From positions 1,116,001 through 1,180,000 of the forward strand of contig OY821751.1 of assembly GCA_963682055.1 (NCBI GenBank): a stretch of DNA of 64,000 nucleotides. The letters are read 5' to 3'. The DNA is from Primula veris. Its lineage: Eukaryota > Streptophyta > Magnoliopsida > Ericales > Primulaceae. Within the stretch, counting starts at the first letter, position 1; every line of letters begins with the position of its first letter. Position numbers and translations under genes: made by a program. Under the pieces are notes generated by a model. The model worked only from the letters and a program-made list of their open reading frames with translations. It was not told the origin of the DNA and did not search any database. This document shows, piece after piece, positions 1 through 64,000 of the stretch.

Positions 1-440
1 AGTAACCAGCTGGTACGCATATGGTGTTTGAGTGTCTATGGGTCTCATGACGGACCAATACAGCAAAATAGCATAACCCCACACGGAAATATAAATCTTG
101 GTGCGCAAGACCAAGAAATGCATGCAATCATTTGCAGTCGCATCATCAAACCTTCCGTGAGTCCATTTGGGTCTGAACATAATCGACATGATGTTCAATT
201 TGAATTTCCAAACTCAAGTAATTCAAATCGAAATTTTGATTTTTTTTACTCTTCGGAATTATCAAGTCAACTAGACTTTTCAGGATAATCCGGATCATGA
301 ACCATCAACTTAATGATAGGGCTAGAAGTTTAGGAAATGCTGCATTTCTGTGGACAACAATAATCATGTGACCTTATTGTCGATGCATCAACCATAACCA
401 TTTATATTTATGGTCTGTCTTATGGTTGGATAAGTCCACA
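1..440 (-). pseudogene. Degenerate copia integrase core remnant
   Basis: Translating the minus strand in shifting frames gives, in order, a VDAST-RSH block (near 390), HRNAAF-KLLA (near 340), a DPDYPEKSS-LDN block (near 290) and NGLTEGLMMRLQMIA (near 160). These correspond to the copia integrase core around the second catalytic aspartate and the NGLAES-IKRLQLIA segment with the catalytic glutamate. Stops and shifts separate the blocks. A plus-strand open frame at 28-288 is only the antisense shadow of this remnant. Confidence 0.55.
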
Positions 441-1565
441 ATAACTCCTTCAATTCTTTACAAGAATTCTACGAGTTCTTTTCATGATCTTTACACATAC
501 TAGTCTTTCAAAGTGAGCATTAGTGACATGAATTTCGGATTAATCGCGAAATATATTCTCAGAGAGAATCCAAATGCGATGCGATTATAAATCAAGCATC
601 GTCTTTTGACCCGGGAATATCTCATCCGGTCAATGCCATAATATCAAAATGCTCTTATCAATCGACGACAGGCGAATGATAGTATAGACAATCATGTCTT
701 AGCATCTAAATCATTTATCATTTCGACGACAGGCGAAATGATAAGGTAACTTTAAATGCTTTAAAGAATGTGGTAGCAACCACTTGAAAGACATTTCAAC
801 TCCTCTAAAATACGCTTTTCGTCGTATTGAATGGAGGCTATGTAAAAAAAAATTAATTATTTCATGAGCTATTACCAGATAACACTGGTTTTCTCGAATA
901 TTTTATAACTCAACAAGGTACGGCAGGACCTACATGAGTATAAGACCTCATATTTGACAAATCAATTTGGTTTTACCAAAGATTTCGATTTGGAACGACA
1001 GGTCCAGAATCGTTGTCACTGAGTACTCTTTTAGGCAAATAGTTGGTGAAATTATGTGGTACACTGTTACCCACTATTTCTAAAAAAAATCAACTACCCC
1101 ACAAGTATTGCCTAAAATTTCATAATTTAAAGTTTGGTCACATTTGTCAAAGGAATTTGCTCAAAGCACTTTAAATTATTTCGAGAAATTTCATAAACAG
1201 GCAAACCATAATCTAAAAGTATGTCCAAATGGAAAAATCATAATCCAAAAGGAAAAACATAATCCAGATGAGCGAAAAAATGGCTCAATGATTTATCAAA
1301 ATCAATAAAGAAAGGTACCAAACTTATTTGAGCCACAAAACCGGGGGTCTCAAGAGTTTCCTTTCAGTTAGCTTTAACCACATTAGCATCGGGTTTTTCA
1401 CCTTTGTAATAGTTTTGAACTATTTAAGGAGTAACTGTGCATGACCTTTGTTTTTATAGCATAGAGTTGCCTCCTTGAGCATTATCTCTTGCTTTGTGAC
1501 AACGGGCTATATTGTTCCTTTCAATTACTGTCTTGAAGCCACAGGTTTTCAATTTTTACGATTGT

Positions 1566-1892
1566 CTAAAATGTCGCTTGGCTAGGCGATTCATCGGGAT
1601 CGCGACAGTTCGAGACAAATAACACTTGTCTCGATTCTCGATTCGTGGAAAAAAAATGTACACGAAGAGCATTAATATCAGGCAAACAATTCGCCATTGA
1701 CCCAATAGGATTAAAACTACTCACCGGGGTAATTTTCTTATCCAATAACAGATGGGCAATAAAGGAACATGGTGAATATAAATTCACGATACTGCTTATG
1801 GAATACAATTTCCAAGCTAGTATTTTGGTGAAGGATTGCTCCAATATGTCAATTTCAGACATTTGTTCACCATAGACGTTATCACGTCTCAA
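1566..1892 (-). pseudogene. Degenerate copia gag C-terminal remnant
   Basis: An open stretch of 108 codons reads MSEIDILEQSF early on and then LLLDKKI, PIGSMANCLPDINALRV and STNRE. This matches in order the plant copia gag pattern of a start like MTE-DMLEKTF, then a LLVAE-N-ELL block, then RPTGS-P-PE-NAV. Similarity is weak but collinear. Flanking frames are interrupted, so no full gag can be read. It lies between the LTR and the integrase remnant, where gag should be. Confidence 0.45.
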
Positions 1893-3957
1893 ATGTGACG
1901 ACGGAATAAAATCAACGCCTTAGCATTCATCTCGAGGGTGAGTAACAACAAACTCGTGTTTTACTCATCAAAGATGGCATCCAAAAAAAATTTGGGCATC
2001 ACATTTTCACACATCAGGGTGAGTAACATGTGGTGACGGATTAAAATCAACGTTTAAACAGTCATTTCGCAAGTATGTTTTTACGATTTTTCTCATCATA
2101 GATGGCATCCAACATGTGTTGGGAGTTCTGGATTATTTATCATATAAAACGACTGGTTTATATGTTTATGGTTTGCACAAGCATAAACTTTATTTCGAAA
2201 CGACAGGTTCGAAAAATAGTTTTGCTTGAATAGGTTCTCATTGATCGAACGACAGGTCGATACAGAGACACCAATTCGGCGAAACATACATCACTATATA
2301 AACACACTCGGGGAAATTATTATTTAGTCAACCCCTTTCGGTAGCTCTACTTGAAAAACGACCAGGAAAGACGGTGAGGGTGGAGGGCACGAATGCCACT
2401 TAAAACCCGACCTCATTAGGATATCGACTTCCGCCTATATCTTTCCTAGACATCGTATCCAAATATGTGAGCCTATTTGGGAAAGGTTCATAATTTTTCC
2501 AACTTAAATGTGAATATATATGATTTCGCAATTCTATCATTCATGGCAATAAATAAGAGGTATATCTTTTCTAGATAACCACATATATACAAGGCAGTAT
2601 AAAATATATTTATGATTTATATCTAATCATGCAGTAGATTTGGTGATAAACTAAATCAATTCAGGATTATCAATCACACAAATTATATCATACCAAATCA
2701 AATCAAATCAATTAACTGCCATATGGTATATTTATATCTATGGTAATATCAAAAGATATGTTGATTATACTAATAAGATATCAATCAATTATATACGGTT
2801 TATTGCCATATAAGTAATTCTATACATGGTAGTTTTAACATGCAAGCAAGCAATATATTTTTAATTACCAATCAATTCTATATATGGTAAAAAAAATATT
2901 TTAACATGCAAAAGGTTAAATTTACATGGAAACATATCAATTTATTCAATTAACATGCAATTTTTATTCACTTGCCTTTTTAATAAATATATATATGCAT
3001 GCGGGTGAATATTTAGACCGAATATTGACTTTTATAACACATATATACTGTTTTTATACATGTAATATACTACAGGGACAATCCGTGTAATTACAGCAAA
3101 CTATATATCTATTTACAGCATTATTACAGCTTCAGTCCATAATTTCAGACAAATTTCAATTTAGTCCTTGAGTAATTTACAGAATAGTTTACAGCTTTCA
3201 GAGAATTACAAATCAGTACATACGTTTCAGTTTGTTGCAGATTTAATCCGACAGATTAATACATGTTTTACCATTACATGATTTTCGATTTACAAACCGA
3301 TTATATGTATTTTACTGATTTTATTCCGTATAAAATTCAATTTACTATACACAAATCAACTATTTTGTATCATGTATTCCAGGTATATGCGTGTGTTTTC
3401 TACACTACCAAATAACATACAATAGTAGCATCAATAAATAAAGTTGACGTGTGATATATATATAGCAACATGCGTACTGACCATAGTTAATCAACAAAAC
3501 TGATGTAATATAAGTTGCAAGCTGCTCAATCATTCAATTACATATTATGCCTTTATAACAAGTTAAATGCAATTCTATATGCGTATGATTATATAACTAT
3601 CATAGAATTATAATTATCAACATGCAGAGGATAATACAGCATTATTCTTGCCACTGTAGACTTCGTCACATGGATATAGTATAAATTGTGCAACTCATAC
3701 AATTTAGTCTGACATATTACACAAATCATTCACACGCACAGTGGTATAAATCATATATTATACAATAGTAACAAACTATTTATGCATGGTTATAGTCGTT
3801 TAACACCAGTTTAACAAAGGTTAAAATTTATGTACCTTATTCACGTATGTTGCTGAAGGTCGATTTAACAAAATTCTAAAAAAAGACCCGGATAAACCTC
3901 AAGGTTTATTGATACCTAGAATCCGTACTCCGATCTCCGAGAGTCGTACTGATAACG

Positions 3958-4170
3958 TGTTGTGAGTCTTATTAGCTCAGTATATATATTATATAGGAGA
4001 CATAGAGAGAACATATAGAGAACAATAAAGGAGGCTTTATTAATCAGAATGTATGAATGAATGTGAAATACAAGACCCCTAACCCTCTTTATATAGATAG
4101 AGGGGTAGGGTTATAAGTCCACTTGGGCCCATAAAGTACAAGCCCAATAGTCCAATAATATCCTACAACA
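3958..4170 (-). repeat. 5' LTR of the decayed copia element
   Basis: On the minus strand the segment begins TGTTGTAGG and ends CTCACAACA, giving the TG...CA ends and a 6-base terminal inverted repeat typical of LTRs. It is 213 bases long. Just after it on the minus strand comes CGTTATCAGTACGACTCTC, which resembles the non-standard primer-site sequence (AACACGTTATCAGCACGA type) found next to LTRs of several plant copia families. No second copy of the LTR is in the window, so pairing cannot be tested here. Confidence 0.65.
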
Positions 4171-4499
4171 GAAATAATTTTTTTTAAATATAACATTTTC
4201 AACTATATAACTAACATTCCAACTACACGATTAGCTTATGAAAATTTTTATTACAACAATTTTGATACAAATATTTATACAATGAAAATTACATATAGTT
4301 TCGTAACGTATAATTAAACAAATTACAGGAGTATTTTTTTTCATTACTATTCACAAAATATTTATAAAAAATAAGACAAAAAACAATTACTACTAAATTG
4401 TTAAAGTGAAACAAATGTTTTTATTTTATTTTCATTTATCTTTCCTCCCCCACCGCTTTAGATTCTTTTTTCCATACTGTAATTACTCAGCGTCGTAAT
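4171..4499. other. AT-rich intergenic stretch
   Basis: I see no gene, repeat end or regulatory motif in it beyond homopolymer runs. Confidence 0.5.
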
Positions 4500-5411
4500 A
4501 AATGGGATTGCCAATCCCATGTCTGCGTGGCATGTCACGTGCTTCCAATTTTTTTTCTTTTCTTTTTTGTTTTCGTTTTTCTTATTTTATTTATGTTTTC
4601 GTATATAAAAAACTTTCACAATTTTACCCAAAAACTTCTACAATTTTATCCGAAAAAACTCCTAACCATTAACCGTCAAACTGCTTCCTATATCAAATTA
4701 ATATTTTTTTTTTATCAAATTAACACCACTCTACCACTACAATTATCCTCAATTTTACCAAAAAAAAAAACTATCATAATTTACCCAAAAAAATTTCCCA
4801 ATTTTACTATAAAAAAAAAAAAACCTAACCATCAACCATTAAACTCATTAATATATCAAATTAATATATTTTTTTATCAACATCACTCTACCACTACAAT
4901 TATCCCCAATTTTACCAAAAAAAAAACATATACCAATTTACCAAAAAAAAAAATAATTTCTCTAATTTTACTAAAAAAAAAACTCTAACCATCAACCATC
5001 AAACTCTTACGTATATCAAATTAATAAATTTTTTTCTCAAATCAATATCACTCTACTACTACATTTATCCCCAATTTTACCCCAAAAAAAAAAACATCTC
5101 CTAATTTACCAAAATAAAACATCCCCAATTTAAGTTTTTTTTTTTTTTGGTAAATTGGGAGAGTTTCTTTTTATAGTAAAATTGGGGATAATTGTAGTGG
5201 TAGAGTGATGTTGATTTGATAAAAAAAAAATATTAATTTGATATATGAAGCAGTTTGATGATTGATGGTTATTATTATTTTTTTTTTAATAAAATTAGAA
5301 AAGTTTTTGCATAAAATTGATAAATTTTTTATATAGGAAAACAGAAATAAAATAAAAAAACCAAAAATAAATAAAAAAAGGGCAGCACGTGGATTGCCAA
5401 TCTCCCCCATT
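4500..5411. repeat. Fold-back element with long inverted arms and internal tandem units
   Basis: The left arm (about 4500-4765) and the reverse complement of the right arm (about 5140-5411) align along most of their length, including a GGGATTGCCAATC / GATTGGCAATC end, a CACGTG box near each tip, and the phrase CTACCACTACAATTATC. The left side repeats a unit of about 160 bases three times (4663-4823, 4824-4982, 4983-5135), each with ATATCAAATTAAT followed by CACTCTAC and ATTTATCCCC-like text. No clear target duplication is visible. It resembles fold-back or Mutator-like non-autonomous elements. The open frames inside it are low-complexity artefacts. Confidence 0.65.
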
Positions 5412-5451
5412 TCTCTCCCTCTCCTCTCCTCTACAAACTAGGAAATACTAA

Positions 5452-5473
5452 TTATATATATACACATATATAC

Positions 5474-5512
<39 letters not shown>
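5452..5512. repeat. TA and GA microsatellite
   Basis: A run of TA dinucleotides passes directly into about eight GA dinucleotides. It lies about 1.9 kb upstream of the WIT start codon, at the position where the promoter or leader of that gene is expected. Confidence 0.8.
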
Positions 5513-7384
5513 AGGGTTTTGATCTGAATATTAACAGCTTGCTGATATAATTTCATTAATAATTGCAACTTTTTTTATTTTAAGGTAAATATGAATTATT
5601 TCTCATGTTTTTGTCATTTTAGTATCTGGGTTTATGTTAATTATGTTTCATTATTTCACTTTACTATTTAATATCAATAATTTCATCTGCAGCTTTGTAT
5701 GTGAATGTGTGTTGAAAATTTAATTAAAAAAAGGATTCTTTATATTCAGTCTGATTGGTTGTTTAGACTTTAGATCTTGTAGGCTTTGTTTGGTTACAGA
5801 TTTTAAGTTCATATCTTTTTTCCTTTTTGGTTAAGAGTTTGAGTGCATATGTTTGTTCAGCTTAAAAACTAAGACTTTTTTTTTTTGCCTAATAAAGGTT
5901 AGAACTTTAGTTTAGGTGATTATTTGTTTGAAAGATGCATTCAAAGAACCCCTAAATTTGCTCTTTGTATGATTAATGAGTTTAGAACTCTACGAGGGTC
6001 GGTCATTTCTTTCAAGAGTATCTAGAAAAGGGATTCCAACACCCCCATATTGAGAAAAAACCCGATCTTTTATCATATATCTTGATTATTTTTATTGATT
6101 TTAGCCTTTCAGCACCCCATAGTTACGAAAAAAACATTTATAGTTCTGCCACTGACACTATCTGATTGAAATTTTGACGTAAGGCTAGGAGGCTGGCAGG
6201 GGCTACAAACCCCCATATTAGGAAAAACCGTAGCAATGTATATTTTGCATATAAATTTATAAAATAGTGAGTTAGCACCCGGCATTTATATGTTGGAATT
6301 CCAGCAACCCCCATTTCCGAATTCTTAGCTCCGCCACTACCACTGTAAGGCTCATTTGGTTGGAGCTTCTAAGCTAAGCTGTTCTGTTTTTTTTCCACTA
6401 CTAGGCTGGAATTCTAAAAACCCAAGTTTTTTTGTCTGTTGTCTCAGAAAGATGCGAGATTGTAACTGGTATGATCAGCTTAAAGTTCAGCTTTTCCGTG
6501 GTTTTTGGATGAAAAAGCTAGAAGCTTTAGGCTGTCTAAACCGAAGCCTCTCATTGAAATTTGAAAAATTCAGCTTATTTGCTTAAAAGCTGCTGCAGAA
6601 CAAAGCTTTAAGATTCAAATACACCAAAATGTTTTAACTCAAAGTTGAAACAAGTTCATAATTCCATACTTCTATACTAGATGAGTAGTGTCAAAACGCA
6701 TAGAAGGTGAGGGATTATGCTATATTTAAGTATCACATAGAAGGTGACTAATCGTTTACCAAAGGAAAAATAAACCAACCGACTTTGTTGTATTATGTCG
6801 GTGCTTGAGATGTACCATATTTTTGGAACTTTGCATTGCATTTTAGCTGATATGTAAAAGCTTTAATAACCTCAAAGTCTATGATATTATGTGTCACCAC
6901 AATTTGCTGTAAAGATGGATAGAAATTGAGATACTTATGAAGAATTGAATTTTCCCAAGTCCTTCAAATAGTTATTAGAATTTAGAACATGGTGTTTAAT
7001 AGCCTCTAGGTTGTATGACAACTTTTTCTGAACCAAATAGATCTAATTTTGGGGGATTTTAGGCCTTTAAGATAAAATACTATATAGTATTCCTTTATTC
7101 TTACTCCTCCAAAGTTGCATCATTTCTTATTTTCAGACACTTTGCTTTAAATATATTTTACGTTTACTAGTAACTCCTTGAGATCTGTCGTGAGGCCCTT
7201 TTCTTTTTAGTATGTTCTAAGGATAAAAGATTTCTTGGTATAACTGGTGGGTAAGAGTATCTGTTTTATCTAGTACTTGCTAGTCCCCAATTTGTAATAC
7301 TGAAACATATCAAATCTCATGTATACATTTACTCATGTACAGGTGAGCAATATATAGGCGGAATATTATAGACAGATCCTAGAG
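5513..7384 (+). other. Probable 5' UTR and leader intron of the WIT gene
   Basis: No coding sequence is visible. A possible leader exon ends near 5584 (TTTTAAG followed by GTAAAT) and a possible acceptor lies near 7343 (TGTACAG) shortly before the start codon, so a leader intron of about 1.7 kb is plausible. Inside it, 6010-6150 and 6190-6340 are two related decayed repeat copies, each containing AACCCCCAT or ACACCCCCAT and ending in a GCTCCGCCACT / TTCTGCCACT motif that recurs at 17740. Around 5780 and 6350 there are copies of the dispersed GTTTGGTTG / AAGCTTA phrase. Splice positions are inferred. Confidence 0.35.
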
Positions 7385-10300
7385 ATGGATGTCCATAATA
7401 CAGAAGAGGCTACACGTGAGCCAGGGTTAACAAATTTCGACTCATTTCAAAATATTCCTACGTTTTTTGATGGAAAACCTAGGGAGGTTCTCACAAAGGT
7501 AGAACTAGATTTAGCTTGTTTTGCTGAAAAGTTAGTGAACTTAAACATACTTATTTTGCACGTTGGCATGAGGGAGGGAGATTTCGAGGCTTTTGTGTTG
7601 GAAAATGAGCATGAATTGGGTGAAAACGCGTTAAAAGCTTTGGAATTCGATTTCTTATCGGGAGTTTTGGACATAGAGGTGAGAGAAGTGGATAACTTTA
7701 TGTCTACTGTCCAGTCGGAGATTGATGATATACGTGATTTTGTATCTTCGTATGACGAGTTTGGAGAGTCTTTAAAGGGGGTTGAAGATAGAATACATGA
7801 CTGTGAAGATTCTCTAAAGCAGTCGATAGACCAGGTTTCCGAAATAAAAGCACAATCGGCTAAGTTTCAGCGAATCGTTTCGAGTTATAGTGGAGAAGAA
7901 AAAGGTTAGCTACTTCTTTATGATACATAGACATGTCTTATGATCTTTTGCTCATTCTAGGTTGACAAGTGTTAAAAGAACATGGATCATTGAATTTATC
8001 GTTTCGACGACATAATGTAAACTTGTCCAGATTCCAGAAACTCTTAAGTAGAAAAGTGACTAAATTCCAATCATCAACTGTTAAAGACTTGGTATAGTTG
8101 TGTGAAACCTGCTTCAGTTTATGAAAATAATTGCTCGTCATGGAACAAGGTTAATGCTTGTAGTTATTGTTTTTATTCTTGTAATGTTGCCTTTTTATGT
8201 TTCCCGCTTACATGTGAGTTGGACTCAATATGGCTGACAAGAGTTAATCGCAAAAGTTGCGGTTGTTTGGCTACATCATAAATTTACAGAGTATATTCTT
8301 TTGGTATACTCCCTCCGTTCCAAAATGCAAGTCCACTTTACTGTTTTGGGCTGTTCCACAACATAAGTCCACTTTCCCAAAATATAAAAGAATCTTGTGT
8401 AAAATTACATGTTTGCCCATACTTTTAAATTTCTAGGAGAATGTGCATTAATAAAAATGGGGATAAAAGTGGAAAGAGAGTGTAAAAAAGGTGTAATGAT
8501 TGTGTTTTCTTAATAAGTTGGGTTTCCCGTAGTGGACTTATATTGTGGAACGGAGGGAGTATGTGAAAAGGTACGCTTTTATGGAATGCTTATAAGCTAT
8601 AGCCTATAACTATTGTATCTGTGGTTTTGGTAGAACATGAAAAGTATACTTTTTGTATCATGTGTTGTGAGAAGTATTGGTAGTTGCTTGTACTGTAAAG
8701 CATATGAAGTATACTTTGGATCATGTTATTTAGAAAAAAAAGGTTATACTTTTATGCCTCAAAAATATAGATTATCGAATAGTTTTACCAAACCAACCAA
8801 CTAACCATTCTTATTTTCAGTAAAAAGTAAAAGAGAACGTTGAAGGTTGCCAGTGAAACAAGCCTATTTATTATCATTACAATCTTGATATTTCTTTTAC
8901 ATCCTCTGCAATTCTTGGATTTAAAACGATAAGCTGTGTAATTAAAAAAATCTTATAAGTTACATATTGTCTTATACACATTTATTTTTCAGAAGAGGAA
9001 GGCAAGGAGGGTGCTGGTTTCGAAGAAAATGGTGATTTTGTTGGCATAAAGGAAAAAGTGAAATTACAAACTGCTGAACAACAAAGGCATTTCCTAACGA
9101 TGCTCGAGAAATCTTTAGCAAGAGAAATGGACCTCGAGAAAAAGGTTAATGAGTTAAAACAACTCGATGAAGAACTCAAATCGAAACTTTATTCATCCCA
9201 ACAAGAAAGATCTTTTATGGAGAAAGAAACACTTTTTGTTTGGCAAAGGTTGTTCGAGGCTGAAAATGCTTCTGAGGTCTTTCTGGGACTTTCACGGGAT
9301 ACATTGGGTCGTCTCCAAAATGAAGAGAAGCTGAAATCCAAGTTCGAGGATTTAAAAGAAAGCAATACAAAACTAAAAGAAGAATTAGCCATTCTTAAAG
9401 ATAAAACCGACGAAAATGAAAAAGTTATTTTACTTGAAAAACAGTTGAAAGAATACGACACAAGGCTACTACACTCTTTAGCATCTGCCGATGCTACCGA
9501 GGAAAAGCAAAGTTTGTTATACGATACGATTAACGATATGGAAAATATAATTGAGGATCTGAAATCGAGGGTTTCGAGGGCTGAGTTTCGAGCTGAGGGT
9601 GTTGAAGGAAATTGTATTAAATTGTCTGAGACGAATTCGGAACTTAACGAAGAAATAAATACTTTGCGAAATAGGTTGAAGTGTTTGGAAGGTTCTTTGC
9701 GAAAAGCTGAGGAGAATAAGATCGAAACTGCTCATGATATCGGTATTCGGACGAAATTAATAACAAATTTGGTTATGCAATTGGCGACCGAAAGAAAACG
9801 GCTTCACAAACAGGTTATTGAAACTACTTTTTATGATTTTGAACACCATATGCACATATAAAGAAAGGGGATATAGGGGATTGTTTGGAGAAAAAAAAAA
9901 GTATACTTATTTTCTATGTAAGCTGATTCATAATTTTCTCAAACACGGTATATCTTTCAACTATCTACACTAAATAGTATAAATTAATCACTTTTCTCCT
10001 CTCAGTACGAATAGTTTGCTTTTTTTCCTTTTCACCTTACATGCATCTATTAATTGCTGGCACTATTTTAAATATGTACCGTTCCACCTCCACTGGGAAG
10101 TGGAAACGTATATTGTCTGCTAATTAAGTACAATCAGACAAGCCCATTACGTGAACAAAAGACACAATGGGGATCAAGGGCGTCGTGTCTATTGACAACA
10201 TTTCCACTGACTTCTAGACTTTGCATTTTAGTCTAAAATTTTGAAAAATTAGGAGAAAGTAATGAAGTAAAAACATTTCCATGTTTTTTAGTCGTCTTTG

Positions 10301-11128
10301 ATTCTGTGATAACCCTTTTTTCATTGCTTTTTACAGATATCTTCATTGACAAAGGAAAATAAAGTCAAGTCAGAACAATCTGTGAAGGATAACGGATGCA
10401 TTACTACAGCACTGGAAAAAGAAAGCAAAGAAAGAAGTGACTTGCCAACCACCACTTTTGAGGTAAGCTCAACACCTTATATCCGACATTAAGCTTGTAC
10501 AAGTGACAAATATATATAGCGGTCTTAGGGCCGTGTTAATTGCAGCTTTAGGATTAGCTTATCCATTTAGTTTGCTTGGTGCATTTGGTTGACCAGTTTA
10601 AAAGTTTGTGTTTTTATTTGGTTATCTCGCTTGGAAAGATAAGAATTTTAAGTAGTAACCAAAACTTTTTCGCTCGATTTAAATAAGGGTTGCTTTAATA
10701 TCTGCAACTAAACAATCTTTTAAGGCTTGTTTGACTACAACTTAAAGAGAATAAGCTGGAATTTTGGAGATTGAGAAAATCTGTGCTCGTCTAGCTTTTT
10801 ACGGGCAAATAAACCATACATCTTCAGATTTTTAAGTTGGTTAATCAAGTACAATGTTTTTATCAATAAAAAAAAGTACAATCTAAATCAGCAAGTTCTG
10901 TTATCAGAATTTTCAGTTTTCAAGATACCATTTATTTGTATTGAATTTGGTGGTTTTCAGATGCAAAAAACGGAAGATATCAAGTGTAGTGCTGAGGGAG
11001 AGACCAAGCTTGAAATCGTAAGGAATATCGATGCAACACAGATTAATTACAAATATGTTGTAATTACGGCTCTTGTCTTTGCTTTCTTTGCCCTAGCAGG
11101 TCTTTTGGTAAACCCAGGACAAGAATAA
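7385..11128 (+). CDS. WIT: WIT-type WPP-domain-interacting tail-anchored protein (4 exons)
   Basis: Exons 7385-7904, 8993-9813, 10337-10462 and 10961-11128, all with GT-AG borders and consistent phase, give a predicted 544-residue protein. The start is the first methionine of an open exon. The N-terminal part carries KVELDLACFAEKLVNLN and KALEFDFLSGVLDIEVRE, which are hallmark segments of plant WIT1/WIT2; the middle is a long coiled coil rich in E, K and L; exon 3 begins ISSLTKENK; the last exon encodes one hydrophobic segment, YVVITALVFAFFALAGLLV, followed by only five residues, that is a tail anchor. WIT proteins sit in the outer nuclear envelope, bind WIP (KASH) proteins and help place RanGAP1. 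The predicted length is shorter than the roughly 630-700 residues of Arabidopsis WITs. A Stowaway MITE sits in intron 1. WIT1 and WIT2 cannot be told apart by eye. Confidence 0.88.
8309..8559. mobile_element. Stowaway-type MITE in WIT intron 1
   Basis: The element begins CTCCCTCCGTTCC and ends GGAACGGAGGGAG, perfect terminal inverted repeats of Stowaway (Tc1/mariner) type. It is flanked by TA on both sides (8307-8308 and 8560-8561). Longer inverted similarity continues inside (AAGTCCACTT near both ends). It is 251 bases long, non-coding and lies wholly within intron 1, so splicing should remove it. Confidence 0.92.
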
Positions 11129-14127
11129 ATTTCAGATATCATGGGGAAAAAATGTCATGCCTAGCTGGCTACATAAGAAGCTTCTGTCTACAACTTTTTC
11201 GAAGCTGATCGGTTTTGCCTTGTCTTTAATGCCTCTTCGTTTTAACTTTCCTTTTTTTTTTTTCCCAGTCTTTTTGTGTAATATATATAGGTACTGCATT
11301 ACTATAGCCTTATGGCACTGGATACATGTTTTTTTTTTTGTCATATTAAGTGAATAGTTTGTTGGAATGAAATAGGAATTGTTCGAAAATGGTTTATATG
11401 CTTTCATGTATTTGATTCACTGGTTTTCTTTGCATCACCTTTTGTTTTCTCTTAAAAAAAAATTGGTGAGCGAATGCCACTAATCTATACACTTTATCCA
11501 CTTTATGCTGGTTTATATGCTTTGCTCTTGCTTGAAGCGGTTTACCTCCTTTCTGTCATTTCGATCTCCCCCTGCACAAGCTCGATAAGCAAAAGAAAGA
11601 TAGCTACATTGTGGGCGCTCATCATTTATTTTATTCGATCAATTTGGAAGCAATGATTATTGGCATGCTACCGTTTGTTCAAGAATGAGAAAAAAGATCC
11701 ATATTAAAGCTTCTTTTTCCCAAGGGCAAACATTTACTTTTTAAGCTGGCCTGCTAAATCGTTGATGCTAATTAAGAAGAGTAAAAAAAAGAAGAGCAAA
11801 GAGACTGAAACTATAGCAAAGTCGTTGCACTAAGTTGTTCGTATCTCGACACTATACCCCTTGTGCAGATCCTCGCGATTGTGGAAGATATTAGCGAAAT
11901 TTCAGGAAGTTTTGTCTGATAAGTTTGTGTGGGGTCCAAGATCAGCAAACGATAATGTCCACTATTTAGCAAAATTAGCGAAAGAGAATGTAAAATACAA
12001 CTTTATTTTATTTTACTTTTTTTAGGTCTAAGATGGGCAATTTTATGTCTGAGTACAATTTTTTTAATCTTTTATTAAGTGTAGGTCCAAAAAATACAAG
12101 TTATTTAAGTTTTAGTTCAAAACATAAAAACAGATGAAACGTTAAAATTTGTATTTATACGAATCAACAGTTTGTATTTTAAACAAATAAAAATATAAAA
12201 ACAGATAAAAATCATAAGTTTTGAGTCAATAATCTATATTTTACATGTAAAAGTTTATTTCAACATGAAAGCGTAATTTTACATGTATAAGTCAATAGTT
12301 TTTATTTTAAAAAACAGATGAAAATCATAAGTTTTGAGTCAATAATCTATATTTTACATGCTTAATTTTAGGCGTAAAAACCGTTGGTAGAAGTCAATAA
12401 TTTGTATTTTAAAAAACATATGAAAATATAGAAATAGATGAAAATTATGAGTTTTGTATTGAGTCTGGACTAAAACTTAAATAAGTTTGAACACTGTACT
12501 AAAACTTAAATAAAACTTAAATAAATTTTGGGATATATTGTTGGGGAATACTATTATGCTACTATAAGAGTTGTTACTAAAGTTAGCATCACCTTTATTT
12601 TTTTTAGTGTTTACCGAGTTAATTACAATATTACTGCGACTATTAGGGTTGGTTTGGTAAAATATTTTTTTATTAAAAGTCTATTTTAAAAATCTAAAAA
12701 GTTAGATTTTAAAAATCTGTAATTTTTAGCCTTTTCAGCCTAAAAAAATTGATTTTGAGAAGCTAAAAAATTTATTTGTACAAACACTCGCAGATTTTAA
12801 AAATATAAAATCCAAAAATCTGCTAAAAAAACCGTTGCCAAAACGGACGCTTAGGCTGAAGTAGGAAAAAAAATATTAACATAATTTTTTATTTATAATT
12901 AATGTTTAGACTTTTTTTAAAAAAATAAAAAATATTAACATATGAAAGTATGGTATTTGTATAATCCCCCACACATTAAAAACCACCAAAATAATTGCTA
13001 CACTATTGTCTCACATGACATTGCAAATACTCCTATTTTTTTCTGAAAATATCTCAATATCCAAAGCCATTGGGATTTTTAGAGATAACAAATTGTAAAG
13101 TCACTTTTCTAGTATGTGTTTTACTGGTGTATTGTACTAAAGCGTTTAATGATTTAGATATTTGATTACCGATTTTAATAATTAAAGTATCAAATTACGA
13201 AATTTATCACAATTGAGAACCTATCGTTAAACAAAATAATAAAATTTCACTCATATTCTCTTGCCTAGTATATTGTGAGTGCAATCCTATTAACATACGT
13301 CAAAAATAGATCATCAAGTGTGAGATATATTGACTTCAATCTCGTCGATTTATGTTGTTAGTCCCTTAATTGAGTGGAATTTCGTAGTTCAGTACTTTAA
13401 TTGTTAAAATTGGTAGTTCAGTACCTAAATCGTTAACTACTGGTAGTACATTAAACTAAACGTATTTTTTTCAATTTATTTACTTATCCAAATATAACTT
13501 ACGTCCGAATTGAAAGTATAAATGTTGTTGTAACGTTCCATTTATGAATCTACAAAGTCTCGCTATAAAAAAAAAAATGTTAGGAACATATTGTAACAAC
13601 AAAATATGTTGTTATTAGATTCTAATGTAGGGACACTCACTTTAGCAAAATATATTCTGACGGTAACCCAATATTATCTCGTAGAATGTAGCGTGTAAAA
13701 TAGCCGTATTTTCCAAAAAATATCTCACCCCATGGAAGAAGAAACATTAGGATAGATCGATATTCGATTGACTACTGGTAACATTATTGAAAATCTCATA
13801 GGGTTAACAAAGACAAGGAAATTCATAATTGTCGAAATCGATTAATAATGGATGAAAAAAGTGTGCTTTTGTTGCTCAAAAAGTCATTAATAAAAGCACT
13901 TAATCCGTCTAGAAATATGAATTGGTAGGGTTCGGCTCTTGTTTAGTGGCTTTATTCCAATTATATGCAAAATTTCAAATAATTGCTCAATTAAGATATT
14001 TCTAAAAGGTGTGGGGATTAATGGACTTACCAATCATTTTAAAGCTGAAATCAATTATGGAAGGGATTTTTTTTTATGACCTCATATATATTTTTCTGTT
14101 CTAAAACTGTGTTCTAATTATTGATAC
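11129..14127. other. WIT 3' UTR and AT-rich intergenic DNA
   Basis: The first 250-300 bases probably hold the 3' UTR of the WIT gene. The remainder has no supportable gene. 12090-12530 contains loose internal repetition (ATTTTACATG and AAAACAGATGAAAAT phrases recur). 13095-13470 is a copy of a dispersed repeat found again at 62562-62905. Around 13540-13640 there is a short inverted sequence built on TGTTGTAAC / GTTGTTA. Confidence 0.5.
13095..13470. repeat. Dispersed non-coding repeat, copy 1
   Basis: Shared, collinear phrases with 62562-62905 include ACAATTGAG, CGTTAAACAAAAT, TTCACTCA / TACACTCA, GACAAAAATAGAT / GTCAAAAATAGAT, GTGAGA, TAGTCCCTTAATTG / TAGTTCCTTAATTG and ACTAAACGTA. No ends or target duplications can be defined, so the element class is unknown. 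Confidence 0.55.
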
Positions 14128-14320
14128 CACTACAAAAAAATACTCAAATAGCGACTGGATTAGCGACGGTATTTTTTGTTACGAGCTTATTAGCGACGGT
14201 TTTTGTGACGGCTTTGTGACGGTTTAGTCAATTTGGGACAGATTTGTGACAGCTTTTTAAATTAATGACAGACTTGTGACAACTTTTGACTCTCACTAAA
14301 TCAAACATTATTTTGTAGTG
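14128..14320. mobile_element. CACTA-type MITE, copy 1 of the TAGCGAC family
   Basis: It starts CACTACAAAAAAA and ends TTTTGTAGTG, the terminal inverted repeats of CACTA elements. The interior repeats GCGAC / GTGAC words: TAGCGACGGT, GTGACGGCTT, TTGTGACAGC. Two relatives lie at 18200-18392 and 19598-19784 and share almost all internal words. It is 193 bases long and non-coding. Confidence 0.8.
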
Positions 14321-16309
14321 ATTTTAGATAAGAAGTGGTTTAAGAACATTCTTTGTAGACTGTTTTTTAAATATTTGATATAAATGTTGCCATCAACTTT
14401 AGGGAAAAAGCTACTATAAGAAGAAGAGGTTCAATATTGAAGTTAAATATAAATTCAACATCAACAGTTCAAAACTTACTTAATTTCTAGTTCTGTGTGA
14501 ATTGTTATAAACCTTATCGATCCGATACTAAACTAATACTCTCTCGTGCCGATTTAATTGTCTCACTATATGCGAGGAATATTGTAAAGAAATGAAACAA
14601 ATCATTAAGCTTTGACGAAATAATAAACTTAGATTTTCAACAATTCCAATTTTAGTTCCCTTTTTATGTGAAACCCTACCTTTTTATATCTTTAAGTGGA
14701 AACCATGCGTTTTCTTCAAATGAAAACATATAAAGTTTTAGGCATTTTTCAATGATATGTACGATTCTTATCTACTTAAGGTGGAAAAGAATTCAATTAA
14801 ATTAAGAAAATAGAAATATTAGCTTCACTAGCACTTTTGATGCTATATGAAAGCATATCTTTGAACAAATCTAAGTCAAAAGCAAGAAAAAAGTATTAGA
14901 TTGCTTAGTAGCATTAAAAACAATAATCATACTATTTGATAAGAAACATGATAGGTTAAGTAACCACAATTTATATTCAATAACAATTTTTTAGGGCTAT
15001 TAGATAACAATGTTTTTCGTGCATATCAAACACCACTATGAAGTTGTGTTAGTGGATCAAGACCTTAGCTTGTTACAAGTGCGTAAGCACCTTTAATCAA
15101 TCGTGCAAGTTTGTGTTACTCTAAACTCCACTAAACACAAATACTTAGGTGAAATGCATTGCACAAAGCTTGTTTTTATTTATTTAAACTCTTTTACCTA
15201 AGAAAAGTGAACAAAAGTAAGAATGGTGAAAGGTGCTCGCGAGCTTATCCACTTTTAAAAAAATATTTTGATCACACTCATTCGATGAAAGTTGATGGTT
15301 TTATGTAGTCTTTCCGAGGAAGGAGTCGTACGTTTGCGTTAGAATTAAACGACCATAGTTTCAGTGAACCCCGAAGGTAAATCATCTAATCACACTTAAG
15401 GCTTAGTTTTCTTTGAGACTTACTTAACATTAAGTGCTAGTGGCAACGTTCATACAATTAATTAATTACTACTCCCTCCGCCCCTAAACAAATATCACAT
15501 ACGAAAATACGTGTAACTTTTACCATTAAATTTTTCATATTAAAATTTTCGAAATGAAAAAATTGAAAATTTCATCATATAGTTATAACCATGAACTACG
15601 TGATTAACTTTTGAAAATATTTTTTCGCTAATATAGATATGAAAAAATTACCGATCAAAGTTGCACGTATTTAACATTATTAATCTTAATACATTGCTCT
15701 TTTAGATAATCCTAATACATTATTAATCCGAACACTAGGTCTCCCCCTTTCTCCCCCTTCTACTTCTTACTTCAACTATTTTTTTTCTCGACTCCCATGT
15801 TTTCTGAAAGCAGGGGACTAATCCCATATTAATTGGGAAAGACGATCTTTTTAACATGTATGTTTCTTAGAAAAAATACCGCACTCAGTCTTTCAACACC
15901 CTAAATCCTCCAGAGCAAAAGACGTCTTTCTGAAAGCTGTTGATAAAGTGAATGTCACTAAATTTTAGTAACAATTTAACAAAATAATTAGTTATTATTC
16001 TGTCGCTAAATTTAACGTTACTCATATTATAATCAAAGCCTAATTCCACCTATGTTGAAACTAATTAGTAAATCCTCCCATTTCCATTCCTAAAGAAAAC
16101 ACACAATATTTCTTACATGTAGGACAAACATTAGATAAGTTAAAAACAAAATTTAAATTTCACCACCCCACTAAATAAACATTGAAAAAGTAAACTAAGA
16201 CTAAGGTGTATATAAGGTTGGTCAAGTGGGGTGTGGGTGTGCCCAAAACCCACACGCTCTTGTTACCAATATAAAAGTCCCATAAAAACCCAATCTATTC
16301 GCTGCACAA
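14321..16309. other. Intergenic DNA with MITE fragments
   Basis: No gene is supportable. At 15475 the text ACTCCCTCCGCCCC looks like the left end of a Stowaway element, but no matching right end is visible, so it is a fragment. 15930-16030 is a decayed piece of the GTTGCTAAA inverted-repeat family. Confidence 0.45.
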
Positions 16310-16324
16310 CAAAAAGTTAAGATA

Positions 16325-16460
16325 ATAACAGTTTACTTTTTAAAAACTGTTAGTAAAGTAAGTGTCGTTAAATTTTAGCAACAGTTTAGCAACAAAAAAT
16401 GTTGCTAAACTGTTACTAAAATTTAGCGACACTCACTTTACCAACAGTTTAACAGCAAAC
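16325..16460. repeat. Small palindromic MITE-like repeat
   Basis: The words AAACTGTTAGTAAAGTAAGTGTCG, cut at its centre, are mirrored by CGACACTCACTTTACCAACAGTTT, around a core TAGCAACAAAAAATGTTGCTA. The interior closely matches the element at 18957-19147, but CACTA ends are not preserved here. Confidence 0.55.
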
Positions 16461-18199
16461 GCTCTGATATTAAACTGATATTTTTTATTTTTATTTTTGA
16501 TTATGCGCAACCTTTTATTTTATTTGGTCTATATTATTGGCTTGTTAATTTTATTGTTGTTGAGACATCTGTTTTAGGTGATGAATTGGTAATATAACTA
16601 GGGGAGTATTGTTACCGTTAACCTCCTTTCCCTTTCCTTCCCGTTTCCCATTATTTTGCGTGTAAGTTTTGGAAAAAAATTTCATGTTTTAGGTTTCCGT
16701 TTTCTGCTTTCGTTTCCCTCGTTGGTAACTATATGAGATTGGCGCCAAGTCGTACCATAAGGAGAGTGTCTCGTTTTCTGGTTTGATGCTTTTCGTTTTA
16801 CGTTTTTCATTATTTAACGTATAAATCTTAGATTTTTTTCCTTTTCTCCATGTATCAGGTTTTCGTTTCTCGTTTTATTTCTCACTTTCCCTTTTCCCTC
16901 CCGACAACTATGAGATTGACCAAATGCCGTTCCATTAGGATAGTGTCTCTAAATTGGTCTCATAACTTTCCTTTTTTATTTTTTAATAATTTACCAAGAT
17001 GGTACGTATCTTTTTCACTATTAATTTCTATTCGGTAATCAATTAAAAAGCTATTCACATAATGGCTGGGACCAGGGCACAAAATAAACGAATAAAAATA
17101 GTTTTTAAATATGCCTAAACGTTTAAATTAAGGTGCTAATTAATACATAAATTTTTCTTGCAAAACGATAACAAAATTTGAGCATTATTGACATATTCTT
17201 GTAGAGTAGTGTCGTGTGAATACAAAGGTAGGCATGGGTATGAGCATGGGCGGAACCAGAATGATTTTTTTGGGGGTCATAGTGTAAAAAATATGTCAAA
17301 TAAAAGATAAAATAAATAAGTTTTAGTATAAGAATAAATAATTTTTCAGTAATCTTGTTTGGAAAAATACAATGGTTATTTACGAAATGTGATAATTTAA
17401 ATGTAAAAAACACAGAAAATTTTAGAAAAAAACAAGTAACATGATTTGGAACTCATAACCTTGTACTAACTTAAAGCCAGTTTTACTGATACACCAATAA
17501 ATCTTTTGTTTAATTAGTGGACCATCAATGTATATATATTAAAAAAAAATTAATTACATATATATAAAAAAAATAAAAATCGTGTCCGGTGGCCATGGTC
17601 ACCCCCAACCACCCTTGGGTCCGCCCCTGGGCATGGGGAAGCTATAATCACTGCCAAATTATTAAAGGTCTTACACACCCTCGTATATTTTAGATATAAT
17701 TATTTAAAAATCGTGAATTAGCACATCGTTACAGGATCCTAACTCCGCCACTGAATATAGAGTACTGTTTTTAGTAGTCTTGTGACCAGAAAACAACGAA
17801 TGTGACTACACAAATACTCCGACGACAAATCTGTCCATTAAGTTCAAGATTATATGATCTCTTAGAGCATAGTACCCGTTACTTTTACCTTGTGATAGAA
17901 CTGATAATTAATACTCCATAGGTATTTCTTGCGAAACGATAACAAAACTTGAATTTTGGAAGTTAATTAAACACCGCAACAGCAGAAACATAAGGGATCA
18001 GGGTTGGTACAATCGCAAATCAATTACCGCGCCAGTCGTTCTACTTAGCAAACGCAAAGATCACTGTTTAGTCTGATATTTTTGTGAAGGATCACCTACA
18101 ACAATTGTCTTGATCAATGTAAATGATATCAACTTAATGTGGATATTAAATGAACTAATAGCTGCGTATTCTGTGTTTAAAATAGAACATTTTAACATG
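16461..18199. other. Intergenic DNA without a supportable gene
   Basis: 16610-17040 contains two or three loose copies of a phrase built on CGTTTTACGTTTTTCAT and CCCTTTTCC. 17245-17640 is a dispersed repeat listed separately. 17700-17760 ends in ACTCCGCCACT, the motif seen near 6320. Nothing else is recognisable. Confidence 0.45.
17245..17637. repeat. Dispersed GGGCGGA...TCCGCCC repeat
   Basis: The segment opens with GGGCGGAACCAG and closes with GGGTCCGCCCCTG, short inverted ends. Both sides carry GCATGGG (GAGCATGGG on the left, GGGCATGGG on the right), possibly a target duplication. The interior is AT-rich and non-coding. Such GGCGGA / TCCGCC-ended repeats are common in plant genomes; class assignment is uncertain. 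Confidence 0.45.
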
Positions 18200-18392
18200 C
18201 ACTACACAAAAATACTCAAATAGCGACGGGGTTAGTGACGGTATTTTTTTTTACGAGCTTATTAGCGACAGTTTTTGTGACGGCTTTGTGACAGTTTAGT
18301 CAATTTGCGACAGATTTGTAACAACTTTTTAAATTAGTGACAAACTTATATCAGTTTTTGATTTTTATTAAATCAAACATTATTTTGTAGTG
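18200..18392. mobile_element. CACTA-type MITE, copy 2 of the TAGCGAC family
   Basis: It begins CACTACACAAAAATACTC and ends TATTTTGTAGTG. It is flanked on both sides by ATG (18197-18199 and 18393-18395), the 3-base target duplication expected for CACTA elements. Internal words match the copy at 14128-14320, and the length is the same, 193 bases. Confidence 0.85.
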
Positions 18393-18529
18393 ATGTAAAA
18401 ATACCATGACCATGACGATAGCACAACCATATTTGACAAAATATGGGCATGATTGGTTCTGATATATATAAAATATGCATATGCGTGAATGACATCAGCT
18501 CAATCATTGTTCATTGACATATAAATAAA

Positions 18530-18834
18530 CGAGTAAAAGTTATCCACGCGATTACTACGTGTGAGACGCGTAATGATATAAATTTCGTAATATATTTTAT
18601 TTTAAACATAATATTCAGATTTAATATCATTTATTTTAGTTATGCAGGTTAAAACGAATCGTTAATTAATTTAGGCCACATCCGTAATTAGAAAAATATA
18701 ATGAGGACAAATTGTTAATTAATGAGATTAGCTATATTGGTAATTGTTAAAATAGAATGAGAGTATTTTCGAAAAAATTTGGTAAAATTTGACAACATCA
18801 ACTTTTATTGAGTTTATTTATATTAATAGTATGA
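18530..18834 (-). mobile_element. Non-autonomous Helitron (copy C, decayed 3' end)
   Basis: On the minus strand it begins TCATACTATTAATATAAA after an A and ends with an ACGCGTCTCACACG...GTGGATAACTTTTACTCG segment before a T. It is homologous over most of its length to the Helitron at 41966-42266. The expected terminal CTAG has become CTCG and the terminal hairpin is partly mutated, so this copy is older. Confidence 0.7.
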
Positions 18835-18956
18835 TAATATACACTCACATTCAACAAATATGTCCCGTACAATCAAATTAGAGGACATAATAATTCACAG
18901 ATAGAGAGCTAATTAAAAATACTCTAAGAACATTTTTTTTAAACCGAAATATACAC

Positions 18957-19147
18957 TACTACAAGAAAAAATTCATTTACCATCAGTTTAATTTTGAAAA
19001 CTGTTGGTAAATTGAGTGTCGCTAAATTTTAACAGCAGAATAGCAACTAATTATGTTGCTAAACTGTTGTTAAAATTTAGTGACACTCACTTTACCAACA
19101 ATTTTCAAAAAATACACTGTCGGTAAATGAATTTTTTCCTTGTAGTG
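18957..19147. mobile_element. CACTA-type MITE with long palindrome
   Basis: The left end reads TACTACAAGAAAAAATTCAT and the right end is its near-perfect inverse, finishing CCTTGTAGTG. Inside, GTTGGTAAATTGAGTGTCGC is mirrored by GTGACACTCACTTTACCAAC, so the whole element can fold on itself. It is non-coding and related to 16325-16460. Confidence 0.75.
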
Positions 19148-19555
19148 ATATAGATTATGTTCATAAAATGTTTGCTTCAACAGATAAACATGAGCAATGT
19201 GCAAGTAATTGAAAAGTTGGTGTTCATAAATAAGAAAACTACCTCAATGAAGATGACCTTAAAGCAATGTTACTTTGACAAATAGAGACTACACATGAAC
19301 TTTTTATTGTGTAGTGATATAGATTATGTTCATAAAATGTTTGCTTCAACAGATAAACATGAGCAATGTGCAAATAATTGAAAAGTTGGTGTTTCAGAAA
19401 TGAGAAAACTACCTCAATGAATGATTGTTCAAGAAAAAGACAAAAGAATGACATATATATACTAAATTATGAAGTTGGTTGGTTGGTTTTGAGAAGATGA
19501 CCTTAAAGCAAATGTTTACTTTGGCAAATAGAGACTACACATGAAATTTTGCAAT
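19148..19555. repeat. Tandem duplication of about 165 bases
   Basis: The block starting ATATAGATTATGTTCATAAA occurs at about 19148 and again at about 19316, with ACATGAGCAATGTGCAA and GAGAAAACTACCTCAATGAA or close variants in both. The sub-block GATGACCTTAAAGCAA...GAGACTACACATGAA occurs at about 19251 and 19496. No coding potential is visible. Confidence 0.75.
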
Positions 19556-19597
19556 GCATGCATGCACTAGCTGGACCAGTAATCACTGCTCCTAATC

Positions 19598-19784
19598 CAT
19601 TAAAAAAAAAAATAGCGAAGGGATTAGTGACGGTATTTTTTGTTACGAACTTATTAGTAACGTTTTTTGTGACGGATTTGTGACACTTTAGTTAATTTGC
19701 GACGGATTTGTGGCAGCTTTTTAAATTAGCGACAGGCTTGTGACAGTTTTTTACTCTCAATAAATCAAACATTATTTTATAGTG
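19598..19784. mobile_element. CACTA-type MITE, copy 3, left end lost
   Basis: From TAGCGAAGGGATTAGTGACG to the end TTTTATAGTG the text follows the copies at 14128 and 18200. The left CACTACAAA end is missing and the right end has one change (TATAGTG for TGTAGTG). It is probably immobile. Confidence 0.7.
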
Positions 19785-19897
19785 AATTATTTGGTTGATC
19801 AACTTGAAAATAAAGTTATTTTGGTTGTCATGACAGGAAAAACATTGAATTTTTAAACTGAGGAACCCTGCTTTTTTTTTTTTTTTTTAATTTCAAG

Positions 19898-20387
19898 TTT
19901 AGTTTTTAAAAAGCGTTATCGCTACCGTAGCGTTTTTTCGAGAGAAACGCTAAAAGCGCAAATAGCGTTGCTACATAGCGCTTTGCGGTGTATTTTTTTT
20001 TTTTTGCCTAAATACATATAAATATAGCATTAAATTCAAAACATGTAATAAAAATTAACAAAATATATATAAACAATTGTAACTAATAATCATAAAATGA
20101 TTATACTTGATATGCCAGAGTATTTACTTTGTTTGCAAAAATTTTGGGGTTTGATTCTCTTTAAACTCTAATAATTTCATTAAAATTTTGACAAAAAAAT
20201 AAATAAATAATAATTTTGGACTGCACCCGCTATAGCGTAAATAGCGTCCGCTATAGCGTAAATAGCGTTTCTATAGCGCGAATTTAGCGTTTTTCCATCC
20301 AAATAGCGTTTTAGCGTTGCATTTTTCTTTAAAAAACCACTATATTGCACAACGTTGCGCAACGTTGTGAGATTTTTAAAACAGTGA
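19898..20387. repeat. TAGCG-rich hAT-like non-autonomous element
   Basis: The left boundary has GTTTTTAAAAAGCGTTATCGC and the right boundary GTGAGATTTTTAAAACAGTG; the GTTTTTAAAAA / TTTTTAAAAC pair looks like hAT-type ends. The interior repeats TATAGCG and AATAGCG many times on both sides of an AT-rich middle, for example CCGCTATAGCGTAAATAGCG twice at 20227-20268. No transposase is encoded. Confidence 0.5.
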
Positions 20388-20944
20388 TTTCAACATGATA
20401 AGATAAAATGCCTAAAACTATACCCGGACATGTTCCGGTACATAATTTGAGAAGAAACTAAAATGTTACTAGAAAGAGATGAACGAGGAGTTTGAAACGT
20501 GAGAGATTTTGTACGAATATAGCCTAAGATCTAACAAAATGATTGAAAATTTTAAGGAAATTAAGGTTGATACAATTGATAGGAAAGGTCTAATCTGGAG
20601 TCAATTTTCAGCAAACAAGGTTAAAATAGGTGTAAAATCAAAATCTAAAAGCAAAAGATATGTACCTATAGAAGAAAACATATTTTAAAGTGAATTCAAC
20701 TAGTTCATAAATAAAGATTTTCTTGATGACCCTTCATATGAATAATAGCATTAAGAAAAAGTAATAATAAGACAAACACCTTTAAAAGAGGCCAAAATGT
20801 GAAGACCATATTTGAATGAGATGCCTTATGCCTTCAACTTTTGTTTTTCTTTATTATATTGATAAGTCATCATAATAATAATTTTACATTGGTGTGCTAT
20901 AACATCAATAATGATGAAAATCAATATACCGATTAGCTATATCC

Positions 20945-21290
20945 ACTACCAAAAAAAAAATCCATATAACAACAGTTTAGTTACAGTTTGTCTGATACTA
21001 TACGCATTGTTGCTGAAATTTAGCAACAATATAGCAGCAATTTCTGTTGCTAAGTGCTGATAACTGTTACTGTACTGTTACTGAATTTTCTGCAACAAGC
21101 CGTATAGTAACAGACCAATTGTTGCTATACACTCGGTTAAAAATATTAGAGCAAAAATTACTCTAGTTTTGGTAAAACTAACAGGTTGATCATAGTTTAT
21201 CAATTGCTATTTTGTTGTTAAAAGCGACACTCGTTTTCTTAACAGTTTTCAAAAACGTGTCTGTTGTTGTCCCGAGATTTTCGCATAGTG
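20945..21290. repeat. GTTGCTA-rich MITE-like palindromic repeat
   Basis: It starts CACTACCAAAAAAAAAATCC and is full of inverted words such as TTGTTGCTGAAATTTAGCAACAA and GTTACTGTACTGTTACTG. The right end near 21290 (GCATAGTGC) is a poor match to a CACTA end. It belongs to the same general family as 18957-19147 and 49860-50063. Confidence 0.5.
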
Positions 21291-23958
21291 CTAGCTCTTA
21301 CCGGATTATGAACTTTTGTCTAAATAAGCTTCTCAAAATTGTAGTGTTAAAACAATAATACAGTTTCTATATCACTGTCTCAAGGAAAATAATGAAAATA
21401 CAAAAGCTTTAACTTTATTTGGGTTACTTTTGACAGATCAAATTGTAAGCCTAATTACGAGTCCTGAAAAAGTTAAGAGTCTCAAAACTTAAAGGTGCCA
21501 AAAGTCGTGTTCTAGCGGCTCAGCTTGTTCAATTCGGATACAACTTTCAAACAACTGCGGAATTGTCAAGTTTTTTTTTTTTTGGGGCAAATAAGCATTG
21601 TATACGTCTGAAAAGTTGAAGGCTAAACCTTCACAGTTACGAAGAAGTGGCCAAAATGCAAACAAGTTCCCTCCTATCGTCAAGTACTACTTCCGGCTTA
21701 AATCTTCAATTTTTTCATATTACAAAACCGAAAAATCCAGAGATTATACTCGACAACCCGAAACACTAGAGCTTATAAGCAAAAAGGTAAATAACTGCAT
21801 AAAAACCAAGGATTGTTATCTAGAAAAAAAATAATAAAAAAAGAGAAAAAAACAAAATCAAGACAAACATGGAAGAGATGGTCTACCTTAGTCTCATGAA
21901 ATAGTTGACCATTTAGTCCAATTAACATGAGACAAGCCAATGTAGTTGGATCATATGTCCCCATAGCTATGTCTATATTGCATATCAGTATATCATAGAG
22001 TTACTTTATACCAGTGGGAAACTGCAAATCAATGTACACTCATATACACCCCCAACCTCTACTCGAATCATTACATATATCAACATTTCTCTGTACTGCA
22101 CAAACACTAAAAAGAGTTTGTCGTTACGGTAAAATCTAAGGATGTGTTTGGTCGTGTTCACTAAATGTTTGCTTTTAATTTTGTTCCTGTATTCGCTGGT
22201 TTCATGAATGCAAACAATGAGAATGTTTTTGTTTTCTTCTTTCCTTTTCGATTCCGATAGAAAGAAACAATATCTGGAACGCGCTAGAGTGCTAAGAAAA
22301 TCTTACGGCCTAGTAAACAATGGCTATTAACTAATGGATCATAAAAACAAAACGGTAAATATGCTATCAAGGAATAATAGAAGTGTATACGTAATTGCAA
22401 CTTTTAAACGAGTAAGATAGCTCATCAGTTTCTGATAAAAAGTTGTCTTTTCACTTCAAACTTTAAGTTTTTCCAGGCCGAAAACGAAAGTACTATATCA
22501 GTTTTTAAGCTTTTGAGCTGGCCAATTAAATGAAAGGTAGCTTATAAGTGACCAAAAGAAAAGTTGAAGAAATGCAACAAAACAGGCTATATATCACGCA
22601 TGCTACCATGGATACTTCGGCTTAAATTACGGTGCATAATCAATGGATTTTTGTTGTATTTAATTACCATTAAGCAGCTCCAAATTTCCACATCCTTCTC
22701 ACAAAAGGATCCGCATCATTCTCGCTTAAAAACATTTTCCAAAAAAGTCCCTTTCATTCTTTAATTGCAATACCTCTAATAAAGTAGAACCATTAACAAT
22801 AACTAAAGCTAATCAATTTTTCAAAAGCAACAATGACTGAGACACCCCTCAGTTACTATGATGTGGCACACTATTTGGTACCAAATCGTACCACGAAAGA
22901 TTACTGTGATCCAAAATAATTAAGACTTGACAAGCAGGTTGATCATATTTTATTCGTCGACTGGTCTAATTGAAGTGGCGATTGAGTCATTAATTCCTTA
23001 ATTATCTTTCCACTAGAATAAAAGAAAGGCTTTTCTTTCTACTCCAGTACGTTACGAAAAGTCGTTGGATGGTATCGATTTTTAAAAAGACTGAAATATT
23101 TACTTATTGGTCTGCTTTCATGTTAGCAAAATAGTAGTATTCTTGTTATTGACTTCTTAAACCGTATTTCCTTCATCTGCCGTTGTTTAAACTTTTATAG
23201 CACTCACATTATTATAATCCCATCTTCAAAAGGATAATTTCCTTCTCTGACGCCAGCTTTCTTTCATTACAAAAGAATAATATCATAAAAATCTCAAATT
23301 TACATGTATGCATGAGCTTGTTTGGCTATAGCTTAGAAGTAAAAAAAGGCCCAGGTAAAGACTAAGGAAACTTTTAGCCATGTTCGTTTGCAACCTAAGC
23401 TCAAATTATCTAGTAAATGTTTCGCTTATAGGCCAGTGTGTACTCGGTTAACAAGCTTATAAGCTGAGCTATCTGGGATTTTTATTTAATCTGGAAAAGG
23501 TAGAAGCCTTAAGCTGATGGCTAGTTTTTAATCTCAATAAAGTTCAGCTTTTTTACTTAAAAGTGGAAGACAAACAAGTCATTTAACTCATCCAGATTAA
23601 AACTTCTAGCCTCATAGGCAGGAAAAAAAACACTCCAACCTTTCAGCTGGCTGTAAAATGCACTGCAATTTTTTAGGATAAAGTAGAAAACCTGAGCTGA
23701 AGTTGTAACAAAACAAACCTTGTGTATGATTCATACGAATCTCATAAAACTACGTCAAGTCATCAACGAAACGTAGAGAACAGTCCTTATATCCACACAT
23801 GTGGATTTGCTTTACATAATACATTTTGTATGAATAAAAGTGGTAGTGTCAAATATATACAGGCAATGTTTTTGACACCATCTTTCAGTGTTTCATCTCT
23901 AAGAAACTCTTCTAATAGTATATGATGAAACATGGGTCCCTTTATCCTTTTCCCCTAC
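21291..23958. other. Intergenic DNA and bZIP promoter region
   Basis: No gene is supportable. Around 22141 (GTGTTTGGTC), 23310-23720 and 24700-24840 the dispersed phrase family with CTTGTTTGGCT and AAGCTTATAAGCTGAGCT recurs. The last 200 bases should contain the promoter of the bZIP gene. A 67-codon open frame at 23722-23925 lies upstream of the TATA box and shows no family signature. Confidence 0.4.
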
Positions 23959-23965
23959 TATAAAA
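23959..23965 (+). promoter_or_regulatory. TATA box of the bZIP gene
   Basis: TATAAAA lies 52 bases before the start codon, following CTAC and preceding CACC. A transcription start about 30 bases downstream leaves a leader of only about 20-30 bases, with no upstream start codon in it. Confidence 0.65.
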
Positions 23966-24017
23966 CACCTATTCTCAAGCATAACATTCACTCTCTCAAT
24001 ACTCAATATTAAATAAA

Positions 24018-24581
24018 ATGCAACCTATCGACAGTAGCGAATTTCATAATCAAGTTTCTTCTTACCCAAACATGTATAATGGTTATCCACCTTGTCTTGG
24101 CTTTTCTCAAAACAATGCACGTAGTCCCGTTTACAACTTACAAAACAACCCTCAGATGCAAGATTTTAACGCACGAAGGGCGTCGTTTAGCAGTAACAAC
24201 TCAACGTCAGATGAAGCAGATGAGCAGCAAATAGATATAATCAACGAGAGAAAGCAAAGGAGAATGATATCCAACCGGGAATCTGCACGCAGATCACGTA
24301 TGCGTAAGCAAAAACACCTCGACGAGCTTTGGTCACAAGTTCTTTGGCTCAGAAATGAAAACCATCATTTATTGAATAGGTTGAATAATTTATCAGAATC
24401 TCATGATAAGGCGGTTCAAGAGAATGTTCAGCTTAAGGAAGAGTCTTCCGAGCTTCGCCAGGTCATAACCAATATGCAGCTCAGTAGCCCTTTGCCTTTT
24501 CTAAGAGATTTGGATGATATAAACTGTGACATGGCATATCTCAGAACTGAATCTTCAAACCAGTCCGATACAAGTCCTTAA
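24018..24581 (+). CDS. Intronless bZIP transcription factor, group S (bZIP43-like)
   Basis: A 187-residue protein read from the first ATG after the TATA box. Residues about 78-100 form the basic region with RMISNRESARRSRMRKQKHL, which has the invariant N-x7-R DNA-contact pattern, and a leucine zipper follows (LDELWSQVLWLRNEN, LLNRLNNL, further heptads to about 145). The flanks are low-complexity, rich in N, S and Q. Small size, no intron and a basic region near the middle are typical of plant group S bZIPs, and the WSQVLWLRNENH segment recalls the bZIP42/43/48 branch. Group S factors bind ACGT-core elements as dimers in the nucleus. The sucrose-control upstream reading frame of group S1 is not seen; the leader is too short for it. 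No paralogue lies nearby. Confidence 0.9.
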   Translation: MQPIDSSEFHNQVSSYPNMYNGYPPCLGFSQNNARSPVYNLQNNPQMQDFNARRASFSSNNSTSDEADEQQIDIINERKQRRMISNRESARRSRMRKQKHLDELWSQVLWLRNENHHLLNRLNNLSESHDKAVQENVQLKEESSELRQVITNMQLSSPLPFLRDLDDINCDMAYLRTESSNQSDTSP

Positions 24582-26034
24582 TATGACCATTATATTCAAT
24601 AACTTGTCCAAGTCCATCGTCTTTCTAGAATTGATTATCAACTGCAGCGCAGCTTTTGCGCTTGACTTATTTACTTTTTTCTTGAAAGTCCTGTATAACT
24701 GGTTCCAAGCTTAAAAGCCTGAAACCTTTTGGTTTTCATGGCCTGAAAATCTTGGAGTATTAAACTAGATAAACTCGGTTTTTTGTTTTCCTCAAGTAAG
24801 CCAGCTTATTTGCTTTATAACTGCAGCAAACAAGCCTGCGGAGTTGGAAAATGAATAATATCTATTTCCATTTTGTTATTATTGTGACACCTACTATTTT
24901 ATTCAGGAAACTGCAAGTTCACTGACATATACTTCATCGACATATAGTCATTTTTTTTAGATGAAGAGTAACTTAAGCAATGGGCAAATACTTGGAAAAG
25001 GTCATCACAGAAAACGTGAAAAAAGCACTTTACTAACTAAGATAGAACATCATAGCAACAAAGAATGACTACAAAAGTTAGCGTGATCCAAGTACTTATC
25101 GGGGACACTTGTGAGAACAAAAGTTTTTACCATACAAACATTGATCTATACAAACTGCATATAATGTCTACAAATTTGATGCAATTAAGTTAAGGAACAA
25201 ATTGTATACGAGGTTCATTCTTGGGAAAAAGAGTTTCCTTAGAAATTATTATTATGCTTATGATCAAAATCATTAAATGTGAAGAACGTGACAGAACTCA
25301 AGCAAGCCTGACTGCGTATTTAAATAAATAAGTTTTTCGTTCGACTAGATTGGATGTTGGACCATTATATGCAACTTAGTAAAAACTTAAAATTATGTAA
25401 AGAGTACAAGACGACACTAGAAGTCACGTAAACTCGACTTAAAACACTAAACGTAATGGCGATTTCACCATAAAACGAGCTTTGTAGAGAGAAACAAAGA
25501 GAGAGATATTGAACCAAATATATTTGATTAAAGAGACAATTAATTCGATTAAAAAAAAAAAAAGAAGAGACAGTTAATTCGGTATTGGTTCCATATAGAC
25601 ATGTTATCCTATGACACCTAACAACTATTAATAACTACATATTCAATACAGGGAAATGGAAAAATAACAGAATTAAGGCATATATTTCAACAATTAAGAC
25701 ATTAAATTGTTGAATAAAATTGTGGCATAATGTAAAATTGTAACTAAAACGTATCAAGTAGAAAGTAAGAGCTTCAATAAAATAGCATATACGGTACTAA
25801 TTTGGTTAGTGAAAGTCGACAAAAGGTGAATATTTACTTAGTTGTTAATTCCATAAAATTTGTACATGAATATTATTTACCCCCTCCAAGATTTAGCCAC
25901 TTACGAATCAACAAATTTTAAACAAAATATTTATTAGAACCAAACCCAATCAAACCAAAACCAACAAGTGTCAATTTAGTTCGTTCGTTTCAGTCGGTTT
26001 TAAATTTATGGGAAAAAGAACACGAAATTAAAAG
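24582..26034. other. Intergenic DNA between the bZIP gene and the gypsy element
   Basis: The 3' UTR of the bZIP gene must lie at its start. Apart from a piece of the dispersed AAGCTT phrase family at 24700-24840, I see no repeat end or gene. Confidence 0.45.
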
Positions 26035-26599
26035 TGATAGAACATAAAAATCAGACCCGAATATTTTTCGGGTCATAATCAACTCACTTTATAAATGGGT
26101 ATCCAACGCTTAATGGGTCATCTCATATTGGTTATAGGAATTGAGGTGCTACTACCCAAAGCCCAAGCCCAATCAAATGGGGACCCTTGTCTGAGAAATC
26201 CCTGGGATGAAGACATTTGTCACTATCCTAGAAGGCGCAGTTGCCTATAAATAGCCCACTACCCCTCCTAGAAAAGGACCAGAAAATCTATCCAAAAAAT
26301 ATAGAGAGAAGTTAAGAAAAGAGAGAAACTAACCAAAGCATATCACATCGAGAAACAAACCGAGAAAAGACAGCCGAGCACCGAATAAAAGAGGAGAAAG
26401 ATCAAGACGAGAGATTAAATAGTTATATCGAGCATAATTGTAAAATCGGAATACGAATCCGAACAAGTGTAGTAGTCCGAACAAGGATAATAATCCGAGC
26501 AATAATAAAGATCAGGAAGTATCATTTATTCACGTCGATTTGTCATTTTTATCTTCGTTGAAAAGCCTAACGCGACCGACCAAAGTTATGGCTTTATCA
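26035..26599 (+). repeat. 5' LTR of the gypsy element
   Basis: Begins TGATAGAACAT and ends GCTTTATCA. It contains GCCTATAAATAGCCC near 26247, a TATA box that should start the genomic transcript. It differs from the 3' LTR at two places seen by eye: ATTTGTCACT versus ATTTGCCACT, and CGAGCATAAT versus CGAGTATAAT. Confidence 0.95.
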
Positions 26600-26601
26600 A
26601 A

Positions 26602-26619
26602 TGGCGCCGTCTCCGGGAA
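26602..26619 (+). promoter_or_regulatory. Primer binding site (tRNA-Asp type)
   Basis: TGGCGCCGTCTCCGGGAA begins two bases after the LTR. Plant Athila and Tat elements commonly carry TGGCGCCGTTGCCGGGGA here, complementary to the 3' end of tRNA-Asp; this copy has a TT-to-CT type change inside and a change near the end. Confidence 0.85.
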
Positions 26620-26678
26620 TCATCTAGTTCCCAACTAGTTTAGAATTCGAATACCAATACTCTGCCAGACGAGCGACA

Positions 26679-27290
26679 ATGGTTACCAATGAAGAGGAAA
26701 CCCATCCCGAGATAGTAGAAACCAATAACCAAAACACGCAAATTAGCCAACAAGACCTCGACGATCTACTCGCTATCCGCGACAGATATGAAGCTATCCA
26801 ATCCGGAAACCAACCAACAACCTCCTACGCAAACCAAGAACAGCCGATCGAACCACCTCGACATTTCATCGAAGGGATTGTCGACGAACACATTTCGTCC
26901 TCGGAGGACGAACAAGACGTGCCCGTATTAAGGCGTGCACGAAGACGCTTAACCGGGTCCCAAGCAGGGCCAAGCCCTAGAGTCCCTTTGCCCACGACCT
27001 CGGTCAACTCTGGTGCCCGTTTACAAACGGACGAGGCTAATCAGTTTGGCATGCCCGAGGATCGTGTACTCGGACAGTCGCCACGACTGCCGACTAATTC
27101 TCCGAGGGTGATTACACCACCCACGGTGGAGGTACAACATGTCGTTCCCTTAGCCGATGAAAGGAACTACACACAGCTACAAGCTCAGCTGGCGGCATGC
27201 ATGACGGCCATGACAGCGGCCGGCATCGCATTGCCAGTTATCCAACCCAACAAAGACCCACGCCATGAAGGGGAAGATTCTGCCTACAGA
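26679..27290 (+). pseudogene. gag N-terminal fragment of the gypsy element
   Basis: An open frame starts at the first ATG 60 bases after the primer site and runs about 200 codons before its sequence stops looking like gag. It is hydrophilic, rich in E, Q, P and T, and reaches YTQLQAQLAACMTAMTAAG and IQPNKDP. In intact Tat elements the capsid and nucleocapsid domains, a protease and the whole reverse transcriptase would follow. Here the text passes straight into integrase in another frame, so the deletion junction lies at about 27255-27330; the frame stays open to 27368 only by chance. No CCHC knuckle is left. Confidence 0.75.
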
Positions 27291-27299
27291 GCCGCCTTG

Positions 27300-28203
27300 G
27301 AGGCAGCGGGTCGGGCCGGTATCAGCACCATGGCCGTTCGCTCAATGGGCAATCGACTTGGTCGGTAAACTCCCAAGAGCACCTGGGAATGTGGAATATC
27401 TAATCGTTGCGACTGATTATTTCACCAAATGGGTCGAAGCAAAACCCCTCCGAGAAATCAAAGCCAGCAACGTCAAACAATTCATTTGGGAATACATCAT
27501 AACCAGGTTCGGTATACCGTACGCAATAGTCGCCGACAACGGAACCCAGTTCAAAGATGCCAATTTACAGCTGTGGTACGAGGAACTCGGTATCCGAAAA
27601 TTCTATTCGACGCCGACATACCCACAAGGGAACGGGCAAGCCGAAGTGTCAAACCGAACAATATTAGACGGCATCAAGACCACCCTTGAACAAGCAAAGG
27701 GGAGGTGGCCCGAGCGGCTACTCAACGTTTTATGGTCATGCCGAACTACACCCAAGACGGGCACCAAGGAAACCCCGTTTAGCTTAGCATACGGTGTTGA
27801 GGCCATCATACCGACAGAGATCGGGCTACCCACGCTCCGAACAACGTTGGTCGAGCAGGGAAATAATGAACAAAGAATGAGAGAAGAGCTCGACATGATA
27901 GACGAGAAACGAGAGATAGCGGCCCTTACCTTAGCTAAATACCAACAAAGCATAAAGCAAACCTATGACAAGAGAGTAAAAGGGTCTAAAGAATTCATGG
28001 TAGGAGAACTGGTGCTGCGACGAGTGACGGTCTATACCCGCAACGAAATACATGGCAAACTAAGCCCTACCTGGGAAGGCCCATACGAAATCGTCAAGCA
28101 AACAAGTCCAGTCTCTTACAAAATCAAAAGCATCCTGTTCGCCAACAGCCGAGGGGAAAAGAATTCTTGGAATGTGGCTAACTTAAAGAAGTACTACGTA
28201 TAG
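27300..28203 (+). pseudogene. Integrase core and C-terminal end, truncated pol
   Basis: The frame is open to 28203 and reads as a Ty3/gypsy integrase from about 27325. The three catalytic acidic residues are visible in QWAIDLVGKLP (D), IVADNGTQF (D) and GQAEVSNRT (E). The GPY/F-type segment WEGPYEIVKQT and a terminus NVANLKKYYV are present, as in Tat-lineage pol ends. The N-terminal HHCC zinc finger, RNase H, reverse transcriptase and protease are missing. It has no start codon of its own that makes biological sense, and the upstream gag fragment is in a different frame, so an active integrase from this copy is unlikely. Confidence 0.88.
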
Positions 28204-28310
28204 GCAATCCTCCGAATACAAGTACAAGTACAGGTGCTACCTTACCCTTCTTGCTTAATGGCATTATCTTTCTTCTTTTGAATGAATAAAATATATTACT
28301 ATGCTGTCTA

Positions 28311-29443
28311 CTAATACTATGAAATTCCCAACATGGCCGAAGTGCCTAAGAAATACTATGAAATCCCATAAATGGCGTGTTACCGAAGGAACGTCTAGGG
28401 ATACTATGAAATTCCCAACATGGCCGAAGTGCCTAGGAATACTATGAAAGTCCGTAAATGGCGTGTTACCAAATGAACGTCTAGGCATACTATGAAATTC
28501 CCAACATGGCCGAAGTGCCTAGGAATACTATGAAAGTCCGTAAATGGCGTGTTACCAAATGAACGTCTAGGCATATTATGAAATTCCCAACATGGCCGAA
28601 GTGCCTAGGAATACTATGAAATTCCGTAAATGGCGTGTTACCGAAGGAACGTCTAGGGATACTATGAAATTCCCAACATGGCCGAAGTGCCTAAGAAATA
28701 CTATGAAATCCCGTAAATGGCGTGTTACCGAAGGAACGTCTAGGGATACTATGAAATTCCCAACATGGCCGAAGTGCCTAGGAATACTATGAAAGTCCGT
28801 AAATGGCGTGTTACCAAATGAACGTCTAGGCATACTATGAAATTCCCAACATGGCCGAAGTGCCTAAGAAATACTATGAAATCCCGTAAATGGCGTGTTA
28901 CCGAAGGAACGTCTAGGGATACTATGAAATTCCCAACATGGCCGAAGTGCCTAGGAATACTATGAAAGTCCGTAAATGGCGTGTTACCAAATGAACGTCT
29001 AGGCATACTATGAAATTCCCAACATGGCCGAAGTGCCTAGGAATACTATGAAAGTCCGTAAATGGCGTGTTACCAAATGAACGTCTAGGCATATTATGAA
29101 ATTCCCAACATGGCCGAAGTGCCTAGGAATACTATGAAAGTCCGTAAATGGCGTGTTACCAAATGAACGTCTAGGCATATTATGAAATTCCCAACATGGC
29201 CGAAGTGCCTAGGAATACTATGAAAGTCCGTAAATGGCGTGTTACCAAATGAACGTCTAGGCATATTATGAAATTCCCAACATGGCCGAAGTGCCTAGGA
29301 ATACTATGAAAGTCCGTAAATGGCGTGTTACCAAATGAACGTCTAGGCATACTATGAAATTCCCAACATGGCCGAAGTGCCTAGGAATACTATGAAATTC
29401 CCAACATGGCGTGTTACCGAAGGAACGCCTAGGAATACTATGA
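28311..29443. repeat. 86-base tandem repeat array, about 13 copies
   Basis: Each unit runs ACTATGAAATTCCCAACATGG...GAACGTCTAGG and is 86-87 bases. The unit is itself a diverged dimer of two halves of about 43 bases, both starting ACTATGAAA and ending in a CTAGG-like word. Copies alternate between a few sequence variants (TTACCAAATGAACG and TTACCGAAGGAACG). It lies between integrase and the antisense genes, a usual place for tandem arrays in Tat-lineage elements. The short open frames inside it are artefacts. Units are contiguous, so this is not CRISPR. Confidence 0.93.
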
Positions 29444-29741
29444 AATTTATATGCAGGTACAATGCAAGGAATTATTCAGATCCACTTTACGACGGCGATG
29501 TAATATAAATTGGCTAAAACAATGAAGGAGAATCAATCTAAACAACAAAATATCAACAAAAAGCATCTCCAAAACAGGAATAACGAAATAACAAATGATT
29601 TGGCAAGGAAAAATCGATCCGATCAATTAAATAGCAATACGGCAATGGAAAGGTACAAAACAGGAATCAAGAAATCACATATATAATCCTCGCCCGCATT
29701 ACGGAGGCAACAAGAAGATCAACGACACTAAACAGATTCAT
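29444..29741. other. Spacer between tandem array and antisense genes
   Basis: Non-coding on both strands as far as I can see. It should hold the 3' UTR and end of the minus-strand transcript. Confidence 0.4.
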
Positions 29742-30393
29742 TTAAGAAGAACTACTGCAGGAGGAGCACGACGGTAAATGACCGAGCTCAATCTCTTCGT
29801 CATCCGTCGTTGTGTACCCATCAGACTCATCACCATCAAAACGCTCCTCAGAAATGAGGGCATCAAAATTGGTCGTATGAGCCCCAACACAGGTCAGCGT
29901 CTGAAGCCGCGCGTTGAACTCGGCTTCTTTGGCGGACTCGTGAGCATCCGAGGCCGCTTTACGGCGATCATCGTCAAAAGAAAGGTCACGGCGAGCTTCA
30001 ATCACAGCGGCGGAAGCATCGTACCTGGCGCGGGACAAACGGAAATACTTCACCAAAACGTTGGCCTTGGTCACAAGCAACTTTAATTTGCCGAAGTACT
30101 CGCCCTTTGCACGCCAGTATCGATCCAAACGACGCTCCTGAACCTCAACAGCATGCTCGGCACGGCGAACGTATTCCCGAAAAGAGGCCGCCTGGGTTTT
30201 CAGCTTGGTCCGCAGTCGAACACATTGGTCAGTCAATTCGACATTTTTGCTCATCAAAACAATGTAGGGCCACCTGTCAGGCACCTCACTAGCCGCACCA
30301 GATGAGACCTCGTCCCGGGCAGCACCAGTAGGTCCTAACCCCGGGTTAACTAGGCATGGAGAACCAGCCTGGTGCGACGTAGTAGCATGTGCC
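29742..30393 (-). CDS. Antisense coiled-coil reading frame, likely 3'-terminal exon
   Basis: The minus-strand frame is open from a possible acceptor at about 30394 (a C/T-rich stretch ending TTTTTTATAG) to a stop at 29742. It has no convincing ATG near its start, so an exon spliced from upstream is more likely than a separate gene. The core SKNVELTDQCVRLRTKLKT through FNARLQTL is helical and charged, with heptad-like spacing, then comes an acidic tail (DGDESDGYTTTDDEEIELG) and a CSSCSSSS end. No known family signature beyond its resemblance to coiled-coil tails of antisense proteins in other gypsy elements. Base composition is richer in G and C than the flanking host DNA, like the other antisense frames. 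Confidence 0.55.
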
Positions 30394-30433
30394 TATAAAA
30401 AAAAAGAGGGGGGGAGAAGAACGAGAAGAGATG

Positions 30434-30470
<37 letters not shown>
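30434..30470. repeat. Poly(A) tract (poly(T) on the antisense strand)
   Basis: About 36 A in a row with few interruptions, followed by three copies of a GAAAACGACAAAACAAGATACAAA-like unit (24 bases or so, 30469-30532). On the minus strand this is a poly(T) run between the stop of one coiled-coil frame and the acceptor-like start of the next. Confidence 0.85.
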
Positions 30471-30541
30471 AAACGACAAAACAAGATACAAAGAAAACGA
30501 CAAAACAAGATACAAAGAAAACGACAAAACAAGCTATTTTA

Positions 30542-31207
30542 TTAATCCGACAACCCCTCAACAGACGCCGAAGTCTCTACTACATCGGCAAAATGAATAT
30601 CTCGCAATGAATTAATTTGCGTCCCCAAACGCTCACGAATGACCGCCTCGATTCGGTTCAAGGCAACAGTGGTTTCAGTCACCCCGGCCTCCGCATCCAC
30701 CATGCGCTCCGCCCGGGACACACCACTCATTCCTTTTATATGCTCCAGCACCTCTAAGGCGCGAGCTCGGGCCCAATACGCTTTGGCGAAGGATAGCAGC
30801 AGATCCGCGTCCTCGAAAACAGCCCCAAGGACCAAGCTCAAGCTCGTCACACGACCTCGGGCTTCATCACGAGAACGTCGTAGGGCACTGAGAAGTTCCT
30901 TTGCTTTACCCTTATTTGCCGTATAATGGGCAGTCTTTTTACTAAATTTCTCTCCCAAATCACGTAACCGGATCGCCAGGTTGGAAAAATGAATATTCAG
31001 ACCCTCGATTTCCTGATAGGCACAAGTCAATTTCGCGGTAAGGGACGCGTTAGACCTTTCCAAATCCTCCATTACGTCACCTACACTACGACTAGGCGAG
31101 GTCCAGACCACCATGGCAAGGGGGTTATTTGGTACCTGACAATATTTTGTTTTCATATCCTTCAAAATATGACGACCATCAAAAGAAATTAACCCAAGCA
31201 AGCCCAA
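30542..31207 (-). CDS. Antisense coiled-coil reading frame
   Basis: The minus strand is open over 221 codons. An acceptor-like ATTGTCAG lies just before VPNNPLAMVVWTSP, so either the frame starts at the upstream ATG (31207) or, as I think more likely, it is an exon joined to an upstream part. The protein is mainly helical: RSVGDVMEDLERSNASLTAK, AYQEIEGLN, KAKELLSALRRSRDEARGR, and VTETTVALNRIEAVIRERLG, ending SVEGLSD. No catalytic motif is visible. It lies between two poly(T) tracts (minus strand) and has the same orientation and composition as its neighbours. Function unknown; oligomerisation through the coiled coil is the most that can be inferred. Confidence 0.55.
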   Translation of the reverse strand: MGLLGLISFDGRHILKDMKTKYCQVPNNPLAMVVWTSPSRSVGDVMEDLERSNASLTAKLTCAYQEIEGLNIHFSNLAIRLRDLGEKFSKKTAHYTANKGKAKELLSALRRSRDEARGRVTSLSLVLGAVFEDADLLLSFAKAYWARARALEVLEHIKGMSGVSRAERMVDAEAGVTETTVALNRIEAVIRERLGTQINSLRDIHFADVVETSASVEGLSD

Positions 31208-31273
31208 CAGAAAGAAACCACAACACCTATATTATCACTTCCCCAAAAGAATCTGTTTCTAGATACCACCAAA

Positions 31274-31277
31274 AAAA

Positions 31278-31321
<44 letters not shown>
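31274..31321. repeat. Poly(A) tract (poly(T) on the antisense strand)
   Basis: Nearly 45 A with one short interruption at the left. On the minus strand it is a poly(T) run immediately downstream of the stop codon of the five-exon gene and upstream of the next coiled-coil frame. Confidence 0.85.
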
Positions 31322-31325
<4 letters not shown>

Positions 31326-31343
31326 ACAATGCCAGAAAGATAG

Positions 31344-33306
31344 TCAAGGTTCCACCTGAGGAGATGTTGGTGGGGGAACAACAGTAGAATCCGGTCGAGG
31401 AGTGGACGCGGTCGACATAGAATGCGGACGCAGCGCTGTCGAAATGGTCTGCCCCGGTAGCCGCGGAAGCTCTTCTTCACGAAGATTCGCCCAGTCCAAG
31501 GGTTTCGGCGGTGCACCATGCGGACACGGATACACCAACTCCGACCACGCCCTATCCGACAGAGGAACATTCGCGAAATTGAGCGCCCGCACATGAGCGC
31601 AGTATACAGAAAAGTTGGCCATCATCGCTAACTTTTTCCGCTCCTCCGCCTGTGCCGTTTTCAGGGCAGACACCTTAGCCTTCTCGGCTTCCACGTCCTC
31701 AGCCAGGAGCAAGTTCTCCTCCTCTACTTCGCCGTACTTAGCGGCCATGCTCTCTTTTTCCACCCTCAATTTCTCGACCTCCTCGGTCAGGTGCAGGAAG
31801 TCCACCGACAGTTTGTCATAATTCTCGCCCAGGGTTTTCTTCTCGGCGACCAATTTCTCCTTCTCAGCCACAAGATTATCCTTCTCGGCCACCAACTTCT
31901 CTTTCTCAGCCCCTAGAGCTCCCAGTTGATCCCGTAGCGCCACGGCACTCACAGCAATCTGCACTTCAACACATTAGTTTCCACATAAAATACAAGTACC
32001 AAACCTATATAGTGCAATACGAGCCCCACATACCCTCAGCGCATCTGCGTGGGTCTGCTCTATAACTGACATAGTAGGTTGGGCAGATAGCTTTTCTGCA
32101 TTCTTAAACACAAGGGGTTTCAGAGCCGTATACCCCATCTTCAGCGTTCTCGGTTGATCCAGCAGTTCACCCCTACATCGGTCAATGTACCGGGTCATTG
32201 CAACCCCGTCCACCAACCCCTTCTCGGATCCGTCGAGAGTCTCACCCTCGACACCCATCACATCATCCCCGGCATTCTCTTCGCCGCCTTCCATCTCCAC
32301 CCCCACGTCCTCCTCCAACTGCTCAATCTCAGGGGCCCTATGCCCGATCACTTCCTCATTACGGAGGGGCGAGCACACGGACAACTCTATCGGACCCTCG
32401 GTGGGGATAGGCGAGATAACCGGCAAAGTCATCGTACCCTCTCCCATATTCGTCAAGAGGTTCATATATCCGAATACATCGTCGACCGACCCCTGAAACA
32501 CAATAATACCCATAGACCGGGCAAGAGCGAGGGTAACCAATTGAGAAGTCAGTAGCTGAAACAAGACGACTAATAAAGCAAAGCACTAGCGAACCAAATG
32601 ACAAACAACCAAATGACAAGAAAATCATACTACATATACACATACCTCGCCCGGAGCAGAGGCATCCTCGGCGGTATCCCCTTGCGCAGCGGCAAACACC
32701 CCCTCGCCAGAGCCAACGTCAGCATCTTCCTCGGTAACCGAAGTATCAGTTCCCCTAGCCCTCTTCGTTGCTTCAACAACAGGGTCAGCTGCGCGACGCT
32801 TAGAACGAACGGCTCTTTTCCCAAGCCGCGTAGCACATCGAGCCTGAACCACCTTTAAAAGAACGAGGCCACCCAATTTGTAAAAGGCAGTCGAAGACCC
32901 CCAGTAAAGAATGCCGACGAACGCACAGCTACCTCGCCGGCAGGAACAAATCCCAGCACCTCCTCGTCCGAAATAGGAAGCCGAATATGTACGTTGTCGG
33001 GTATTCCGGCGAGTTCTTTAAAATCCTTCTCCACGAATGTGCCAACTTGGGCCACGCTTTGGGTCAAAATTTCCTATACAAAGATCATCAACAGTCCATC
33101 AATATACTAACCAAATACACACACCAGAACCACATCAATAGAACGAGAGCCACCCCCCCCCCCATGCACATTATATCAGAATCATCAGACATATATAGCT
33201 AACCTGAACCATATACCAACGACACACCTATGACCGCAACGACAAATCAAATACAACTCTTAAAAGAGGGAAAGGGGGAGAACGGAAAATCACTTACAGT
33301 TATCAT
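31344..33306 (-). CDS. Five-exon antisense gene inside the gypsy element, 476-residue coiled-coil protein
   Basis: Minus-strand exons 33306-33298, 33073-32933, 32852-32646, 32492-32034 and 31958-31344 have GT-AG borders, and every intron is phase 0. The first exon is only ATG plus two codons before GTAAGT. The predicted protein has an acidic N-terminal part (RLPISDEEVLGFVPAGE), a basic nuclear-signal-like stretch (LGKRAVRSKRRAA), a long acidic middle (EQLEEDVGVEMEGGEENAGD), then a coiled coil (EKEKLVAEKDNLVAEKEK with seven-residue periodicity) and a proline-rich tail. Intron 2, if retained, reads SAFFTGGLRLPFTNWVASFF, which resembles the start of the plant putative-gypsy-type transposon domain (PF04195); that likeness is from memory. 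Antisense genes are known in Tat-lineage elements such as Grande. Splicing is inferred, function unknown. Confidence 0.62.
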
Positions 33307-34005
33307 TATGAGCAAGCAAGCGCGAACAGCAGCAAGTCTTCCAACAAAAACACGAAACCCTAGATCAAGCGGCCGAACTCTTTTCCTTTTTGGCGGGAAG
33401 AATATGCTTTAGAGAGAGAGATATTTTCTTCAGCGAATTTTGTGATAAAAATAAACAGGACTACTTGGCACAATAAAAAGGAGTGGAGTCACAAAAGGAA
33501 TAAAATAATAACCGTCCTTTCGTGTACCAGAGGTTTCCCTTTTTTTCCAACCATACAAAAGTCAACAACCGCTGCTCTTTTTCATATTTCAACGCTCCAG
33601 ATTTCGCCACGTCAGCGCATATCCCACTACCCAAGGCAGTTCCATCATTACACCTAAATAAACGGCCAGTGGACCCTACCACGAAAAGCTTCCCATATAC
33701 GCTACCAATTTTATCACACCAAGAATGTCCCCCGATAAAGTTCCTCGACTCCCAACCATTTCTTACCCAAATGGCATACCGAACAAGGTGCACGGAGACC
33801 GTTTCTAGCTTGATGACAGGGAGCATCAAGTCTAACAACGCTCTCCGGGGGGATAACCGGGCATATTGTTCGATGTATGCTCAGAAAAAAAAAGAGAGAA
33901 GCAAGCAGGAAATAAAATAGGACAGAATCAAATGCAAGGCAAGTTTTATTCATCCACAAAGGGGGAAACACAAACAATACAACAGAAAAAGAAAATACAC
34001 ACATC
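33307..34005. other. Leader of the five-exon antisense gene and spacer
   Basis: On the minus strand 33420-33307 reads like a plant leader (CTCTCTCTCT, then CTAGGGTTTCGTG) before the start codon. The rest (33440-34005) has short open frames on both strands with no family signature; I do not call a gene there. Confidence 0.4.
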
Positions 34006-34368
34006 CTACTTTTTCGAACTATCCCCCATAGCAACATCCCTCTTCGCCAAAAGTTCCTCCAGACGCTCCTTCTCCCTAATCAAACGAGAAATCGCCATCT
34101 CAGCCTGTTTCAAGGCGTAAGACTGAGACTCGCATTTTTGCTCGGCCTTGAAACGAGCAGTGCCCTCCTCGTCCCAATATTGTTTAAACCTCCTCGCTTC
34201 AGTCCGAGCACACATGAGATCATGTTTCAGCCATGACATCTCAATTTTTTTTAGTTGAAGAGGAGTCAAATCCTCCTCCCCAAAGCCAGGGGGACGGGGT
34301 AGCAAAAAGGTAGGCTCCTCTTCCATAAGGGCTTTCTTTTTGGAGGCAGACCTAGTGATGGGAGCCAT
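34006..34368 (-). CDS. Antisense small coiled-coil gene E
   Basis: A 120-residue protein starting MAPITRSASKKKALMEEEP, then PRPPGFGEEDLTPLQLKK, then a helical stretch with many charged residues (ARTEARRFKQYWDEEGTARF, MAISRLIREKERLEELLAK). The start codon is the first ATG after a minus-strand TATA box (CTATAAATGCTCCC, 34444-34437) 69 bases upstream. The short basic N-terminus could be a nuclear signal. No known domain is recognised. It is the largest-spacing neighbour of the five-exon gene and the first of five similar small genes between here and the 3' LTR. Confidence 0.6.
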   Translation of the reverse strand: MAPITRSASKKKALMEEEPTFLLPRPPGFGEEDLTPLQLKKIEMSWLKHDLMCARTEARRFKQYWDEEGTARFKAEQKCESQSYALKQAEMAISRLIREKERLEELLAKRDVAMGDSSKK

Positions 34369-34436
34369 CTCACGCAAAAGCAAATTATAAAACAAGAAGA
34401 GGTAGAAATTGATAATGAGATACACGCAATAGGGAG

Positions 34437-34444
34437 CATTTATA
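34437..34444 (-). promoter_or_regulatory. TATA box of antisense gene E
   Basis: Minus-strand TATAAATG within CTCTATAAATGCTCCC, 69 bases before the start codon. Confidence 0.55.
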
Positions 34445-34588
34445 GAGAATCAGAAGGCACAAAATACGAAGCGTTACAATGGTTCACAAGACAGGCACGA
34501 GATACGAAAAGATACAACTGATTCATCAAATACAGAAGGTAAAACACAAATGGCAAAAGGGGAAATACATAAGAAAAACCAGCCCAAT

Positions 34589-35068
34589 CTAAGGAACAAT
34601 GGGTGGAAAAACCGAACTGCCAGACCGAGAGAAGGCAATACGAGCAGAACAATTCAACCTAGCTTGATAGGAATCGTTCATGGCGACCAAATCGTCATTC
34701 TCCGAGGAGAGCCTATTGTTTTCCGTAGTAAGAACCCTGACGCGTTCCACGAGCCGAGCATTCTTTATCATTATGTTAGCAAGGCCTTGAGGAGAGTTGT
34801 CAAACTCATCTTGAGAATGGTCCCAAATTTCCTCGGCATCATACCAGGAGTTGGCCAGATGGTTTCTCTGCAGCAACAAGTGATCGAGCTGGCGACTCAG
34901 TGCCGAAATCTCGGTCCACTTCACTGTCTCTTCGGGATAAGAGCCGAACAAGCTCAAGGCCAAAGCGCCATACTCTTTCTCAAGCCTTGCCATCCGACTG
35001 CGGACCCGAGATACCTCAGTATCCAAGCCCTTCATCTGAGCATGATATCTCACCACAGGTCCAGACAT
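34589..35068 (-). CDS. Antisense small coiled-coil gene D
   Basis: A 159-residue protein beginning MSGPVVRYHAQMKGLDTEVS. Two helical regions are seen, VSRVRSRMARLEKEYGALAL and LVERVRVLTTENNRLSSEND, with a W/D-rich link (NSWYDAEEIWDHSQDEFD). The last segment has the N and L spacing of a leucine-zipper-like coil. The start shares MSGP with gene C, and both have a YR/Y-H-x-helix layout and similar leaders (TTTCCC-AGATGTCTGG), so they are probably paralogues. A TATA-like box lies 89 bases upstream. Function unknown. Confidence 0.62.
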   Translation of the reverse strand: MSGPVVRYHAQMKGLDTEVSRVRSRMARLEKEYGALALSLFGSYPEETVKWTEISALSRQLDHLLLQRNHLANSWYDAEEIWDHSQDEFDNSPQGLANIMIKNARLVERVRVLTTENNRLSSENDDLVAMNDSYQARLNCSARIAFSRSGSSVFPPIVP

Positions 35069-35156
35069 TCTGGGAAATTGTTTAGTATGGAAGAAAATAA
35101 AGGGCTAAGGAAGAGAGAAGCAGAAAGCGCCTGATAAACTACCCAAGAAAAGAGGG

Positions 35157-35164
35157 TACTTATA
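35157..35164 (-). promoter_or_regulatory. TATA-like box of antisense gene D
   Basis: Minus-strand TATAAGTA within TTCTATAAGTACCCTC, 89 bases before the start codon. It departs from the plant consensus at one base. Confidence 0.45.
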
Positions 35165-36156
35165 GAACGAAGAGTATGATATTTTATGACCTTGCTTGGG
35201 AAATTGCATATTTCCTGACATGCTGGTGGGGGGCATGTGCATTTCCTGACCTACTAGGGAGCCTGCACATATGTTTGACAGTGATGGGGACATCTATTGA
35301 CATCTGAGACTACAGTGCAGAAGAAATAAAGACGAGATATTCAAAGATCTAGATTCCAGACAAACAACAAACCACAGGTACAATATAAAAAGAAAGGCAA
35401 AAAGAAAAGGGCAAAAATACTTTTCATTAATGAAGATGGAATACATCATTGTTCATTACATCAAAAGACAATATTACATCGTGGTCAATTACATCCGAGA
35501 TAAAAACCTATTACATCCGAAAAAATCTATTACATCCAAGAAGAGCTAGTACAGAAGATCAGGCAAAGGATCAACTATGCCAGCTGACCAAGTGAACAGG
35601 AGACGCCAAAAAGAAAAAGTAAGAAGAAAGAGAAAGGAAAAGCAAGAAGAGGAAAAGAAGAAGAGTGCAAGAAACGAAGGAAAGAAGCATAAAAAGAAAA
35701 CAAAAAGGGAAGAAAGAAGCGAAGAGGAGGAACATAAAGAAGAAGGGATAAGAAAGAAGAGTCAAAAAGAAAAATGACAAAAACCCTAGATGTAACACAA
35801 AACCCTTAGGATCACAGGGCTGATTGTAACATCGTAGTGGTGCAAAAAAGAAGAAAAAGAAAAAGAGTGATGGGAGAGAAGATGAAGAAAAAGAAAGAGG
35901 AGGCACAGAAGAAAAACAAGATGAGAAGAAGATAAAGAGACGAAGGAGACCGACAAATAAGAAGGAAGTCAATGAAACAAAAAAGAAACGGAAAAAGAAA
36001 AGAATAAAAAGTACAAGAAAACAGAGTATAAAAAGAAAACACGAAAGAGGAAGAGGAAAAAATGATGGAAACGGAGAAAATACAAAAGAAGAAAAAAGAA
36101 GAGATAGGAAAAGAAGGGGAAAGAGCAGGGAAAAACAAAAAAAAGAAGGGGGAAGG
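35165..36156. other. Strand-asymmetric purine-rich spacer
   Basis: From about 35577 to 36160 the plus strand is almost entirely A and G (AAGAAGAGGAAAAGAAG-type text), so the minus strand is C/T-rich. Frames on both strands stay open only because of this bias. 35165-35576 includes three near-repeats of ATTACATC. I do not call a gene. Confidence 0.7.
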
Positions 36157-36450
36157 TTAGGGGGAAGTCGATCGGTATCGATGAGAGGGCCCGGCAGAGA
36201 CATCCCTGTCCCTCAGTGTCGGGTTCCCCCTTAGCATCTCATTCTCTTCGACTAGAGCCTGACGAGCACGTCGGCAATAATCCAGTTCGGATCTTAGCCA
36301 AGTTAATTCCCGAACCATCTCGGTATGGTGATAACGCATCACCTTCAATTCCTCCTCGGCATCCCTCAACAGCCTTTGTACATGGTTATAGGAGGCTTCA
36401 AAGGCCTCCACTTGCAAAGCTAATGCTGATTGGGTGAAAGGACCAGACAT
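36157..36450 (-). CDS. Antisense small coiled-coil gene C
   Basis: A 97-residue protein beginning MSGPFTQSALALQVEAFEAS. A single helix-forming stretch, HVQRLLRDAEEELKVMRYHH then ELTWLRSELDYCRRARQALV, covers most of the length and has heptad-type leucines. The tail, GNPTLRDRDVSAGPSHRYRS, is polar. The consensus-like TATA box CTATAAATACC lies 85 bases upstream on the minus strand. An upstream in-frame ATG (36522) would add 24 residues but falls nearer the TATA box; I prefer the MSGP start because gene D begins the same way. Function unknown. Confidence 0.62.
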   Translation of the reverse strand: MSGPFTQSALALQVEAFEASYNHVQRLLRDAEEELKVMRYHHTEMVRELTWLRSELDYCRRARQALVEENEMLRGNPTLRDRDVSAGPSHRYRSTSP

Positions 36451-36534
36451 CTTAGGGAAATTATAAGATGAGGGTCTATATATGGAGGAAAATAATATGT
36501 TGAGAAGTGTGGATGAAACCATGCTGTAAGCAGG

Positions 36535-36542
36535 TATTTATA
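36535..36542 (-). promoter_or_regulatory. TATA box of antisense gene C
   Basis: Minus-strand TATAAATA within GATCTATAAATACCTG, a perfect plant consensus, 85 bases before the start codon. Confidence 0.6.
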
Positions 36543-37084
36543 GATCAACTGTATGAGGACTGGGATTGAGAGTCGCAACCATTCGCCAATGGGTATTCAG
36601 AAGCGATGGCACTCAAAAGAGGTGACTGTTCAAGAAAAACGTTTGGATTCCCAAAAGATTCTAAAGAGCGTGAGTAATTAAAAGCCACACCTGTTCAAGA
36701 AACGCTTGGATTCTTACCAATATTTAAAGGGGGTAAGTAATAATGGCAACAAAACACGCGTCATTTTTGGGAAGGACAGCGGATCGAATAAATATCCCAG
36801 ATCTTTTGCGCAAGGCTCAAGAAAACTCTGGTGGATAGGATTTTCTATGCACAAGGCTCAAGAAATCCTATTAGTCCCTAGATGTAAAGAGTAAGAAGGT
36901 CCAATGGATAAGATCAAACGCAAGACCCAAGAAAAGCATTAATGAGGCCACAAGCGTGCGCAGTCAAAATAAATCGCATTGGGAAAGTAATTCAGATATA
37001 AACAAGAAAAAGAAATCTTTATTGATTGGTTGATACTTCGTTACAGAAGAAGCACAAAGAGGAAATACAATGAAAACAATAAAA
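36543..37084. other. Spacer between antisense genes C and B
   Basis: Contains two copies of a CTGTTCAAGAAA-ACG-TTGGATTC phrase (about 36627 and 36693) and three of CAAGGCTCAAGAAA or CAAGACCCAAGAAA (36811, 36852, 36921). These could be promoter repeats of gene C. No gene seen. Confidence 0.45.
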
Positions 37085-37423
37085 TCATTTCATAGAAGGG
37101 CCCGCTTCATCATTCGGCTTCCTTTTCGACCGAGCATACACTTCCTTAAGGGCCAACTTGTAAGCCCTCTTGGAAGCGAGCTGCCTATCTCTGGAGGCCT
37201 CGAGCTCTTTGATCCGGGCACGAGCACGGATACTGTCAAGCAAAGACCTCTGGTGCTCCTTCTCTAGGGCATCCAATCGCTCGTCTAGTTCGGCGGCCCG
37301 ACGAGCTTCCACTGACAGCCGGGCAACCCTCTTCTCGAGATAACGCACCTTCTGAACTTCCTCTTCCAGACGGGAAACGTATTCAGGAAGGTTGTCACCA
37401 TACTTTTCAAGAGGAGAAGCCAT
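37085..37423 (-). CDS. Antisense small coiled-coil gene B
   Basis: A 112-residue protein beginning MASPLEKYGDNLPEYVSRLE. Nearly all of it is predicted coiled coil (VQKVRYLEKRVARLSVEAR, AAELDERLDALEKEHQRSL). The C-terminal part KRAYKLALKEVYARSK is almost the same as KRAYKLAFKELHARSK of gene A, and both start MAS and have Y(V/I)S(R/Y)LE near residue 15, so A and B are duplicates. A strong minus-strand TATA box (TTATAAAAGGGG) is 50 bases upstream. The start chosen is the first ATG after that box that matches gene A in layout. Function unknown. Confidence 0.65.
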   Translation of the reverse strand: MASPLEKYGDNLPEYVSRLEEEVQKVRYLEKRVARLSVEARRAAELDERLDALEKEHQRSLLDSIRARARIKELEASRDRQLASKRAYKLALKEVYARSKRKPNDEAGPSMK

Positions 37424-37472
37424 TTGCTCGTTAATAAAGAATGAACTGCATAAAAGATACTGGGACAGTCCC

Positions 37473-37480
37473 CTTTTATA
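37473..37480 (-). promoter_or_regulatory. TATA box of antisense gene B
   Basis: Minus-strand TATAAAAG within TTCTTATAAAAGGGGAC, 50 bases before the start codon. Confidence 0.6.
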
Positions 37481-37726
37481 AGAAGAAACAAGGAGTAGAT
37501 CAAAGGTCATCTCGAATAAATACAGCCTCTTGAACTTCCCAAGAGCATTAAAGGCAAATTAACCACAGTTCCAAATCCAATTAAAGTCATCCAAAAAGAC
37601 ATCAAGAAGATAAACAGACAAGAACAAGGAAAAGGAAATATTTTATTAATTCCAAAAACTTCGATTACAACTGAGGAGAAGACTCCCCATCCAAGAGAAA
37701 TTACGACAGAAATTACAAAAGACTAA

Positions 37727-38047
37727 TTATTTCGAGGAAGAGCCTTCTTCATCGTCATCCGAACTCGGTTTGGACCGAGCGTGCAACTCCTTGAAGGCAA
37801 GCTTATAGGCCCTTTTAGCCGCCTTCTGCTTAGCCAGATTAGCCTCGAGCTTCTTTATGTGCTCATAGGCCCAATCCCGATCGGCCATCGTCACATGATG
37901 ATCAGAATCCATGTCAGACAACCTTTTCTTGTAGTTTGAAACCTTGGCCACGAGTTTCTTATTCGCGGTACGAGATTTCTTGATTTCCGTTTCTAAATAT
38001 GAAATATAATTAAAGGAGCTCTCACCAGTAGAACCAGAAGAAGCCAT
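37727..38047 (-). CDS. Antisense small coiled-coil gene A
   Basis: A 106-residue protein beginning MASSGSTGESSFNYISYLET. It is lysine-rich and helical (KKSRTANKKLVAKVSNYKKR, HIKKLEANLAKQKAAKRAY) and ends with an acidic, serine-rich tail (SSDDDEEGSSSK). It is a clear paralogue of gene B through KRAYKLA-KE--ARSK. The TATA box TATAAAG lies 54 bases upstream on the minus strand. It is the antisense gene nearest to the 3' LTR, about 240 bases away, so its promoter sits next to the LTR. Function unknown. Confidence 0.65.
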   Translation of the reverse strand: MASSGSTGESSFNYISYLETEIKKSRTANKKLVAKVSNYKKRLSDMDSDHHVTMADRDWAYEHIKKLEANLAKQKAAKRAYKLAFKELHARSKPSSDDDEEGSSSK

Positions 38048-38100
38048 TATGTCAAGGGCAAATTAGTAGTAAAATGCCTAATTATGGAGGGAGCACACCC

Positions 38101-38107
38101 CTTTATA
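38101..38107 (-). promoter_or_regulatory. TATA box of antisense gene A
   Basis: Minus-strand TATAAAG within CTCCTATAAAGGGGTG, 54 bases before the start codon. Confidence 0.6.
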
Positions 38108-38290
38108 GGAGTTTTCCTCGAAAAAAGATACTAGGATAGGAAACATTAAATGTGCCCCCCTGGGAACCGTCACGAGTCTATTGCGTTTCTCGATGAAGCA
38201 TTGGGAAAAATAAGACCGAAGTAACGTTCTCGACAAACCGAACATGACTCCCCCGACATGGAAACCACGCCGAGGAAGTCAGGGAGCACT

Positions 38291-38855
38291 TGATAGAACA
38301 TAAAAATCAGACCCGAATATTTTTCGGGTCATAATCAACTCACTTTATAAATGGGTATCCAACGCTTAATGGGTCATCTCATATTGGTTATAGGAATTGA
38401 GGTGCTACTACCCAAAGCCCAAGCCCAATCAAATGGGGACCCTTGTCTGAGAAATCCCTGGGATGAAGACATTTGCCACTATCCTAGAAGGCGCAGTTGC
38501 CTATAAATAGCCCACTACCCCTCCTAGAAAAGGACCAGAAAATCTATCCAAAAAATATAGAGAGAAGTTAAGAAAAGAGAGAAACTAACCAAAGCATATC
38601 ACATCGAGAAACAAACCGAGAAAAGACAGCCGAGCACCGAATAAAAGAGGAGAAAGATCAAGACGAGAGATTAAATAGTTATATCGAGTATAATTGTAAA
38701 ATCGGAATACGAATCCGAACAAGTGTAGTAGTCCGAACAAGGATAATAATCCGAGCAATAATAAAGATCAGGAAGTATCATTTATTCACGTCGATTTGTC
38801 ATTTTTATCTTCGTTGAAAAGCCTAACGCGACCGACCAAAGTTATGGCTTTATCA
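38291..38855 (+). repeat. 3' LTR of the gypsy element
   Basis: Starts TGATAGAACAT and ends CTTTATCA, the same length as the 5' copy. A purine-rich stretch, GAGGAAGTCAGGGAGC, lies just before it and may be the polypurine tract. It is followed by the target duplication AAAAG. Confidence 0.95.
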
Positions 38856-38860
38856 AAAAG

Positions 38861-39468
38861 TAAGACTATAGCTTGAGAAAAACAACTTATATTTCATTAA
38901 AAATCAAATAACTAAATAACTTAACAATAGCTTGAACATAAGATACACATTTTATAAATAAAAAGGCAATTGTGGTCATTCACTTAAACCCGCTGACATT
39001 TGTATTAGTAGTAAATATGTAGTTAATTTCACAAACATATTAATTAAACTCAGTTTTGTATTAAGTTTCTTGTACAAAAATAATAATAATCTATTCTTGT
39101 TTTATTCTCATAATTCACCGTAAAAAAGAAGAACTAAAATACACAGTTATTCAATGACAAAAAGAAGTTTTACATTTGTTTGGCAGTTGTGTTATTACTT
39201 TTGAAAAAAATTATCTCTACAATTGTCGGGTTGCTCGCAATCGAGAAAAATAACAAGGTGTTTTTTAAATGCATTGATCCTCATTATCTTTCGAAGTATT
39301 AAACTAAATTGTACGTCTTTATACAATATGTGTATTTTTTTATACTAATTTTTGCATGTTTTTCTACTCTTAAGCTAGGTTGCACGGATACGGATACGTG
39401 GATACCAATTTTTTTGAAAATTTATGATACGATACGGTTAGTATACGACAATTATAATAAAAATTATT

Positions 39469-39499
<31 letters not shown>

Positions 39500-40447
39500 C
39501 TACAAATTAATTTTTAATTATCAAAAATTATCTGAAAATAAAATTCACCAAAAGTTGTTGTATAATATGTAACTACTTATGTATATTAGTAGTTTCTTAT
39601 AAATAAGAAAAATATACTCATTTATACTAATATAGCATGTATGACACATTACTTTGATAGGCTTATAACACTTTGTCTTAAATTTGTAAATAAGTATAAA
39701 TTTTCAACCCTATACTTCATCTTGAAACCTATCGGTGAAGCATTATTGAAGAATTGGATAGATCAAACTTTTGAAAAGTAAAGGATATGTCATTTGGTGT
39801 ATCCGATACGGGTATCGGATTGGCCAAACATTTGGTCCTCGACAATGTTTGGTCCTACAAACATGTGTTTTGGTCCTAGAAATACACACACTCTCTCTCT
39901 CTCTCTCTCACGCACTCTACAAACATGTGTTTTCGTCCTCGACAATTTTAAACGGGTTATAGTTTTGGGAAGTTTAATGTTATCACAGTCGACTATACGT
40001 AATACACTCGTTCACATGACTTTACTTTGCTTTTCCTAGGACTTTGCGAAGCGGTGCAGACTTGGCAAATCTTTAAGAGGTTTGCATAACAAGCCATAGG
40101 CTTTTCGTAGCCATGCAACCCATACCAACCTTTCCCTTACCAATCCCTACTAGACAAGGTTAGATGGTGATTAAGCGTGATTATCAACCTAGCTATTTGC
40201 GCCTTTGAGAATAATAGCGGTGGATATTAGTTGGATCATAGATGTGAACTAGAGAATGTCTGCTTTTGAGGGGGATTTGAGTATCCGACTTACTTTTTTA
40301 TCACCCGCGAATCCTACCTAAGAAAATCTACTTGCTGGCTTGGCAATACACAAGAACCAATCACATTTGTAGTATTATTGATTTTCAATCAATAGTAATT
40401 GCTTGATTTGTTCATGAATGTTAAAAAGCTATCGGATGGGTTTTTTG
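38861..40447. other. Intergenic DNA with microsatellites
   Basis: No gene is supportable. 39460-39500 is an ATT then AT run, and 39889-39909 a CT run. Between 39376 and 39830 the words GGATACGGATACG, GATACGATACGG and CGATACGGGTATCGG suggest a decayed dispersed repeat, class unknown. Confidence 0.45.
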
Positions 40448-40911
40448 CAAGGTTTCAAAAGTCGGACTATAAACGAGAGGTAGGGTCTGAGGGCCTAGGT
40501 GAAAAGGCGGAGACAAATCGGGGACTAGGCGAAAAAAACATATTCTAACATTTTTAGGGGAGGTTTGGATTTTCATATAATATATATGTTATAAATTTTA
40601 TTAACAAACTAAATTAAACATTTATACATCATTAATTTATAAATATAATATAAATAATTCAACAAAAGAATGTAAATAGTAAATGTAGAGTCAAACATAA
40701 ATCAAAATAAATATAAAGATGTATTGCAAAACAAATTTTAAGTTCAAATCTTGATTTATTATCAATATTTAAAAAATAAATTTAACAATTCCGACCGGAT
40801 TGGCTTGGTTGACCCGAGTTTGACCATATCAAATCACCTGTATTAATTGGAACGGTAGACTGGGGCCTAAGCGAGGATTAAGCGGAGCATGGCGAAGACT
40901 TTTGAAACAGA
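40448..40911. mobile_element. hAT-like non-autonomous element
   Basis: The left end CAAGGTTTCAAAAGTC and the right end GACTTTTGAAACAGA are inverted copies of TTTCAAAAGTC. The flanks GGTTTTTTG (40439-40447) and GGTTTTTTTG (40912-40921) look like an 8-9 base target duplication with one extra T. The interior has C-TAGGCGAAAA and CCTAAGCGAGG near its ends. No protein is encoded. Confidence 0.6.
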
Positions 40912-41232
40912 GGTTTTTTTGTGTGAGACTCGTGTACGAGCATTTGTGCAATTATGCTTTAAAATGAATGAAGTACTAATAAGTAGCGGTATTCATTGTT
41001 CCGTTCGATTTTGATGAATATAATAATTAGAACCGAACTAAATTAAATCATTCATTGTCGGTTTGGTTCGGTAAGGTTTGGCTTTTAACATTTAACAAGA
41101 AAAAAAACTCACAGCTCCAGTGCCAAACAAGCACGAGCAAAAACTAACTCAAACTGAAATTATTGAAAGAAAACACGTAACAACGAATAACATATATATA
41201 TATAAATAAAACACTTTGTTTTATCGAAATCT

Positions 41233-41922
41233 TCAATTGTTCATGCCAGTTGCATTTTTAACTGCATCAGTTGCTCCTTGGGCTTTTTCCTGCACTGTAT
41301 GTCCTGCCTGCAAAGTAATAATAGAAATAAAATATATATATTCTTGAAAATATAATGTAACAGCTAAATAATTATCATGGATTAATAAATATAGTATATA
41401 TTACCAATGAAATTACAAAAGTCTAAACTGTCAATTAATGAAAAAATGGCCATATTTGAAATGAAATAAATAGAAATTCTATAGAATTGAGATTATTGGG
41501 TAAGAAAAAATAAACACCTGCTGAACAGATTCCTTTGCAGATTGGGCAGCATTGCTAGCCTTATCCATCATCTGGTTGCCCTTCTTCTGTAATATATATA
41601 TATATACTAGTAATCTTCCTCCACGCGTTGCGTGTGTGACGCGCAATGCAATTAAAATATAAAAAATAAGTATAGTTATGATACAAATACGTGGATAATA
41701 AAAAAAAAAAAAATAGTATAAAACTTAAAAGACTTAAAAGAATTTTTTGTTGTTAAAGAGGGACACATAGTGTTATTAGTTGTTATTTTTTATTTTATTT
41801 TTTTATTTTTTTATGTGAGCATGGTATTATTATAATTAATAAAAAAGTATAGGGGTATTTTTAGAAAAAATTGGCTAAATTGGGCAGCCTCATTTGGCTT
41901 GAGTTGACTTATTATAATAGAA

Positions 41923-41966
<44 letters not shown>

Positions 41967-42757
41967 TAGTAAAAGTTACACACGCGTTGCGTGTGAGACG
42001 CGTAATGACATAAATCTCGTAATATATTTTATTTTTAACATAATATTCAGATTTGACATAATTTATTATAGTTACGGAGGTTAAAACGAATTGCTAATTA
42101 ATTTAGGATACATCCGTAATTAGTAAAATATATTGAGGACAAATAGTTAATTAATTAGATTATGTATATTGGTAATTATTAAAATAGAGTGAGGGTATAT
42201 TTGAAAAAATTTGACAAAATTGGGCAGCCTCAATTTTTCTTGGGTTTGTTTATATTAATAGTATGATATAATACGATATATTTTAACAAATTTTGGAGAA
42301 AAATTTGAATATCATTAGATGATTTAGTATGTTGGCCTTTTAACTCTTATGTTGCATTATTGAACTAAAGCTAGGATAATTTTGAGCTAAACTACCGATC
42401 ATTATAAAAAAATAATTAGCAACTCATCAACCGATGAGATATACTAAAAATAAATACTAGTAAATGATAACAACGGTTTAGCAACGTTTTATATGATATT
42501 ATTATATGAGTTGTTGCTGAAATTAAGCAACTGTATAGCAATAAAAATTGTTTTAATATATGTTGCTAAATTTTTAACAACAACATTGTTGCTATCTTAA
42601 TTATATATTTCTTGTAGTGCTAGTTCAATGATTATCTGAATATAAAGATTACATTTCTTGTAATTTTCTTTTAGAAACATAAGGAAACGAATTTATATAC
42701 TTGGACTTGGCCTTTAGCCTGACCAGCTTGGTAAGTCGCATTTTGGGAATTGTCCAT
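41233..42757 (-). CDS. KIN/LEA-like small stress protein, copy 1 (3 exons)
   Basis: Minus-strand exons 42757-42701, 41586-41518 and 41307-41233 are all phase 0 with GT-AG borders and give a 66-residue hydrophilic protein. It begins MDNSQNATYQAGQAKGQVQ, continues KKGNQMMDKASNAAQSAKES and ends AGHTVQEKAQGATDAVKNAT plus GMNN. Length, composition and the repeated A-K-x-S/A-Q pattern match plant KIN1/KIN2-type cold- and ABA-responsive proteins related to LEA proteins, which are thought to protect cell contents during water loss. A minus-strand TATA box lies at 42887-42880. Intron 1 holds two Helitrons and a MITE; a truncated paralogue is at 50145 and an intact one at 61792. Confidence 0.85.
41607..41925 (-). 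mobile_element. Non-autonomous Helitron A in KIN copy 1 intron 1
   Basis: On the minus strand it starts TCATTCTATTATAATAAG after an A, and ends with a hairpin region GCGCGTCACACACGCAACGC, then GGAAGATTACTAG before a T. TC start, CTRR end with a nearby hairpin and A/T insertion site are Helitron rules. 319 bases, non-coding. Neighbour B is of the same family (both have GGCAGCCTCA-type text). Confidence 0.8.
41926..41965. repeat. AT microsatellite between two Helitrons
   Basis: About 20 AT units. Helitrons A and B abut it on both sides, which fits their preference for AT targets. Confidence 0.85.
41966..42266 (-). mobile_element. Non-autonomous Helitron B in KIN copy 1 intron 1
   Basis: On the minus strand it begins TCATACTATTAATATAAA after an A and ends ACGCGTCTCACACGCAACGC, then GTGTGTAACTTTTACTAG before a T. 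The end contains the palindromic CACGCGTTGCGTG stem just before CTAG. 301 bases, non-coding; 18530-18834 is an older copy. Confidence 0.85.
42464..42620. repeat. GTTGCTA MITE-like repeat in KIN copy 1 intron 1, shortened
   Basis: Inverted words CGGTTTAGCAACG and GTTGCTAAATTTTT surround a core; the right end TTCTTGTAGTGC is a CACTA-type end. The copy in the paralogue (49860-50063) is longer in the middle, so this one has lost about 45 bases. Confidence 0.55.
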
Positions 42758-42879
42758 TTTCTGAACTTGTCTTTGTGTATATATGAAAAAAACTGGCTTA
42801 TATTTGTGTAAATATTGTAAATAATTTAATTGAAGATGAGAAACTGTGATCTGATTTAAAAGTGTAACACAATGAGCCC

Positions 42880-42887
42880 TTTTTATA
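42880..42887 (-). promoter_or_regulatory. TATA box of KIN copy 1
   Basis: Minus-strand TATAAAAA within ACTATAAAAAGGGCTC, about 120 bases before the start codon. The same sequence is kept in front of the other two copies. Confidence 0.65.
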
Positions 42888-45800
42888 GTTTTTCTGGAAA
42901 ACTAGATGACTAACACGTGTACTGGAATTTATTCACAAATATTACTTGTTTACTGAGTTTTAGCTTTTGCCAATGAATAGGGAGTTTTTATTATTATTAT
43001 TAGGAGTATTAAATTGGAGATCCATAAAATGTTCGAATTTGATTAATTTAGTGAAGTGTTGTTGAGTGTTATATGGAGCTTTTGAAATATATTTTCATAA
43101 TTTATGTCCACGCTTACAAGAAATATACGTAGTAATGTTCATATTTTTTCTATTTTCATACAAAATGATATAAATTCGTTTCCTTATGTTATACTAAATG
43201 ATTATGTACCAATGATTTTATAACGAACTCGTTTTCCTGCAGCTTTACACAAATAAATCAGTATATTTGAAGCTGGTAGATATAATTTTTTACCCATGTT
43301 AAAAGACTTCTAGCTTTTCAGGCTTATATGTTTTGTAATCTGGTAAACCGAAAGCAGTTCGACTTAATGATCCCGTGCAAGATTTTGATATAGCCTACTT
43401 GTTTGTTATCTGCTTTTTGGTAAATAAGTTGGCTGATTTGAAACCGAGATATACTGATGTCGGTCGACTTTGATTTTCTAGCTTTTGTCAGGCTAGAAAA
43501 ACAAAACGGTTCAAAGTTTTTTAGCTAATAAACCATCAAATACAAAAAACACAAAATTACTTGATTCTCTTTCCTTAAATGCTACATCACAAAAAGTTAC
43601 AAAGTCTTTTCTTGAATATACACCGATCGGGTTCTTTCCCATGCTACTTCTGTGTGGCATGAATCATGATTCCATTATCAAGTTTTGTTCTTTGTGATTG
43701 AATTGCAGTTGGGCAAACCCAATTAATTTTTCCAATCATAAACCACAAAACTGAAAAAGTGGCGCGTCATGAGGAATCGTGCTTTAATTGTTCTCAAATT
43801 TCACCCGGTCATATCCTTGTAAAAATGAGTAGAAAAGAAATGCAAAACTAGGTTCTTTCAAAAAAAGACAGGATAAACCATAATGGGAGCTTATTATAAT
43901 TAGTGTTGCCTTTGTAGGCAACATATCTTCCATATAAACTAATTTAACTAAACAATTTTTTGTGGTATTTATTTCATATTTTTCCTGAATTCAGAATTTC
44001 TTAGCCAAAGATCGCAATTTCTAACACCAATCCCCATTACTCGCTAGAACCAGTAAAACTAAGAAAATATATCAACTAGGCTACTATTTTTTTTTATCTA
44101 AAGGACAAAACTATACCTTCATATCCGTCTTTAGCACAGTTAGAGCAGTCCTCTCCCTTCGTCTGAGTATCTTTTGCGCGTATGCGATCAAATGCATAAA
44201 TTAGCATCTAAGGGTTTGTTTGGTTGCATATTATAAGAAAATAAGATGGTTTACTCGATGCTTTAATTAACTGAGAAATAAAGGTGTATTGAGCTTGAGA
44301 CTTCTTGCCTTTTCATATAATCAAAAAAGCTCAGCTTTTAATTTGGCCAACCAGATGTAGTGCAACTTATATTGAAAAAGCAAAAAAGTTAAGCTTAAAG
44401 GTAGAAGAAAAGGCCAGACTATCGTTTGCATTTTTAACTCTTAAAGCAACAAGACACTTAAGGCCTCGTTTGGCTGTAGTCTATAAAGTTATAAGCAACT
44501 AAGATTGGCTTATTTGAGGCTGAAAAATAGTTCCATTCATTTAGCTTGAAGCATTTTGCTCTCAGATAACCAAAAGAGATCCATTTTTTATTTGGTTTAG
44601 CAGTGAAATTTTATTGATAGTTAGCATAAAGTATGTAAGAGGAGTAAACTCTTCAGAAAAAGTATAGTTCAAGAATACCTACCTATATATTAGGCTTTAA
44701 TTTTAAGCCTTGGTAACAAAAAGAGTAACTAATTTAATATTTCTTGCTTTCTCAGATAACCAAAAGACCAGCTTTGAACTTGGCCAATTAGTACCTCGGA
44801 TTTAGAAAAGACTGTTTCTCCATCCTTCGTAACGTTAGATAGATTCGTAAGTACAGTGGCTGTACGTTGACGTGTCAAGAAAATAGTCGTGATGAGGTAC
44901 ATACTTTTTGGCCATGGTCGTAATGCAGAATTTGAATGGACTCTCTACTTTCTGAAGGTTATAAAGCTCATTACACATACAAGATTGAAATATGATCTCC
45001 ATCTGGTTGTGTTTTCTCGAAGACTTTACGAATTTATTTCAACAGAAGAATTTGAAAATTAAAGAAAATGGGTAAAGACATGGGTATGAATTGTAATATG
45101 CTGTGTTACGCTAAAATAAGCTATGATTATGAGTACAATCATTCGGGTTTAAAAGAAAAGTAAAGGCACCCAAAGCTCACAAAGAGAACAAGAAGATTAA
45201 TGCACTCCGAATGATCTTAGAAATGGAAAATAGCAAGTACTTATACTACAGTATTTGCTAGCTAATTCTAACTGATCTATTAACAGATATGTAACCAAAT
45301 AACGGACAAATAACTGGTTTTGGGATTGTTAGAATATCACTTTGAGAACAAAACCAAATAGGTTACAACTTACAGGCCTATCGTCCAATCTACGAAGCAA
45401 AGAATAGTTTTAAAAAACAGAACTACCTGCGGGCAAAAATGTCCAAGCAGCAATCTTAGACTCGATATGACAAACCACTTCATCCTATCAATCAATATTT
45501 AGCACAAAACAGAAAGGAAACTTTTGAGTTCAACACTAGAGGCTAATATTCGAAATTTTGATAAGAAGTGCAAACAGGATCAGCATCAGTAGAAAGAATG
45601 TCCAGAATATCCAACTTTTAAGGCAACTACGAGAAAATTCGAAACAAAACTCAATTAAAAATTACTATTTCACATAGAAAAAAACAAAAAACAAATTAAG
45701 AATGAGAAAGAGAGAGAAAAAAACTACTCCTCCATATAGCTGTTATGCCAAGGTATTTGATTTTACGAATTTTACAGATTGCATGGCTTATTGCTAAAGT

Positions 45801-46121
45801 TAGCAACAACGTCGTCTTGGACTACTTTTAAGATTACCTAAAAACTTTATGCACTATGGTAGGTTCTAAAGACACAAAATATCAGCATGTAATTAAAAGA
45901 GCAATCACAAACAAAAAGTAGTCGATCTTTTGCCTAGTAAACCAAACCAATTTATACCAATCACAATTTGAGAAACAGCATAACAAAATCTTACAATTAG
46001 TAAAAAAAAAAACTAAATGTAAATTTTATCTCTTTGTAAGGTCTGATCAACTAGCCGTAGTCCTGGAAGCGGTAAGAGCTTCTGCACCATATCTGTAAGC
46101 TTTTCACTGGATTCCCAGTTC
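42888..46121. other. Intergenic DNA between KIN copy 1 and the MFAP1-like gene
   Basis: The first 300 bases are KIN promoter sequence shared with the region upstream of copy 3 (TTTATGTCCACGCTTACAAGAAA at both places, GGAGATCCATAA at both). 43310-43520 and 44214-44800 carry the dispersed GTTTGGTTGC / AAGCTTAAAGGTAGAAG phrase family. No gene is supportable; 46010-46121 must be the 3' UTR of the next gene. Confidence 0.45.
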
Positions 46122-47797
46122 TCAACTGTCCAGCTTCCTTCTGCGTTTAGCGATTGGTTTCATTCCAGCCATCTTATTTACATACTTTGCCCCAAGAGAA
46201 TCGTTGTATGTCCACCTATAAAACAACAAAGAGTATAAACAGTAAGGACAACAGAAATAACACAATTTTGGACAGAAGCAGAGGAACAAAGGGTGCTTAA
46301 AGACTTAAACTACAAGGCAAAATGCAAAGCAGATTAAAATCACATATAGCAGACTTATGTTGAAGATCATGAAACTCAAAACAAGTTTTACGGAAACCAC
46401 GAGAAGAACCAGTTTTGAACAAGAGTTGTGTTTTTAAAATTAGTTTTCTAAGTTGAACTTTCTTTCACGTTCTTGTCTGTAAAACTCTATCTTTTTAGTC
46501 CAGAGATGAAAAAAAATGATTTTACTGAGAAAAAATAACCCCCTGTGGATAAGTGAGGGCGCAAACACAGCATACCAAATTTTACTCAATTTGTAAGCTC
46601 TACATACTTTTAATGGAAGCATATCTGAATATAAGTGAAACAGTACGCGACTGATGCCAAAAGTAGATCAAGGATAAAAAAGAAACAAGAAACTTGCGAT
46701 TACAGAAAACAAAATACTTACGGGCTGCTCCAATCTGTAGTGTCCTCATTGACAAGATGGGTCCATTTTGTTCTTCCACTGCGACCAAAGCGCTTAACCT
46801 GCATAACCTTAGGCAATATCGTCTTGTTCATCTTATCCTCTCCGGTGGGCTCAGAGAAATCGCGTCGATAGATATAGTCAGCTCCGACAGTCCCAGTTGG
46901 ATCATCAGCATCAGATTGGAAAAAAACACCTTTGTGGTAGTACACCTGCATGTGTCTCAATTTTCGTTTGGCTGGTCTCGGGTGTTCCCTCTCCCACTCC
47001 GATATCTTCTCCTCAGACCCGTTCTTCACCTCTGTAATCTCTCGACTGTCCCTTCGAATCCTAGAAACCTCTCTCTTCACCCAAGCTTTATACTCGTCAG
47101 CAGCATCCACTTCATCGTCTGTGTCAACATCAGCAATATTATCACCTCCAAGGTCAAGACTCTTCTGAATGTTTTCACCCTTCTTAATATCTTCGACAAC
47201 TATCTTCTTCGTTTCCGCCTTCATCTCGGCCCTTCTCTTCTCTTCGGTCTCCACCAGAGACAACTTCATTGCATCTTGGTGCTCCTTCATGGCTGTGGTA
47301 AGCCTTTCCTCCTTAGCCACAAACACGAGAAGCTCCATTAAAGAGTCTCCAGGCTCATCTTCCGGATCCTCCTCATATTCAGACTCCTCATGATCTTCCT
47401 CTCCTTCAGAAACGAAAGACAAATCTTCTTGTTGCATACGGGACAACAACTTCTTCCTAGTCTTAATTCTGTTCATCTCCATATCATAATCATTCTCTTC
47501 CTCAGGATTCAACTCTTTTATGTTGTCCTCCTCTTTAACACCCTCAACTTGCCTAAAAAGAATATGGTCAGCTATAACCTTCTCACGATTATCGGTTCTA
47601 CACTCTTTCAAACGGCATAACCTGGGATCCTCACACATATTGACCATGTACAAATCAGCTTCATGAGTAGTAGGGTTACGGGTTATCTTTCCAAGAGCAT
47701 CATCAACAGAGTCTTCTTCAACATTGTCAGCCCACTCGGGGACCCTGCCTCGTCGGTACCTCAGCACCTTCGTCTTGCCAAGTTTTCCCATGAACAT
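46122..47797 (-). CDS. MFAP1: MFAP1-like splicing factor, divergent copy (2 exons)
   Basis: Exon 1 (47797-46722) and exon 2 (46215-46122) join in frame through a GT-AG intron and encode 389 residues. The N-terminus MFMGKLGKTKVLRYRRGRVP plus EWAD corresponds to the KIGQTKVKRYWPGKAPEWAD region of plant MFAP1; DPRLCRL, DNREKVIADH, SEYEEDPEDEPGD, ADVDTDDEVDAADEYKAWV and YYHKGVFFQSDADDPTG follow in the family order; the end, KVMQVKRFGRSGRTKWTHLV then NEDTTDWSSPWTYNDSLGAK, is strongly conserved. MFAP1 is a nuclear component of the spliceosome (Spp381-related, B complex). This copy lacks the first 20 or so residues and several of the charged middle repeats (Arabidopsis proteins are about 435 residues) and has unusual changes such as CEDPRLCRLKECR. 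It may be a second, fast-evolving copy. Host gene, not transposon-borne. Confidence 0.88.
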
Positions 47798-49199
47798 ATC
47801 TCTAATTTTTTTACGCCCTAATTTTGTTATTGTGTTGTGGTTTTTGGCACACCATCAATCAATAGTGCTATCAACGTTTATTTAAAGGTATCAAAACTCT
47901 ATAATACCAAATTAGAAAAGGAATAGAAATAAGTCAAACATATGTTTCCTATCTCTATAAGGAAACTAACAAGGAATAGAAGAAATAAAATACTATTCAT
48001 ATAATTAACATAGAAATAAATCAAACGGTTGACCCTTGAGTTACAAGTCATAAGTCCTTATATTAAGATTTTTTTTATTACAAAAACTCATATTAAGTTA
48101 AAAATAAAACTTATGTATCTATTTGTAAGTACTTACATGACCAAATTCCAAATTAATATATAACCATCAACTTAATTAAAAAAAAAAACACTTCTTTTTG
48201 TACATATATATGTTCACTCTATTTACAAAAACCCTGACCTAAAACACATGTTTTCTTTCTAAAAATAAAAAAAATGATATTGCATGTAAAAACCATTAAA
48301 ATGTTGAAATTTCAAAATAATTTAACAAAGAAACTCCGAAATTAAATATATATATATATATATATTACTAAAAATTAAAAAGTTAATATTTTTTAATAGA
48401 ATATCAAAATTATAGAGAAAAGCAAAATAAACCAAAAAAGGTGGTGATAGGCACGTGAGGTCGTGAAATTGACGGCAAGATACAAAATCATTAGTTTTGT
48501 AAGTTGCGTGTGCTAAATCATTTTTTTAGAAACTGGGACTTTTTTGTAAAGTTAGGATTACAAAAGTGAATTGTCGTCACAAAACTTGTTTCTTTCGGTT
48601 TCTCTCTCCCCACATCCCGATTATTCGTCACTCCCCTCCAATTTTCATTTTCAATTTAAATAAATCGACAGTGAAAATTCCAATTTGTTACTTTTACGAA
48701 TTAGGAATATGAACCCTGATACCATTTTTTACTTTTATTTATGGGATTTTTTTATTTTGATTCCAAAAAAAATAGGGGATTATATTACCAAAAAAATGGG
48801 GGGTTTTCTAAATTGATTACAAAAAAAAGGCCTTCGTTAAATATGGATTACTAAACTGGAACCTTTTTTTTATATATATTTTTGATACCGAAATTTGGGT
48901 TACTTTTCACAATTAGATGATGAAATTTGGGGATTTCCCATATTGATTAACAAGCTCAAAACTAAAGCTAGGTCCAGAGTTTGTGACTTAGAAATATCTT
49001 TGTTGTCAACCACAAATTTTTGAAGTTACAACCACAAATTGCATTCATTCTTTAAACATTGTGAACTTTTGAAGTCATAAATGGAAAAGAGCTCAGCTTC
49101 GGGAATTTTTCACAAACAAACCGGTCAAATTTCAGATTTGCTAGAAAGAGAACGGGAGATAAGGGATGTACATGAACCGAACAAACACAAACGGAGCAA

Positions 49200-49330
49200 A
49201 AGGTCTATACATGTCCGGTACAATAATACAAATGTTCATGTTCGTTTAGAAAAGAAGAGCATATTTGGTTGCAGACGGTTTGATCATTTAAAATATTATA
49301 CTCCTATTATGGTATCAAATATTCTATCTT
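49200..49330 (+). repeat. Dispersed repeat, inverted relative to 61485-61610
   Basis: The reverse complement of TTCATGTTCGTTTAGAAAAG...GACGGTTTGATCAT...GTATCAA matches 61485-61610 (TTGATACCATAATAGAAGTA, TGATCAAACCGTC, TTTTCTAAACGAGCATGAAC). Both copies flank the KIN/copia block. Class unknown. Confidence 0.6.
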
Positions 49331-49564
49331 TTACTATGTCTATTTGGTAATGACTATGTCTATTTAAGAATGATGGTTAGGTAAACAAATCTTTTTAAAA
49401 AAGCAAAAGTGAGAGGTAAACTTACAAATAAATATATACCAATCAATTTAATTATAAAAAATTTACTTATGTATATTTTTTTACAATTAACTATATATAC
49501 TTATTTATAATTAAATACATATGTCATCAAAAATTGAAAAAAATATTTAAAAAAATCAAAAAAT

Positions 49565-49702
49565 CTATACATTATATCAAACAAGATTAGACATGATTGA
49601 ACATGATTATATAAGATTAAACAGGATTAGACATACAAGATTGGACTGGATTGGACATAAATGATTGAACATGATTAGACAAGATTAGACACGATCACAC
49701 AT
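49565..49702. repeat. GATTAGACATGATT short tandem array
   Basis: Words such as AAGATTAGACATGATTGAAC, AGATTAAACAGGATTAGACA and AAGATTAGACACGATCACAC follow one another without spacers for about 135 bases. The basic unit is 10-15 bases and diverged. Confidence 0.75.
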
Positions 49703-49745
49703 ATTTTTTGTATAAAAAATGTGTTTTTTAAAATTTTGGTTTTCA

Positions 49746-50340
49746 ATTAGCAACTAAAGCTAGGATAATTTTGAGCTAAAGCTAGGATAATTTTGAGCTA
49801 AACTACCGATCATTATAAAAAAAAAAATTAGCAACTCATCAACCGATGAGATATACTAAAAATAAATACTAGTAAATGATAACAACGGTTTAGCAACGTT
49901 TTATATGATATTATTATATGAGTTGTTGCTGAAATTAAGCAACTGTATATCAACAAAAAATGTTGCTAGCGGTTGTTTTAAATATATGTTGCTAAATTTT
50001 TAGGAACAACACATATACTAACAACAACATTGTTGCTATCTTAATTATATATTTCTTGTAGTGCTAGTTCAATGATTATCTGAATATAAAGATTACATTT
50101 CTTGTAATTTTCTTTTAGAAACATAAGGAAACGAATTTATATACTTGGACTTGGCCTTTAGCCTGACCAGCTTGGTAACTTGCATTTTGGGAATTGTCCA
50201 TTTTCTGAACTTGTCTTTGTGTATATATGAAAAAAAACTGGCTTATATTTGTGTAAATATTGCAAAGAATTTAATTGAAGATGAGAAATTGTGATCTGAT
50301 TTAAAAGTGTAACACAATGAGCTCTTTTTATAGTTTTCAA
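49746..50340 (-). pseudogene. Truncated KIN-like gene, copy 2 (exon 1 only)
   Basis: Exon 1 (50201-50145) is intact, with start codon, MDNSQNASYQAGQAKGQVQ and donor site GTATAT, and the leader and TATA box lie upstream. Downstream, intron 1 continues to about 49746 and then the similarity to copy 1 stops (copy 1 equivalent at about 42365). Exons 2 and 3 are missing, so only the first 19 residues could be made. The block shares the GTTGCTA MITE with copy 1 at the same place, so it is a segment duplication. The similarity upstream stops near 50338, and the copia element is inserted about 545 bases beyond. Confidence 0.8.
49860..50063. repeat. GTTGCTA MITE-like repeat in KIN copy 2, fuller copy
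   Basis: Same as 42464-42620 but with an extra middle part (TCAACAAAAAATGTTGCTAG and GGAACAACACATATACTAAC). The right end is TTCTTGTAGTGC. The extra part shows that the version in copy 1 suffered deletions after duplication. Confidence 0.55.
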
Positions 50341-50499
50341 AATATATATACAGTAAACCTATAGTTATAAAAAAATTCGGGCCCAACTCGTACTAGTTAT
50401 AAATAAGAATAAACTCACTATTGTCATATTCCGTCAATTTTTAGGATCACATTAGTTATAAATTCACCTCATTATAGTAATAAATTGACATTTCATATT

Positions 50500-50500
<1 letters not shown>

Positions 50501-50552
<52 letters not shown>
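50501..50552. repeat. AT microsatellite
   Basis: About 26 AT units, about 330 bases left of the copia insertion. Confidence 0.9.
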
Positions 50553-50884
50553 TTTCATTAAGTTTAACATGATGTAAAATACTTATGTTAAATTGTTTGC
50601 GATTGATAAGTTAGTGTTTTCGTTAGTACCGCATCTTATAACTCGTACACATGCACACATCTTGCAACTTAATCTTGCAACTTAATACTGATATTGGCAT
50701 GTATGGTTCAAACTTCTTCTCATGAAACACTCATTTCTATACTATTATTATTAAGCTCTATTTGCATGCCTACACATTCTCATACATATTTTTTTTTCTA
50801 AGAACATTAAAACTAAAATTTTCTAAATTTTACATCTTGTTTATATTAATGAGGTATATGTATCTTATTTATGTTTATAAATTT

Positions 50885-52104
50885 TGAAATTCCTATCCGC
50901 TGTTCTAGATGCAGTTTTGCAGTAAGGTTTCAAGTGAGGTTGCAACCACAGTTGGAACCAAGTGTATTAATGGACAGAACTGTATAAAGTTAAATGTACT
51001 TGAAATCATTCACACGCACATTTAACAACGGAGTTCACCTAACTAGGCTATGTCTCCGGGGCACTTACCCAGATTATGATATTATAAAAAGCTTACAATA
51101 TAGGATTCAAGTCTTAATGGAAAACTCTCAGACTCCCTCTAGGTTTTTCTGTCTATCTCTATATTGCTCTACTTTCATAACTATCAATTATAAAATCAAT
51201 GTCATCCCACCATTGTTTTCTTTTGAAAGCTCTTTGTGTATTCTCTCTAGAATGAGTTATTTATAATTTAGAACACACACTTTTACAAGCTAAAGTTACC
51301 AAGTATATAAGCAAGCAAAAACAATCTTCTATCTTCAATATCTTTTGATTGCTTTTGACTTTGTTGATTGGCTTCAATCTTTCCAAGCATTACGTGATTC
51401 TTCAGCGTGGATTGACTCCAATCATCATTGGTTAATACCTGTTTAGTAACAAGCTTGAAAGTAGCAGTTAGTCTTTCCCTTTGAAAGGAAACATATAAAG
51501 ATAATATATTTTAAAGATAATATCTTTTCATAAACATATGAAACATTCAACTCCATATAACAATCAATCTTTAAACGTATCTTTACTGAATATGATAAGG
51601 ACCAAAGATTGAAACACGTGATAAGGACAAGCATAAGAGTAGAGATACATATTAAAGGAAACATAACCTTATAAACTAATCTCTTTATATCTTTTAGAAA
51701 GCATCTTTCCTTAATACTTTGATATTCTCAATTTACGCATATTAAACATTTAATATCATATGAGAATATATCCTGCATACTGTAGAACAAATAATAATCA
51801 ATAAAGAACAGTTATGCAGATTTACAGAACTAGACAGAATACTGCTAAACAGCAGGTTGGAACTGTGGTTGCAACTGAGGTTGCAACTGGTACTTGAAAC
51901 CTAACACTACTGACTTAGTAGATTGTAACTGAGGTTGCAACATTGCTTGAAACCTAACACTACTATCTTAGTAGGTTGTAACTGAGGTTGCAACATTGTT
52001 TGAAACCTGTCAACACTGTCTTAGTTCTTTGCAAACAGTTAGGATAATTTAGTGAAAACCAATAGACAACAATTAAACTTTAGACCAGAAATCTGGTCCT
52101 AACA
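50885..52104 (-). repeat. 3' LTR of the SIRE-type element
   Basis: On the plus strand it opens TGAAATTCCTATCCGCTG and closes GGTCCTAACA. It contains several GTTGCAAC words (near 50937, 51860-51890, 51930, 51985) and, compared with the other LTR, an extra 16 bases (TTTTAAAGATAATATC repeated at 51500-51530). Confidence 0.95.
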
Positions 52105-52118
52105 ATCTCCTCCTTTGT
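52105..52118 (-). promoter_or_regulatory. Polypurine tract
   Basis: On the minus strand ACAAAGGAGGAGAT directly precedes the 3' LTR, the usual copia layout. A second look-alike, GACAAATAGGGGGAGTG, lies at 52469-52486. Confidence 0.75.
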
Positions 52119-53603
52119 CATTGGTTTTGACAAATCATCAAAGTTTAAAGATCACCCAACCACCTGCAGATTCAATTTCAGAACAGTCTTATACTGTGTC
52201 TTTTATAACAATACTTAAGAGACATCTATTCAAGCTCCCCCTGCAAGTTAGAATTGCAAGTATCAAATAATCACAAACTATATCCATTCACAGATTCAAT
52301 TCTAAAGACAGGCATACTTCAAAAATGGAAATTGCAGTAATTTAAAAGCCAAAACATGGCACAACATTGTCTTGGTACAACAATTGTAATAGAAATTAAA
52401 GACAGCAACATAAAGTCTTGAAATTGAAATTAAAGCATTAAACTGAACAAAAAACAGAACATAAACTTCACTCCCCCTATTTGTCAGAAGCCATGGAAAT
52501 TAGTCACGAGTTATGTCTGAATGTGGAGCTCTTTCTCTTAGAGGAGTGTCTCTGACTACTTCTTCATCTTCTTCATTGTCTTCCTCACTGCTTATTGAAA
52601 GACCATCATCAATGTTCAGGTTGGGGTTTTTAGAAGGGTTAGCAGACATGGTTTCAACTAATGGTTGGAATCGGACTTAGAACTACGCTGTTGGGTTTTC
52701 AAAAAATTTAGGGTTTCTTTAAAATAGAGAGAGAGAGAGAGAGAGTAATTGTGATTATTGTGATTGATTTGGAATTAAAAAAGTTGTATAAATAGCAATA
52801 AGGGCCAAATTTTTTTACAATTAGAAAAAGATACACTCAAATCAATTTTGAAACCAAATTTTGCTATAATTAAGGAAATATCTTATCAATAGAAGATTAA
52901 GAATATAATACAATAACGAAAGAAACAGTTTTTCAGAAAGATAGATTCAGCAATTAATAAAGATAAACATTCATTTGTAAACAGATTTACCCAATAATTT
53001 GAATTCGAAGTAGTTGAGGATAGTAAGGAAATTTGTACTTGTTTCAAGAGAAGATAACAAATCAGGAAGATATTTTCACTTTTGAAAAACAGAACTCTAA
53101 CAATTTACTCAAGAAGATATGTTTATCATAGAATAGCTTAAATACAAATTAGATTTTAAGAGCTTGAATTGAGCAAATTCATTTTTATCTCTACACAAAA
53201 ACTAGTTTGATGATCTCAGCAAGGAAAGAGTATAAGTGATGTCAAAAATAACAAGACTTTGTCTTGGCTTTCTTATTATAGAGTGTTTGGACATTCACTG
53301 AATTTTTCAGTATTGTGAGTATGAGGTTTCAACTGATGTTGCAACTGAGCTTGCAACCAGTATTATTAGTAAGAGGTTTCAACTGATGTTGCAACTGAAC
53401 TTGCAACCACTGTGTAAAAATTGCACTTCGTGCTTGCATCTCTATTACCAGAGAGGTTTTTGGGACAAGTTACCTCACATCTAATTTTTGAGACACCAAA
53501 TAGCGGCTTTTTCAAGACAAAAACTTCAAAGCTCAATAAAGACTTACCTCTAGAAATAAACAGTATTGAAGATAATCAAGACAGACATATATATCAATAG
53601 TAT
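52119..53603. other. 3' non-pol region of the SIRE-type element
   Basis: Apart from the small acidic frame there is no long open frame. 53320-53412 holds a duplicated block of about 45 bases, each with GAGGTTTCAACTGATGTTGC and a following CTTGCAACCA. 52724-52744 is a GA run. Confidence 0.6.
52500..52649 (-). CDS. Small acidic open frame in the 3' region of the SIRE-type element
   Basis: A 49-residue frame starts MSANPSKNPNLNIDDGLSIS, continues SEEDNEEDEEVVRDTPLRER and ends APHSDITRD. The start codon lies behind a leader-like stretch with a CT run (minus strand of 52724-52744) and AAACCCTAA, and an AT-rich TATA-like word at 52787-52794. It is not part of pol, lying 950 bases beyond RNase H, where SIRE elements may carry an extra gene. 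It is still open although pol is broken. No domain is recognised; it may be a captured piece of a host leader and first exon, or chance. Confidence 0.35.
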   Translation of the reverse strand: MSANPSKNPNLNIDDGLSISSEEDNEEDEEVVRDTPLRERAPHSDITRD

Positions 53604-53891
53604 TCAATTAGATCCATAGTGACATACCCCTATATCACTTCTTAAAGACTCAAATTTATTAGTATCAAGGGGCTTTGTGAAAATATCAGCTAATTGTTTT
53701 TCAGTTGAAACATGTTCTAAAATTAAGCTTTTTCCTTCAACTAGCTCTCTGATAAAATGATGCCTTAGGTCTATGTGTTTAGTTCTGGAATGTTGAACTG
53801 GATTCTTTGCTAGATCTATAGCACTTTTGTTATCACAAAATAAAGTTAATATTTCTTGCTTAACATTATAATCATTTAGCATCTGTTTCAT
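53604..53891 (-). pseudogene. RNase H C-terminal part of SIRE-type pol
   Basis: Ninety-five codons read QEILTLFCDNKSAIDLAKNP, HSRTKHIDLRHHFIRELV and KQLADIFTKPLD, the classic end of copia RNase H with the catalytic aspartate in CDNKSAI. It is cut from the preceding part by a stop codon at about 53924 (the codon after AET, where AE-EYIAA is expected). The frame ends normally after DIGVCHYGSN. Confidence 0.9.
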
Positions 53892-53930
53892 GCAAATAAG
53901 TTGAGTACATCCACTTCCAGCTGCAATATA

Positions 53931-55094
53931 TTATGTCTCAGCAGTAGACAAATAAATGCAATTTTGCTTTTTACTAAACCATGAAACAAGGTTGTTTTCA
54001 AAATAAAAACAACCACCAGAAGTACTCTTTCTATCATCTATGTTTTCTGCCCAATCTGCATCACAATAGCCACTTAGAAAATGGTTTGTATCTTTAGAAT
54101 ACCATAGGCCTAGGTGAAGTGTTCCTTTTACATACCTTAGAATTCTTTTAACAGCTAGAAGATGAGGTTCTAAAGGATTTGCCTGATATCTGGCACAAAC
54201 TCCTACACTTAAGCAAATGTCTGGTCTACTAGCAGTTAAATACAGCAAACTTCCAATCATGGATCTATAAAGACTTGGACAGACACTTTGACCTTTATCA
54301 TTTTTAGACAGTTTAAGAGTGGTACTCATAGGGGTTCTCTTCTCTTTACTCTCACTCAGACCAAACTTCTTAACAAGATTGTCTGCATACTTACTCTGAC
54401 ATAGAAAAATGCATTTTTCATTCTGTTTAACTTGCAATCCTAGAAAGTAAGTTAATTCACCTCCACCACTCATTTCAAATTCATTCTTCATATCAGAAAT
54501 GAATTCATCTATTCTATTATTATAAGTGGAACCAAACACAATGTCATCAACATAGATTTGAGCAATGATTATATCCTTTGCAGTTTTCTTAGTAAACAGA
54601 GTTTTATCAACTCCACCTCTATTGAAACCTTTTTCAATCAAGAACTTGGTTAATCTATCATACCAATCTCTAGGAGCTTGTTTTCGACCATACAAGGCCT
54701 TTTTCAACAAATAGACATGTTCAGGAAATTTAGGATCTTCAAATCCCTTAGGTTAACAAACATACACTTCTTCATTAATCACACCATTCAGAAAAGCACT
54801 CTTAATGTCAAGTTGAAACAATTTAAAATTATACAGACATGCAAGAGAAAGTAGCATTCTAATGGATTCAATTCTAGCTACAGGAGCAAAGGTTTCATCA
54901 AAATCAATTCCCTCAATTTATGTATAACCCTGAGCTACCAACCTAGCTTTATTTCTGATAATAACTCCATCTTCATTACTTTTATTTCTAAAGATCCATT
55001 TAGTCCCTATAATATTTTTATTAGAAGGTCTGGGTACTAAAGTCCATACATCATTCCTTTCAAATTAGGACAGTTCATCTTGCATAGCTAAGAT
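53931..55094 (-). pseudogene. Reverse transcriptase and RNase H N-terminal part of SIRE-type pol
   Basis: From 54710 the frame reads KKALYGRKQAPRDWYDRL, IAQIYVDDIVFGS (catalytic YVDD), LTYFLGLQVKQ, then the RNase H start SGYCDADWAENIDDRKSTSG. The part from 55094 to 54711 is the reverse transcriptase N-terminus broken by at least three stops (near 54754, 54918 and 55066). All motifs are in the usual order, so the damage is point mutation, not rearrangement. Confidence 0.88.
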
Positions 55095-57578
55095 TCATTC
55101 ACTATCTTTCAAAGCCTCTTTTATGTTCTTTGGTTCTAACTGAGAAAGGTAACAAGCAAAATGAACAACATTATTTCTCTTACCTCTGGTTTTCATACCT
55201 GAAGTGACTCCTCCTATGACATTGTCAAGAGAGTGGTTTTTCTGAGTCCTCACATAGCGTGGCTTGCTAATTGACTGAACATGAGAGCTTTCTTCTTCTT
55301 CTTCAGACTCAGCAGCATTCTGGGTTTCAACCTCGGTTTCAACCTCAGTTGCAACTGGACTTCCAACCACTGTTGGACTGCTTGTTTGTTGGCTTTCTTC
55401 AGTCTCTTTTCCAGTCATATCTGACTCTTCATCATCACCTGTAGTCTCATTGACATCCTTTAAGTCATTAAATAACACATTATAAGATTCCATAACACAG
55501 TTTGTTCTTTGATTAAAGACTCTAAAAGCTCTACTATTCTGAGCATAACCAAGAAAGATCCCTTTATCACTTTTAGAGTCAATATTACCAAGATGCTCTC
55601 TATCTCTGAGAATGTAACAAACACACCCAAAGACTTGAAAATACTTAACATTGCGTTTTCTACCTTTCCATATTTCATAAGCTGTCATGGAAGTGCCTTT
55701 AGTAATGTAAACTCTATTAACTATATGACAGGCAGTATTAACAGCTTCAGCCCAAAATCTGTTGGCAAGTTTCTTAGAGTTAAGCATGACTCTAGCCATT
55801 TCCTGAATGGTTCTATTTTTTCTTTCAACTATGTCATTTTGCTGTGGAGTCTTAGGAGCAGAGAACTCATGACTTATACCTAAGGAGTTGCAGAACTCTC
55901 TAAACTTGATGTTTTCAAATTCAGTTCCATGATCACTTCTAATCCTAGCAATATTACCACTGGTGGAACCTTTTTCAAGTTGCAGTTTTAAGCACAGAGT
56001 TTTAAACAGTTGAAAAGCTTCAGATTTATCCTTTAAGAACACTACCCAAGAGTATCTAGAGAAATCATCTACAATTACCAAAATGTACTTCTTACCACCT
56101 ATACTAGCAGTTTGCATAGGACCCATCAAGTCAATATGAAGAAGTTCTAGGACTCTCTTAGTGTAGATTTGACTTGTACTTTTGTGAATACTTTTGGTTT
56201 GTTTGCCTATAGCACAATCACCACAGACACTTTGAGTTTTAGCACTAAGTTTAGGAATTCCTCTTATCAATTCCTTTTTAACAAGCTTATCTAAGGTTTT
56301 GTAATTCACATGCCCAAGCTTTTTATTCCAAATATCCACATTATTAGTAATAGCTTGATTACACCTACTTTGAGGCAACTCTTTTTCAGCTTTTTCAAAA
56401 ACATAGCAGCTGTTTGTTGATCTAACACCAGTCATGACTAAATCATTATTGAAATCAGTAATTAGACATCTATCTTTGTCAAACTTAACAATCATCTTGT
56501 TGTCACAAAGTTGACTAATACTAATAAGATTAGCTTTTAGACCATCTACAAGAAAAACATCATCAATATCAGGCATTCCAGGTTTGTTAATGGTACCTTT
56601 GCCAACAATTTTACATGTATCTCCACCTCCAAACACAACAGTGTTTCCTGTAAGATTAGTGATATTTTTTAGGAGACTTGCAGTACCTGTCATGTGCTTA
56701 GAGCAACCACTGTCAAAATAACAATCATTAGAAGTAACAGCATTCAAGGAAGTAATGACAGCTTTGTTATTAGTAATTAAGGTAGATTTTTCCTTAACTC
56801 TCCAGACCCAGTTCAATTTTTTATTGACAGAAGCCAACCAGTTTTTCTGAGAAATGTACTTTCTGTTCCTCTTTAAGTAACACTTGATTTTTGAATGACC
56901 AGGTTTTTTACAGAAATTACACAGCTTCAACCTAAAGTTGGTTTTGTCCTCAAAGCTATTCAGTTTATTCCTGGTTGCAACTTTGGTTGTAACTGAGCTT
57001 CTAACCCTATTGTCAAACACATGAGTTTTATTCATGGTTGCAACTTTGGTTGCAACTGAGTTTCTAACCTTATTGTCAAAATCATGAGTTTTATTCCTGG
57101 TTGCAACTTTGGTTGCAACTGAACTTCTAACCTTATTATCAAAATCATGAGTTTCAGCTTTAGCAATAGCTTTAACAAATGTAGTTTTTCCTGTACTTTC
57201 ACAGCCATAGTAACCTAAACCACTGTTATCTTTAGCACCTCTAGAATAGGACAGCATGTCATCTAATTTTTCTGAAGCAGAAACATTTAACAGTTTAATT
57301 TTTTTTTTAGTTTCAGTAAGTTCAGCCAGTTGTATGTTAAGCTGTTCAGTAAGACTTTTAACCTCATCCTTTAGATTAATATTAAGTTTTTTTATGATCA
57401 AGGATTGCTTACTTAGACATTGATAATTTTCATACATGACAAGATATTGCTGAGTAATGTTTTCATCAGAAGGTTCTTCCTCATCACTGCTATAGGTTTT
57501 AAGAGTAGTTGTAACTATGGTTGAAACAGACTCACAGTCACTTTCATAAGTAATTTCTTTTTCAGTGATTATTCCCAT
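55095..57578 (-). pseudogene. Protease and integrase part of SIRE-type polyprotein
   Basis: An 827-codon open stretch. In order it has an N-terminal coil (QSLIIKKLNINLKDEVKSLT), three tandem 20-residue repeats (THDFDNKVRSSVATKVATRN type, about 56965-57150), a zinc knuckle CNFCKKPGHSKIKC, the protease site YFDSGCSKHMTG, an integrase zinc finger (LGHVNYKTLDKLV to CGDCAIGKQ), and the integrase catalytic residues in LHIDLMGPM (D), RSDHGTEFE (D) and VERKNRT (E). The last 120 residues are acidic and contain VATEVETEVETQ, coded by the GTTGCAAC-like motif. It starts within the polyprotein, not at a real start; a stop or shift separates it from the upstream zinc-knuckle region. It is the best preserved part of the element. 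Confidence 0.9.
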
Positions 57579-57928
57579 AAAATTAACAAAGTTAGAATCA
57601 TCCTTTTTATCACTGTTGCTTTCAGAATCACTATCACTATGAGTGGTTATATAAGCATTTTTGTTTGTTTTTAAAGTATTTGCACACTCAGCCTGAATGT
57701 GACCAAAACCTCTGCATTCTCTACATTGAATCTCTCTAGGCTTGTAATCTTTATTTTCCTTCTCTTTTGGATTCCACTTTCCTGTAGAGTTATTATTAAA
57801 CCTGGATTCTGACTTAAATTAATTATCCTTTTTCTGAAAGTTATTGGATGTTCCAGTATCATCCTGTTTTTTCTTGTAAAACTTTTTGTACACCTTTTTA
57901 GCAAAGAAGGCTAGCTGTTCTTCATCAC
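57579..57928 (-). pseudogene. gag C-terminal part with zinc knuckle of SIRE-type element
   Basis: In one minus-strand frame the text reads SDEEQLAFFAKKVYKKFYKK, then a stop near 57823, then IQCRECRGFGHIQAECAN, a CCHC knuckle (C-x2-C-x4-H-x4-C, near 57725-57684), then an acidic serine-rich stretch that leads in frame towards the next part. The knuckle binds retrotransposon RNA in active relatives. Confidence 0.8.
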
Positions 57929-58651
57929 TCATTTGTTCACAGACCTTAGGTTCAGATTTCTAACTTGAAAGGCTATTCCCTTTTCTGGCCTCTTATGTTT
58001 GAAGAATTTTAGCTCATGAGTGCTCAGATTTCCTATAAGTTCTTCAAGTTTAAGATTATCTAGGTCTGTTGATTCTTCAATAGCTGTGACCTTAATTTCA
58101 AACCTTTCTGGGAGTGACCTTAGAGTTTTCTTAACAAGTTTAGCATCACTGTATTTTTCACCTAAGGTTCCAGCTTGATGAGCTATATGGCAAATTCTAC
58201 CATTAAATTGTTCAATTGTTTCATCTTCCTCCATTCTTAAATTTTCAAATTGAGTAGTTAATTGTTGGAGTTTGAAGGCTTTTACTTTAACAGTTCCTTC
58301 AAAAGTTACTTGCAAAATATCCCATGCCTCTTTGGCAGTTTCACAGTGAGAGATATACCTGAACACACTGAGAGTTACACCAGCAAATATCAAGTTTATG
58401 GCTGTTGAGTTGGCACTTGATTTTCTGTCTTCATCAGCAGACCATTTGTCTTCAGGTATATAAACCAGTTCACCTTCACCATCACTGGCAGTTGGAGCCT
58501 CCCATCCATACATCACAGTTTTCCATACATGTTCATTTTGCTGTTTAATGAAGGACCTCATTCTGATTTTCCATACTCCATAGTTTACTCCTCCTTCAAG
58601 CAATGGGGGTTTGTTGAAAGCGTTTCCTTCCCTCATTAAGTCCATATTCAC
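57929..58651 (-). pseudogene. gag N-terminal and core part of SIRE-type element
   Basis: Open over 240 codons from about 10-55 bases after the primer site. It carries FNKPPLLEGGVNYGVWKIRM (the DUF4219-like start), MRSFIKQQNEHVWKTVMYGW, and the UBN2-type capsid stretch TAKEAWDILQVTFEGTVKVK, LRMEEDETIEQFNGRI and KTLRSLPERFE. It loses frame near KGIAFQVRN and ends at a stop at 57929. In intact relatives it forms the particle shell. Confidence 0.9.
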
Positions 58652-58690
58652 TAGAACACAGGATCCACACTAAGTAAGATCTAGTGTGAA

Positions 58691-58702
58691 GCTCTGATAC
58701 CA
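58691..58702 (-). promoter_or_regulatory. Primer binding site (initiator tRNA-Met)
   Basis: On the minus strand TGGTATCAGAGC starts two bases after the 5' LTR, the standard copia primer site. Confidence 0.93.
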
Positions 58703-58704
58703 AT

Positions 58705-59908
58705 TGAAATTCTTATCCGCTGTTCTAGATGCAGTTTTGCAGTATGGTTCCAAGTGAGGTTGCAACCACAGTTGGAACCAAGTGTATTAATGGACAAAAT
58801 TGTATAAAGTTAAATGTACTTGAAATAATTCACACGCACATTTAACAACGGAGTTCACCTAACTAGGCTACGTCTCCGGGGCACTTACCCAGATTATGAT
58901 ATTATAAAAAGCTTACAATATAGGATTCAAGTCTTAATGAAAAACTCTCATACTCCCTCTAGGTTTTTCTGCCTATCTCTATATTGCTCCTACTTTCATA
59001 ACTATCAATTATAAATCAATGGCATCCCACCATTATTTTCTTTTGAAAGCTCTTTGTGTATTCTCTCTAGAATGAGTTCTTTATAATTTAGAACACACAC
59101 TTGTACATGCTAAAGTTACCAAGTATATAAGTAAGCAAAAACAATCTTCTATCTTCAATATCTTTTGATTGCTTTTGACTTTGTTGATTGGCTTCAATCT
59201 TTCCAAGCATTACGTGATTCTTCAGCGTGGATTGACTCCAATCATCATTGGCTAATACCTGTTTAGTAACAAGCTTGAAAGTAGGAGTTAGTCTTTCCCT
59301 TTGAAAAGAAACATATAAAGATAATATCTTTTCATAAACATATGAAACATTCAACTCCATATAACAATCAATCTTTAAACGTATATTTACTGAATATGAT
59401 AAGGACCAAAGATTGAAACACGTGATAAGGACAAGCATAAGAGTAGAGATACATATTAAAGGAAACATAACCTTATAAACTAATCTCTTTATATCTTTTA
59501 GAAAACATCTTTCCTTAACACTTTGATATTCTCAATTTACGCATATTAAACCTTTAATATCATATGAGAATATATCCTGCATACTGTAGAACAAATAATA
59601 ATCAATAAAGAACAGTTATGTAGATTTACAGAACTAGACAGAATACTGCTGAACAGCAGGTTGGAACTGTGGTTGCAATTGAGGTTGTAACTGGTACTTG
59701 AAACCTAACACTACTGACTTAGTAGGTTGTAACTGAGGTTGCAACATTGCTTGAAACCTAACACTACTGTCTTAGTAGGTTGTAACTGAGGTTGCAACAT
59801 TGCTTGAAAGCTGTCAACACTGTCTTAGTTCTTTACAAACAGTTAGGATAATTTAGTAAAAACCAATAGACAACAATTAAACTTTAGACCAGAAATCTGG
59901 TCCTAACA
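58705..59908 (-). repeat. 5' LTR of the SIRE-type element
   Basis: Plus-strand text opens TGAAATTCTTATCCGCTG and closes GGTCCTAACA; 1204 bases. An open frame in it (59088-59468 minus) has a counterpart in the other LTR and is not a gene. Confidence 0.95.
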
Positions 59909-61784
59909 AATTTATTTTTAAAAAACATCTCTTTTTATATGTAACCTCCAATTAAGAATAATCTCACTATAGTAATAATTTCTAGTAGTACTAACGATAT
60001 GATTGTATGACATTAAGGTACAATTTTTTTATTTTCATTGAACCGTTTTAATTAAGTAGGACACTTGTCGTAATGCTTACAGATTGTCGAAAATAAGTAA
60101 GAGATCTCTGTTCTATAAGTCTATTATGTGGACTGTTTGATTGTTAGAATAGAGTTATCGCAATGACAGGGCTTATATTATGTATTTATAATGTTAGAAT
60201 TCGTGACAGTAGTTTTTATATTGATTAATTTACTAATATTCCGTCTTAGCTAAGGCGGAATGAATCGTTCATGAAAAAACCTGCAGTGTCGACTAAATAA
60301 AGGGGCGATTCATTTTTTTAAAATATATAAAGGAACTGAACAATGCTAACAAATTTATAACTCGTTTGACAAATTAACTAAACAAGTGCAACAATCCTTC
60401 AAATTAATACTCGCTCGTCGATAAATTAGATTTGTGTACATATTAAATATGCTATTGTCCCATGTTAGCATCGTTTTTCATACTATGAAACTCAACATTT
60501 TTATTCTAATCTTATGTGTCTATTTAATAATTTGTAAGATGCGTTCGTTCTTTTGTCAAACTTTTGTTAGCTTTTTAAAAGAATTCGTTTACTTAACCAT
60601 CATTTTCGTTTGCTTTTATAGTATATATATAATGTTCATACGTACTTACAATCTTACATAGTTACATATGGCGAGCATCTTCTTTACATACACTCGACTT
60701 ATTTAGTTTCTAATCTAAAACACACACAAGTTTGTATATATTTATAAGTGTAGAGATAAACGCAAGATAAGATAGGAGAGAGGATAGAGAGATTCTTTTA
60801 TAAATACGGAGAATGTTTACAAGTTATAAATGTTTAGTTATGAAGATATAAGTGAGGATAATATTATGGTATACCTACCTCGGATTGGGTTTACATGTAT
60901 GCTGTTTAATCTAGATCGGATTTTTAGAGAGAGATACTCTATATTATTTAATGCTGGTTTTTTTGGTCTCCCATCAACCTTTTTTTTTAAAATTAATGTT
61001 GCTTTATTTATAGTTTTCATCTTTGATTATCGGCCTTTTGATCATGGTCAACGCACTTATTCATCTGACGGTGCTCTGCATGTCCCGATCTGCCAACAAC
61101 GTGGCATGGACACATGAAAGCTCCTTAGTGGTTGGAATAGCGCGCCACACGGGTTTTGGCGTCAACTCTGTTATGACTTTGGCACCATTTTGACAAGGTT
61201 TCCGTATGATAAACAATGGAGTGGGAACAAGTCCGTGGTCCGAGGTAGATTAGGTAGACACAACTATACTTGGGGGTTCTCCTATTTATGTCTCATCCGA
61301 CGTAGGTGTGCCGGGGTGGTGGTGCCTTATCAGGGATGGTGGACCTAAATCTTATTTCCCTAAGTAATGGAAAGTTATCTGACATTAATAATTTCGATGT
61401 TCGTGCCCCGAAAGAGCAAGGGAATACAAATATTTCCTCGTCAACATAGTCATTCCCAAATAGGCATAGTAAAAGACAGAGCAACGGTTGATACCATAAT
61501 AGAAGTATAATATTTTAGATGATCAAACCGTCCACAACCAAATCTGTCGATTCGTTAAACATTCCGTTTATGCTCTGCTTTTCTAAACGAGCATGAACTT
61601 TTCTATTATTCAAAACACTTAAAAAATATATAGGATAACTAAAACACTTCAAAGATGCAATTTCATGAACACAATGAAATTTCAACACACAGCTCTAAGT
61701 GCTAATCAAGCCCGAGCCTTATCTAACTCAAACCGGAATTATTTAAAATAAAATAAAAATGAGTAACAAATATATAAATAAAAC
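59909..61784. other. Intergenic DNA between the copia element and KIN copy 3
   Basis: 60150-60320 is a direct copy of 63575-63745 (see findings). A less AT-rich stretch at 61020-61480 contains short open frames without family signature. 61485-61610 is the inverted copy of 49200-49330. The last 150 bases resemble the 3' flank of KIN copy 1 (ATATAAATAAAACAC at both). Confidence 0.45.
60150..60320 (+). repeat. Segment duplicated at 63575-63745
   Basis: Both read GAGTTATCGCAATGACA, ATTATGTATTTATAATGTTA, GTGACAGTAGTTTTTATATT, GTCTTAGCTAAGG and GTCGACTAAATAAAGG. It marks the ancestral upstream region of a KIN copy. Confidence 0.85.
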
Positions 61785-61791
61785 ACATTGT

Positions 61792-63165
61792 TTATTGAAA
61801 TTTTGGGTTGCCCATGCTAGTTGCATTCTCAACAACTTGAGTTGCATCCTGGGTTTTTTCCTGCACTGTTTGTCCGGCCTGCTAAATAATAATAAAAATT
61901 GTATTATATATAGACTTTCATAACGTAACAACTAAATAATTATCATGAAGTAATTAATGTAATATATATTTATATAGATCTATTACTTTATTCAATTTAA
62001 CCACAAGTAAAAACTAATTGACAATTTATTATACTTTCAGTGTACATAGACTCTATACTTAATCAACTGAATTTCAACCATATATGACAATGTTTAGTTA
62101 TAAATAAGAAACCATTTTTATTAGCATACACTTTGTTTTGATTGACAAATTAAATTTTCATCTAAGCAATTAATCATGTGTTGAACATAATGTATTATCA
62201 TTGAATTAGAAAAAGTCAAAACTGCACTTACAAAAAGATTACCATATCTGAAATAAAATACATAAAATATGTATTGGCTTATAGTCTTACAGTGAGATAT
62301 TTTAGTTTTTTACCTGTTGGATTGATTCTTTAGCAGATTGAGCAACATTGCTAGCATTATCCATTATTTGGTTGCCCTTCTCCTGTAATATTTATTTACT
62401 TACATCATATATTTGTACACCTATAAACTTAGCAGTTGCTATATTGTTAGGACTAATATTTTCTGTTTTTAGTATAATATTTTAACAAATTATTCAGAAA
62501 TATGGCTATATTTTACTACCAGGTTTTATCATTATATGTTGCATCATGAGTTAAAAGGGGGGGAAAATACACTAAGTGTATTGTATTACAATTGGTTCAT
62601 AATTTAGTTATTGGAGTACAACTTTTAACAATTTAGTTACTGATCTATTGATTATGTTACAATTGAGGATCTGACGTTAAACAAAATGTCGGAATTACAC
62701 TCACGTTCTCTTTGTAATTCTATCAACTTCCGACAAAAATAGATCCCGAATCGTGAGACATAAATAATGCAATTTCGTTGACTTATACCGTTAGTTCCTT
62801 AATTGGACGAAAATTTATAAATTATTACCTAAATTGTTAAAAGTGATACTCATGTACTCAAATTGTTAACCACTGTTAATACTACACTAAACGTACTTTT
62901 CCCTTAAAGCTTAGGATAATTTTGAGCTAAACTACCAAACATTATCGAACCTTTTTAGCAAGTAAGAACCTATCAACCGATCAGTTAGTTCAATGATTAA
63001 CTGAATAAAAAAAAATTACACTTCTTATACTTTAAAGACGGAAAAAATAGAGTAATTAATTTTCATTTAAACAAATAAATAATGCATAACATAAGGAAAA
63101 ATATGTACCTGGACTTGGCCCTTAGCCTGACCAGATTGGTAACTTGCATTTTGGGAATTATCCAT
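61792..63165 (-). CDS. KIN/LEA-like small stress protein, copy 3 (3 exons)
   Basis: Minus-strand exons 63165-63109, 62382-62314 and 61878-61792, phase-0 introns, GT-AG borders, predicted 70 residues. It begins MDNSQNASYQSGQAKGQVQ, continues EKGNQIMDNASNVAQSAKES and ends AGQTVQEKTQDATQVVENAT plus SMGNPKFQ. It differs from copy 1 by several substitutions and by a four-residue longer C-terminus caused by a changed stop region. Exon sizes of the first two exons are the same as in copy 1. The TATA box CTATAAAAAAGGGC lies near 63279-63286. Intron 1 contains a dispersed repeat instead of Helitrons. Likely role as for copy 1: a small hydrophilic cold/ABA/dehydration-responsive protein. Confidence 0.85.
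62562..62905. repeat. Dispersed non-coding repeat, copy 2, in KIN copy 3 intron 1
   Basis: Collinear with 13095-13470. It lies wholly in intron 1, between exon 2 and the GCTTAGGATAATTTTGAGC segment that all KIN copies share. Confidence 0.55.
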
Positions 63166-63278
63166 TTTCTGAACTTGTCTTTATTTATGAAAAAAAACTA
63201 GCTTATATTTGTGTAAATATTGTATAGAATTTAATTGAAGATGAGAAACTGTGATTTAAATGTAACACAATGTGCCCT

Positions 63279-63286
63279 TTTTTATA
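63279..63286 (-). promoter_or_regulatory. TATA box of KIN copy 3
   Basis: Minus-strand TATAAAAA within ACTATAAAAAAGGGCAC, about 115 bases before the start codon and conserved with copy 1. Confidence 0.65.
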
Positions 63287-63299
63287 GTTTTCCTGGATA

Positions 63300-64000
63300 A
63301 CTAACTCACAAATGTCAATCGTTTATTGAGTTTTGGCTTTTGCCTATAATTAGAATTTTTATTTATTTATTATTAGGAGTATTCGTTTGGAGATCCATAA
63401 TGTTCGAATTTATTAAATTTTGTTAAAGTTGTAGAGTGTTTTGTAATGCTCTTGAATTTCTTTGTACAAGTTTATGTCCACGCTTACAAGAAACATGAAA
63501 TATATTGATTTTCATTTTTATTTTCATTACGCCATTTTAAGTACAAGTCTTTATGTAGTTTTCTTGATTATTGAAAAAGAGTTATCGCAATGACATGGAT
63601 TATATTATGTATTTATAATGTTAGAATTTGTGACAGTAGTTTTTATATTAATTAATTTACTAAAGTTCTGTCTTAGCTAAGGTAGAATGAATCGTTAATG
63701 AAAAAACCATCGTCGACTAAATAAAGGTATGATTCATTTTTTTATATAGAAAATTAAGGATTGCACCATGAAAACAAAACTATTTAACAATTGTTCCGGC
63801 TATAAAATTTAATTAAGGATTGATCCATTATTTCTGAAACTAATTAATGATTGGTTCATTTTCCATAACTAACCATTAATACGGGCATACACAATACATT
63901 ATTTATACATTTTATTTAATACATGCATACACAACACATAATTGCAGGTTGGGACGGGTTGAGTTTAGATTAATTCTTAAATTTTTATTTCGGTTATTTT
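63300..64000. other. Upstream region of KIN copy 3
   Basis: Contains promoter text shared with copy 1 (GGAGTATT...GGAGATCCATAA, TTATGTCCACGCTTACAAGAAA) and 63575-63745, the direct duplicate of 60150-60320. After 63760 an ATTAAGGATTG-ATTCATT type phrase recurs about three times. No gene seen. Confidence 0.5.

Follow-up and report, generated by a model that had tools for sequence, protein, structure and literature searches.

Five small antisense genes, probably coding for accessory proteins, in a high-copy Tat-clade retrotransposon of Primula veris

We analysed a window of 64,000 nucleotides from Primula veris (contig OY821751.1, positions 1,116,001 to 1,180,000 of the forward strand), in which a retrotransposon carries a cassette of reading frames on the strand opposite to its own. 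Its boundaries and sense-strand remains are as follows, in window positions.

26035..26599, plus strand: 5' LTR, 565 bp, TGATA...TATCA, with an AAAAG target-site duplication just before it
26679..27314, plus strand: N-terminal remnant of gag, ending at an internal deletion
27316..28203, plus strand: integrase core and C-terminus to the stop codon (Pfam rve, E 2.5e-10; core within 27214-28200)
28314..29447, no strand assigned: array of an 86-bp tandem repeat, 13.2 copies, about 1.1 kb
38291..38855, plus strand: 3' LTR, 565 bp, followed by AAAAG

The 5-bp AAAAG duplication on both sides identifies an LTR retrotransposon insertion and, with only 2 mismatches between the LTRs over 565 bp, bears out the preliminary description of a young, target-duplicated element. 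The region between pol and the 3' LTR (28204-38290) measures 10,087 bp with the tandem array inside, which fits the unusually long region that is a trait of Retand elements.

Set against L051, the only other copy examined in this part, the window copy is missing about 4.4 kb of its interior, a deletion that takes the rest of gag, the protease, RT, RNase H and the N-terminus of the integrase; the remaining integrase part (27316..28203) is 99.4% identical between the two over 888 bp. Beside the same cassette, L051 has a gag that contains an in-frame stop, and also an open frame running from protease through RT, RNase H and a second RNase H to integrase (RT 305-464; RNase H 528-655; RVT_3 697-815; Integrase_H2C2 904-961; rve 980-1076). 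A second RNase H (aRH) between RNase H and integrase marks the Tat clade, in its Ogre or Retand branch (PMC6317226), and is present in the pol of L051, while the window copy is without that region. A chromodomain was absent from the Pfam matches of L051 pol (E 0.01), as expected for Tat. We assign this high-copy Ty3/gypsy element to the Tat clade, with Retand as its likely lineage. It had been suggested that this line is kept for its antisense genes as its sense enzymes were lost; this is unsupported, because the loss is local and L051 retains gag and an open pol.

For comparison, 20 copies were fetched, picked by their match to g4, one of the cassette genes, which favours g4 and leaves out old copies; their aligned blocks are mostly 94-99% identical. 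Between the integrase and the 3' LTR, the preliminary description had placed one multi-exon gene, five single-exon genes and two more antisense frames, none of them gag, pol or env. All were found again, and none proved to be gag, pol or env. We trained a codon model on three frames with homologue support; among the 40 stretches of 90 or more codons without a stop, counted over both strands, it places the ten cassette frames highest. Closest to the integrase are two frames for charged helical proteins.

29742..30392, minus strand: g1, open frame; may be an exon, its 3' splice site then lying near 30394
30542..31135, minus strand: g2, open frame

Both rank first of six frames in the codon model. 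While g1 is 97% identical to ENA protein P0004, it is covered by just 3 of the 20 fetched copies, being open in 3/3; g2 is open in 17/18 copies and has an N/S of 0.29-0.34 on shared variants.

Next to these lies the multi-exon gene.

31344..31958, minus strand: last exon, with a KEKLVAEK coiled-coil region; open in 17/17 copies
32034..32555, minus strand: penultimate exon; open in 17/17 copies
32646..33073, minus strand: main exon, with a 478-bp frame-shifting deletion at about 32858-32860
33298..33306, minus strand: first exon (ATG ATA ACT), predicted by the splice model alone

A gene of five exons, as first described, is feasible in the window (four GT-AG introns, phase 0, 494 aa), but its second intron is the edge of the 478-bp deletion. 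The acceptor and donor of the penultimate exon are kept in all 17 copies in which it was placed. Both sides of the main exon could be placed in 16/20 copies, with a span of 906 bp in 15 and 905 bp in one, as against 428 bp in the window, and the exon is open throughout in 13 of these 16. Like gag and pol, this gene is thus broken in the window copy. The main exon of copy L033 has PF04195 (Transposase_28) as its sole Pfam match (E 0.013; 16.2 bits against a cut-off of 26.2; profile positions 3-58 of 69), and its remnant in the window copy has no Pfam match. From this similarity, the gene is likely Transposase_28-like and of a known kind.

The rest of the region, up to the 3' LTR, holds the five single-exon genes, which encode 97-159 aa.

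34006..34368, minus strand: g3, single exon, 120 aa, basic
34589..35068, minus strand: g4, single exon, 159 aa, three predicted helices (pLDDT 70)
36157..36450, minus strand: g5, single exon, 97 aa
37085..37423, minus strand: g6, single exon, 112 aa, pI 9.6
37727..38047, minus strand: g7, single exon, 106 aa, pI 9.4

The longest ATG frames of g5 and g6 are 121 and 141 aa; the adopted starts (97 and 112 aa) are the first in-frame ATG past the predicted transcription start. On the minus strand between 33.4 and 38.29 kb, 8 ATG frames reach 95 aa or more, where Markov resampling in 500-nt blocks predicts 0.68, and 0 of 2,000 resamplings gave even 5. The codon model gives low scores to three of the eight (33461-33826, 33714-34037 and the pyrimidine-rich 35571-36203), and the first of these is broken in 18/19 copies. 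Among the five, g6 is 99% identical to ENA protein P0001 (one difference, same start), and g4 is 78% identical to a full-length relative, P0003, of equal length and without gap or stop. Moreover, g6 and g7 are paralogues (40% identity, E 1e-17) that are alike in their 3' flanks too.

In the genome that the window comes from, one cassette protein used as query gave 150 scored copies, all of them free of stops and 96% identical or more. Among the fetched copies, g3 to g7 are intact, with ATG and stop kept, in 19/20, 20/20, 20/20, 20/20 and 19/19, respectively, the last being the full-length copies of g7 (the 20th is partial). The four control frames, drawn from the same DNA, are open in 1/18, 1/19, 3/18 and 13/17 copies. 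For a further set of 20 copies, the intact fractions are 18/19 for g3 and 20/20 for g4, and 1/19 for each of the first two of these control frames. Two sense controls are often open, namely the one at 32091 (13/17) and the one at 34550, opposite g4 (3/18 fetched copies, 12/19 closest copies), so part of the contrast between intact genes and controls reflects youth.

Selection was assessed from the variants that the copies share. For g3-g7 pooled, N/S is 0.16-0.19 in frame as against 1.76-2.83 in the two shifted frames, and there is a third-position excess; g3 on its own is weak, with 2 N and 2 S and the excess absent. Across nine segments, constraint is stronger on shared variants (65 N, 96 S) than on singletons (144 N, 121 S; P 0.007). 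Total substitution rates per site are 0.009-0.019 in the five coding regions and 0.017-0.034 in the stretches between genes, two ranges that overlap. Over 19-20 copies, indels total 2 in the five coding regions against 1, 12, 21 and 66 in the four intergenic stretches. Disruption at the neutral rate, which the preliminary description proposed to look for in other copies, did not occur. Taken together, the cassette frames are under purifying selection across copies. That they are chance frames or relics, open merely through the youth of the copies, is hardly credible: the near-identical LTRs and copy blocks and the two often-open controls would suit such an origin, but the other two controls are broken in 17/18 and 18/19 copies, and neither the in-frame constraint and third-position excess of the pooled genes nor the gap-free relative of g4 agrees with it.

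Each of the five genes is preceded by a predicted TATA box.

34438..34445, minus strand: TATA box of g3, 77 nt before the ATG, kept in 20/20 copies
35158..35165, minus strand: TATA box of g4, 97 nt before the ATG, kept in 18/20
36536..36543, minus strand: TATA box of g5, 93 nt before the ATG, kept in 19/20
37474..37481, minus strand: TATA box of g6, 58 nt before the ATG, kept in 19/20
38101..38108, minus strand: TATA box of g7, 61 nt before the ATG, kept in 19/20

The pattern YTATAARD, defined after the sites had been seen, occurs five times on the minus strand over 8.8 kb, once ahead of each gene; with a looser set of 11 TATA matches, all five genes were covered in 1 of 300,000 random placements. 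These predicted promoters sit outside the LTR, inside the element. The regions upstream of the five genes show no clear likeness to each other (P 0.05-0.97, ten pairs). AATAAA is found downstream of g3 (20/20 copies), g6 (20/20) and g7 (19/20), and within 120 nt of g4 and g5 in none of the 20 copies.

Because self-contained transcription units adjoin the 3' LTR, the stretch from 33.4 to 38.3 kb could be a mobile element in its own right, nested within the retrotransposon. We consider this highly improbable, as no terminal inverted repeats frame it (nine inverted pairs of 20-32 nt and 72-83% identity are scattered) and the aligned block reaches the edge of the 3' LTR in 19/20 copies. The opposite-strand promoters also face the LTR-driven transcript, and a function of the antisense transcripts themselves, as double-stranded RNA or through transcriptional interference, has been proposed for such elements (PMC7264820). 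Open frames would then be incidental, which leaves both the low N/S in one frame alone and the scarcity of coding indels unexplained, and we regard this as very unlikely.

What the five proteins do can be approached through their composition and predicted structure. Three are basic (pI 8.9-9.6), all five are rich in helix formers, and Pfam has no family above cut-off for any of them. The coiled-coil character claimed earlier for the whole cassette can be kept as a likely feature, drawn from composition and from low-to-middling structure models (pLDDT 70 for g4, 54 for g1). The best fold matches of g4 have E 0.055 (PDB) and 0.04 (viral library), so any role is a guess. Its match to bZIP_1 has 19.1 bits against a cut-off of 27.6, and no bZIP match lies above cut-off.

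Several alike, small, helix-former-rich proteins, three of them basic, would suit a multi-part assembly, and the cassette could supply coiled-coil parts of a virus-like particle or of its intracellular transport rather than regulators. The virion-associated protein of caulimoviruses is similar to the cassette proteins in size and helicity. Yet separate antisense promoters fit structural proteins poorly, because such proteins must be made alongside gag, g4 has no better match than E 0.04 in the viral library, and gene23, a recorded relative type, is reported to be nuclear (PMC7264820). A structural role is therefore unlikely in our judgement. That host or viral genes, whether captured or acquired independently, came in as a block and are simply carried along seems distinctly improbable. 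Every unit does resemble a complete host-style gene, g6 and g7 have similar 3' flanks, and multiple sources have been suggested for extra ORFs (PMC6317226); against this, none of the five matches a Pfam family at cut-off, their homologues are near-identical or 78% alike, and the selection on shared variants indicates that the genes matter to the element now.

The reading that we favour, and consider somewhat probable, is that a Tat-clade element, likely a Retand, carries an antisense Transposase_28-like gene and five selected single-exon genes, each with a predicted TATA promoter of its own, for what are likely coiled-coil accessory proteins. The nuclear location and own promoter reported for Grande gene23 (PMC7264820) fit this reading. 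Minus-strand transcripts would start about 25-35 nt past each TATA box and head towards pol, those of g3, g6 and g7 terminating past AATAAA. In the nucleus, the products may form oligomers among themselves or with the Transposase_28-like protein, and may tune the transcription of the element or the handling of its cDNA; they would likely help to control the spread of the element itself. They would work in trans, so that a copy with gag-pol deleted, such as that in the window, could still supply them. By analogy with retroviruses that have accessory genes, separate promoters might permit production while the LTR promoter is silent. We put forward a broader version only tentatively: the element may have at least six antisense accessory genes in retrovirus-like fashion, the five promoted coiled-coil proteins and the Transposase_28-like protein forming one hetero-oligomeric regulator, and such cassettes may be widespread in Tat elements, hidden from surveys with cut-offs of 600 bp or 250 codons.

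In this high-copy line, the region between pol and the 3' LTR has expanded to about 10 kb and holds five more genes under selection. The high copy number provides many natural replicates and short single-exon proteins are easy to express, which makes this system a clear test for sets of accessory genes in plant retrotransposons like those of complex retroviruses.

Antisense extra genes have been described in plant retrotransposons since the 1990s, mostly one or two per element (papers cited in PMC7264820). Grande gene23 of maize likewise lies antisense between pol and the 3' LTR, reportedly with its own upstream promoter and a nuclear protein product (PMC7264820), but it is a single gene, whereas here there is a row of five, each with a predicted TATA box. 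HBZ of HTLV-1 is an antisense-coded leucine-zipper protein acting on the transcription of its own element (PMC10186651). It is one gene with a TATA-less promoter in the 3' LTR; the cassette, with no bZIP above cut-off and predicted TATA promoters outside the LTR, falls outside that class. There is also a close likeness to the Retand-lineage elements of Vicient 2025 (PMC11963269), which are Gypsy non-chromoviruses with a long, tandem-repeat-bearing region between pol and the 3' LTR and an antisense TRP28 gene (Transposase_28, PF04195; in 97% of clusters), some clusters being without parts of gag or pol. In the portions of that paper available, this region spans 2.9-6.6 kb, compared with about 10.1 kb here, and 63 clusters together have 104 antisense ORFs of 600 bp or longer, about 1.7 in each. 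The element described here differs in that its TRP28 similarity is under the Pfam cut-off and that it has five extra antisense genes of 97-159 aa, all under the 600-bp cut-off. Neumann 2019 (PMC6317226) reported extra ORFs in most elements of the OTA superclade (Ogre, Tat, Athila) and Transposase_28 in 23% of Retand elements, counting only ORFs of at least 250 codons, a length that none of the five small genes reaches. In the accessible text of the literature searched, there is no antisense row of five further small genes; both survey cut-offs would miss one, and genes of this kind may have escaped published surveys that set a minimum ORF size. Antisense Transposase_28 genes in Retand elements are already known.

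The gypsy insertion in the window (the window copy) is bounded by two LTRs that differ at two positions over 565 bp. Its sense strand has kept just the beginning of gag and, from integrase, the core and the end. The integrase is followed by an 86-bp tandem array, and the region between pol and the 3' LTR spans 10,087 bp. As the preliminary description had proposed, the frames within 29742-38047 that passed our tests all lie on the minus strand, and they include its five small single-exon genes, found as g3, g4, g5, g6 and g7. For g5 and g6, the start was taken as the first in-frame ATG past the predicted transcription start.

Features of the window copy, with TATA-to-ATG distances
26035-26599: 5' LTR, 565 bp, AAAAG flank
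38291-38855: 3' LTR, 565 bp, AAAAG flank
31344-33306, minus strand: multi-exon gene
g3, minus strand: single-exon gene, 120 aa, 77 nt
g4, minus strand: single-exon gene, 159 aa, 97 nt
g5, minus strand: single-exon gene, 97 aa (longer ATG frame 121 aa), 93 nt
g6, minus strand: single-exon gene, 112 aa (longer ATG frame 141 aa), 58 nt
g7, minus strand: single-exon gene, 106 aa, 61 nt

Outside the element, an open bZIP gene frame (24018-24581; Pfam bZIP_1, E-value of 3.6e-13) ends about 1.45 kb ahead of the insertion, and two 1.2-kb blocks (50884-52105 and 58704-59909) are 95.8% alike.

In 33.4-38.29 kb, ATG frames of 95 aa or more number eight on the minus strand, where 0.68 were expected. Three of these, at 33461, 33714 and 35571, were not counted as genes as they had low codon-model scores. 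The codon table was trained on g1, g4 and g6, the genes with database homologues. When the stop-free stretches of 90 codons or more from either strand, 40 in number, were ranked, the ten cassette frames took places 1-10; seven of them have no overlap with the training genes. Because gag and integrase ranked 16th and 21st, the model gauges likeness to the cassette, in codons and amino acids, and not coding as such. After g5 lies a long low-complexity stretch (35571-36212), pyrimidine-rich on the minus strand, where the alignments of several copies break; the 210-aa ATG frame within it had one of the lowest codon-model scores.

Searching the 436.5 Mb genome that contains the window for g4 yielded 1,722 first-look candidates. 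The best 150 of these were scored, and each was at least 96% identical to g4 and contained zero stops; the list was limited by score, so old copies are absent from it. From these 150 we fetched 20 copies, spread down the list, and counted frames with at least 95% coverage. Frames disrupted at the neutral rate in other copies, named at the outset as the refuting outcome, were not seen: g3 was intact in 19/20 copies, g4, g5 and g6 in 20/20 each and g7 in 19/19, against 1/18 and 1/19 for two control frames in the same DNA (sense 33504 and antisense 33461). Frames g2 and g1, also on the minus strand, were intact in 17/18 and 3/3 copies. Two other controls were open more often, namely sense 34550, opposite g4 (3/18), and sense 32091 (13/17). 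In 20 further copies, drawn from the 30 closest, g3 was intact in 18/19 and g4 in 20/20, with 34550 open in 12/19 and the first two controls in 1/19 each. Two controls are thus strong and two weaker, the latter in part because the copies are young. On the excess of ATG frames, the codon model and the intactness across copies, chance open frames were rejected.

The preliminary description also included a five-exon gene. A multi-exon gene was recovered at 31344-33306, whereas the proposed intron 2 was rejected as the edge of a 478-bp deletion. Both sides of the stretch concerned could be placed in 16 of the 20 copies, where it measures 906 bp (15 copies) or 905 bp (one) and is open in 13, compared to 428 bp in the window copy. 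At this point the window copy is thus short of 478 bp and out of frame. Exons of this gene were intact in 17/17, 17/17 and 15/16 copies. The sole Pfam match of the exon in L033, another copy, was Transposase_28 (PF04195, E-value of 0.013), below the cut-off at 16.2 versus 26.2 bits. At the two introns tested past that exon, GT and AG are conserved in every copy with placeable sites (16-17). For four of the 20 copies (L036, L038, L047 and L048), placing both sides of the main exon was not possible, while these copies keep most of g3-g7. About 80 nt ahead of the predicted start of this Transposase_28-like gene lies TTTGGCGGGAA (33389-33399), an 11-mer with a single copy in 26.0-38.9 kb, which we take to resemble the canonical E2F site. 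Plus-strand A tracts follow the gene (31271-31322, 52 nt) and g2 (30434-30473, 40 nt); the latter could be a pyrimidine tract ahead of g1.

Comparing nonsynonymous with synonymous changes across copies, a check suggested at the outset, showed that g3-g7, taken as a pool, are constrained in their own frame. Pooled variants found in at least three sequences comprised 17 nonsynonymous and 37 synonymous changes, a per-opportunity ratio of 0.16 (0.19 under stronger transition bias), versus 1.76-2.83 for the same variants read in the two other frames. For these counts and for the nine-segment counts below, copies were projected on the window's codons, with frame-shifted copies counted in its frame outside the indel. 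Single genes differ: g3 alone has two nonsynonymous and two synonymous shared variants and no third-position excess. Singletons in g3-g7 had a ratio of 0.37-0.45, and over nine segments singletons were less constrained than shared variants (Fisher P 0.007), as expected for selection on the transposing lineage with copies drifting afterwards. Coding and intergenic DNA differ more in indels (two in total in the five coding regions; 1, 12, 21 and 66 in four intergenic stretches, 19-20 copies) than in total substitution rates, which overlap (0.009-0.019 and 0.017-0.034).

We queried a protein database with the g1, g4 and g6 proteins and identified four relatives in all, each on one ENA contig. The entries of this database are predicted open frames, which makes it less likely to show broken copies. 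The g6 relative has one difference in 112 residues, the g1 relative is 97% identical, and those of g4 are 95% and 78% identical. The 78% relative (P0003, ENA/MGnify, 693-bp contig) has 35 substitutions, equal length, zero gaps and zero stops, which suggests a second, diverged lineage of g4. A neutral-drift test restricted to this pair was weak and gave a no-stop probability of 0.19-0.21, P 0.06-0.11 for conservative change and 0.013-0.03 jointly. No relatives were found in viral contigs (queries integrase, g4 and alignments of g4 and g6/g7), bacterial and archaeal contigs (g4, g1), plasmids (g1) or phages (cassette DNA). Within the cassette, g6 and g7 are paralogues (40%, E-value of 1e-17). 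The similarity extends into their 3' flanks (P 0.002), which points to the probable duplication of an entire unit. Their dN/dS, near saturation, was 0.24 (NG86) or 0.66 (YN00), with a third-position excess over the simulated control (P 0.01, 2/200). Pfam matches to bZIP, filament and other coiled-coil families were each below cut-off. The structure model of g4 has three helices (mean pLDDT 70), but its fold matches were not significant (top PDB match the Mical bMERB domain, E-value of 0.055); that of g1 was poor (pLDDT 54).

YTATAARD, a pattern composed after the sites had been seen, occurs five times in the minus strand between 29.5 and 38.29 kb, once ahead of each of g3-g7. A looser set (TATAAA/TATAAG/TATATA) gave 11 hits, and one in 300,000 random placements covered all five genes. 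Of the four AATAAA sites, three are found 56-80 nt past g3, g6 and g7, at 33950, 37023 and 37647 (35/300,000 random placements were equally good); the remaining one overlaps the g2 end. The TATA boxes of g3, g4, g5, g6 and g7 are retained in 20, 18, 19, 19 and 19 of the 20 copies, and the AATAAA sites past g3, g6 and g7 in 20, 20 and 19. None of the 20 copies has AATAAA within 120 nt of the end of g4 or g5. Homology among the upstream regions of all genes was rejected, with weak hints for g4-g5 (P 0.06) and g6-g7 (P 0.05).

With a TATA box, a short leader and an intact frame each, and a poly(A) signal in three, g3-g7 would have what small plant genes need and are predicted to be separately transcribed accessory genes. 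Their helical products would most likely oligomerise, regulate the element and act in trans. In PMC7264820, Grande gene23 is reported to have a promoter of its own upstream that drives its transcription, and a nuclear product, an analogy that points indirectly to a regulatory accessory role. The main rival is a structural role of the cassette products in the particle. Gag and pol do occur beside the cassette in the one copy examined for this, where L051, the pol side of the L033 copy, carries an LTR, gag and pol. Its gag forms two stop-free stretches (279 and 440 codons) and therefore contains an in-frame stop. An open stretch of 1,268 codons encodes protease, RT, RNase H, a second RNase H and integrase. 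Relative to L051, about 4.4 kb is missing from the interior of the window copy. A nested mobile element as the source of the antisense stretch was rejected by a terminal inverted-repeat check.

In L051 a second RNase H stands between RNase H and integrase, the arrangement given for Ogre and Retand elements in PMC6317226. The minimum ORF length in that survey was 250 codons, and in PMC11963269 it was 600 bp; all five small genes are shorter than either, so counting as described in these surveys would miss them. In literature searched at the level of titles and abstract openings, a coverage outside which the most relevant older extra-ORF survey falls, we found no description of a multi-gene cassette like g3-g7. 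Antisense extra genes themselves are known; the row of five small ones in the 10,087-bp region would be the new part.
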